DNA of 39,316 bases from Klebsiella pneumoniae. GTDB taxonomy: Bacteria > Desulfobacterota > Binatia > UBA12015. The notes below the pieces were generated by a model. It was not told where the DNA came from. It did not search any database and saw only the letters and a program-made list of their open reading frames with translations. Shown in pieces: positions 1 through 39,316 of this stretch (its first letter is position 1; each line of letters opens with the position of its first letter). A program made the translations under genes and the position numbers. The stretch lies in the NCBI GenBank assembly GCA_945872365.1, contig CAMBZJ010000028.1, forward strand, positions 1 through 39,316. The letters run 5' to 3'.

Positions 1-576
1 CTGCGCGCCCAGGGCGCGCAGGCGCAAGGCGAGAATCCCGCGACCCGCAGATCCATCAACGGCCGGCTCTGCGCGCAGCACGACCGCACCGGCGGCGTCG
101 CCGAAGAGCGGCGACGTCACCCGGTCGGTCGGCTCGCAGAGCGCGCTCAGGCGATCGGCGCCGAGCACCAGAACCGTGCGGTGATCGCCGCAGCGGATCG
201 CCTGGTCCGCGACCGACACCGCGTACGGAAACCCGGCGCAGGCGGCGGCGACGTCGAACGCCGGTTGCATCCGCAATCCCAGCCGCCCGTGCACCAGACA
301 GGCGAGCGACGGGAACAGGAACGGTCCCGAGGTCGTGGCCACGACCACCGCGTCGACCTCGGCCGGTGCAATTCCGGCGGTGCGCAAGGCCTCGCGCGAG
401 GCTGCTTCCGCAAGGTGTAGCAGAGTCTCACCCGAAGCGAGCACCCGCCTTTCGCGCACCCCGGTGCGGCTTTCGATCCAGCCGCGCTCGACGCCGAGGC
501 GCTCCTCGATCTCGACGTTCGCGATCACATGCCCGGGCAGCGCCGCACCGACGCCGACGAAGCGCGCACGCATCAT
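1..576 (-). CDS. fabH: 3-oxoacyl-ACP synthase III (FabH/KAS III family), N-terminal 192 codons, cut by window edge
   Basis: The reverse-strand frame is open from an ATG at 576 to base 1, so the C-terminal half lies outside the window. The visible part reads as a thiolase-fold KAS III: RTGV near residues 37-40, a PS motif near 89-90, the AACAGF motif with the presumed nucleophile Cys113, and an LFGDAAGAVVL segment near the break. KAS III enzymes condense an acyl-CoA or acyl-acyl carrier protein with malonyl-ACP. The His and Asn of the triad would be off the edge and cannot be checked. It starts three bases after the stop of the upstream GT-C gene, suggesting co-transcription. Housekeeping FabH is the simplest reading, but a relative acting in lipid or secondary metabolism cannot be excluded next to glycan genes. 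Confidence 0.85.
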   Translation of the reverse strand, partial: MMRARFVGVGAALPGHVIANVEIEERLGVERGWIESRTGVRERRVLASGETLLHLAEAASREALRTAGIAPAEVDAVVVATTSGPFLFPSLACLVHGRLGLRMQPAFDVAAACAGFPYAVSVADQAIRCGDHRTVLVLGADRLSALCEPTDRVTSPLFGDAAGAVVLRAEPAVDGSAGRGILALRLRALGAQ

Positions 577-579
577 GCC

Positions 580-2604
580 TCAGCCCTCCCCGGCGCGCGA
601 CGACCGGACCGCCGCCCGGACCAGGTCCCCGGCGGGTGACGTCGGAGCCGCTGGCGAACCGCCGCGGGGCTCGGCCCGCGACCCCGAGGGGTCGTCGCCG
701 CGAAGTCCATGGAGTTCCACGAGATCCAGCGTCGCCGGTCCGTCGAGATGCAAGCGCAGACGCAGCGTACCCGTGGATTCCGGGAGGATGACACCCCGGC
801 CGAGGAAGCCGACGCCCGAGAGGAAGGTCTCGCCCGGCGGGTCCACCGAGAGGATCTCCACGCTTCCTCGGCCGACAAGGCGCGGGAACGCGCGTACGAC
901 GACCCCGCGCGGCGGCGCGCCGAAGGGAATGGCGACCACGGCGTCGCTGCACGGCCAGGCCGTCTGCCGCGGTTCGCCGTTGCCGTAGTCGAGCGGGGCA
1001 GGCACGGGCGGCGGCGGCAAGCCGCCCGAGGCACAACCTTCGAGCCAGCCGTCCCGCGTGTACAGGGTCCCCGGATAGGCATAGGCGTCGATGCCGTTGA
1101 CCCGGGTCGGTTCGGAGAAGCCGTCGATCCAAGACGCCGGCACCCGACCCGGCGGCACGAGCAGGGCCTCGAGCCCGGTGCTCTTCGGACGCCCCCGTTC
1201 GCGGGCCTCGCGCAGGATGAAATAGCCGTTGTCGTTGTCGAGGTTGTTGGCGCCGGGGCCATGAACATACCAGCGCAAGGGACGTTCCACGTCGCCGATC
1301 GTGTCGACCAACACGTCGGCGAGTCGGCGTCTCGCGGCCACCGTTAGGAGCGGCGCCCGGGCCGACGGCTCCGCCGGGCGGGCTCCGCCGATGCGGAAAT
1401 AATCGAGGTTGGCGGGGATCGAGCCCTGCTTCGCGGCGCCCGCGACCCACCACGCGAGGAGCGCCGTCCGTCCGACCGCAAACACCAGCAGCCCGATCGA
1501 CCAGCGGCGATCCAGGCGGGAGGCCGCGACGCCGACGGCGACCGCACCGCAGACCATGCGTGCATCGAGATAATAGGCCCAGACCTCGATCGGCAGCAGC
1601 AGGGGAACGAGGATCGTCGCAACGAATGCGGCCAGGACGAGGCGCAGGGTCGCGGGTTCACGCATGCCTGCCGTCCGCGAGGCCAGCCAGGCCGCGGCGC
1701 CGAGCGGCAGCAGGATCGCGCCGAACTCGAGCGGGATCCACACCCGCACCGCCGCGGGCAGAGCGGCGTAGGCCGGCGTCAGCCCGGAGAGCACGCGTGG
1801 GACGAGGAACAGGAAGTCGATCGCGCGGTAGGCGTAAGGCGAGACAGCGACGTCGGTCGCGGCTGGCGCGACCGGCACGGACTGGAGTACCGCGAGTCCC
1901 ATCGGCCACAACACGGCCCCGGCCCCGAGCGCCGCGGCGGCGAGTCCCGCACGGCCGACGCGGCCGAGTCGAGCGAGCAGCGTTCCCGCCGCGACGGGCA
2001 GGAGAGCCGCCGCGGCGAGGTGGACCTGGGTCGCGAGAGCCGCCACCCCACCCAAGAGCGTGGCGGAGCCGAGGCGAGGTTCGCGAAGGAAGCGACGGCC
2101 CACGAGCAGCAGGAGCGCGCAGATCGCCGGCACCGCCGCCGGCGCCCAGGCGATGCGCGAGTGAATCACCGCCACCGGGTGCGCGGCGAGCCAGAGCATG
2201 GCGACGAGGCCGGCCGCCGGGCCGGCGATCCGATGCGCGAGCAGGCCTGCGCCGGCGACCGCGGCCGTCCCGAGGACTGCTGCGAACGCGTAGCCTGCGA
2301 GCGGCGAGTCGGCGACCAGCGCGGGCAGCGCCCAGAAGAAATAGTAGGTCGCGCCGAGACGCACGCGGTTGCGCATCTGCGGTCCGGCCACCGGCCAGGC
2401 CGTCCCGCTCGCGATACGCTCCGCCCATGTCGCGTCACGGGCCTGGTCCACGCCGAACCATCCGGCGTCGAGGTGCCAGAGCCGCAGAGCTGCCGCCAGG
2501 GCGAGCAGGACCGCCGCGAGCAGGAGGGTCTGCGATGCCGAGATGGGCCTGTTCGCCGGACCGGGCGCCGGGCACGCGGCAAGGGGCAAGCTCGGCGTAC
2601 TCAT
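580..2604 (-). CDS. GT-C fold membrane glycosyltransferase (PMT/ArnT-like), 674 aa
   Basis: The protein opens with a hydrophobic segment at about residues 25-42, followed by RLWHLDAGWFGVDQARD. This matches the first periplasmic loop of GT39/GT83-type GT-C transferases, where an acidic residue is catalytic. About ten more hydrophobic segments run to residue ~400, and a soluble domain fills ~405-674. GT-C enzymes move a sugar from a polyprenyl-phosphate donor onto protein or lipid on the outer face of the membrane; the acceptor here is unknown. The long C-terminal domain is larger than usual and unrecognised. The open frame continues upstream to 3543, but that part is antiphase to the BNR gene. 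ATG 2604 is chosen because it lies 13 bases after the BNR gene's stop and precedes the first membrane segment. Confidence 0.8.
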   Translation of the reverse strand: MSTPSLPLAACPAPGPANRPISASQTLLLAAVLLALAAALRLWHLDAGWFGVDQARDATWAERIASGTAWPVAGPQMRNRVRLGATYYFFWALPALVADSPLAGYAFAAVLGTAAVAGAGLLAHRIAGPAAGLVAMLWLAAHPVAVIHSRIAWAPAAVPAICALLLLVGRRFLREPRLGSATLLGGVAALATQVHLAAAALLPVAAGTLLARLGRVGRAGLAAAALGAGAVLWPMGLAVLQSVPVAPAATDVAVSPYAYRAIDFLFLVPRVLSGLTPAYAALPAAVRVWIPLEFGAILLPLGAAAWLASRTAGMREPATLRLVLAAFVATILVPLLLPIEVWAYYLDARMVCGAVAVGVAASRLDRRWSIGLLVFAVGRTALLAWWVAGAAKQGSIPANLDYFRIGGARPAEPSARAPLLTVAARRRLADVLVDTIGDVERPLRWYVHGPGANNLDNDNGYFILREARERGRPKSTGLEALLVPPGRVPASWIDGFSEPTRVNGIDAYAYPGTLYTRDGWLEGCASGGLPPPPVPAPLDYGNGEPRQTAWPCSDAVVAIPFGAPPRGVVVRAFPRLVGRGSVEILSVDPPGETFLSGVGFLGRGVILPESTGTLRLRLHLDGPATLDLVELHGLRGDDPSGSRAEPRGGSPAAPTSPAGDLVRAAVRSSRAGEG

Positions 2605-2617
2605 GCCCGGCCGGCGA

Positions 2618-4054
2618 TCACTTCGCGAACGGTACCTTGCGGACCATGACGTCGATCGGCGTGGGAATATCGGCGTCGGCGAGCGTCTTGCGCACTCCGG
2701 ACATGTCGGCCCATCGCTCCCACAGCACCCAGGCGCCGGTGTCGCCGACGGCGACCTGCGGCTGGCGCAGCGACTCCTTCTCGACGCTCGCCACCGCGAT
2801 CGCCTTGTGGCCCGGCCAGGTCTTGCCGCCGTCGGCCGAAAGCCGGACGAGGATCGCCTTGTCCCCTTCCTGCCAGGCGACCCCGATCTTGTCGCCCGCA
2901 ACGGCGATGCGGGGGCGTACCGCCATGATGGCAGGGCGTGCGTCGTCGAGGCGCGCCGGCGCGTCGAAGGGTCGGGTCCAGGTCGCGCCGCTGTCCTCCG
3001 AGGAGTTGAAGTAGATGCCGGTCTCGTCGTTGCTGCCACCGTTCCAGACGAGGTAGACGCGGTCACCCTTCGCCAGCAGTTGGAATACCGCCTGCGCCGA
3101 TCCCTCGTAGACGGCCTTCGGGTCGCTCCAGGTGCTGCCGCCATCGGTCGACGACGACAGCCAAAGCCAACTGCGCGAGGTCTGCCCGACGATGCCGGCG
3201 GTCCACACCGCCGTGAGTCGGCCATGGGACTCGACCAGCGCCGGCCAGATCGGCGACGCTCGCTCGGCGGATCGATCGATGCGCACCGGAGACGACCAGG
3301 TCGAGCCGCCGTCCGAACTGCGGGCGACCTGAATCGAGGCGTCGCCGCGCTTCTTTTCCTCCCAGGCGACCCAGGCGTCGCCGCCCTTGCCGAGCGCCGG
3401 CGCGGGGCCGACCGATTCGGCCTTCGCCGACGGCATGACCACCGCGTCGGCGGGCTGCCAGGTAGCTCCGCCATCCGTCGAGTGGTTCGCAAAGATGTCG
3501 CGCTCGATGTTGCGCTCGTCGCTGTAGGCGACCAGCACCGCACCGTCGTCGCGCGAGGCCGTCCCCTGCGGAAAGGACTGCGCCACCGAGTTCAGGGTCT
3601 GGGTCGGCCCCCAAGTGGCGCCGAAGTCGGTCGAGCGCCGGGCGAGGATGAACTTCTGCCCGACCGCGTTGCGCCGCGCCTGCCAGGTGGCGAGCAGGCC
3701 ACCGTCGGCGAAGGGCACCAATTTCGGCGCGACCGAGATCGTGTCGCCGAAACCCGGCTCGTCGAGGATGGCGGGCGGCCCCCAGGTCGCGCCGCCGTCC
3801 TGGGAGCGACGCACGACGACGTGCCGGTTCATCCGGCCGTTGGCGACCATGAAGGTGGCGGCAACCACTTCACCATGGGCGGCGAGGTCGGTGTAGTAGG
3901 GAAACGAGAACGTGGCGCCGCTGCGCTCCGGTTCGGTCAGGCGCACCTCGTGGCCCAGGGCCGGCCCGCGGTCGCATGCCGCGAGCAGGGCCGCCAAGCC
4001 GCAAGACGAGGCGAACCCGAGTACCCGCCGAAGCTGGTTCATCCGTCCGTGCAT
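2618..4054 (-). CDS. Exported BNR/Asp-box repeat lipoprotein (sialidase-like beta-propeller), 478 aa
   Basis: Seven Asp-box motifs of the S/T-x-D-x-G-x-T-W type are visible (for example SQDGGATW, STDFGATW, STDGGATW, SSDGGSTW, STDGGSTW, SADGGKTW), spaced as in a six- or seven-bladed propeller. The N terminus is a lipoprotein signal peptide with lipobox LLAAC. Asp-box propellers occur in sialidases and many other secreted hydrolases or binding proteins. I do not see a clear FRIP motif or Arg triad, so sialidase activity is not claimed. A GTG at 4072 would extend the frame, but the ATG at 4054 has a GGGGAGG ribosome-binding site six bases upstream and is preferred. A strong terminator lies just upstream at 4101-4137, so this gene probably has its own promoter in 4055-4100 or depends on readthrough. 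Confidence 0.85.
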   Translation of the reverse strand: MHGRMNQLRRVLGFASSCGLAALLAACDRGPALGHEVRLTEPERSGATFSFPYYTDLAAHGEVVAATFMVANGRMNRHVVVRRSQDGGATWGPPAILDEPGFGDTISVAPKLVPFADGGLLATWQARRNAVGQKFILARRSTDFGATWGPTQTLNSVAQSFPQGTASRDDGAVLVAYSDERNIERDIFANHSTDGGATWQPADAVVMPSAKAESVGPAPALGKGGDAWVAWEEKKRGDASIQVARSSDGGSTWSSPVRIDRSAERASPIWPALVESHGRLTAVWTAGIVGQTSRSWLWLSSSTDGGSTWSDPKAVYEGSAQAVFQLLAKGDRVYLVWNGGSNDETGIYFNSSEDSGATWTRPFDAPARLDDARPAIMAVRPRIAVAGDKIGVAWQEGDKAILVRLSADGGKTWPGHKAIAVASVEKESLRQPQVAVGDTGAWVLWERWADMSGVRKTLADADIPTPIDVMVRKVPFAK

Positions 4055-4100
4055 CGTCACCCTCCCCGCCACCGGACGGTATCTACCCGGGCGGCGGACG

Positions 4101-4137
4101 GAAAAAAAGCGGGGCCGGAGAAACTCCGACCCCGCTT
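4101..4137 (-). terminator. Rho-independent terminator after the 4190-5188 secreted-protein gene
   Basis: On the minus strand a 14-bp GC-rich stem (arms 4107-4120 and 4124-4137, one mismatch) encloses an AAA/TTT triloop. It is followed immediately by a run of seven T (A4102-4108 on the plus strand). This is a textbook intrinsic terminator 53 bases past the stop of the secreted-protein gene. Confidence 0.92.
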
Positions 4138-4152
4138 CGATGCGACTCCTGC

Positions 4153-4178
4153 CACGGCCGCCCGTCCGGGCGGCCGTG
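4153..4178. repeat. Second perfect inverted repeat just downstream of the secreted-protein gene
   Basis: An 11-12 bp perfect GC stem (arms 4153-4164 and 4167-4178) sits between the stop codon at 4190 and the T-tract terminator. It has no T-run of its own. It may reinforce termination or protect the mRNA 3' end from exonucleases. Confidence 0.75.
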
Positions 4179-4189
4179 CCGGGAGATAG

Positions 4190-5188
4190 TTACTGGTTCG
4201 AGCCGAGAACTCGGTACTTGCCGTTCGAGCCCGCGCCGAAGCGGCCGACCGCCTGGCCGTACACCGCATAGATCCAGCGGCCCGTATCGCCACCGATGCT
4301 CGGGTCGAAGCTGCCCATGCGGAAGATACCGGCCGTGAGACCCGAGACCGTGCCCGGGATCAGGTTGCCGGTGCCGGGCGTCAGGGTGTTAAACTCGGCG
4401 CAGTTCACTTCCGCGTCGGGGAGCGAAGTCGCCGTCTCGGTGTTGTCGTAGTAGGTCACGCTCGTGGTGATGGTCTTGTTGTTCGGGCCAACCTCGACGA
4501 ACGAGGTCGCGCCGTTGCCGGCATGCTCCTTGAGCGAGAGCAGAATGACCGCCGACAGGTCGAGCGAATCCGGACGGAAGGTCTGGATATCGATCGCGTC
4601 GGTCGTGATCGCGGGCAACTCTGTGTGAGCACCGCTACCGTGGAGGCCCAAGCCGATCGCGTCGGCGCCGAGCGAAGCGCCCGAGGTCGTGTCGGCCAGC
4701 GTGTAGGTACCGACGATCGCGTTGTCGACCGGCTTGTAGCCGGCGTAGGACGCGTCACCGCACTCCGGGCCGGTCTCGTAGGCCGTCACGACGACGAAGC
4801 CCTGCTTGCCGCTCAGGTTGATCGACGGACCATAGACTTGGTTCGCCGCGTCGACCGAACGGATGTCCGTGGGATCCACGACGACCGTGTCGTTCAGCGT
4901 GAGGCACGCGTAGACGTCGGCGAGGTGGTCGCAGTTCTCCGACCAGTACGACCAGTGAGTCGTCACGCCCGCGAGCGTCTGGTTGCCGAAGTTCGAGAAG
5001 CCGCCGAGGTTGCTGACGACAAAGAAGCTCTGACGATTATTCGACGCATCGAATGGCATGACGAGCGCATTCGAGGGCTGCGTGTAACTCGTGTACACAT
5101 CATCCTGCGACGCAAAGCTGCTGCTTGCGCCAACCAATCCGACGGCCAACGCCACCGCGGCCACCCCTAGCATACGAAGACCTCTCAT
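4190..5188 (-). CDS. Secreted protein of unknown function, 332 aa
   Basis: A Sec signal peptide (RGLRMLGVAAVALAVGLV, cleavage near SFA-SQ) is followed by a beta-rich, Asn/Thr/Gly-rich mature chain. Six cysteines could form disulphides. There are segments of the type 'VVSNLGG', 'THWSYWSENCDHLADV' and 'LNDTVVVDPTDI'. I recall similar stretches in exported hypothetical proteins of uncultured proteobacteria but cannot name a domain. There is no membrane anchor, lipobox, PEP-CTERM or LPXTG tail. The ribosome-binding site GAGAGGGG precedes the ATG. The gene has its own terminator and less extreme GC than its neighbours, suggesting strong independent expression. An NTF2-like lipoprotein gene lies directly upstream, as for the secreted protein at 36746-38257. 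Being soluble and signal-peptide-bearing, it is a candidate T2SS cargo or surface-layer component; that is inference. Confidence 0.8.
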   Translation of the reverse strand: MRGLRMLGVAAVALAVGLVGASSSFASQDDVYTSYTQPSNALVMPFDASNNRQSFFVVSNLGGFSNFGNQTLAGVTTHWSYWSENCDHLADVYACLTLNDTVVVDPTDIRSVDAANQVYGPSINLSGKQGFVVVTAYETGPECGDASYAGYKPVDNAIVGTYTLADTTSGASLGADAIGLGLHGSGAHTELPAITTDAIDIQTFRPDSLDLSAVILLSLKEHAGNGATSFVEVGPNNKTITTSVTYYDNTETATSLPDAEVNCAEFNTLTPGTGNLIPGTVSGLTAGIFRMGSFDPSIGGDTGRWIYAVYGQAVGRFGAGSNGKYRVLGSNQ

Positions 5189-5300
5189 AATCCCCTCTCT
5201 CCTTTCGCTGGACCGCTCAGAAGTTGATCTGCGTCCACCGTTTCTCCATGCTGCAACGGATTAGCGGACGTCAACGCCGAGCCCATTAGAACGCGTGCTG

Positions 5301-5325
5301 AAAAAATCCCCTGTTTCCGACGGGG
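5301..5325 (-). terminator. Weak intrinsic terminator between the NTF2-like lipoprotein and the secreted-protein gene
   Basis: On the minus strand CCCC (5325-5322) pairs with GGGG (5311-5308), with two further pairs around a one-base bulge, then A and six T. It lies 146 bases past the lipoprotein stop. It could end the long T2SS/ABC transcript and leave the secreted-protein gene to a promoter in 5189-5300, where a TTGACG at 5269-5274 has no good -10 partner. The rest of the 282-base gap shows nothing else. Confidence 0.5.
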
Positions 5326-5470
5326 TACGCCAACGAACCCCGCCACGAACCCCCAGACGCCAACTCCATCCCCCACACCCTACAGAGGGAAGAACCTCCG
5401 ATAGCGCACCGGCCCCGGTCGAGTCAACCCGAGCCTCCGAAGATTGGCCGTCCAGGCCCTCTGATGGCAC

Positions 5471-5995
5471 TTATTTCCCCTCCAGCCGGATGTACCAGCT
5501 GCCATCGCGCTGCACCCAGTCCTGTTGCTCGTCGATCTGCCTCTTGAGGACCAGTGGCGGCCCCGAAGGCTTGAGCACAGGCACGTTGGCCTCGATCCGG
5601 GTCTTCACCGTGGCCCGCTGGCCCTGGATGTCGACCTGCTGGATCGAACTGCCCAGGAACTCCATGGTCGACTGCCTTGGCCTGAGAAAGTCCTCTAATT
5701 TCAAGGACTTGCGGACCTCCGGATCGAGCAGTTCCGCATAGATCCCGTTCCACTCGAGCTTTTGCCGCAGTTCGTTGAATCGCACGACCCGGGCGGTCAG
5801 ATCCGCCTTGGGGTCTGCGCTACGGCACGCACTGGCAAACCCCATCGCGCAGGCCATCGCGACGAACAGGGCCACCCTCGACGCCTTGGGCAAGCCGGCA
5901 ACCTGCAGACGCACTGCGGCATACGCCCCGGGGGTGGTCGGTGCGGTCGGCGCTCCTCTACGCACGACCCACCTCCGGTCCGGCCGGGTCGCCAC
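5471..5995 (-). CDS. NTF2-like exported lipoprotein, up to 174 aa
   Basis: The C-terminal ~115 residues look like an NTF2/SnoaL-type cone fold: helical start (TARVVRFNELRQKLEWNGIY), then strands, ending DWVQRDGSWYIRLEG. This resembles the protein at 38482-38961, which ends RWVQENGGWYRW. A hydrophobic stretch ending FASAC is a lipoprotein signal. The ATG at 5995 overlaps the Wzt gene by 38 bases and gives a long polar lead. Internal GTG or TTG starts just before KASRVALF would give a cleaner signal peptide, so the true start is uncertain. It closes the run gspF...D-TMTC-Wzm-Wzt and precedes a secreted-protein gene. NTF2 folds serve as enzymes or binding modules; no catalytic residues are evident. 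A partner or chaperone role for the secreted protein is inference. Confidence 0.7.
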   Translation of the reverse strand: MATRPDRRWVVRRGAPTAPTTPGAYAAVRLQVAGLPKASRVALFVAMACAMGFASACRSADPKADLTARVVRFNELRQKLEWNGIYAELLDPEVRKSLKLEDFLRPRQSTMEFLGSSIQQVDIQGQRATVKTRIEANVPVLKPSGPPLVLKRQIDEQQDWVQRDGSWYIRLEGK

Positions 5996-7211
5996 CCGGG
6001 CCGTCCACCGACCGCCACTCGTGGGCGAGCCGGCACACCCCCCAATCCGCTTTCGAGTTCACGATCGAAAACGGCGCCTCCCCCTCCTTCACATCGAGCA
6101 TCGTCAGCGGCCGTCGGTCATCGATGGTCGCGACGTTGAAGTGGTAGCTTCCGCCGAGCAGCTCCAGGCGGGGAAAGTGCAGGGCCACGAAGAAGCGGCG
6201 GCCGTCGAGCCGAAGCGCCTTCGCGCCGTCGAGTTCGGTCGATCCGCAGTAGCAGACCAGGCCGTCGCTGCGGACGACTCCGATCGCCACCCCCGGCTCC
6301 AGGTCGACCCCCGGGGCGAGTTCCAGCCAGACCTGAACGGTGATCGGATCGCCCGCCTGGACCTGTCGCAAGCGGCGACCGGCGCCGTCGATTGCACGCA
6401 CCCGCTCGATCCCGACCAACGGGAGCCCCGCACGTTCATCGGCCGTTCCGGCCTCCTCGGACGGGAGTCCGGTGCTGCCGCGCAGGAGGCGCGCCCGCGA
6501 GCGATCCGCGTAGGCGTCGCAGACTTCGGCCGCGTCGCCCTGCCCCGCGACCTGGCCGCGTTCAAGCCAGATCGCCTGCCGACACAGCTTTTTTACCTGG
6601 TAGAGGTTGTGCGAGCAGAACAGGAGCGTCCCGCCGGCCGCCAGAAAATTCATAATCCGGTCGGTGCACTTGGCCTGGAAGCGTTGATCGCCCACCGCGA
6701 GGGCCTCGTCGATGACCAGGACATCGGGCTCGGCCGCCGTGGCGATCGAGAACGCGAGTCGCAGGAACATGCCCGAGGAGTAGGTGCGAACCGGCTGGTC
6801 GATGAAGTCGCCGAGTTCCGAGAACTCGACGATTGCGTCCGCGCGCTCGGCGATTTCCTCTCGGGTGAGCCCCTGGGCCGCGCCGGCGAGAAGGATGTTC
6901 TCGCGACCGGAGAACTCGCCATGAAACCCCGCACCCAGTTCCAGGATGGAACCGATCCGGCCGCGAACCTCGAGCGAGCCTTCGCTCGGAACGGCGGCCC
7001 CCGCGGTCATGGCCAGAAGCGTGCTCTTGCCGGCACCGTTGTCCCCGATGAGTCCTAAGGCCCCGCCGCGCTCGATCTCGAAGGAGACCCCGCGCACGGC
7101 CCTGAATACTGCATGACGCGGTGCGGCACCGAACCATTCCGCGACCCGGTCGGTCGGCCGGGCATAGCGTCGATAGACCTTGCCCAGGCGGTGCGCCCGC
7201 ACCATGGTCAT
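5958..7211 (-). CDS. wzt: Wzt-type polysaccharide ABC exporter ATPase with C-terminal carbohydrate-binding domain, 417 aa
   Basis: The nucleotide-binding domain fills residues ~1-250: Walker A GDNGAGKST at 56-64, signature YSSGM at 144-148, Walker B VLVIDE at 164-169, then a switch His in SHN. Residues ~285-400 form a beta-sandwich with VQAGDPITVQVW and GGSYHFNVA motifs, typical of the Wzt C-terminal domain that recognises a capped O-antigen terminus. The protein works with Wzm on the inner face of the cytoplasmic membrane, exporting undecaprenyl-linked glycan. The ATG overlaps the permease stop (ATGA), so translation is coupled. The long frame extending upstream to 8270 is a shadow of the permease. 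Confidence 0.92.
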   Translation of the reverse strand: MTMVRAHRLGKVYRRYARPTDRVAEWFGAAPRHAVFRAVRGVSFEIERGGALGLIGDNGAGKSTLLAMTAGAAVPSEGSLEVRGRIGSILELGAGFHGEFSGRENILLAGAAQGLTREEIAERADAIVEFSELGDFIDQPVRTYSSGMFLRLAFSIATAAEPDVLVIDEALAVGDQRFQAKCTDRIMNFLAAGGTLLFCSHNLYQVKKLCRQAIWLERGQVAGQGDAAEVCDAYADRSRARLLRGSTGLPSEEAGTADERAGLPLVGIERVRAIDGAGRRLRQVQAGDPITVQVWLELAPGVDLEPGVAIGVVRSDGLVCYCGSTELDGAKALRLDGRRFFVALHFPRLELLGGSYHFNVATIDDRRPLTMLDVKEGEAPFSIVNSKADWGVCRLAHEWRSVDGPGGDPAGPEVGRA

Positions 7212-8068
7212 ACGAGGTCCGCCAGTTCGTCCCGTGCCCGAGACACCGCTGCGGCACCCGCCAAAAGAGCCCCGATCGCTGCGGTGGCGCTCCAGGCGAG
7301 CGCCGCCCACGGCACGGGCCCGCCCAGTGCAAACGCCCGAAATCCCTCGATGATTCCCGCGAGAGGGTTGAGCGAGAGCAGCCCCCGCAGCCCGGGTGGG
7401 GCGGAGTCGGCGGAGTAGACGATGGGGGTGAGGTAGAACCATGCCTGTAGGGCGGCAACGACCACCTGGGCCGTATCGCGAAGATAGACGTGGAGCACCC
7501 CGAGAATCCAACCGATTCCCGTGGCGAGTGCCACCAGCAGCAGGAGCGGAAGCACACAGAGGGGGGCGGTCGGCGCCGGCACCACCCCGAAGGCCGGCAT
7601 GACCAGCAACAGGAGGCCCAAGGCGACCAGGAGCTGGACGGCTGCGGCCAGGGCGGGTTGCGTCAGGACGACCTCCGGCGGGAAGGCCATCCGCTTGACG
7701 AGGACCCCGTTGTCGACGAGCGCCGTGGTCGCCCGTGCCACCCCTTCCTGGAAAGCGATCCAGGGGAAGAGCCCCCAGGCCAGCGCGATCGCGAAGGGTA
7801 CCCGGGCATCCTCGCCGAAGCGGACCCTCAGGACCATCGAGAAGACGGTCGTCAGGATCGCAATCTGCAGCAGGGGACCAACCACCGCCCAGAGCATCCC
7901 GGCCGCCGATCCGGCGTAGCGGGTCCGTAGGTCGCGCGAGACCAGCGCCCGCAGCAACTCGCGGCGCGCGAGGAGGCGACCGAGCGATCCGCTGCCGACC
8001 CGCCGAGTGCGCGGGGCGTCGTCGGCAGAGGGATCGACGGCCGGATCCCCCGTGGAGACCCGCTTCAT
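7208..8068 (-). CDS. wzm: Wzm-type ABC-2 polysaccharide exporter permease, 286 aa
   Basis: A polar N-terminal lead (~45 residues) is followed by the amphipathic segment SRDLRTRYAGSAAGMLWAV, typical of O-antigen/teichoic-acid export permeases, and six hydrophobic segments. FPWIAFQEGVARATTALVDN and LKQ/LTPIVY-type motifs are present. It forms the membrane channel for the adjacent Wzt. The start at 8068 overlaps the stop of the TMTC-like gene (ATGA); the frame extends further but only as a shadow. The longer-than-usual N-terminal lead is the only odd feature. Confidence 0.9.
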   Translation of the reverse strand: MKRVSTGDPAVDPSADDAPRTRRVGSGSLGRLLARRELLRALVSRDLRTRYAGSAAGMLWAVVGPLLQIAILTTVFSMVLRVRFGEDARVPFAIALAWGLFPWIAFQEGVARATTALVDNGVLVKRMAFPPEVVLTQPALAAAVQLLVALGLLLLVMPAFGVVPAPTAPLCVLPLLLLVALATGIGWILGVLHVYLRDTAQVVVAALQAWFYLTPIVYSADSAPPGLRGLLSLNPLAGIIEGFRAFALGGPVPWAALAWSATAAIGALLAGAAAVSRARDELADLV

Positions 8069-9702
8069 CGGCGACCTCCCCCGCCTGCGATCGCGCGCAA
8101 GCCCTCCTCCGCTTCGCCCTCGGAGCCGAGCGCCCGCGCCTCCTCGAAGCTGCTTCGCGCGGAAGCCGGGTCGCCCGCCGAGAGTTGCGCCCAGCCCAGG
8201 ACATTCCACGAGCCGGCGTCGCGACGCCTCTCGACCACCGGCTTCGCAAGAGCCGTGGCCCGCTCGCCATCGCCGAGGTCGGCGAGCAGGCGGGCGAGCG
8301 TCAGGCGGACGTCGAGGTCGTCGGGATCGGCGGCGTGCGCGCGCTCGAGCGGATCGCGGGCCGCGAGGAGTTGGCCATCGGCCGCGAGCGCGGCCCCGAG
8401 ATTATGGAGCGCACGCTGCGAGGCCGGGGCGACTTCGAGCGTCGACCGCCAAAGCGTCGTCTCGTCGCGCCAGTCGGCGACGCGGTACCAGGATCGGGCG
8501 GCGAGCAGCGCGACCACCGCGACCGCGCAGGCGCCTGCCAGCCGACGCCGGCCCGGCACGAACCGCGTGAACGCGTCGCCGACGGCGAGAGCGAGGCCCG
8601 CGACGGGCAGGTAGGCGTTGTGCTCGGCGACGACCTCGCCGTAGGGCACGAATTGCGCGACCGGTACGAGCGCGACGAGAAACCACAGCAGCCCCAGCCC
8701 CGCCACCCTGCCGGCGCGCAGCAGCACCGCGCCCAGGGCGGCGAGCCCGCCCAGCGCGAAACCCGCTGCGAGCGAGTGCGCATCGAGAGCCGAGCGCGGC
8801 AGTTCGAAGGCGCCGGCGCGGTAGTCGGCCGAGAGTTCGTCGGGGAAGGCGGCGAGCCGCAGGTAGCGGCCGAGCGTGCGCAACGTGAGTGCGGGCTGCG
8901 GGGCGAGCGGCGGCGACGCCGCCCGCTCGAGAAGAGGCGTGAAGCGCTCGCGGTACGACACGAGTCCGGCGCCGAGGGCCGCCGTCGCCGCGAGCAACGC
9001 ACTCCGGATGACACGCGGTGCCATCCCCGCGCGCGCACCGGGTGACCGCACGAACGTCATGAACCAGGCGAGCACCGGCAGGACGAGTGCGGTTTCCTTG
9101 GAGCCGAGCGAGAGAAGTGCCGCGACCAGGGCCACGGCGAGGGTCGGGGTCGCCCTCGTCGGGCGGCGGTCCGAAGCGGCGCCCGTGGCGCGGTCGCCCG
9201 TGCGATCGGCCCCGGCGAGGAACGCCCACCAGCAGCGCAACGCGAGCAAGGCGAAGAGCGCGCACAGGAGGTCGCGGCGCCCGGAGACGTAGGCGACCGC
9301 CTCCGTACCGAGCGGATGTACGGCGAACAACGAGGCCGCGACCATGGCTGCCGGATCCGAATTCAGCATCGCCCGGGCGAGGCTCCACAACAGCCACGTC
9401 GCGAGAACGTGGTAGACTAGGTTCGAAAGGTGAAAGACGCGCGGGTCCATACCACCGGCGAGCAGGTGGTCGACCTGGTAGGACAGCACCCGCACCGGCC
9501 GGTAGGCGAAGCCCGCTCGCTCCGGGCTGTGGAGGAACAAACCACCGATCCGGGCCGGCGATTCCCTCACGAGCGGATTCTCGACCACCAGTGCATGGTC
9601 GTCGAAGACGAACCCGGCGCCGACCGCGCGACCGTAGACGATGGCCACCAGGCCGGCGAGGATCGCGGCGGCCGCCATGGACCGAGTCCGCTCGCCGATC
9701 AT
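8065..9702 (-). CDS. TMTC-like multi-pass membrane protein with C-terminal TPR repeats, 545 aa
   Basis: Residues ~9-420 carry about ten hydrophobic segments. An early loop FVFDDHALVVENP and the segment HPLGTEAVAYVSGRRDLL are hallmarks of the TMTC / DUF1736 group of GT-C O-mannosyltransferase-like proteins. Residues ~421-545 contain TPR motifs (ALHNLGAALAADGQLLAARDP and others) ending in a Gly/Arg tail. TMTC proteins transfer mannose from a polyprenyl donor to proteins in eukaryotes; bacterial activity is largely unestablished. It starts 31 bases after gspD and overlaps wzm, placing a possible protein-glycosylation enzyme between secretin and exporter. The start is the first ATG past gspD; ATG 9678 is an alternative. 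Confidence 0.78.
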   Translation of the reverse strand: MIGERTRSMAAAAILAGLVAIVYGRAVGAGFVFDDHALVVENPLVRESPARIGGLFLHSPERAGFAYRPVRVLSYQVDHLLAGGMDPRVFHLSNLVYHVLATWLLWSLARAMLNSDPAAMVAASLFAVHPLGTEAVAYVSGRRDLLCALFALLALRCWWAFLAGADRTGDRATGAASDRRPTRATPTLAVALVAALLSLGSKETALVLPVLAWFMTFVRSPGARAGMAPRVIRSALLAATAALGAGLVSYRERFTPLLERAASPPLAPQPALTLRTLGRYLRLAAFPDELSADYRAGAFELPRSALDAHSLAAGFALGGLAALGAVLLRAGRVAGLGLLWFLVALVPVAQFVPYGEVVAEHNAYLPVAGLALAVGDAFTRFVPGRRRLAGACAVAVVALLAARSWYRVADWRDETTLWRSTLEVAPASQRALHNLGAALAADGQLLAARDPLERAHAADPDDLDVRLTLARLLADLGDGERATALAKPVVERRRDAGSWNVLGWAQLSAGDPASARSSFEEARALGSEGEAEEGLRAIAGGGGRR

Positions 9703-9733
9703 CGACGCGCTTTGCGGAGACCGCGATCCGATC

Positions 9734-12580
9734 TCACTCGTCGTAGGGATCCCGGTTGGGCAGGATCCCGAGCCGGGGCTTCTCCGCCGTCGTTGCGCGC
9801 GAACGCAGGCGCTTGCTGCGGTACATCTCCTCGCGAGTGGGCGCTCGCATGCCCTTCGTGTTCTCGATCTCGTCCACCACATCCCACAGCCGGTCCTTGT
9901 ACTCCTGGGTGACCTGCAGGGCCTCGGCCCGGTTGCGGATGACCTTCGGCGAGAGGAGCACGATGAGTTCCACGCGCCGAGCCGTGTCGCTGTCGCTCCG
10001 GAAGAGACGCCCGATGCCGGGGATGTCCATCAGGTAGGGTACGCCGCTGCGGCCGCGCGAGGTCACCTCTTGGATGATGCCGCCGATCAGGAGCGAGTCA
10101 CCGTTCTGAACGACCGCCGTGGTCTCCGTCTCGCGCGTCGTGAAGGCCGGAGACCCGGTCGAACTCTGGAAGTTCTTGTCGACGTCGCTGACCTCCTGAC
10201 GGACCTGGAGGTTCACGAGGCCGTCGGCGTTGATCTGCGGCAGGACGTGCATGATGACGCCGGTGGACCGGTACTGCACGTTGTTGACGAGCGCGGTCTG
10301 GCCATTCGCGCCGGCGATCCCCGGGACGTTCGACTGGGAGGTCAGGATCGGGATCTCGGTGCCGATGTGGATCGAGGCCTCGCGGTTGTCGGCCGTCAGG
10401 ATGTGCGGGCTCGCGAGCACCTTGAGGCGCCCCGACTGCGCGAGCGCGTCGAGCTGGACACGGAAGCTCGACTGGTCGGTGATGATCGCAGTGAGGGCGC
10501 CGGTCGGATCGATGCTGATGACGCGCTTGAGCAGGGAGTCGTTCACGCCGGGCGGGATACCCAGGAGGTTCGAGAGACCGCTGGCGGTCCCGGTCGGTAC
10601 CGGCGTCCCGCTCGGGATCGTGCCGAGTCCGCCCGGGTTCGTGATGATGGACTGGATGCCGAACTCCATGTCCTTGTTCAGCGAGACCTCGGCGATCAGC
10701 ACCTCGATCACGACCTGGCGCGGCACGACGTCGAGCTCGCGCAGCACGCTCAGGATCTGGTTCCAGTCGCGCCGCGTCGCGAGAATCACCAGGGCGTTCG
10801 AGATCTCGTCGGCGACGATCCGGACCTCGTTCTCGAAGATCGTGTTGCCCTGTCCGCCGGCGAGCACAAAGCCGGACGAGCCGCCGCCGCCGCCGACCCC
10901 GCCGGCCACGCCGCCGAGGACGCCGGCCGGTTGCGCACCGCGGGCGCCGCGGCCGCCGCGTCCGCCGATGCCGCCACCACCGCCCATGCCGCCACCGCCG
11001 CCGAGCCCTCCGGAGCGGCCACCACCACCCATCTGCGAAGCCGAACCCATGCCACCGCCGCGGCCGCCAAAGCCACCGCCACCGCCACCGCCGGACGAAC
11101 CCCCACCCCGGCCTGCGCCGCCGCGTCCACCGCTCAAGCCGCCGCGTCCGAAGGCGGCCGCCCCGCCGGCGAAACCGGGCTGTCCGGCCACCGCGGCGCC
11201 CGACTGCCCACCACCGCCGCCACCCCCACCGCCGTAGAGTTCGTTCAGTACGACGGCGAGGTCTCCTGCCTTGGCGTTCTGGACGTTGTAGACGCGTACC
11301 GCCCGCGAGGTCTCCTCGTCCTGCGGCACGTCGAGGAGGCTCAACCAGTGTTCGACCGCGCGGAACGCGTTGTCGTTGAATGCGAGCACGGCGATCGAGT
11401 TGAGCCGTGGCAGCGGGATCGCATAGACGCCGCGCTCGGCGGCGGCCTCCCCGGTGATGCCGTAGGTATCTAGCACCGAGAGCAGTTCCTGTCCGAGCGT
11501 TTCGATGTCGGTGTTCTTCACCTTGAAGATGCGGGCCTTCAACTCACGGAAGCTGTCGCGGTCGAGCAACTCGACCATTTCCTTGAGCCGCTCCACGTTC
11601 CCGGCAGTATCCGACAGGATCAACAGGTTCGCACGCGGATAGGGGATGACGTCGCCGCCCGGCGTGATGAAGGGCTGGATGAGCGTCGCCATTTCCTGCG
11701 CCGCGAGGTTCTTCACGCCGATCAACTCGACGACGAAGAGATCCTGCGCGGACATCGCGCCGAGCTTGCCGCGATCGACCCCGACACGGGTCTTCGCCTC
11801 GGCGATCGGCATGATGTTGTAGATCTGTCCGACCTTGACCGCCGCGATGCCGACCGAACGGAGGATCTGGTTGAAGATCGGGAACAAGTCGCGGCGCGGG
11901 ATCTTGCCGGTCGTGCGGATGGTGACCTGGCCTTCGACGCGCGGGTCGATTTCGTAGGAGATGCCGAGCGCGCCGGCGAGGCTGGCGACGACTTCGCGGA
12001 TGTCGGCGTTCTCGAAACTGAGCACGATCGCGTCCTGGTCCCCCTCAAAGGAGGCGGGACGCTCCGGCTTGATCGGCGTGGCGCGTGGCGCGGGGGCCGC
12101 GGCCTCTTCTTCTTCGGGTGGCGGCAGAGCGGCGCCTCGCACGGGCTGCCCGGCCAGGCCGCCGGGGGCGGCCACCGGCATGCGGCCCGAGGGGATGCCG
12201 GCGCTGCGCGAGGGCGGCTGCACGGCCACCTCGGGCGGCACGGTGCCGGGCTGCGCCGCGGGCGGCGGCGCCTGCCCCGGCCGTCCGGGAGGCGGCACCT
12301 GCACGACGGGCGGCGCGGGCGCCACCTGCTGCCCCGGTTGCGCGGGAGGCGGCACCGGAACGGCCGCTGGTGCCGCCGGCAACGGAGTCGGCTGCGGATT
12401 CGCGGGCGCCGCACCCGCCGGTTCGGAGGGCAGACCCTGCGGCAGGTTCGGCGGCGCCTGGGCCGCGGCGATCGCCGCGACGGCGAGGAGACCCGAGAGA
12501 GCCGCCAGAAACATGCGACCACCCGCCCGGCCGGGCCGGATGCCCGTCGCTGTCTCCCCGTCCGGTTTTCTCGAAGCCAT
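9734..12580 (-). CDS. gspD: Type II secretion secretin GspD with large Gly-rich insertion, 948 aa
   Basis: After a signal peptide (FLAALSGLLAVAAIAAAQA, residues ~23-41) comes a Pro-rich linker to ~150. N0 follows (ENADIREVVASLAGALGISYEID), then N1 and N2 repeats, and an N3 region split by an almost pure Gly/Ser/Arg stretch at ~448-571. The secretin barrel domain (~585-900) includes VPYLMDIPGIGRLF. It ends in a polar tail for pilotin or outer-membrane targeting. GspD forms the outer-membrane channel through which folded proteins leave. ATG 12580 is chosen, with AGAGGA upstream; the frame opens earlier, with a GTG at 12670 overlapping the gspC stop. Secretins are usually 650-750 aa, so the linker and insertion account for the extra length. 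gspC lies just upstream. Confidence 0.95.
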   Translation of the reverse strand: MASRKPDGETATGIRPGRAGGRMFLAALSGLLAVAAIAAAQAPPNLPQGLPSEPAGAAPANPQPTPLPAAPAAVPVPPPAQPGQQVAPAPPVVQVPPPGRPGQAPPPAAQPGTVPPEVAVQPPSRSAGIPSGRMPVAAPGGLAGQPVRGAALPPPEEEEAAAPAPRATPIKPERPASFEGDQDAIVLSFENADIREVVASLAGALGISYEIDPRVEGQVTIRTTGKIPRRDLFPIFNQILRSVGIAAVKVGQIYNIMPIAEAKTRVGVDRGKLGAMSAQDLFVVELIGVKNLAAQEMATLIQPFITPGGDVIPYPRANLLILSDTAGNVERLKEMVELLDRDSFRELKARIFKVKNTDIETLGQELLSVLDTYGITGEAAAERGVYAIPLPRLNSIAVLAFNDNAFRAVEHWLSLLDVPQDEETSRAVRVYNVQNAKAGDLAVVLNELYGGGGGGGGGQSGAAVAGQPGFAGGAAAFGRGGLSGGRGGAGRGGGSSGGGGGGGFGGRGGGMGSASQMGGGGRSGGLGGGGGMGGGGGIGGRGGRGARGAQPAGVLGGVAGGVGGGGGSSGFVLAGGQGNTIFENEVRIVADEISNALVILATRRDWNQILSVLRELDVVPRQVVIEVLIAEVSLNKDMEFGIQSIITNPGGLGTIPSGTPVPTGTASGLSNLLGIPPGVNDSLLKRVISIDPTGALTAIITDQSSFRVQLDALAQSGRLKVLASPHILTADNREASIHIGTEIPILTSQSNVPGIAGANGQTALVNNVQYRSTGVIMHVLPQINADGLVNLQVRQEVSDVDKNFQSSTGSPAFTTRETETTAVVQNGDSLLIGGIIQEVTSRGRSGVPYLMDIPGIGRLFRSDSDTARRVELIVLLSPKVIRNRAEALQVTQEYKDRLWDVVDEIENTKGMRAPTREEMYRSKRLRSRATTAEKPRLGILPNRDPYDE

Positions 12581-12666
12581 CCCGCTGTTCCTCTCCGGCG
12601 CCCGCCCCCTGTAACGGAGATCGCCCGGCCGGGAAACCTCGCGTCGAGCGCGACGACCGCGGTGCA

Positions 12667-13383
12667 TCACTGGTGGGCCGCCTCGGCCCGCAGGCGCCGC
12701 AGGCGTTCGCGGGCGCTCTCGGCACGGGCACGCGCGTCGCCCGCCGGATCGCCTGTCGCAGCCGGCGAACCGGCCACCGGAGGCGGCGACGTGCCGGGCG
12801 GCACCGAGGCCACGGCGGCTCCCGGGACCGGCTTCGGAGCTGGCTGGGGCTTCCCACCCGGGCCGAATGCCGGACCCTTCTTGCCTTTTCCAACCTCGAG
12901 TTCGAGCACCGTTTCCTCGCCTCCGGGACCGACCAGCGCGACGCGTTCCGACTCGATCCGCGCCACCCGGTAACCCATGAGGTCCTCGCCGATCCGCATC
13001 CGGAGGTGCTTGTTGCCCTGGGCCGAGTCCACGAGTAGCGCTTCGCGCTGCCTTCCGACGACGACCACCCCCGCCAACTTCAACGTCGGTGGCGGTGGAG
13101 CGGGCGTCGGGATGGGCGGCGGCGCCTCGGCGACCTGCGGCTGGCCCTCCTTGCGCGACTGGTCGAAGAGATCGTGTTCGGCGATCGAGGAAATGACCTG
13201 GTTCGCAGGCGGCCGTCGCGGCGGCGGTGCGAGCATTCCCTCGCCGGGCGCCGTGCGGCCCGCGGGATCCGCGGGCGGGAGTTCGTGCTCAGGGACTCCT
13301 CGACGCCAGACGCCGACCGTCCGCGACACGGCAAGGCCGAACAGCGCGAGGAGGAGCAGATTGACGATGCTGAAGCGCTTCAC
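12667..13383 (-). CDS. gspC: T2SS inner-membrane protein GspC, 238 aa, no PDZ domain
   Basis: A short cytoplasmic start and one membrane segment (NLLLLALFGLAVSRTVGVW) precede a Pro-rich linker. The homology region at ~65-170 (SSIAEHDLFDQSR ... LKLAGVVVVG ... GEDLMGYRVARIESERVAL) contacts the GspD N0 domain. It then ends in a Pro/Ala-rich tail and an Arg-rich helix instead of the PDZ domain of enterobacterial GspC. GspC links the inner-membrane platform to the secretin. The GTG start overlaps the gspM stop (GTGA). It could also be called PilP-like, but its place between gspM and gspD supports GspC. Confidence 0.85.
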   Translation of the reverse strand: MKRFSIVNLLLLALFGLAVSRTVGVWRRGVPEHELPPADPAGRTAPGEGMLAPPPRRPPANQVISSIAEHDLFDQSRKEGQPQVAEAPPPIPTPAPPPPTLKLAGVVVVGRQREALLVDSAQGNKHLRMRIGEDLMGYRVARIESERVALVGPGGEETVLELEVGKGKKGPAFGPGGKPQPAPKPVPGAAVASVPPGTSPPPVAGSPAATGDPAGDARARAESARERLRRLRAEAAHQ

Positions 13384-14147
13384 GAAGGCGCTCCCTGGAT
13401 GGCGCCGGTGCCGAGTGGATCGCGTGGGACGTCGCGCGGCTCTCCTCCGGGTGGCACGCCGGCCCCCGTGGACTGCGCCTGTGCTGGCGCCGCCCCGCCC
13501 GGCTTGGCCGCCGGCTTGGCGGCTGCGGCCGCGGCGGCGAGGTTCGACTCTTCGGCGCTGCCCTGGACGATGCCCGACACTTCGAGGGTCGCCGATACGC
13601 TGCGCCCGGAGTTGCCGACCCTCACCCCGCCGCGCCGATTCAACTCGATGAACGGGATGCTCACCCGCAGTTGGCCGAACTCCAGGTCGGTGAGGAACTC
13701 CGCGAGGTGGCGCAGTTCAGCCGACGCGGTGATCCGCAGCGACACCTTGCGAAACGAACCCACCGCCTCGTCCTTCATGACCTGGGTCGTCTGCAGGCTC
13801 ACGCTGCGCTGGCCCGCGATCGCCGAGACCCGCTCCTGGAGGGTCGCCGCCGCGAGCGTCGGCGTCTCGCCGGGTACGAGTTGGCGGACGGTCTCTCGGT
13901 AGCGCTGCTGGAGACCCTGGAGATTTCCCGCCAGTTCCGGTGCGCGCTCGACCGTGCGCCGGGCGTTGGCCAGCCGCTCGGCGCTCAACTGGATGTCTTC
14001 CTTGATGCCGCGTCGGTAGGCCACGAGCCAGGTGATCGAGTAGCGGGCCAGCACCGCGGCGAACACCAACCCGAGCAGCGCATACAGTCGCTGCTGGCGG
14101 TTCAGGCCGCCCACCCGGGCGAGCAGGTTGGAGAGGAAGTCCCTCAT
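13380..14147 (-). CDS. gspM: T2SS platform protein GspM, 255 aa
   Basis: A short cytoplasmic N terminus and one membrane segment (RLYALLGLVFAAVLARYSITW, ~20-40) precede a coiled-coil-like stretch (~50-90) and a ferredoxin-like domain (~95-205). The last ~50 residues are Ala/Pro/Gly-rich and of low complexity. GspM partners GspL in the inner-membrane platform. ATGA overlap with gspL and GTGA overlap with gspC. The assignment rests on position and fold pattern; GspM sequences are weakly conserved. Confidence 0.85.
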   Translation of the reverse strand: MRDFLSNLLARVGGLNRQQRLYALLGLVFAAVLARYSITWLVAYRRGIKEDIQLSAERLANARRTVERAPELAGNLQGLQQRYRETVRQLVPGETPTLAAATLQERVSAIAGQRSVSLQTTQVMKDEAVGSFRKVSLRITASAELRHLAEFLTDLEFGQLRVSIPFIELNRRGGVRVGNSGRSVSATLEVSGIVQGSAEESNLAAAAAAAKPAAKPGGAAPAQAQSTGAGVPPGGEPRDVPRDPLGTGAIQGAPS

Positions 14148-15595
14148 TCCTCGATCTCGGCGTTGAGCGAGAAGCGCTCCTGGTTGTTCTGCACCTTGGT
14201 GACCGGCGAGGTGAATTGCGCATTGCGGAAGTGCTTCGACTTCTCGAGCAAGGGGACCAGGTCGGAGGCGGAGCGCGCGAAGCCCTCCAGCTCGACCCGG
14301 TCGTTGCGCAGCCGGAACGTCGAGAGGTAGGCGTCCTCGGGGATCACCTCGGTGAGTTCGCGCAGCAGCACCGAGACCTTGCGCTGGTCGCCCTGCACCA
14401 GGATCTTCAGGCGGTCGCGCGTCACCTTGGACTCGTCCTCGTCGCGGTGCACCTGGCGCACCTGCGGCTCGACCGCCGCAAGCTGGTCGTGGAGGGCCGC
14501 GAGGTTGCGATGGTCCTTGAACATCGCCGTTCCGAGCCAGCCGAGCGTAGCCAGCACGAGGAGGCTCGACAGCAGAAACGTAAGGACGGGCGCCCCCTCG
14601 TCCCCGGTCCGTCGCTCCTCGGGCGGCAGCAGGTTCAGGCCGGCACGATCCTCGCGCACCGCGCCGAGCGCCGTCCCGATCGCGGGTGCCAGCGTCGGGT
14701 CGGGGGCGTCGTAGAAGCCTTCGGGCGCGGAGAGCGTCCCCTCGAGGCGCCGCAGGAGATCCGGGCCGTGCGAGAGCATCTGCTCCGGCAGGCTGCCCGC
14801 GACTCCCCCGAGCAGCGCCGCCGCGTCGGCCCCGGCGCGCCAAGCGTAGACCTCGGGCTCGACCGAGGACACGACGCGGGTCTCTTCGGCGACCAGCCGC
14901 TCGACCGCGGCCGCGCTCCCGACCTCGGCCGGGCGCAGGAGATGGCTCGCGCGGAGCGCGTTGGCGACGACGAAGTCCATCTCGAGGACCCCGCCATCGT
15001 CGACCAGGGTCGCGACGGGCGCACCCTCGCCGCGCGTCGCGAACGAGACCAGGTCGAGGAGGGCGACCGGCGTGATCGTCACGCTGCGCGCCCGAACGCC
15101 GGCCTTCTCGAGCGCCGCCAGGTGATCGGCCACGACCTTGCGGGGCATGGCGACGAGCAGGACGTCGAGCTTGTCCCCGGCCTCTCGCACGAGAAAATCG
15201 TAGTAGAGTTCGCTGCGCGCGATCGGCAAGGCGCGATCCGCCTCGAACTCGACCACCTGGCGCAGGTCGTCGCGTGCCGCGGCCGGCAGCATGAGGCGCG
15301 CCAGCAGCGCGTTCCCGCGCGGCAGGCTGACGAAGCAGCGGTCCGCCCCGATCCCGTTCGCGGCGATGAATCCGCTCACCACGCGGACGAGCTCCTCCTG
15401 GCGCGCCTCGGCCTGGTCGGGGGGCGGAAGGGCGGCGACCGTCCAGTGCTGAAGCGACACCGTCGACAGGCGCTTCACGAGGTGGGCGATCCCGACGTGG
15501 CGCTGGCCGATCGAGATGCCGAGCCCGTCGAGGAAGTCGAGCCGGGTCACCTTGCGGAAGAGGCGGAGCGCATCGGTCGGCAGCGTCGGCGTCAC
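14144..15595 (-). CDS. gspL: T2SS platform protein GspL, 483 aa
   Basis: The cytoplasmic actin-like part (~20-330; GLGISIGQRHVGIAHLVK, EFEADRALPI, YYDFLV) would bind the ATPase GspE. A membrane segment at ~335-355 and a periplasmic ferredoxin-like part (~360-483; LLRELTEVIPEDAYLSTF, VELEGFARSASDLV) follow, as in PilM-PilN combined, the usual GspL plan. The GTG start overlaps the gspK stop (GTGA) and the stop overlaps gspM, so translation of K-L-M is coupled. The actin-like domain implies that a GspE exists somewhere, although none is encoded here. Confidence 0.9.
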   Translation of the reverse strand: MTPTLPTDALRLFRKVTRLDFLDGLGISIGQRHVGIAHLVKRLSTVSLQHWTVAALPPPDQAEARQEELVRVVSGFIAANGIGADRCFVSLPRGNALLARLMLPAAARDDLRQVVEFEADRALPIARSELYYDFLVREAGDKLDVLLVAMPRKVVADHLAALEKAGVRARSVTITPVALLDLVSFATRGEGAPVATLVDDGGVLEMDFVVANALRASHLLRPAEVGSAAAVERLVAEETRVVSSVEPEVYAWRAGADAAALLGGVAGSLPEQMLSHGPDLLRRLEGTLSAPEGFYDAPDPTLAPAIGTALGAVREDRAGLNLLPPEERRTGDEGAPVLTFLLSSLLVLATLGWLGTAMFKDHRNLAALHDQLAAVEPQVRQVHRDEDESKVTRDRLKILVQGDQRKVSVLLRELTEVIPEDAYLSTFRLRNDRVELEGFARSASDLVPLLEKSKHFRNAQFTSPVTKVQNNQERFSLNAEIEE

Positions 15596-16611
15596 GAGAT
15601 CTCCGCCGGCGCCATCTGGTCCATCCAGCGCTGCACGTAGACTCCCTCGCTCGATTCGCCGAGGTCGATGACCGCGCCGATGTGGGACGAGATCTTCGAC
15701 GAGGGCAGCTTCGCCTGCACCTCGACCGAGAGCAGCGTGGGGGCGAGCTCGGCCGTGAGCTTTTCGGCGACCCGCGGATCGGGCACCTTCGACTTGAGCA
15801 GGCCGAGGAGATCGCCCGCCTGGCCGTTCTCGCGGGTGTCGAGGAGCTGCGCGAGTTCCTCCTTGTCGAGTCCGAAGAAGGCGCGCAGCACCTCGGGGGT
15901 CAGGTACTGCACGTTGAGCTTCTCGCCGGGAGGGTGGAAGACGGTGAAGATGTCGTGCATCCCGATCGGGAAGTCGTCGGTTCCGCCGTAGAAGAGATCC
16001 GGCGTCACTCCCTTCACCATGAGGAGTTCCTCGACCGAGTCGAACGGCGCGTTCTTGGCGACATAGGGCCGCGGGAGCGAGGAGTAGTACTCGTTCTCCG
16101 CCCCGTTCAGGCGCTTCTCCTCGTCCTTGTCGCGCCAGTCGAGGATGCTGTCCGCGATCTCGGACGCCTTGTCGGGAGCCAGCCCGAGATTGTTCAGGAC
16201 GTGAATGAGCACCGTCTGGTCCACCCAGTTGATCGCGACCTTGCCGCCCTCGTCCACCACCCGGACCGAGACCGGGGCGCCCCACAAGTCGACGTCATGC
16301 CAGACCCCGTCGGTGGCCACCAGCGCCGGCTTCTTCTCCCCGTCATCCATGCCCTTGGCAGCCAGGGCGGCGGGGTCCTGTCCGAGCGCCTCTTCCCGGT
16401 GCGCCAGGAGGAGCCTGTAGAAGGTGAGGTTCGCCGCCGCAGAGGCAAGGTAGTAGCTCTGGGTCTCGTCCGCAAAGTTGGCCGTCGCGACCGCGTCCTG
16501 CCGCATCTCCTGGGAGAACTCGGCGCCGAGCGCGAACAGCGTGATGAACAGCCACAGGACGATCACCAGTGCGAACCCGCGCCGGTCGCCGATCGGCGAG
16601 GGGCGCGTCAC
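15592..16611 (-). CDS. gspK: T2SS minor pseudopilin GspK, 339 aa
   Basis: A prepilin-like leader (RRG|FALVIVLWLF) is followed by a hydrophobic helix and the large GspK globular insertion (~60-300). This contains NWVDQTVLIHVLNNLGL, ADSILDWRDKDEE and FDSVEELLMVKGVTPDLFYG, matching the GspK fold with its Ca-binding acidic loops. Unlike most pseudopilins, GspK lacks Glu at +5, and here +5 is Val, as expected. It caps the pseudopilus tip with GspI and GspJ. The GTG start overlaps the gspJ stop. Confidence 0.92.
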   Translation of the reverse strand: MTRPSPIGDRRGFALVIVLWLFITLFALGAEFSQEMRQDAVATANFADETQSYYLASAAANLTFYRLLLAHREEALGQDPAALAAKGMDDGEKKPALVATDGVWHDVDLWGAPVSVRVVDEGGKVAINWVDQTVLIHVLNNLGLAPDKASEIADSILDWRDKDEEKRLNGAENEYYSSLPRPYVAKNAPFDSVEELLMVKGVTPDLFYGGTDDFPIGMHDIFTVFHPPGEKLNVQYLTPEVLRAFFGLDKEELAQLLDTRENGQAGDLLGLLKSKVPDPRVAEKLTAELAPTLLSVEVQAKLPSSKISSHIGAVIDLGESSEGVYVQRWMDQMAPAEIS

Positions 16612-17354
16612 GGTTCGCCCTCGTCCCCGCCGTCGTCCGTGCCGCCGTCCTTGCCGCTGCCGTCGCCCCCGACCGCGCCCTGCTGCTGCACGGCGACCTC
16701 CGGGTCGTAGGCACCGAGCCCGTAGGCGACCGGCATGAGCGGGATCTCCTGCACCCAGTAGGTCCGGCCCTCGTTCACGCCTCCCAGCGAGATTCGCACC
16801 GCCGCGGGCAAGCCCTGCTCCTCGAGGGCATCCCACGCGTCGCGCCACTCGCTCTCGTCGCCATCGAGCCGCAGGTACTCGAAGCGGGCCGAGGAGAGCC
16901 CGTCGAGCAGGACGGTCTGCGAGGTGGGATCGGGCGCGCCGCCGCTCACCGAGTCCGCGGTGAAGATGAGTCGCTCGCCCATCGACAGCGAGCGACCATC
17001 GGTCCAGTAGGTGACCCAGCCCAGTCCCTCGCCACCTCGGTGCTGCGGGGAGGCGGTGATGAAGCTGAAGGAGCCGGCGTCGCCCCAGAAATAGGGGAAC
17101 ACCTCGTCGTTCTCGCCGTGTGCGGGATAGTTCACCGCCGAGCGTACCTGCTTCGAGATGATCGAGGTGGCGGCGCGGAAACGCGCCGAGCGCGCAGCGA
17201 AGTCCTCGCCGCGCGGAACCGCTGCGAGCGCGGTGGTAAAGACGCTGTAGGCCATCGCCATCATCACGCCGAGGAGACTCAGCGAGATCATGAGTTCGAG
17301 CAGGGTGAAGCCGGCCTCGCCGCCCCGCCCCGCGAAGGCCGGATGCTCAGCCAT
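16608..17354 (-). CDS. gspJ: T2SS minor pseudopilin GspJ, 248 aa
   Basis: The prepilin peptidase site GEAG|FTLLEL with Glu+5 and helix MISLSLLGVMMAMAYSVF is followed by a beta domain containing RSAVNYPA, FSFITASPQHRG and a pseudopilin-tip fold. The last ~25 residues are Gly/Asp-rich, likely flexible or metal-binding. It overlaps gspI by 8 bases and gspK by 4. It sits at the tip of the pseudopilus with I and K. Confidence 0.92.
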   Translation of the reverse strand: MAEHPAFAGRGGEAGFTLLELMISLSLLGVMMAMAYSVFTTALAAVPRGEDFAARSARFRAATSIISKQVRSAVNYPAHGENDEVFPYFWGDAGSFSFITASPQHRGGEGLGWVTYWTDGRSLSMGERLIFTADSVSGGAPDPTSQTVLLDGLSSARFEYLRLDGDESEWRDAWDALEEQGLPAAVRISLGGVNEGRTYWVQEIPLMPVAYGLGAYDPEVAVQQQGAVGGDGSGKDGGTDDGGDEGEP

Positions 17355-17775
17355 TCTCTTCCCCGGTCTTCGGCACGACCCGCATCGTGCCGATGCGGTA
17401 GTTCTTCGTACCCGACGTCTCGTCCCACTCGATGAGCACCGAGATCACGGCGAGCCCGATCTCGGGCTCGACCGCTCCCTCGGCCGGGGGTTCGATTCCG
17501 TCTTCCGGGCCCGCCGGTCGGATCGTCCGGCCCCAGCGATAGCCGTCGCCGATCTCGCCATGGGTCTCGCCCGCCCGCAGGTTGGGGATCCAGAGCGCCG
17601 AATCCATGAGGGCCCGCGCGTGCACCACCGCCTCCGAGCGCCGCGAAGCCGCGCGCGCGAGTTGGACGCCGCTGCCGAAGACCTGCAGCGCCGACGTCAC
17701 GCCGAGTCCCAGGATCGCCATGGCGATCGCGATCTCGAGCAGGGTGAAGCCGCGCGCGGAGCCGCGAACAACCAT
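17347..17775 (-). CDS. gspI: T2SS minor pseudopilin GspI, 142 aa
   Basis: The leader is short (MVVRGSARG|FTLLEIAIAM), with Glu+5 and a hydrophobic helix. The soluble part includes ARALMDSALW and, near the end, VLIEWDETSGTKNYRIGTM, matching GspI in length and pattern. GspI nucleates the I-J-K tip complex. It overlaps gspJ, and its ATG follows the gspH stop by one base. Confidence 0.9.
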   Translation of the reverse strand: MVVRGSARGFTLLEIAIAMAILGLGVTSALQVFGSGVQLARAASRRSEAVVHARALMDSALWIPNLRAGETHGEIGDGYRWGRTIRPAGPEDGIEPPAEGAVEPEIGLAVISVLIEWDETSGTKNYRIGTMRVVPKTGEENG

Positions 17776-17776
17776 C

Positions 17777-18256
17777 TCAGGACCGGGGGTCCTCGACCGA
17801 CACCATGCCGAGCAGCGGGTTCAGTCGGACGACGAAGCCCTCGTTCAGCGGCAACTCGCGGTCGCCGATGAGCAGGTCGACGCCCGTATTGCTTCCGTTG
17901 GGATAGAAGGTCACCTGAACCGAGCCGTCCACGAGCATCTCGCCGCCGTCCACTTGGCCGATCCGAACGCTGGGCGCGATGTCCACCGGCTTGCCGTCGT
18001 CGAGTTCCATCGCGCCACTCGAGACGTCGATCAGGACGCGCCGGAGCTTTCCCGTCTGCACCGAAGCGGCCTGGAGTCCACGCATCGTCCCCGCGACGCG
18101 CCGCACCGCACTGCGCACGTCGCGTGCACGGAGGCCGCCGTCGATCGCCGGCGCCACCAGGGTCGCCGCCATGGCGATGATCACCAGCACGATCATGATC
18201 TCGAGCATGGTGAATCCATCGGCCGAGGCGAGACGGCTTGGCTTGCCGGTCGTCAA
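17777..18256 (-). CDS. gspH: T2SS pseudopilin GspH, ~159 aa, probable TTG start
   Basis: The cleavage site ADG|FTMLEIMIVLVII with Glu+5 is clear, then a helix and a ~110-residue beta domain (VLIDVSSGAMELDDGK, VTFYPNGSNTGVDLLI) typical of GspH. No ATG or GTG is available between the gspG stop (18261) and the leader. TTG 18256 is therefore the likely start, two bases beyond a near-overlap with gspG. The ATG inside the helix (FTMLE) would destroy the signal and is rejected. Confidence 0.88.
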   Translation of the reverse strand: MTTGKPSRLASADGFTMLEIMIVLVIIAMAATLVAPAIDGGLRARDVRSAVRRVAGTMRGLQAASVQTGKLRRVLIDVSSGAMELDDGKPVDIAPSVRIGQVDGGEMLVDGSVQVTFYPNGSNTGVDLLIGDRELPLNEGFVVRLNPLLGMVSVEDPRS

Positions 18257-18260
18257 TGGA

Positions 18261-18716
18261 TCAACCCGAGAGAGAGACGTCCGCGTTGTTGCCGTCGCCG
18301 CCCGCCCGCCCGTCGGCGCCGTAACTGCCGAGGTCGTAGTTGCCGCCACTCTCGCCCGGGTTGCGGTAGATGTACGGATGCCCCCAGGGATCCATCGGCA
18401 ACTCGTCGCGCAGGTACGGGCCCGACCAGCGCGTCGCCGACGACGGCCGCTGGCGCAGCGCCGTGAGCCCCTCCTCGGTCGTCGGGTAGCGGCCGACGTC
18501 GAGCTGGTACATGTCGAGCGCGTTGCGCATGTTCTCCATCTGGACGCGGGCCGCCTTCGGCTTCGCCTTCTCGCTCTGGCCGATGAAGTTCGGTGCGACC
18601 AGCGTCGCGAGCAGGCCGATGATGACCAGCACCACGAGCAGCTCGATGAGCGTGAAACCGTCTGCCCGGGCGATGCGGCGAGCGGCCGGGCGTCCCTCAA
18701 GCCATGATCGAGTCAA
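18261..18716 (-). CDS. gspG: T2SS major pseudopilin GspG, 151 aa
   Basis: The leader ends RADG|FTLIELLVVLVIIGLLATLV. The mature part carries the GspG signature GRYPTTEEGLTAL and the Ca-site region MDPWGHPYIYRNPGE...YDLGSYGADG. GspG polymerises into the pseudopilus that pushes cargo through GspD. A GTG at 18746 overlapping the gspF stop is possible, but the TTG at 18716 has a GGAGG six bases upstream and gives a normal 20-residue leader, so it is preferred. Confidence 0.95.
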   Translation of the reverse strand: MTRSWLEGRPAARRIARADGFTLIELLVVLVIIGLLATLVAPNFIGQSEKAKPKAARVQMENMRNALDMYQLDVGRYPTTEEGLTALRQRPSSATRWSGPYLRDELPMDPWGHPYIYRNPGESGGNYDLGSYGADGRAGGDGNNADVSLSG

Positions 18717-18722
18717 TGTCTT

Positions 18723-18727
18723 CCTCC
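18723..18727 (-). promoter_or_regulatory. Strong ribosome-binding site deciding the gspG start
   Basis: GGAGG on the minus strand stands six bases before TTG 18716. No comparable site precedes the GTG at 18746. A strong site on a TTG fits the need for excess major pseudopilin. Confidence 0.6.
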
Positions 18728-18742
18728 GGGTCCTGATGCCGA

Positions 18743-19972
18743 TCACATCGGCAAATTGTTGATGCTGAAGATCGCAGAGAACATCGATAGCACGACGAAG
18801 GCGACGACGACGCCGCCGACGAGAAGCAGGACCGGCTCGAGCAGGGACGTGAGGCGCCTCACCTGCGCCCGGACCTCCTTGTCGAAGTAGTCGGCGACCT
18901 GCACCAGCATCTCGTCGAGTTTGCCGGTCTCCTCGCCGACGCTGATCATCTGCAGCGCGAGCGGCGGGAAAACCCCGGTCTGGCCGAGCGGCCCCGAGAC
19001 CCCGGAGCCACCGCGAACGCCGACCTTCACCTGTTCGATCGCCTTCGACAGCACCACGTTCCCCGAGACGTCACGGACGATGTCGAGAGCCTGGAGCATC
19101 GGCACGCCGCTGCGCAGCAGGGTTCCGAGGGTACGCGCGAAGCGTGCGACCGAGAGCTTGCGCAGCAGGTCGCCGACGAGCAGCAGGCGCAGCTTCAAGC
19201 CGTCCCAGCGCAGGCGCCCCGCTGGCGTGCGCGTCCAGTGGGTGAAGCCCATCGTGAGGAGCGCGGTCGCGATCAGCATGAGCCACCAGTAGTTGCGCAT
19301 TGCGTCGGAGACGCCGAGCAGGAAGCGCGTCGAAAGCGGCAGCGCCTGTCCGGCCTGCGCGAAGATGGTCGCGAATTTCGGCAGCACGTAAGTAAGCAGG
19401 ATCGTGACCGAGCCCAGCGCGACGATCGTCAGGATGACCGGGTAGATGAGCGCGGAGCGGACCTCGCCGCGCAACTCGTCGGCGCTCTCGAGGTATTCGC
19501 GAAGCCGTGCGAGCACCGCGTCGAGCACGCCGCCCACCTCGCCCGCTCGCACCATGTTCACATAGAGCGGGGCGAACACCTTGGGGTGGTCGCCGAGCGC
19601 CTCGGCGAGCGACTTGCCGCGCTGCACCGACTGCAGGACGTCGGCGACGACCCGCTTCATCTCCGGGTTCTCGGAGAGCTCCGAGAGGATCGACAGGCTG
19701 CGGTCGAGCGGAAGACCCGCGGCGAGCAGGGTCGACATCTCGTGCGTGAAGACCAGCAGGTCGCGCGACTTCGGACCACGGCGCTTCAGGCTCAGGTTGG
19801 GAAGCGAGATGCTGCCGATCCCGCTGCGCTTGGCGGATGCCTCCCCGACCTTGATGGGAACGAGCCCGCGGTCCTGGAGGCGGGCGACCGCAGCCGCCAC
19901 CTCGGGGGCCTCGATGGTCCCCTCGACGACTTTTCCGTCGCCATCTGCCGCCCGGTACTGGAATTGCGCCAT
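18743..19972 (-). CDS. gspF: T2SS inner-membrane platform protein GspF, 409 aa
   Basis: Two copies of the T2SS/T4P F domain are visible (~70-195 and ~275-395). Each ends in hydrophobic segments: SALIYPVILTIVALGSVTILLTYVLPKFATIF, and a C-terminal LLEPVLLLVGGVVVAFVVLSMFSAIF. MAQFQYRAADGDGKVVEGTIEA is the usual N terminus. GspF is the rotary platform driven by GspE. It is first in the gsp run. Its 140-base upstream gap to the glycosyltransferase gene holds an AT-rich patch (20085-20110) that may be a promoter, but no clear pair of boxes. gspE, which normally precedes gspF, is not here. Confidence 0.95.
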   Translation of the reverse strand: MAQFQYRAADGDGKVVEGTIEAPEVAAAVARLQDRGLVPIKVGEASAKRSGIGSISLPNLSLKRRGPKSRDLLVFTHEMSTLLAAGLPLDRSLSILSELSENPEMKRVVADVLQSVQRGKSLAEALGDHPKVFAPLYVNMVRAGEVGGVLDAVLARLREYLESADELRGEVRSALIYPVILTIVALGSVTILLTYVLPKFATIFAQAGQALPLSTRFLLGVSDAMRNYWWLMLIATALLTMGFTHWTRTPAGRLRWDGLKLRLLLVGDLLRKLSVARFARTLGTLLRSGVPMLQALDIVRDVSGNVVLSKAIEQVKVGVRGGSGVSGPLGQTGVFPPLALQMISVGEETGKLDEMLVQVADYFDKEVRAQVRRLTSLLEPVLLLVGGVVVAFVVLSMFSAIFSINNLPM

Positions 19973-20112
19973 CGCCTGTCGCTCACGCCCGATCTCGGCC
20001 GGGCGGCGACGACGGGCCGCGACCCCACGGTCCGCGGACTCCGCCGTCCGACCGACCGACGCATGGTTCGGACGTCATCATCGCCCAGATATTCAAAGGA
20101 AATCAAACCATG

Positions 20113-22401
20113 TCACGGTACGAGGCGCACCGTCCGGAGGCCCCGGGCGAGGAGCGCCCGGGACAATTCCCGGTCGGCCCCGGCGCGATCCGTGCCGCCG
20201 GACTCCGGCATCCCGGTCCGAACCAGCGCGCTCCGCGGGCAGACCAGAACTCCGCCGCCGGGCGCGGCGAGTTCCTCGGACACGGCCGAGGTCCGGCGCG
20301 ACCACCCGCTGTCGGGCGGGCCCCCGGACACGGCGGGCAACTCGACCGCCCCGATGGTCGGGTCGGCCGCGAGGAGCGCGAGCGCTCGATCGAGCGGCTC
20401 CGCCGAGAGGCTGTCGATCGCCGCGGGGTCGAGCAGCACCACGACCTCCCCACCCGTCGCGCGAAGACCGACTGCGCGCGCCGCGGCGACCCCGGGGCGC
20501 GCGCAGCGCAGCAGCGTCAGGCGCGTTCTCCGTCCGCCCGCTTCCGGGCCGGCCTCCGCCGAATCCCCCTGCTCCGCGAAGCCACCCGATTCGTCGCGCA
20601 CGACGGCCGCGCGCAACGCGCCGAGGCCGTCGCGGGCGAGCAGTCCGGCCAGCGCGTCCCCGAGCGCATCGGCCGGCGAGCGCGCCACGACGAGTGCGGT
20701 CACCGTGGGTCGCTCCGTCGCCTGCTCCAGAGAGCCGGCGAGCGCGTCCCAGCCGGTAGGCGCTCCCGGCTCGCCGTCCCCGGGTGAGCGCAGCAAGTGC
20801 ACGATGCGGCGTGCACCGGCGAAGCCCGCGGCGAGTGCGCGATTCGCGGCCACGAGGTCGTCGGCGAGTGCCGCGAGCGAGCGCTCCCCTTCCGCATCCC
20901 CGCGGCGAGGGTCGCCAATCGCCTCCCATGCGAAGGCCCGGTCGTAGACGACGCGCGCACCGGCGAGACGCGCCTCGCGCGCAAAGGCGACCGCCTCGGG
21001 GTGCGGAGCGAGCACGAGCACGCACAGTCTTCCGGTCGCGGCCCCGAGTTCCGCACGCAGGGCGCCGATCGACCACTCGAGTTCGCCCCATCCGTCGACG
21101 CCCTGTCCCGACGGAACGTCGCCGGGCGCATGCGGGGCGACGAACGTGACGCGGGCGCCACGGGCCGCGAGCGCACGCGCGATCGCGCGGCCACGAGCGG
21201 ACCGCCCGGGTGGGATTACGGAGGGCGGATCGAGGACGAGCCAAGCCGGGCGCGCAACGGGTCCGGAGGCAATCTCGGTGTCGCCGTTTCCGGCCGATGT
21301 CGACGGCCCCCGGGCCTCGCCGGACGGCCGGGCACCCGGTGCCGGGACGGGGACCGATGCGGCGCGGGCGAGCGGCGCGGGCCAGGTGCGGGCGGCGGCT
21401 GCGCCCCTCTGCCAGCGTGGCCGCAACGCGCGCCGGGCGACCGCGATGGCGCGGCGGAGTCCGTCGCGCAGGCCGCGCACCGCACGGTCGGCGACGCCCC
21501 CCTGCCCGATCGCTTCCGCCTCACGTTCGAGATCCGCCGCCAGCGGCCGCACCTCCGCGATCCCGGAGCGCAGCAGGGCGCCGGCAAACGCCCGTCGCCC
21601 GAGAACCTCGCCGCGTCGACCGGCGACCCCGCCCGCGAAGCGCCCGATCCAGTCGGCGCGCGCCCCGGGTGCGACCGCACGCAGCAGCGCGCGCGCGCGT
21701 TCCGCCTCGGTGGAAGGCGTGGCGACCGCGCTCTGGTTCGCTCCGTGCCACCGCACCCGTACGAGTCGCTCCGGGAGCAGCCGGGCGCGCCGGCGGACGA
21801 GCAGGCGCAACCACAGGTCGTAGTCCTGCGCGACCTTCATCTCCGGGTCGAAACCGCCCACGGCGAGCGCGAGTTCGCGGTCGAAGAGCGCGCCGGGCGC
21901 ACACAGGAAGTTGCGCTCGACCAGGCCGGGCAGGATCGACCGGTCGTCGCGAGCGGCGGTGTCGAACCAGGCCTGCGGCGCGGGGTCGGCCAGCGGTCGG
22001 CCCGCCGCATCGACCACCTCGGGCAGGCAGAAGACGACGCCCGTGTCGGGTCCGTCGATCGCCGCGAGTTCGCGTTGCACGCAAGAGGGAGCGAGCATGT
22101 CGTCCGACGGCAGGAACTTGACCCAGGGTGCCCGTGCCGATTCGAGTCCGCGGTTCAACGTGCGCGAGAGTCCGCGATTGGCGTGCTGCAGAACCGTCAC
22201 GCGCGGATCGTCCACGGTCGCAAGCCGGGCCATGCTGTCGTCGGTCGAACCGTCGTCGAGGACGATGATCTCGAGGTTGGACTCGGTCTGGTCGAGGGCG
22301 CTCTGCAGGGCCCCCAGCACGAACGCCGCGTGGTTGAAGCTCGGGATCAGGATGGTGGCGCGCGGCCCCGACCCGGCCCCGCGCGCGGCGTCGGCGCTCA
22401 C
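20113..22401 (-). CDS. Large composite glycosyltransferase (GT2 plus two C-terminal modules), 762 aa
   Basis: Residues ~15-230 are a family 2 transferase: TILIPSFNHAAFVLGALQS, VLDDGSTDDS, the FLPSDDM sugar-nucleotide/metal site, and DYDLWLRLL with a downstream acceptor helix. Residues ~387-560 look like the N-terminal Rossmann half of a GT-B enzyme (GRSARGRAIARALAARGARV). Residues ~567-762 resemble a degenerate GT2 (TALVVARSPADALGDAL ... GGEVVVLLDP) whose DxD position reads LDP, so it is probably inactive. The GTG start overlaps the upstream transferase stop (GTGA). Such modular enzymes build capsular or O-antigen repeats; donor and acceptor cannot be told. Confidence 0.82.
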   Translation of the reverse strand: MSADAARGAGSGPRATILIPSFNHAAFVLGALQSALDQTESNLEIIVLDDGSTDDSMARLATVDDPRVTVLQHANRGLSRTLNRGLESARAPWVKFLPSDDMLAPSCVQRELAAIDGPDTGVVFCLPEVVDAAGRPLADPAPQAWFDTAARDDRSILPGLVERNFLCAPGALFDRELALAVGGFDPEMKVAQDYDLWLRLLVRRRARLLPERLVRVRWHGANQSAVATPSTEAERARALLRAVAPGARADWIGRFAGGVAGRRGEVLGRRAFAGALLRSGIAEVRPLAADLEREAEAIGQGGVADRAVRGLRDGLRRAIAVARRALRPRWQRGAAAARTWPAPLARAASVPVPAPGARPSGEARGPSTSAGNGDTEIASGPVARPAWLVLDPPSVIPPGRSARGRAIARALAARGARVTFVAPHAPGDVPSGQGVDGWGELEWSIGALRAELGAATGRLCVLVLAPHPEAVAFAREARLAGARVVYDRAFAWEAIGDPRRGDAEGERSLAALADDLVAANRALAAGFAGARRIVHLLRSPGDGEPGAPTGWDALAGSLEQATERPTVTALVVARSPADALGDALAGLLARDGLGALRAAVVRDESGGFAEQGDSAEAGPEAGGRRTRLTLLRCARPGVAAARAVGLRATGGEVVVLLDPAAIDSLSAEPLDRALALLAADPTIGAVELPAVSGGPPDSGWSRRTSAVSEELAAPGGGVLVCPRSALVRTGMPESGGTDRAGADRELSRALLARGLRTVRLVP

Positions 22402-24689
22402 GACGTCTCCGCGCTTTCGTCGCGAGCCGGCCGCAAGCCGTCGTTGCGGCGAAGGTGGTGCAGCGAGAGCCGGCGGCGCCATCGGTCCGGAAGGCGCCCC
22501 GCGCGCGCGCCGAGCCAGCGTCCGCCGAAGGCGCCGAGATGGTAGGCGAGGGACGGCCCCCCCCAGCGGGCGAAGACCCGCAGGCGCCCCCGGTCGCGCC
22601 GCGTCGCCCAGAAGTCGACGTCGCGACCGGTCTCGTGCACCGACTGGCGCAGCGCCTCGCGCAGCGTGAGCCCGTCCTCGCGGCCCATCGTCTCGCGCAT
22701 CGCCCGGGCGTGGTCGAAGTGGCGCTGCAGGTTCACCCATGGCCCGTAGTCGTGCGAGTGCAGGATGACCGACTCGTTCGCGAGCGCAGTCCGGAAGCCG
22801 GCTTCGAGAACCTGCCGCGCCCAGGCCTGGTCCTCGGCGAATTCCACCTCGGGAAAGGGAAAGCGCTCGAGGATCCCACGCCGGATCGCCGAGGCGTTGT
22901 TCGAGAACCACACCGCCATCTCCGGTCCGTGCCGGTCGACCGCGCCGCGGCGCAGCGACGAGACGACGAGCGCGCCTTCGCGGAAGAGCGGGAACTCCTC
23001 CACCCGCCGACTCTCCATCGGGTGGCAGCCCGGCCGCGGCACATGCCGGCTCCAGGTGCCGGCGATCATCGGGTCGTCCGCAAACGGCGCGACCAGCCGG
23101 TCGAGCCAGACCTCGTCGGCCGGCTCCGCATCCTGTGTGAGAAAGACGACGACGTCGCCGCGCACGGCGCGCGCGCCGAGGTTGCGGGTGCGGCCGTGGC
23201 CGAACTCCTGCGGCGTAATACGCAGCAGGCGCGCACCGTGACGCTCTAGGATCGCAGGCGTCGCATCCGACGAGCCCGAGTCCACCGCGACGATCTCGAG
23301 AAGGTCGAAGGCACCGCGCTGGCGTCGCACCGCCGCGAGCGATGCGTCGAGGAAGTCGGCACCGTTCTTGGTGACGTAGACTATGCTCACCGCCGGCCCG
23401 TGCCGGGGCCCGCCTTCGATCGTTCCGACCGGGGCGTTCGCGGCGCGCTCCGCCGCCCGCGCGACGAGGCCGAGATACTCCTCCTCGAGGCGAGCCGCCG
23501 CCTCGGCGACGGTGGGCCAGCGCGCCGGCGCCGAGGCGAGCCGCCGCACCAGCGAGGGGTCGTCGAGAAGGCGAGCAAGCGCCTGGTCCAAGGCTTCCTG
23601 CGATCCTGGTTCGACCAGCAACGCGTCGACGTCGTCGCGCAGCGCCTCGCCGGGCCCGCCGGTCGACGGCGCCACCACCGCGAGTCCGGCCGAGCGAGCC
23701 TCGCGCACGATGCGCGAATACGACTCGTCGCAGCGCGACGGCAGCACGAGGACGTCGGCGGCCGCAAGGACTTCGCCGAGCCGCTCTGGCGGATAGGTTC
23801 CGCGCCACTCGACCGGCAGGCCTTGGCTCGCGCCGCGCAGATCCTCGACGAAGGACTCGCGGCCGGCGACGCCCGCGCCGTGGATCGCGAGGGTGAAGCG
23901 CGCCGGGTCGAGGCGCCCCACCGAGCGCACGAGCAGGTCGAGTCCCTTGTGCGGCAGCCAGGTGCCGGCGAAGAGCAATCGGAGCGGGTCGCCCGGGCGG
24001 CCCTGGCCGAGGGTCCGGGCGACCAGCGGCTCGACGGGCCCCGGTGCGCCGGGCAGCCCGGGGTCGGCGACGGCGATCCGCCCCGCGAGGAAGGGCCACT
24101 GTGCCTCGTGGCGCGCCGCGACGGCGTGCGACGGCGCGAGCAGCAGGTCGATCGCGTCGAGGTTGCGCGCCATGAAGTCGAAGCGGGCGCGCGCCACGCT
24201 GCGACCGCCGAGATCTGCGAGGCACTCCTCGCAGCGCGCCCCCTCGTCGGGGCCGGGGCAGCGTCGGCCGTCGCGATCGAGCAGGTAGAGCCGCTGGCAA
24301 AGGTGCCAGGCGTCGTGCAGCGTCAGGACCGTGGGGAGGCCGCGCCGACGCGCGACCTCGACCAGGTTCGGAGAGAGCATCACGGTGTGCTGGAAGTGCA
24401 CGACCCCGGGCCGGGTCTCGTCGAGGAAGCGGCCGAAGGCCGCGTCGAAGACGTGGTTGTCCCACGTCGAGGCGAAGTCGGCGATCGCACCCGCGGGTGC
24501 GCCCACACGCCAGACCGCTACCGCGCCGTCGGCCTCGCAACGCGGATGCGGATCGCCGGCGTAGGACCGGGCGAAGACGGCGATCGCGTGACCGCGCTCG
24601 GCGACTGCTTGGGCCTGCTCCCGCGCCACCAGCTCGACACCGGCTGACTCATCCGGCGGGTAGCCGTGCACGACGAAGGCGATGCGCAC
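22398..24689 (-). CDS. Bifunctional GT4-GT2 fusion glycosyltransferase, 763 aa
   Basis: Residues ~1-375 are GT4: MRIAFVVHGYPPDESAGVE, LTLHDAWHLC, a CPGPDEGARCEECL Cys cluster, LLFAGTWLPHKGLD, and a DVLVLPSRCDESYSRIVREA nucleotide-sugar site. Residues ~431-690 are a rhamnosyltransferase-type GT2: VSIVYVTKNGADFL, VDSGSSDAT, LTQDAEPADE with the QDA site, FAEDQAWARQVLEAG. The tail (~700-763) is Arg-rich. Two transferases in one chain suggest sequential addition of two sugars. The Cys cluster, common in GT4 enzymes with long insertions, may bind zinc. The stop overlaps the next GT gene. The 169 bases upstream hold GC-rich repeats but no T-tract. Confidence 0.88.
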   Translation of the reverse strand: MRIAFVVHGYPPDESAGVELVAREQAQAVAERGHAIAVFARSYAGDPHPRCEADGAVAVWRVGAPAGAIADFASTWDNHVFDAAFGRFLDETRPGVVHFQHTVMLSPNLVEVARRRGLPTVLTLHDAWHLCQRLYLLDRDGRRCPGPDEGARCEECLADLGGRSVARARFDFMARNLDAIDLLLAPSHAVAARHEAQWPFLAGRIAVADPGLPGAPGPVEPLVARTLGQGRPGDPLRLLFAGTWLPHKGLDLLVRSVGRLDPARFTLAIHGAGVAGRESFVEDLRGASQGLPVEWRGTYPPERLGEVLAAADVLVLPSRCDESYSRIVREARSAGLAVVAPSTGGPGEALRDDVDALLVEPGSQEALDQALARLLDDPSLVRRLASAPARWPTVAEAAARLEEEYLGLVARAAERAANAPVGTIEGGPRHGPAVSIVYVTKNGADFLDASLAAVRRQRGAFDLLEIVAVDSGSSDATPAILERHGARLLRITPQEFGHGRTRNLGARAVRGDVVVFLTQDAEPADEVWLDRLVAPFADDPMIAGTWSRHVPRPGCHPMESRRVEEFPLFREGALVVSSLRRGAVDRHGPEMAVWFSNNASAIRRGILERFPFPEVEFAEDQAWARQVLEAGFRTALANESVILHSHDYGPWVNLQRHFDHARAMRETMGREDGLTLREALRQSVHETGRDVDFWATRRDRGRLRVFARWGGPSLAYHLGAFGGRWLGARAGRLPDRWRRRLSLHHLRRNDGLRPARDESAETS

Positions 24690-24858
24690 GCGGTCCGTCT
24701 AACAGAAGCCCGCGGCCCACGGCCACGGACGACGACGTTCTCGGCCGTGCAGCGAGCGAGGCGGAATCCCCAGGCCGGCCCGGCCGGACCGCCCGCGCCC
24801 GGCCGGCTTGCGTCGTCCACCCGCGCCCGGTCGACGGGTCGACGGGTCAGGACCTGCT

Positions 24859-25791
24859 TCACGGATTGAACCGGAAGTGGATCACCGACTCGACGAAAGC
24901 GGTGTAACGCGACACGCGGGCATAGACCCCGTAGAAACTCGGAACCGCACATCCATTGCCCCAACTCGTGATGCCGACCAGGCGCGGGTGACCGTTCGAC
25001 CGCGTTTGCACCAGGGGTCCGCCCGAATCGCCCTGACAGGTGTCCTTGCCGCCCTCGCGCAGCCCGGCGCAGATCATGTTGGCGGTGATCGAGCCGGCGT
25101 AGGAGTCGGCGTCGTTGCAGTCGGTGCGATCGACGAGCGGCACCCGCACCTCCATGAGCTGCAGCGGAAACCCGAATTCCGTCGCGCCCCAACCCGTCGC
25201 CAGGAGCTCGGTGCCGGCCGGGGGGTCGAGCCGCCCGATCCTGGCCGGTCGGATGTCGAGCACCGGCGTCGCGAGTTCCCAGACCGCGATATCGTTGTCG
25301 AAGGTCTCGGGGTTCCACGCAGGGTGGATCGTGATGCGTTTCACGTCGTGTCGGTCACCGCTGCCGTCGAGCCACTGCGTGTGCGCTAGGACCTGCACCT
25401 CGCTCTCCAAGACGAAGTCGCTGCAATGGGCGGCCGTCACCACGAATCGCTTCTTGACCAGCGTACCCGCGCAGTACTGGGCCAGAAAATCGTCGGTACG
25501 GACCTTGATCAGAAGGCCGACTTGGAAGGGGTTCGAATCGGGCGACGCCGGGACGCCACCGACGATGCGCGGCTCGATGGCGGAAGTGGCTGCCGGGGTC
25601 GACCGGGACGCACGGAGGGTCACCTCGGCGACGCGCTCGCGCACGTAGTCGCGCGCCGGGTTGGCGCTCCCGTCGGGGCTGGACGCCGCGTCGGGCTGGC
25701 CCCCGACCTCGGCACCGCAGACCGGGAGCGGTGTCGAGGCGACTGCAACCATGACGAAAAAGACTGCTCGATGCAGGATGCTGCGGACCAT
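24859..25791 (-). CDS. Secreted trypsin-like serine protease zymogen (S1 family), 310 aa
   Basis: Signal peptide (~1-26), a ~48-residue propeptide, then the activation site R75|IVGG. The catalytic triad is complete: His122 in TAAHC, Asp167 in NDIAV, Ser256 in GDSGGP. Asp250 occupies the trypsin S1-pocket position, predicting cleavage after Lys/Arg, and SWGNGCAVPS is present. The propeptide ends in Arg, so it could self-activate. Vibrio S1 proteases of this kind leave by T2SS, and the gsp genes are ~5 kb downstream, so it is a good cargo candidate. GGAGGAG precedes the ATG. It could mature other exoproteins encoded here; that is inference. Confidence 0.94.
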   Translation of the reverse strand: MVRSILHRAVFFVMVAVASTPLPVCGAEVGGQPDAASSPDGSANPARDYVRERVAEVTLRASRSTPAATSAIEPRIVGGVPASPDSNPFQVGLLIKVRTDDFLAQYCAGTLVKKRFVVTAAHCSDFVLESEVQVLAHTQWLDGSGDRHDVKRITIHPAWNPETFDNDIAVWELATPVLDIRPARIGRLDPPAGTELLATGWGATEFGFPLQLMEVRVPLVDRTDCNDADSYAGSITANMICAGLREGGKDTCQGDSGGPLVQTRSNGHPRLVGITSWGNGCAVPSFYGVYARVSRYTAFVESVIHFRFNP

Positions 25792-25891
25792 GATGCGCTC
25801 CTCCGGGCTCGGCGCCGTGGTGTGCCGACAGGCGAGCCGAATCGGTTGTGTTCAGGGGCGAGTTGCAGGCTTGCCAGGGCAGACCGGCCAA

Positions 25892-27511
25892 TCACACGCC
25901 GGCGGGCGGAGCCGGGGTCTCGACGAATATCCCGGCGAAGTCGAAGCGCAGTCCCACCAGCATAACTTCGAAGACGAGTTGGCTTCCGTCGTTGGACAGC
26001 CGGCCGGCCGAGCCCGGGTCGGGACAGGGCATGTTGCCAAGGCCGCAGGCTCCGGCGATCGTCTCGGCCGCGGTCAGGTCGAAGGTCCGCTCGCCGGTGA
26101 CGCGACCGGAGTAGCAAAGGCCGCCCGCGACGCCGATCCTGCAGACCTTCACGCGCAGGCCGTCGCTCTCCAAGCTGTAGGAATCCTCCGAGTCGGATTC
26201 GAACACGTACCGGAAACCCGAGCAGTCGTTGGCCAGGTCGCCCGGCCCGTTGCGGCATTCGGAACTGGTGGGCGGCTCCGGGGGAACCGGCGTCGCCGTC
26301 GCCGTCGGCGCTGGTGACGGCGTCACGGCGGGTGTACGCGTCGCCACCGGCGTCGCCGTCGCGGCAGGTGTCGGCGTCGGCGTCGACGCTGGTGACGGCG
26401 TCGCAACCGGCGTCGGTGTCACGGCGGGTGTCGGCGTCGCAACCGGCGTCGGCGTCACAGCAGGTGTCGGCGTCGCAGCAGGTGTCGGCGTCGCAACCGG
26501 CGTCGGTGTCGGCGTCGCGGGATCACAGGACGCGAAGGCCTCGCGGAACAACCGCGGGAAATTGCCCTGCGCGTTGAGGTAGGATCGCACACCGCCCGAG
26601 ACGGTGTCCGTCACCGTGAGGGCGAAGTCCCGATCGCTCGCGGCCGTCGCGAGGACCGTGAAGAAGTTCTCGGCCTCACACAGGTCGGCCGCCTTGATCA
26701 TCATCTCCCAGTTCGAGGGGCCGAATTCCGGAAAGTAGAACAGCCCCGAGCCGGAGGCCACGGGATCACCCACCACCCTGGCCCGGCGATACGATTCCGA
26801 GGCGCCCAGGCGGTAATCCATCACTACCGAGAACCGGCCACCGAGGAGGCACAGCCGTTCGTCCGAAGTCACACAGTCAGCCGCCGTCGCTTGCCCGCCG
26901 GGCTGCTCGACCGACGCGGCATCGCCGGCCGACGTCTCCGAGAGACTCCGTGCGAGATCCTGTTCGGCCTCCGCGAGATCCTGTTCGGCCGCCAGCACCT
27001 CTAGGTCGACCCGCTCCTCGGTGGCGGCGCTCTTCGCCGGATCGCAGGTCGCGAACGCCGTCCGGAACAGGATGGGGCGATTCCTCTCCGGGTTGTCGAA
27101 GGTCTTGGTGTCACCGGTCAGGACGTCGCGGATGATGACCTGGTATTCCCGGTCGCTCGCGGCCCCGACGAGCAGGGCGAAGATGGGGTTGGCGCTACCG
27201 CAGAGGTCGACGGCCTTGGCGACGATCTCCCAGTTCGAGGCGCCGAATTCGCTGAAATGGAAGAGCCCCGACTCCCGGCCCCGGGTCGAACCGGGGACGA
27301 CCAACGCGGAGTGGGTCGGATCCCCGAGGCCGAGGCGGTAGCGGACCGACACCTCGAAGCGATCGAGCAGGCAGAGCTTGGCCGGCCCCACCGTGCACTC
27401 GCCGAGGGCCTCGGGCGCGGAGAGCGACGCTGCATGGGCTTGGGAGGATTCCAGGGGCACTCCGAGCAGGAGGCCCATGGCGAGAAGAATGACGGCGGCG
27501 TGGGGTTTCAT
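25892..27511 (-). CDS. Secreted modular protein: two copies of a Cys-flanked domain, TPTP linker, C-terminal domain, 539 aa
   Basis: After a signal peptide (~1-28), two homologous ~120-residue units are visible (~37-157 and ~208-330). Each has LCLL..RF.V...YRLG, a G-F-F/Y-F-EFG-NWE core, D-LC at its centre, ASDR, and closes on AFA.CDP. I recall this unit from many exported proteins of Acidobacteria and Deltaproteobacteria; its function is unknown to me. Between the units lies a helical linker with a repeated AEQDLA. Residues ~331-408 are Thr-Pro-Val-Ala repeats, then a third Cys-containing domain (~415-539) that may bind ligand. No anchor is seen. ATG 27511 is chosen over TTG 27520. Confidence 0.85.
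26288..26519 (-). repeat. 18-bp tandem repeats encoding a [12 protein letters not shown] linker
   Basis: About twelve imperfect 18-base units, alternating two variants (GTCGGCGTCGCAACCGGC-like and GTCGGTGTCACGGCGGGT-like on the plus strand). They encode a rigid Thr-Pro linker inside the modular secreted protein. Repeat number probably varies between strains by slippage. Confidence 0.9.
26952..26990 (-). repeat. 21-bp direct duplication inside the modular secreted protein gene
   Basis: GCGAGATCCTGTTCGGCC occurs at 26952-26969 and 26973-26990, with period 21. It duplicates the AEQDLA heptad in the helical linker between the two repeated domains. Confidence 0.85.
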
Positions 27512-27550
27512 GTCGGCCAATCGACGCCGACGACCCGCTTCCCCTTTCTA

Positions 27551-28717
27551 CTAAATCTTGCCGGACGGGCGATCTACGGGTCGCGGTCGAGTCGCGACGA
27601 GGCTCTCCATGGCGGCGATGAATCCCGCCCAGTCCGCCCGGGCGACTGCGTCGGAGATGCGGACGGGATCGAAGGGGAAGCCGCGCCGGATCCGCTCGAG
27701 CGCTTCCGCCAAAGCGGCCGGGTCACCCGGCGCGACGAGCAACCCCGTCGCGCCGTCCTCCACCGCGTCGGGCAAGCCGCCGACCGCCGTGGTCACGACG
27801 GGACGACCGTGCGCCCATGCGAGCGGCACCACCCCCGACTGCGTCGCGTCGCGATAGGGCAGCACGACGACGTCGCAGGCGGCGAACAGTTCCGCCGCCT
27901 CGTCGTCGGGAACGTAGCGGTCGACGATGTGCACTCGGCCCGCGAGCGGCGGCCGGGCGACACGCGCATCCGCGGAGGCGCGATCCACGTACCACTCGCC
28001 GGCGACGATCGCGCGCCACGGCGGGCCTGCGGCTTCGAGTCGCGACAGCGCATCGAGGAGCAGGTCGACACCCTTGTAGGGACGTACGTAGCCGAAGAAG
28101 AGAAAGAGCGTTTCCTCCTCGGGTACGGAGAGCCCACGACGCGCCTCCGCACGTTCGCGTCGGACGACCACACGCTTCGGCACGGGATGACGCAGGACCG
28201 TGGCGGGTACCGTGACCCCGATCGCCGCGAGGCGATCGGCCTCGCTCGCCGCGTGCACCAGGAACGAGTCGCCGGACTGCATGCCCAGGGTCGCGAGAGC
28301 CCTCGGAAAAGGCGCACCCTCGTGTGGCTCGGCGTTGTGGACCATCCAGGCGACCAGGGCGCCGCTCCGCCGCGCGATCCTTGCGACGGTCGCGAACGCC
28401 GCCTGGAAGAAGGGGTGCCAGCGCTGGAAGACGACCAGGTCGGGCTCGAAGTCCAGGATCGCCGCCCCCGCGCGCCGCCAGGACAGCGGGTCGAGCGAGT
28501 CGAGCAGGGGCCGCGCGTCCCGGTCGTCGGCCGACGGCGGCGCGGCCCCGGGTTCGAGTTGCGAGGTCCCGGGAAAGAGCCATCCCGGGTAGAGCCGCCG
28601 GAAGGACACGACGAGGACCTCGTGCCCACGCGCCCGTGCCGCCGACGCCATCTCGGCGGTGTGCAGCGCGATGCCGCCGCGCCAGGGCGGCGCCGGACCG
28701 ACGATCGCCAGGCGCAT
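27551..28717 (-). CDS. GT4 glycosyltransferase, 388 aa
   Basis: Full-length GT-B: N-terminal half with MRLAIVGPAPPWRGGIALH, WMVHNAEPHEGAPF and FLVHAASEADRL. The C-terminal half has FLFFGYVRPYKGVDLLLDAL, a catalytic-site loop, CDVVVLPYRDATQSGVVPLAWAHG, and VVTTAVGGLPDAVEDGATG. GT4 enzymes are retaining transferases using nucleotide sugars in the cytoplasm. It lies six bases after the polymerase/ligase gene, so it is probably co-transcribed with wecB. Donor and linkage are unknown. Confidence 0.92.
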   Translation of the reverse strand: MRLAIVGPAPPWRGGIALHTAEMASAARARGHEVLVVSFRRLYPGWLFPGTSQLEPGAAPPSADDRDARPLLDSLDPLSWRRAGAAILDFEPDLVVFQRWHPFFQAAFATVARIARRSGALVAWMVHNAEPHEGAPFPRALATLGMQSGDSFLVHAASEADRLAAIGVTVPATVLRHPVPKRVVVRRERAEARRGLSVPEEETLFLFFGYVRPYKGVDLLLDALSRLEAAGPPWRAIVAGEWYVDRASADARVARPPLAGRVHIVDRYVPDDEAAELFAACDVVVLPYRDATQSGVVPLAWAHGRPVVTTAVGGLPDAVEDGATGLLVAPGDPAALAEALERIRRGFPFDPVRISDAVARADWAGFIAAMESLVATRPRPVDRPSGKI

Positions 28718-28723
28718 CGCCGC

Positions 28724-30040
28724 TCAGACCCCGCGCGCAATCGAAGGCGATGCGGTCGGGGCATCGCCGACCGCACCGTCGGTGGCGACGCCGACCGGAG
28801 ATGATCCCGCTGCGAGTCCGAGCAGGACGCCCGTCATGAGCCCGTCGGACGCGAGCCGCAGGAACCAGTGCACCATGTCGTGCGCGAGCAGGGCGATCAC
28901 CCCGCAGGACGCACCGACGGCGACGCCGAGCCATGCGGGCGAGCCGCGGCGCGCTCCGGCGAAGCCGAGCGCGACCGGCCAGAGCAGGGAGATCGCCCCG
29001 ATCAGAACGCCCACGATCCCGAGTTCGGTCCACCATTGGAGCACGATCGAGTGCGTGTGACCGCTGAACCAGAAACGGTCGACCGGGTTGACGGCGGCCT
29101 GGAAGCCCCAGTTGCCACCTCCCACGCCGAGCCAGGGCGACTCGCGAATGACCCGACCGGCCAGGACGTAGACGCGCCCCCGCGGTCCGAGACCACCATG
29201 GGCGACCCAGGCCTGGCGCGCGACCACGGCAGCGGCGACCGCCGCCAGCGCGACGCCTGCGGTCGCGAGCGCGAATCCGCGACGGGCGGCCGGGTCGCGC
29301 CGCCAGCGGCCGGCGAGACCACTGCGCCATGCGAGCAGGGTCGCTGCGGCAACCATGCCGCCCCCCGCCATGACCGCGAACGAAGCCGCGGACCCGGTCG
29401 CCCACGTCCCGGCGACCGCGAGCAGCGCACCGGCGGCGCAGAGTGGCCGCCACGGCCCGAAGATCGCGCAGGAAACCAGCACCATCCCGACCTGCTCGAC
29501 GAATTCTCCGAGTCGGTTCGGGTGATAGAAGAGCGCGCGTCCGCGCACGAGATCTCCGAGCGTGATCACGCGCAGCGCGAGTTCCCGGGGGTCACCGAGC
29601 GGACGCACCCAGTGCAGGCGCTCGGCCAGCGCCCAGGCGGCCGAGGGGAGAAGAATCGCGAGGAAGGCCGCGACGAGTGGGCGCGGATCGCGACGCTCGT
29701 GCGCCATCGCGACTCCCGCGGCCAGCATCACCGCGAGCCACTTGCCCGCCTCGCGTAACGCGAACCAGGGGGCTCGTGCCCAGGCGGCCGAGACGAGAAC
29801 CCACGCGGGCAACGCCAGCAGTACGAGCGTCGTGGTCGTCCGCGACGAAGCCGCGCGCGCGACGTCGCCCGCGCGACCGATCGCGACACCGAGCAGCACC
29901 AGCGTGGGCAGCTCGGCCATGCCGGCCAGAGGCAACCGCCACGGCAGCGACAGCACCAGCAGCGGCAGGGCCCACGCCGGACGCGCCAACGCCACGCCGG
30001 CAGCGAGGGCGACGATGGCGAGCGCGACCGAGGCTTCCAC
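28724..30040 (-). CDS. O-antigen polymerase/ligase-like membrane protein (Wzy/WaaL superfamily), ~438 aa
   Basis: About eleven hydrophobic segments surround a large outer loop. Family hallmarks are RGRALFYHPNRLGE mid-protein, then LAGRVIRESPWLGVGGGNW and HTHSIVLQWWTELGIVG at ~290-340, corresponding to the Wzy_C (O-antigen ligase) domain. Members polymerise O-units or ligate polysaccharide to lipid A core or proteins; sequence alone cannot separate them. The start is either GTG 30040 or TTG 30055, the latter overlapping the wecB stop. It sits between wecB and a GT4 gene. Confidence 0.85.
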   Translation of the reverse strand: MEASVALAIVALAAGVALARPAWALPLLVLSLPWRLPLAGMAELPTLVLLGVAIGRAGDVARAASSRTTTTLVLLALPAWVLVSAAWARAPWFALREAGKWLAVMLAAGVAMAHERRDPRPLVAAFLAILLPSAAWALAERLHWVRPLGDPRELALRVITLGDLVRGRALFYHPNRLGEFVEQVGMVLVSCAIFGPWRPLCAAGALLAVAGTWATGSAASFAVMAGGGMVAAATLLAWRSGLAGRWRRDPAARRGFALATAGVALAAVAAAVVARQAWVAHGGLGPRGRVYVLAGRVIRESPWLGVGGGNWGFQAAVNPVDRFWFSGHTHSIVLQWWTELGIVGVLIGAISLLWPVALGFAGARRGSPAWLGVAVGASCGVIALLAHDMVHWFLRLASDGLMTGVLLGLAAGSSPVGVATDGAVGDAPTASPSIARGV

Positions 30041-30051
30041 GGTCGCGCCGC

Positions 30052-31221
30052 TCAATGCGCCCGGTCGGTGCCGGACCCGGCACCGGCGGTCGCATCCGCC
30101 CCCGGCTCGAAAGGCGTCCATGATTCGCCGCGCAGGATCGAGACGATGCGCTCGGAGGCGTGGCCGTCGCCGTAGGGATTCACGACCCGAGCCATCCGCG
30201 CATGCTCCTGCGGGTCGTCGAGGATCCGGCGCGCGGCACCGAGCACCGCTGCCGGATCGGTGCCGATGAGCCGGACGGCCCCCGCTGCAATCGCCTCAGG
30301 CCGCTCGGTCACGTCGCGCAGCACGAGTGCCGGCACACCGAGCGACGGCGCCTCCTCCTGGACCCCCCCCGAGTCGCTCACGATCAGGTGGGCGCGTGCC
30401 ATCAGGCGCACGAACGGCAGGTAGCCGAGCGGCTCGATCAGGTGAACCCGGTCGACGCCCGCGAGGCGCTCGTACATCGGGCGGCGCACGTTCGGGTTGG
30501 GGTGGACCGGGTAGACGACGCGCACGTCCGGCCAGGTCGTGGCGATGTCGGCGAGCGCGTTGGCGATCGAGCGCATGCCCTCGCCGAAGCTCTCGCGACG
30601 ATGCGCGGTGACGAGCACGAGGCGCTCATGCGGTGCGAGTTCCGGCACCGGGTCCACGGCGTCGACGGGCGGTGCCATCGAGCGCACCCAGTGTAGCGCA
30701 TCCACCACCGTGTTGCCGGTCACATGGACGGCGCGCGGATCGGCGCCTTCGCGCAGGAGGTTGTCGCGGGTCGAGGCCGTCGGCGCGAAGAGCCCGGCGG
30801 CGACGACGTCGATCCAGCGGCGGTTCAACTCCTCGGGAAACGGGCGCAGCAGATCCCCGGTCCGCAGCCCCGCCTCGACGTGGCCGACCGCCACCCGGTG
30901 GTAGAAGCCGACCAGGGCGCCGACCATGGCGGTGGTCGTGTCGCCCTGCACGATGATCCAGTCCGGTCCTTCGGCCGAGACCACCGGGTCGAGGGCGACG
31001 ATGGCGCGCGCCGTCAGGTCGGAGAGCGACTGGTCGGGACGCATCAGGTCGAGGTCGTGCTCGCACTCGATCCCGAAGAGTTCGAGCACCGGGTCGAGGA
31101 GATCGCGGTGCTGGGCGGTCGCGCAGACGACGACGTCGAGTCCGCGTCGCCGCGCCTCGGCCACGAAGGGCGCGAGCTTGATCGCCTCCGGCCGCGTGCC
31201 GATCAAGGTGAGGACCTTCAT
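30052..31221 (-). CDS. wecB: UDP-N-acetylglucosamine 2-epimerase (non-hydrolysing), WecB, 389 aa
   Basis: Every family motif is visible: GTRPEAIKLAP at the N terminus, the VQGDTTTAM loop, HVEAGLRTGD, FPEELNRR, TAHRRESFGEGM, YPVHPNPNVR, and the UDP-binding SDSGGVQEEAPSLG. It interconverts UDP-GlcNAc and UDP-ManNAc, supplying ManNAc(A) for surface glycans. The length is normal. GGGAGGGGG precedes the ATG. WecC, which would oxidise the product, is not in the window. The 70-base gap from the upstream Wzt gene holds no terminator. Confidence 0.96.
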   Translation of the reverse strand: MKVLTLIGTRPEAIKLAPFVAEARRRGLDVVVCATAQHRDLLDPVLELFGIECEHDLDLMRPDQSLSDLTARAIVALDPVVSAEGPDWIIVQGDTTTAMVGALVGFYHRVAVGHVEAGLRTGDLLRPFPEELNRRWIDVVAAGLFAPTASTRDNLLREGADPRAVHVTGNTVVDALHWVRSMAPPVDAVDPVPELAPHERLVLVTAHRRESFGEGMRSIANALADIATTWPDVRVVYPVHPNPNVRRPMYERLAGVDRVHLIEPLGYLPFVRLMARAHLIVSDSGGVQEEAPSLGVPALVLRDVTERPEAIAAGAVRLIGTDPAAVLGAARRILDDPQEHARMARVVNPYGDGHASERIVSILRGESWTPFEPGADATAGAGSGTDRAH

Positions 31222-31291
31222 CCGGGCTGCCCCCTCCCGCTTCCTTCAGGCGGCGAGCCGCGCCGACCGGGCATCCGTTCACCGGCGATCG

Positions 31292-32524
31292 TCATCTCCG
31301 GCTCGCCTCCATGCTCACCAGGCCCGGCCGGGTCGCCTCGCCGCGCACCCGGATCGGGATCTCGACCGTGTCGTAGAGTCGCGTAGCGGTCTCGTCGAGC
31401 GCGTGCGACTTCACGACGTATCCGCCCGGGAGGAGCGGCAGATCCGGGAAGGTCAGCGAAAAGCGCCAGCGATCGTCGCCGAGCGAACGCGGCACCACGT
31501 TCTCCATGTCGCTCGAGATGCCGTAGACCGGGACGCCGTCGTCGCGCACGAAGCTCAGGTGCACATGCGGCACGGCGGCCACGGCGCGCAGGTCGGCGAC
31601 GAGCGTGATCGTGTCGCCCGGGTCGATCTCGCGCACCTCCGCCCCCGCAGCGTCGAGCACGTGGAGGTCGACGACCTCGAACTCCAGGCCGGACCCCTCG
31701 CCCGGGCGGTGGCGCGTGCCGGCGTCGGCTTCGCCCGCCTCCCCGCCACCGGTGGGCGCGCTGCCGACCTGCTCGCGGTAGTGGCGCACGACGTCGCGGC
31801 TCGAGCCGAGTTCACGCGCGACACCGCCGTCGAGCCACAGCGTGCGCTCGCACAGGCGCTGCACCTGGAAGAGGTCGTGCGAACAGAGAACGAGCGTGCC
31901 GCCGCCTCCGAGGAAGCGATCGAACCAGCGATTGCACTGGCGCTGGAAGCTGTCGTCGCCGACCGCGAGCACCTCGTCGGTGACCAGCACCTCGGGCTCG
32001 AGCTGGGCCGCCGTCGCGAACGCGACGCGCAGCTGCATGCCCGAGGAACAGGTGCGCAGGGGGCGATCGAAGTAGGCGCCGATGCCGGCGAAACGCTCGA
32101 CCTCGCGGGCGGCGCGGCGCGCTTCGCGGCGGCTCATTCCGCCCTGGAGGACGAGCCAGCCCTCGGCGTTCTCGCGTCCGGTCTCGAGCGCCTGGAATCC
32201 GGCCCCGAGGTCGAGCAGGCAGCCGAGGCGCGCCGCGACGTCGACCCGACCCGAAGTCGGACGGGCCGTTCCGGCGAGCAGGCGCAACAACGTCGACTTG
32301 CCCGATCCGTTGCGACCGATCAGGCCGAGGGATTGTCCCCGTTCGAGGGCGAAGGAGACATCGCGCACCGCCCAGAGGCCGCCGTCGACGGCGCCGGGCA
32401 CGGCACGGTCACCGCGGAGGATCCCGCGCAATAGCGGACGCAGCCGCGAACGCCCGAGCGCATAGTGCTTGGCGAGGGCGTGGGCCGCGAGTGCGCCCCG
32501 GAAGCCGGCGGGGGCTCCGGCCAT
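31292..32524 (-). CDS. wzt: Second Wzt-type polysaccharide exporter ATPase with C-terminal domain, 410 aa
   Basis: Walker A GRNGSGKS at 70-77, signature SSGMQ at ~160-164, Walker B VLVTDE at 179-184, and switch SHD. Residues ~285-400 form the Wzt-type beta-sandwich (IDPGDTITLVADLR, LLPGGYVVKSHAL). There is no permease gene beside it: the upstream neighbour is the parvulin gene, overlapping by one base (TGATG), and wecB follows. It must use one of the two Wzm proteins here or one elsewhere. The long frame to 33604 is a shadow of the parvulin gene. Confidence 0.9.
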   Translation of the reverse strand: MAGAPAGFRGALAAHALAKHYALGRSRLRPLLRGILRGDRAVPGAVDGGLWAVRDVSFALERGQSLGLIGRNGSGKSTLLRLLAGTARPTSGRVDVAARLGCLLDLGAGFQALETGRENAEGWLVLQGGMSRREARRAAREVERFAGIGAYFDRPLRTCSSGMQLRVAFATAAQLEPEVLVTDEVLAVGDDSFQRQCNRWFDRFLGGGGTLVLCSHDLFQVQRLCERTLWLDGGVARELGSSRDVVRHYREQVGSAPTGGGEAGEADAGTRHRPGEGSGLEFEVVDLHVLDAAGAEVREIDPGDTITLVADLRAVAAVPHVHLSFVRDDGVPVYGISSDMENVVPRSLGDDRWRFSLTFPDLPLLPGGYVVKSHALDETATRLYDTVEIPIRVRGEATRPGLVSMEASRR

Positions 32525-33546
32525 CAGGGTGTGGCCGGATCGAAACCGCTCTTGCTGCCCTGGAGCTTGCTCGTCGGTGCGACCGTCGCCTTCTTCGCGG
32601 CGTCGAGAAAGGCGTCGAGGTTCATCGAGGCGCCGTAGCGGCGGGCGAGGTCGTCGACACGCTTGCGCGTCGCGACGCGGCGGTACTCCTGGTTGATCTG
32701 CTCGACGAGTTTGCCGCGACACTCCTCGAGGGTTTGCGGCCGGCCGTCCTCCTTCTCGATGAGCGTGAAGATCTCCATGCCGCGCCGGGTCTTGATCGGC
32801 TCGGTTCGGCCGCCGACGCTCAGGACGCGCAGCACCTCGACACCCTCTTCCTTGCCGAGATCCGCATCCTCGATCCAGTCGAGTTCCCCGCCGGGATTCT
32901 TCGACGGAAGGTCGGAGAACTGGTCGGCCACGGCGGCGAAGGACTCCCCGGCGAGGAGTTTCGCCTGGATCGCCTCGAGGCGCTTCTGGGCCGCAGCCTT
33001 TTCCTCCTCGCTCGCGTTCTTCGCGATCTGCACGCCGACGCGCGCCAGCCGGTAGCGGACCGGCATGCGGCATTTCTCCTTGTTCATCGAGTAGTAGGAG
33101 GACACCTCTGCATCGCTCGGCTTGAGCTCGTCGGCGAGCATGGCGTCCACGTACTGGTCGGCGATCAGGTTGCGGGAGAGGTTTCCGGCCGCGCCGGCGA
33201 GACCGGGCTTCTTCGCGAGCAGTCCGTCGTCGGCCGCCGCCCGGGCGAAGAGTTCCGACTCGTACCAGCGCACGGCGAACAGGGAGCCGAAATTCCGGTC
33301 CTCGCGCATCCGTTCGACGAGCGGCCCGGGCTCCCAGGCGAGTTCCGCGGCGAGTTCGTCGACGGTCAGGGTGCGGGCGCCCACGCGCAGGACCGCACTC
33401 GCCGGAAGGCTCCCGGGGGCGGCCGTGTTCGGCGCCTGCGAGCCCGTCGGGGCCGCCTCGTCGGCCCGAGCCGAGGCAGCTCCGGCAAGGAGGGCCGCCG
33501 CCAGGGCGACCACGAGACCCAAGGTTTCCTGCTTGCCAGCTTTCAT
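32524..33546 (-). CDS. Exported parvulin-type peptidyl-prolyl isomerase / SurA-PrsA-like foldase, 340 aa
   Basis: Signal peptide (QETLGLVVALAAALLAGAASARA) and an N-terminal helical chaperone part with LTVDELAAELAWEP and a SYYSMNKEKCRMPVRYRLARV transition. A single parvulin domain spans ~165-270: AGESFAAVADQFSDLPSKNPGGELDWIEDADLGKE and EPIKTRRGMEIFTLIEK. A helical C-terminal arm follows. Such proteins assist folding of exported and outer-membrane proteins. ATG 33546 has GGAGG five bases upstream; the frame also offers GTG 33552. It overlaps the orphan wzt, an unusual link between protein folding and glycan export. A candidate promoter lies at 33550-33620 (TTGGAA, 16-base spacer, GATATT). Confidence 0.88.
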   Translation of the reverse strand: MKAGKQETLGLVVALAAALLAGAASARADEAAPTGSQAPNTAAPGSLPASAVLRVGARTLTVDELAAELAWEPGPLVERMREDRNFGSLFAVRWYESELFARAAADDGLLAKKPGLAGAAGNLSRNLIADQYVDAMLADELKPSDAEVSSYYSMNKEKCRMPVRYRLARVGVQIAKNASEEEKAAAQKRLEAIQAKLLAGESFAAVADQFSDLPSKNPGGELDWIEDADLGKEEGVEVLRVLSVGGRTEPIKTRRGMEIFTLIEKEDGRPQTLEECRGKLVEQINQEYRRVATRKRVDDLARRYGASMNLDAFLDAAKKATVAPTSKLQGSKSGFDPATP

Positions 33547-33747
33547 CACCACCTCCCCCGACGCGGGAATTCAAGGAATATCGCGACCGAAGCGCCTTTT
33601 CCAACCTTCAAGGGCGCCCCCGGGCGGCGAGTCGGGAAAATCCCGATGGCCCGGACCTCGGCGCACCACTAGCATCTGGGTCGCGAGGCGGGATCCGGAC
33701 GGGTCCGCTGAGAGTAGCGGGGCATGTCGCCCTGTCGGCGAGTCACT

Positions 33748-33776
33748 TTGACAGTCCGGAGCCACGGCCGATAGAG
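33748..33776 (+). promoter_or_regulatory. Candidate sigma-70 promoter for the plus-strand Cys-rich protein gene
   Basis: A perfect -35 TTGACA at 33748-33753 is followed after 16-17 bases by GATAGAG (weak -10). It lies ~70-95 bases before ATG 33844 in the 297-base divergent gap 33547-33843. The gap otherwise shows only a short CGGGA/TCCCG hairpin near 33632-33645. Confidence 0.4.
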
Positions 33777-33843
33777 TTCGCCTCATGGTGAGGGGGCTCA
33801 CCTGGGGGTCGGCATGGTGGCGACCCGCGAGGAGGATGATGGG

Positions 33844-34857
33844 ATGAAGAAAATCAGTCGGAATTCCGCGCCTTTGGCCCTGCTCGGGCTGGCGCTCTTC
33901 GGACTCGCGGGGACGGCTCTCGCGGCTCCGCTCGTCATCGGTGGGAAGCCGTGCGGCTCCCTCGACAAGGTGCGCAGCGGCGACACGGCGGTCTGGAAGA
34001 TCGACGGCTGCCAGCCGCTGACCGACCTGGTGAATGCCGCACAACCGACCCCCACCCCTACCCCGTCGAGCCTGTGCGGCAACGGCCTCGTCGATGCCGG
34101 CGAGGTCTGCGACAAGGGCGATCCGTACACCTGCTTGGGCAAGGGTCCGAGCGCCTGCGTGAACGGCTGCACGTCCTGCAGCGGGTCGACCGTCCCGACG
34201 CCGACTCCGGCGCCGCAGCCGACCAGCACGCCGCCGGTCGACGCGAGTTGCGACATGGGCGTTCTGCCGCCGCTCAACCTCGACGGATTCCCCGGCTGGG
34301 ACGGCGTCCGCAAGGTCTCGATCGACCCGGGCCAGACCCAGACTTGGTGCGTCAACCTCGACAGCGTCACCAGCAAGTGGACGATGTCCGTGATCGACCG
34401 GACCGGCGCCTGGCAGTGCATGTACCACACGGTGGACTACATCCCGCCAGTTGGTAGCGGGCTCAAGACCAGCAGTTGGACGGACGCAACGACCAACACT
34501 ACCGCGACGTGGCGCAACTGGAACGGCGCGGCGCTGCCGCAGGGGACGTGGAAGGTCCGTGTCACGGCATCCTCCGCCTTCCCCGATTGCCCGATGTCCT
34601 ACGAGGTCAACGCCCACCCGTACGCGGGAAGCTCCGCCCCGGGCCGCCGATGGCGGTCCGGGGCGTTCCCCGGGGGCGTCCTTTCGCGCAACCAGGTAGA
34701 GGTGTCGCGCGTCACCAGTACTCGTCGAGCACGGCTCCGAGTCGACGCAGGATCCCGAGTCCGAGGGTCCAACAGGCGAGCGTCGCCGCGACGCAGACCG
34801 CGACCGGCAGCCACGAGAGCGGCTGCCCCAGTACCACGGCGCGGTAGAGCCCGATGA
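33844..34857 (+). CDS. Secreted Cys-rich protein with Myxococcus-type disulphide repeat, ~337 aa as read; natural end probably near 34630
   Basis: ATG 33844 has AGGAGG eight bases upstream. A signal peptide (LALLGLALFGLAGTALAA) leads to a short domain, then a TPTPTP linker and CGNGLVDAGEVCDKGDPYTC. That stretch matches the Myxococcus Cys-rich repeat (TIGR02232/DUF4215 type), which is common in secreted deltaproteobacterial proteins. A second Thr-Pro linker and a Trp-rich beta domain (~145-265) follow. After residue ~263 the sequence turns into an Arg/Pro-rich tail. That tail passes a strong hairpin at 34635-34665 and lies antisense to the wzm end (34712-34857). No stop occurs in any of the three plus frames across the hairpin, so a lost stop or sequence error is likely. 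Only the part to ~34630 looks like real protein. Confidence 0.7.
   Translation: MKKISRNSAPLALLGLALFGLAGTALAAPLVIGGKPCGSLDKVRSGDTAVWKIDGCQPLTDLVNAAQPTPTPTPSSLCGNGLVDAGEVCDKGDPYTCLGKGPSACVNGCTSCSGSTVPTPTPAPQPTSTPPVDASCDMGVLPPLNLDGFPGWDGVRKVSIDPGQTQTWCVNLDSVTSKWTMSVIDRTGAWQCMYHTVDYIPPVGSGLKTSSWTDATTNTTATWRNWNGAALPQGTWKVRVTASSAFPDCPMSYEVNAHPYAGSSAPGRRWRSGAFPGGVLSRNQVEVSRVTSTRRARLRVDAGSRVRGSNRRASPRRRPRPAATRAAAPVPRRGRAR
34635..34665. terminator. Putative bidirectional terminator hairpin between convergent genes
   Basis: A 14-bp stem (34635-34648 with 34652-34665, one G-T pair) around a GAT loop, in the gap between the convergent Cys-rich protein gene and wzm. Neither side has a good T-run, so intrinsic strength is doubtful. 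It may act as a transcription roadblock or 3'-end stabiliser. Confidence 0.5.
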
Positions 34858-35506
34858 GGCCTGCAACCGGGTTCAGCTGCGCCAAGGGTTGCAGCGCCGC
34901 TGGCAGGGATTCGATCCGGTAGAGGACCGGCGACGCGAAGAAGAGCAGCGTCAGAATCGCGTTCACCAGGTGCATCGTGTCGCGCACGACGAGTTGCAAC
35001 GGCGCCAGCACGAGCCCGATCCCGGCCGCCAGCAATGCTCCCAGCAACATCACAAGCGGCAGCCAGAGAAGTCGGCCCGACGCCGGCAGCAGACCCGCGA
35101 CCGTGAAGATTCCGAGGAAGACGAGGAATCCCGCGGCCTGCAGAACCGCGGAGCCGGCGACCTGCGACAAGACGCACAGGGCCGGCGGGATCGGCATCTT
35201 CTTGAGCAAGGCCGCCTGGTCGACGAGCGCACCCATGCCGCGCACCACGCCCTCCTGGAAAGCCCACCATGGCCAGAGGCCGCAGAAGAGCGTCGCGACG
35301 AATACGCCGCGCGGCGTGTCGCCCGCACCGCCGTAGACGAATCCGAAGATGAGCCCGTAGGAGACGATCTGCAGCAGCGGGTTCAGCAGCGACCAGACCA
35401 GCCCGAAGCGCGAACCGGCAAAGCGCGAGCGCACGTCGCGACGCGCCAGTTCCAGGAGAAGACGAAGGCGCGCCCCGGCCGGCGACGCCCCGGAGTCGAG
35501 GCTCAT
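34712..35506 (-). CDS. wzm: Second Wzm-type ABC-2 polysaccharide exporter permease, 264 aa
   Basis: LLELARRDVRSRFAGSRFGLVWSLLNPLLQIV is the amphipathic entry plus first membrane segment of the family, followed by five more hydrophobic segments. FCGLWPWWAFQEGVVRGMGALVDQAALLKKMPIP and ASPVLYRIESLP align with the first Wzm in the window. The start overlaps the upstream Wzt stop (ATGA). Its 3' end overlaps, antisense, the tail of the open frame of the plus-strand gene, a further sign that the tail is not coding. Confidence 0.92.
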   Translation of the reverse strand: MSLDSGASPAGARLRLLLELARRDVRSRFAGSRFGLVWSLLNPLLQIVSYGLIFGFVYGGAGDTPRGVFVATLFCGLWPWWAFQEGVVRGMGALVDQAALLKKMPIPPALCVLSQVAGSAVLQAAGFLVFLGIFTVAGLLPASGRLLWLPLVMLLGALLAAGIGLVLAPLQLVVRDTMHLVNAILTLLFFASPVLYRIESLPAALQPLAQLNPVAGLIGLYRAVVLGQPLSWLPVAVCVAATLACWTLGLGILRRLGAVLDEYW

Positions 35507-36663
35507 GCGGATTTCACCGCGTCGCCCCAGAAGTGTCGCAAGCGCACCGTTCCGAGTTCACGGCTCGAGCCGACGCAGTCGAATTCCGAGTCTCCCTCGA
35601 GCGCCTGCGGGGCACCGGTCGAGTCGACGAGGCGCACGCGATAGCGCCCGGGCAGCAGGGGAAGTGCTTCGAGATGCACACCCCGGCCCGCGACATCGAG
35701 ACTCGCGACGCACACGCCGTTGGGACGCAGGATCTCGATCCGGCTTCCGTCGGCGGCGGGCGGGTCGAACAGGAGATCGACCGGACGCCCTTCGGCCAGC
35801 CGTGCCCCTTCGCGACCGTCGCTCCTCAACAGGAACCGGTGCCGGGGCTTGGACGCAGAATCCGGGTCGCTCATGCTGCTGCGCGACGGGTTGCCGGCCT
35901 CGGTCTCGTCCGCGGATGGCGGCAGATCGGAGGCTTCCACCGCAGCGCGATAGGCTGCGGTGACCTCCCGCGCGGGCCCCCTGGCGCGCACCCGCCCGGA
36001 ATCGAGCCAGATCGCGTCCCGGCAGAGCTTCTCGATGTGGTAGAGGTTGTGGGAAGCGAGCACGAGCGATCCGCCCGCGGCGAGAAAGTCGCGGACGTGA
36101 TGCGAGCAGCGTCTCTGGAACTCCTCGTCACCCACCGCGAGCACCTCGTCGGCGACCAGGATGTCGCAGGGGATCGCAATGGCCATTGCGTACGCGAGGC
36201 GCACCCGCATCCCCGAAGAGTAGGTACGTACAGGTTCCTGGGCGAATCGGCCGAGGCCAGAGAACTCGAGGATTCCGCGCCAGGCGGTGGCTCTCCGGGC
36301 TGACCCCAGACCGTCGAGACCGAGCAGCATATGCGCGTTGTCGTGACCGCTCAGGTCGTCGAAGAAGCCGGCACCCAGGTCCAAAAGGCTCCGCCGAGAG
36401 CCTCGCACCAGAAGTTTCCCGGAACTCGGACGAGCCACGCCGGCGAGGATCCTGAGCAGAGTGCTCTTGCCGGCACCGTTGCGGCCGATGATGCCAAGGG
36501 AGGCTCCCGGCTCTACCTCGAGGTCCAGGGGTTCGAGCGCAGCAGGTCCTGGAACGTCCCGGAGGGGGGCTGTCGACCCGAACACCAACTCTCGGAGCCC
36601 TGCATCGCGGTAGGTCTTGGTGAGACCTCGCGCCAGCAGGACGGGAGTGGAAGCAGCGTTCAT
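35503..36663 (-). CDS. wzt: Third Wzt-type polysaccharide exporter ATPase, 386 aa, divergent C-terminal domain
   Basis: Walker A GRNGAGKST at 60-68, signature YSSGM at 148-152, Walker B ILVADE at 168-173, switch SHN. Residues ~280-386 form a short, divergent domain (LLRSDGREGARLAEGRPVDLLFD, LEALPLLPGRYRVRLVDS) about 30 residues smaller than in the other two Wzt proteins. It may recognise a different glycan end or none. ATG 36663 follows a G-rich site and sits eleven bases from the T-run of the preceding terminator, so its promoter is unclear; it may be read through. It is coupled to wzm by ATGA. Confidence 0.9.
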   Translation of the reverse strand: MNAASTPVLLARGLTKTYRDAGLRELVFGSTAPLRDVPGPAALEPLDLEVEPGASLGIIGRNGAGKSTLLRILAGVARPSSGKLLVRGSRRSLLDLGAGFFDDLSGHDNAHMLLGLDGLGSARRATAWRGILEFSGLGRFAQEPVRTYSSGMRVRLAYAMAIAIPCDILVADEVLAVGDEEFQRRCSHHVRDFLAAGGSLVLASHNLYHIEKLCRDAIWLDSGRVRARGPAREVTAAYRAAVEASDLPPSADETEAGNPSRSSMSDPDSASKPRHRFLLRSDGREGARLAEGRPVDLLFDPPAADGSRIEILRPNGVCVASLDVAGRGVHLEALPLLPGRYRVRLVDSTGAPQALEGDSEFDCVGSSRELGTVRLRHFWGDAVKSA

Positions 36664-36673
36664 CGCACCCCCC

Positions 36674-36720
36674 AAAAAAATCGAGGGAGGCGACCGGGTT
36701 TCCCCCGATCGCCTCCCTCG
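36674..36720 (-). terminator. Strong rho-independent terminator after the 36746-38257 secreted-protein gene
   Basis: A perfect 12-bp stem (arms 36682-36693 and 36709-36720) can extend inward, and a seven-T run follows on the minus strand (A36674-36680). It starts 26 bases past the stop codon, the same arrangement as at 4101-4137. Confidence 0.95.
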
Positions 36721-36745
36721 GTTCAGTTACGCTTCGAGAGCTGGA

Positions 36746-38257
36746 TCAGCTTCCGATCGCGTAGAAGACCTCGTACGGAGCAGGCACCGCGCCACCGTAC
36801 ACACCCGAGGGCGCGAGGCTCGCGTTGATGTACTCCTGCAGGATCAGGGTCAGGGCCGGGAGGCCCTCGTAGCGCGAGTAGAACGAGCCGAGCAGGTTCA
36901 CGTTCAGGCCGTCCTGACCATGGACCTGGGTCGCGTTCGACGGATCGCGGACCAGGTTGAAGTCAACCCAGCCGGCGAGATGCTCGCGGGGGATCGAGGT
37001 CACGTTGATGATCTCATCCGACACCGCGCTCAGGTTGAGCGAGGTCGGGCTGTCGTTGGCGACGATGTTGACCACCGTTACCTCGCGAGGCAGCACGCAC
37101 ACGCCAGCCGCCGTGCCCGGGGAGAAGATGTCGTCACCCGCCGGGACCGAGTCCTCGAGGCGGTTGTAAGGAACGCAGCCGATCTGCTCGCCACCGAGGC
37201 CGTTCGCCGCGCCCTGGCAGGAGAACGGAGGCTCGGCCACGCCGTTCCAATCCGTGTTGGGCGCATTGCGCGAGCAGGAGTAGTGCTTGGTCGGCAGGGT
37301 GATCACCACACGGGTCGAACCACCCGTGATGCTCTGGATGTCATACTGCGCCATCACCCGGCTCTTCGACAGGATGAAGTTCATCTGGTCGACGCAGTCC
37401 TGGCCGGACTGGCTTTCCGCGACGCAGTTGGTCAGGTCGGGAGAGCCGCTCGAAGGGGTCTGGGTCACTTCCCCGCCACCGGCGACGATGTAACGCGAGA
37501 TCGCCTCGGCGTTGTAGATGTGCGACACGCCAGCCGCGACGCGGATGAGGATGACCTCGGCCGACAGCGCGTTCGACGGGGTGCGGTCGCCGTCGATGAT
37601 GCGGTGCCAGGTGTCTCCCTCGCGGTTCACCTGGCCGTCGATCGGCTCGCAGGGCAGAGCCTCCTCGGCGATGACCTCGAAGTATCCGCGCTGGATGTCC
37701 GCATCGGTCAGGCCCACCGGCTTGGTGAACGTCCGGCCCGAAGCCAGTGCCGGCGAGGTGGTGAAGGTAGCCGCACCGCTCGCCGTGCGGATCGGGTCGT
37801 TCGACACGACGCGCGGCGTGCCGGAACCGGCGGGCAGTTCGATCTTGCCGGTCCAAACCTCGGCGCAGGACAGAGCGACGTCGAAGTCGAGCAACTCGCG
37901 GCTGGTCTTCGACTCGCGGAAACGCACGCGGGCGAGGATGCCGCCACGGGAGTTGTACCCGTCGCTACCCGGGTTGTTGGGGTTGCTGTTCAAAATCTGG
38001 ATGTTGACGTCTTGGGCGTCCGAAGAGCCCGTGCTGCCGTTCTTTACCTGGCGGACGTCAAAGTATGTGCCCCACAGCCACTGGCCGGTCAGGCCAGGAT
38101 TGAGGGTCTGCGTCGCCTCGGTGTTCGCCGTCGAGATGCCGAGCACGTTCGTGTACGGGCTCCCGTCCGAAACGGCCATCGCCGTCGACGCCGACACGGC
38201 GAGCACGCCTGCGGCAGCCAGCGCGGCCAACGCTCCTGATGGTCTCCAACGATTCAT
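36746..38257 (-). CDS. Large secreted protein of unknown function, 503 aa
   Basis: A Sec signal peptide (SGALAALAAAGVLAVSASTAMA) is followed by a beta-rich chain. Near the N terminus it has the stretch RGGILARVRFRESKTSRELLDFDVALSCAEVWTG (~85-118). I recall related 'RVRFRE.K.SRE.LDF' segments in exported hypothetical proteins of proteobacteria, but cannot attach a function. Eight or more cysteines occur in pairs. No anchor or sorting tail is seen. ATG 38257 has GGAGG five bases upstream; ATG 38275, with its own GGAGG, would add six residues. The gene is preceded by an NTF2-like gene and closed by its own strong terminator, repeating the arrangement at 4101-5995. GC content is lower than its neighbours, consistent with high expression. 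Candidate T2SS cargo or surface-layer protein. Confidence 0.82.
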   Translation of the reverse strand: MNRWRPSGALAALAAAGVLAVSASTAMAVSDGSPYTNVLGISTANTEATQTLNPGLTGQWLWGTYFDVRQVKNGSTGSSDAQDVNIQILNSNPNNPGSDGYNSRGGILARVRFRESKTSRELLDFDVALSCAEVWTGKIELPAGSGTPRVVSNDPIRTASGAATFTTSPALASGRTFTKPVGLTDADIQRGYFEVIAEEALPCEPIDGQVNREGDTWHRIIDGDRTPSNALSAEVILIRVAAGVSHIYNAEAISRYIVAGGGEVTQTPSSGSPDLTNCVAESQSGQDCVDQMNFILSKSRVMAQYDIQSITGGSTRVVITLPTKHYSCSRNAPNTDWNGVAEPPFSCQGAANGLGGEQIGCVPYNRLEDSVPAGDDIFSPGTAAGVCVLPREVTVVNIVANDSPTSLNLSAVSDEIINVTSIPREHLAGWVDFNLVRDPSNATQVHGQDGLNVNLLGSFYSRYEGLPALTLILQEYINASLAPSGVYGGAVPAPYEVFYAIGS

Positions 38258-38300
38258 TCCGACCTCCTCTTTCATACTGCCTCCTCTCGGGAAAGCTCGT

Positions 38301-38310
38301 TCAAGCTTGA
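38301..38310. repeat. Perfect 10-bp palindrome in the leader of the large secreted-protein gene
   Basis: TCAAGCTTGA lies about 44 bases before ATG 38257 and is overlapped by a longer inverted repeat with AAGCT at 38293-38297. It could be an operator or mRNA hairpin. The rest of the 224-base gap (38258-38481) shows no terminator or clear promoter. Confidence 0.35.
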
Positions 38311-38481
38311 GATTCGAGGCTTTCGCCAATCCCAAAAACCCGACTTCCTCTTCCGTCGGCTCGCCCCTCGGCACGCCGTCGCACTGCCCTAACTACTCCC
38401 TGACGCCCTCGGTGGCGGGTCCAACGGAACACCACCAGGCCGACGCGACTCCCAGCCTGATACACCGAACCAAGCGGCGCT

Positions 38482-38961
38482 TCAAGCCCCCATGTCGGGC
38501 GGCCAGCGATACCAGCCGCCGTTCTCCTGAACCCACCTTTCCCGCACCACGTTCTTGGTCTCGAGGTCGGTGAGCCCGGGCTTCGCGATCTTGTACGTGA
38601 TCTCCAGATCGACCAGCCCACCCTTATCGTCCAATCCCACGTCCTTGACCGTCGCCTTGGTCCACACGACGATTCCGCCTGAGCGCGCGAAACCCGCCGG
38701 ATCCACCCTGCGGCGGTAGGCCTCGGTCATGTAGGCGTAGGCGCCCATGCTGTCGCCCGCGAGCCGCATGTCCCAGAAGTGCTGTGCCCGCCGGCCAAGC
38801 GCCTTGGCCGACTGCTGATTCAGCGGCCAAATCGCTTCGTACCAAGCGAAACCCAGCGCCAGGAGCGCCAAGCCCGCGACGGCCGCCAGCATGCCCTTAC
38901 GGCTCCGCTTCGAGCCGATCTCGCTCGAAGCCAAAGCTACCGGTACCCGGCCCGTCTCCAC
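38482..38961 (-). CDS. NTF2-like membrane-anchored protein, ~159 aa
   Basis: A basic stretch (GSKRSRKG) and one membrane segment (LAAVAGLALLALGFAWYEAIW) are followed by an NTF2-like domain: AQHFWDMRLAGDSMGAYAYM, VDLEITYKI, ending ERWVQENGGWYRWPPD. It aligns in outline with the lipoprotein at 5471-5995 but has a signal anchor instead of a lipobox. The start is uncertain: GTG 38961 is used because the basic residues should lie inside the cell; TTG 38979 and ATG 38895 are alternatives. It stands directly upstream of the large secreted-protein gene. No active-site residues are evident. Confidence 0.68.
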   Translation of the reverse strand: METGRVPVALASSEIGSKRSRKGMLAAVAGLALLALGFAWYEAIWPLNQQSAKALGRRAQHFWDMRLAGDSMGAYAYMTEAYRRRVDPAGFARSGGIVVWTKATVKDVGLDDKGGLVDLEITYKIAKPGLTDLETKNVVRERWVQENGGWYRWPPDMGA

Positions 38962-39013
38962 GACCCCACCACCAACCAAGGTTGCGTCCCCCGGCCTCAA
39001 CTCAGCCGCGCCC

Positions 39014-39042
39014 GGTATAGCCACGTCGCATGAGCAATGCAA
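39014..39042 (-). promoter_or_regulatory. Candidate sigma-70 promoter for the NTF2-like gene
   Basis: On the minus strand TTGCAT (39042-39037), a 17-base spacer and TATACC (39019-39014) place a start near 39007, about 45 bases before GTG 38961. This also argues against starts upstream of 39000. Confidence 0.4.
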
Positions 39043-39211
39043 TGGCCGAAGCCATATTGCACCCCCCCGGACCCCTAGGGCCCGGCTTGGCGGCTTCTTT
39101 CCCTATGTTCGAGGCGATCAAAATCAAAGCCTTTGCGAGAACGACCGATAGACGCCGGGTGCGTGGCAAATCTTTCACACCCTCGAAGCGCATTGGCGAC
39201 CGAGAACGTCG

Positions 39212-39225
39212 ATTTCTTTAGAAAT
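39212..39225. promoter_or_regulatory. Operator-like AT-rich dyad upstream of the right-edge gene
   Basis: ATTTCTTTAGAAAT is a 6-bp inverted repeat around TT in an otherwise GC-rich divergent gap (38962-39245), 20 bases before ATG 39246. It may be a regulator site or part of a promoter. Nothing else is recognised in this gap. Confidence 0.3.
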
Positions 39226-39245
39226 CCGCGCTAGGCGCCCGTTCC

Positions 39246-39316
39246 ATGGCGGAGGAGGCGCGTTCCGGGCGGTCGCCGTCGAAATGGCAGGTCCGCCTGT
39301 CCGTGGTGCTGCTGCT
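39246..39316 (+). CDS. N-terminal fragment of a possible membrane or exported protein, runs off right edge
   Basis: The frame from ATG 39246 is open to the window end and encodes 23 full codons: polar and basic residues (EEARSGRSPSKWQVR), then a hydrophobic start (LSVVLLL). This looks like a signal peptide or first membrane segment. There is no clear ribosome-binding site (only TAGGCG). It would be divergent from the NTF2-like gene. Too short to name. Confidence 0.35.
   Translation, partial: MAEEARSGRSPSKWQVRLSVVLL

What the first reader, a model, noticed from the sequence alone, without database searches (positions are those of the whole stretch)
36674..38961. Two-gene module (NTF2-like anchor plus secreted protein plus terminator) at the right end, mirrored at the left end
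An NTF2-like membrane protein gene is followed by a gap of ~220 bases, a large Sec-exported protein and a very strong intrinsic terminator. The same order occurs at 4101-5995. The two NTF2-like proteins share an outline (FxxLR/FWDMR helix, DWVQRDGSWY versus RWVQENGGWY ending), while the secreted proteins differ in size and sequence. Both copies sit beside Wzm/Wzt pairs. A repeated anchor-plus-exoprotein pair suggests a dedicated partner, maturation or surface-attachment system not covered by known T2SS or exosortase schemes.
Basis: partly seen in the sequence, partly recalled or inferred. Interest (0 to 1): 0.7.

Follow-up and report, generated by a model that had tools for sequence, protein, structure and literature searches.

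The report
NTF2-fold partner of T2SS-linked exoproteins
Next to a bacterial protein-export machine, a small membrane-tethered protein gene is paired twice with a gene for an exported protein, and the same pairing recurs in other bacteria of the phylum, which suggests a dedicated helper-and-cargo system that has no name yet.

Summary
Two NTF2-like proteins (NTF_R 38482-38961, NTF_L 5471-5875, minus strand) are each followed by a 206-282 bp gap, an exported protein (SecR, SecL) and a strong terminator. The two NTF proteins are homologous (hhalign E 1.3e-10); an AlphaFold model of NTF_L has the NTF2 fold. In Binatia the next gene is a secreted protein in 30 of 30 readable cases. A strong terminator follows 25 of 27 of those with a readable 3' end, against 5 of 279 other genes in the same loci. 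Most gaps hold a conserved sigma70-like promoter, so Sec looks like its own transcription unit. Across the phylum, 25 of 44 loci with an NTF ORF have a Sec-superfamily gene within two genes. NTF sits inside a T2SS operon in 3 loci, yet only 2 of the 25 Sec loci show a T2SS gene in the fetched stretch. T2SS loci without NTF have no Sec (0 of 212 proteins). Best reading: a membrane-tethered periplasmic escort for an exported surface protein family, in this window through the T2SS. It works like T2SS chaperones but does not meet their definition. Function and T2SS dependence are inferred.

The parts
38482..38961 (-). NTF_R: NTF2-like protein with an N-terminal hydrophobic anchor and no lipobox (159 aa from the 38961 start; the true start is uncertain, the contig ends at 39316)
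38459..38485 (-). Conserved sigma70-like promoter of SecR: TTGA box (here overlapping the NTF_R stop codon), 15 bp, TGTATC
   Evidence: alignment of 9 gaps
36746..38275 (-). SecR: exported protein with a signal peptide; 10 alignment columns are Cys in at least 9 of 10 rows; second in-frame start at 38257
36674..36720 (-). Strong intrinsic terminator after SecR (17-bp stem, T run)
35503..36663 (-). Wzt2-type ABC ATPase
34712..35506 (-). Wzm2 ABC-2 permease
32524..33546 (-). PPIC-type peptidyl-prolyl isomerase; PPIC genes also occur in 4 of 44 phylum NTF loci
9734..19972 (-). T2SS genes gspF-G-H-I-J-K-L-M-C-D; no gspE found in the window
8065..9678 (-). Protein with C-terminal TPRs (N-terminal part membrane-spanning by eye)
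5958..8068 (-). Wzm1 (7208-8068) and Wzt1 (5958-7211) directly upstream of NTF_L
5471..5875 (-). NTF_L: NTF2-like predicted lipoprotein (lipobox ASAC); NTF2 fold in an AlphaFold model
5400..5427 (-). Conserved promoter of SecL: TTGACT-N16-GCTATC, both boxes invariant in 9 of 9 aligned f1 gaps
4190..5188 (-). SecL: exported protein, modelled as two beta-sandwich domains
4099..4137 (-). Strong intrinsic terminator after SecL (14-bp stem, T run)
2618..4054 (-). BNR-repeat propeller protein (lipobox by eye); a BNR homologue follows SecL in the 15 f1/f6 relatives examined; BNR and NTF share one ORF in some other genomes

Best explanation
A membrane-tethered periplasmic NTF2-fold protein is the dedicated partner (escort or assembly factor) of an exported beta-sandwich protein family that, in this window, leaves the cell through the neighbouring T2SS. 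Inferred course: Sec crosses the inner membrane with its signal peptide; NTF, held by a lipid or a transmembrane helix and facing the periplasm, binds it, with a PPIC isomerase and a BNR or FG-GAP propeller protein assisting in some genomes; the T2SS exports it; it ends at the surface together with the Wzm/Wzt-exported glycan. Shown: NTF2 fold of NTF_L, homology of the two NTF proteins, recurrent adjacency to Sec in the phylum, T2SS linkage in the window and in some other loci, promoter and terminator around Sec (sequence evidence only). Inferred: binding, T2SS dependence, surface location.
For: NTF2 fold. NTF homology. NTF next to a secreted protein in 30 of 30 readable Binatia cases (10 NTF_R, 11 NTF_L, 5 f6, 4 f5); these rows are partly syntenic and not independent. 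Phylum: 25 of 44 loci with an NTF ORF have a Sec gene (union of three profiles) within two genes, random placement in the same loci mean 13.7, maximum 21 in 2000 draws; immediate same-strand neighbour in 19. SecR homologues beside NTF in G516, G387, G435, A4 profile E 1e-35 to 1e-46. Terminator 25 of 27 against 5 of 279; phylum Sec genes 18 of 25 against 27 of 330. Promoters. NTF inside T2SS operons L230, L244, L255. In the 44 stretches: Wzm or Wzt 8, T2SS 7, BNR 5, PPIC 4. BNR and NTF in one ORF in L247, L258 and L253. 14 T2SS loci without NTF: 0 Sec in 212 proteins. Anchor switches between relatives of one genus, G029 lipobox and G098 none, which fits a tether. SecR's conserved Cys fit folding in the periplasm.
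Against: No experiment. 19 of 44 phylum loci have no Sec found; seven of these (L232, L234, L236, L249, L260, L262, L264) carry a W-rich protein, which matches TGase_elicitor in the one searched (L232). 19 fetched loci of SecL and SecR paralogues, and the second T2SS locus, have no NTF gene (best E 0.1), so NTF is not beside every member. The G029/G098 secreted proteins were not joined to the superfamily. Sec's own promoter argues against strict co-regulation. Codon bias gives no sign of high expression (SecR rank 25 and SecL rank 44 of 105; the index did not separate ribosomal genes).
Confidence: 0.4

Rival explanations
1. NTF is a surface or outer-membrane receptor that anchors Sec after export.
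For: NTF_L lineage has a lipobox in 16 of 16 rows; glycan exporters lie beside it in the window and a Wzm or Wzt gene is in 8 of 44 phylum loci; a BNR or FG-GAP propeller neighbour could be surface exposed.
Against: NTF_R and some f5 NTFs have a hydrophobic anchor and no lipobox (lipobox in 0 of 10 R, 4 of 7 f5), which would hold them at the inner membrane.
Confidence: 0.22
2. NTF is a T2SS part such as a pilotin or secretin accessory, and Sec is next to it only because T2SS clusters carry their cargo.
For: NTF directly after gspD in G029, inside T2SS operons in three loci, lipobox in many rows.
Against: T2SS clusters found with the window's gspL in six other Binatia families have no NTF hit, and in the loci fetched gspD is followed by unrelated genes; f5 genomes G072 and G062 keep gspD-Wzt without NTF-Sec; 23 of 25 phylum Sec loci show no T2SS gene; NTF_R has no lipobox.
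Confidence: 0.12
3. NTF serves the Wzm/Wzt glycan pathway, for instance binding glycan or lipid, and couples it to Sec as a glycan-binding surface protein.
For: Wzm/Wzt flank both window pairs and a Wzm or Wzt gene is in 8 of 44 phylum loci; NTF2-like domains may bind ligands without catalysis (abstract of PMC3924330); weak lectin similarity of the SecL N-terminal half (Z 4.8).
Against: 36 of 44 phylum stretches show no Wzm or Wzt; G072 and G062 have T2SS with Wzm/Wzt and no NTF.
Confidence: 0.14
4. Chance adjacency inside a large conserved envelope gene cluster, with no functional tie.
For: In f1 and f6 the whole cluster is syntenic, so these rows are not independent.
Against: The pair recurs in many families with different flanks and both orders, and BNR and NTF share an ORF in three loci.
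Confidence: 0.05

Closest known systems
T2SS chaperones CpaB, LipB and the Lif foldases (PMC4713064, passages read)
   Same: Small membrane-anchored periplasm-facing protein encoded beside an exported T2SS cargo; NTF_R has the same predicted topology.
   Different: NTF2 fold, whereas CpaB was predicted SRPBCC and Lifs are steric foldases; NTF_L is a predicted lipoprotein; Sec has its own promoter; need for secretion untested.
T2SS pilotins PulS/OutS and AspS (recalled; PMC3542185 and PMC3276575 seen only in the listing)
   Same: Lipoprotein near gspD in some genomes.
   Different: Absent from many T2SS clusters of the same class, not always with a lipobox, NTF2 fold.
NTF2-like domains DUF4878 (Cj0202c, 3K7C) and MecA_N of penicillin-binding proteins (PMC3924330, abstract)
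   Same: Same fold: 3K7C Z 10.7, 2.4 A over 96; PBP5 Z 11.7, 2.5 A over 105.
   Different: No Pfam family reaches its cut-off for the NTF proteins searched; different gene context.
VirB8-type T4SS proteins (search listing only, PMC8012802)
   Same: Bitopic inner-membrane protein with an NTF2-like extracytoplasmic domain, as predicted for NTF_R (recalled).
   Different: No relationship tested; no T4SS gene among the window's annotated genes.
GspN-dependent surface lipoprotein export by T2SS (PMC12802150, abstract)
   Same: An accessory protein for a cargo subset at the T2SS.
   Different: GspN is AsmA-like and its cargo is lipidated; SecL and SecR show no lipobox by eye.

Membership tests
NTF2-like superfamily | Alpha+beta NTF2 fold | tested here: met
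   NTF_L model pLDDT 87.6; Z 11.7 to the PBP5 NTF2-like domain, 2.5 A over 105 residues, Z 10.7 to 3K7C. NTF_R not modelled; homologous by profile.
T2SS chaperone as defined in PMC4713064 | Encoded adjacent to the effector | tested here: met
   30 of 30 readable Binatia cases; that the cargo is a T2SS effector is unproven.
T2SS chaperone as defined in PMC4713064 | N-terminal transmembrane domain | tested here: not met
   Fits NTF_R (10 of 10 hydrophobic anchor, no lipobox) but not the NTF_L lineage (16 of 16 lipobox) (simple hydropathy and pattern). So the family as a whole is not filed here.
T2SS chaperone as defined in PMC4713064 | Co-regulated with the effector | tested here: inconclusive
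   Own promoter for Sec in most gaps; read-through from NTF is possible.
[quoted passage not shown]
   Needs mutants.
T2SS pilotin | Outer-membrane lipoprotein | tested here: not met
   NTF_R (10 of 10) and 3 of 7 f5 members lack a lipobox.
T2SS pilotin | Present wherever the cognate secretin is | tested here: not met
   T2SS clusters in f2, f4, f8, f10, f14 and f16 without an NTF hit. Pilotin-independent secretins exist, so this lowers but does not exclude.
Exosortase/PEP-CTERM substrate (SecL, SecR) | C-terminal sorting signal | tested here: not met
   No NCBIfam match for SecL or SecR and no hydrophobic-basic tail by eye.
T2SS substrate (SecL, SecR) | Signal peptide and T2SS-dependent release | not testable with these tools
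   Signal peptides by eye; release untested.

The most novel reading that the evidence does not exclude
A family of membrane-tethered NTF2-fold adaptors, spread over the phylum, defines an export and assembly pathway for one superfamily of surface proteins, coupled to the T2SS in at least some lineages, with a propeller protein, a PPIC isomerase and an ABC glycan exporter as further parts, and with lipid and transmembrane anchors interchangeable.
Probability: 0.32. Interest if true: 0.75.

Novelty: new variant of a known kind. Interest (0 to 1): 0.6.

Why it matters
How a T2SS recognises and handles its cargo is poorly understood, and few dedicated helpers are known. A helper family with a common small fold, recurrently beside one cargo superfamily, would give a new handle on cargo selection that can be tested by gene deletion. 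It would also give a role to protein families that matched no Pfam or NCBIfam entry here but recur in many environmental genomes.

Tried and rejected
Codon adaptation as a sign of high Sec expression: not informative, since ribosomal genes did not score higher. Rfam scan of the window at gathering thresholds: no match. PDB sequence searches with the four family profiles: best E 0.85, nothing significant. SecL to SecR by plain profile comparison failed, and so did the N-terminal parts alone; only iterated profiles with phylum sequences joined them, without reversed decoys. Those E-values are for a custom set of 448 proteins plus 448 reversed copies, SecL rows are partly duplicated in it, and the profile seeded from SecR did not itself reach SecL, so some drift cannot be excluded. 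NTF search of plasmids: one partial hit, E 0.02. Literature searches (open-licence library only) found no description of this pair in their listings; passages of PMC10553843 and PMC10580974 were checked and hold no mention of NTF2. Chance adjacency is disfavoured. SecL fold: Foldseek had no match at E below 0.001; the C-terminal domain resembles TM1070 1nc7_B (Z 9.5, 2.8 A over 103), which gives no function.

Full report
Setting. The window is a whole 39.3 kb contig of a 3.1 Mb genome. Of 18 named loci related to SecL most are titled Deltaproteobacteria or Candidatus Binatia MAGs, two just 'bacterium' and one Alphaproteobacteria; I call the class Binatia. The main genes are on the minus strand. 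Reading downstream: NTF_R, SecR, terminator, Wzt2, Wzm2, PPIC isomerase, Wzt3, wecB, Wzy, glycosyltransferases, a trypsin-like protease, gspF-G-H-I-J-K-L-M-C-D, a TPR protein, Wzm1, Wzt1, NTF_L, SecL, terminator, BNR propeller protein. The same genome has a second, apparently complete T2SS with gspE on contig C9, with no NTF hit in the fetched 16 kb.

The pair. The two NTF profiles match with E 1.3e-10, although single sequences barely do. NTF_L models with mean pLDDT 87.6 and has the NTF2 fold. The NTF_L lineage has a lipobox in 16 of 16 rows; NTF_R has a hydrophobic anchor and no lipobox in 10 of 10; of 7 f5 members 4 have a lipobox and 3 do not. An unrooted tree of 32 rows separates (NTF_L + f6) from (NTF_R + f5) with 100/99 support, so the two copies here are probably old paralogues and not a recent duplication.

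Conservation in Binatia. A combined NTF profile hits 26 of 148 class genomes, in families f1, f5 and f6 plus one weak f12 hit. In f1 and f6 the order Wzm1, Wzt1, NTF_L, SecL, BNR is kept wherever the contig reaches, with the TPR protein and gspD upstream in most and an extra gene between Wzt1 and NTF_L in two; in f1 NTF_R is followed by SecR and, where the contig reaches, mostly by Wzt2, Wzm2 and PPIC. In f5 the NTF follows gspD directly (G029) or some genes on, and a secreted protein follows it. Counting cases with a readable next gene, 30 of 30 have a secreted protein next; three of the SecR genes are cut by a contig end. Left out: G077, G095 and a second G010 hit at contig ends, G056 where a secreted ORF is 1.15 kb on, and two weak hits inside larger ORFs (G130, G003 at 688 kb).

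Transcription. The gap is 154-330 bp. In f1 left pairs the TTGACT and GCTATC boxes are invariant in 9 of 9. In f1 right pairs a TTGA box (overlapping the NTF stop in 6 of 9, just after it in 3) is followed about 15-17 bp on by TGTA or AGTA. Five f6 loci and f5 G029 and G098 have TTGACA-type promoters there (two of the f6 by eye). None was seen in L099, L116 and L176. A stem of at least 10 bp with a T run follows 25 of 27 NTF-adjacent Sec genes with a readable 3' end and 5 of 279 other genes of the same loci. The misses are L097, a hairpin without T run, and L099, masked. So Sec looks like an insulated transcription unit.

Phylum. The NTF profile hits 47 of 395 phylum genomes, 45 of them beyond the two Binatia ones. 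I fetched 48 stretches covering these 45. In 44 an NTF ORF under 330 aa was found; in the other four the match lies in a longer ORF. In 25 of the 44 a Sec superfamily gene (union of the SecR-, SecL- and LVP-seeded profiles) lies within two genes, in 19 as immediate same-strand neighbour; random placement in the same loci gives 13.7 on average and at most 21 in 2000 draws. SecR homologues lie next to NTF in G516, G387 and G435 (E 1e-35 to 1e-46). The other 19 include contig ends, weak hits, three T2SS-operon loci and seven with a W-rich protein that matches TGase_elicitor in the one searched. Strong terminators follow 18 of 25 phylum Sec genes against 27 of 330 others. NTF is inside the T2SS operon between gspI or a pilin-like ORF and gspK in L230 and L255, and after gspI at a contig end in L244. 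Against the T2SS tie: only 7 of 44 stretches, and 2 of the 25 with Sec, show any T2SS gene. BNR and NTF matches share one ORF in L247, L258 and L253. FG-GAP proteins lie beside NTF in L240 and L254 and G091. Fourteen Binatia T2SS loci without NTF hold no Sec among 212 proteins, two of them too short to tell.

Sec superfamily. An iterated profile seeded with the N-terminal part of the G017 secreted protein holds SecL, SecR, f5, LLLPYFEVD-type and 15 phylum proteins (69 rows, SecL partly duplicated) and none of 448 reversed decoys; the SecL-seeded profile reaches the further phylum proteins, including the LVP type. The G029/G098 type did not join the profiles from the other seeds as a group; its own seed stopped at 3 members. 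SecL models as two beta-sandwich domains. No Pfam or NCBIfam family passed its cut-off for the nine Sec proteins searched.

Mechanism. I commit to a membrane-tethered periplasmic escort for an exported protein, in this window through the T2SS, confidence 0.40 (lowered from 0.45 once the low T2SS count in the phylum was set against it). The reasoning: recurrent pairing with one cargo superfamily, T2SS linkage here and inside three operons elsewhere, absence of that cargo from T2SS clusters without NTF, interchangeable anchors that by prediction face the periplasm, and folding factors in some loci. It resembles the T2SS chaperones of PMC4713064 in topology and gene order. It is not filed as one, because the lipoprotein lineage fails the transmembrane criterion and need for secretion is untested.

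Noticed in passing
L232, L234, L236, L249, L260, L262, L264: A second recurring setting of the NTF family: near a large W-rich protein (PWSGYWWP-like motif) that matches TGase_elicitor in L232, the only one searched.
   Followed up: partly
L115:2418-4307, L175:12007-12363: Between Sec and Wzt in two f5 genomes lie small coiled-coil ORFs, five similar tandem copies in L115; the L175 one matches CCDC90-like.
   Followed up: partly
window 38255-38292: SecR has two in-frame ATGs 18 bp apart, each preceded by a Shine-Dalgarno sequence; the same spacing in 7 of 9 aligned rows, counting the window.
   Followed up: partly
window 9734-12514: GspD carries a long glycine-rich low-complexity insert.
   Followed up: no
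G029 (L115) and G098 (L175): Two genomes of one genus differ in the NTF anchor: lipobox in one, hydrophobic anchor without lipobox in the other.
   Followed up: yes
L117, L118: Same-genus genomes G001 and G002 have a SecR-type gene without an NTF gene in the fetched flank, near a FabH-like gene.
   Followed up: partly
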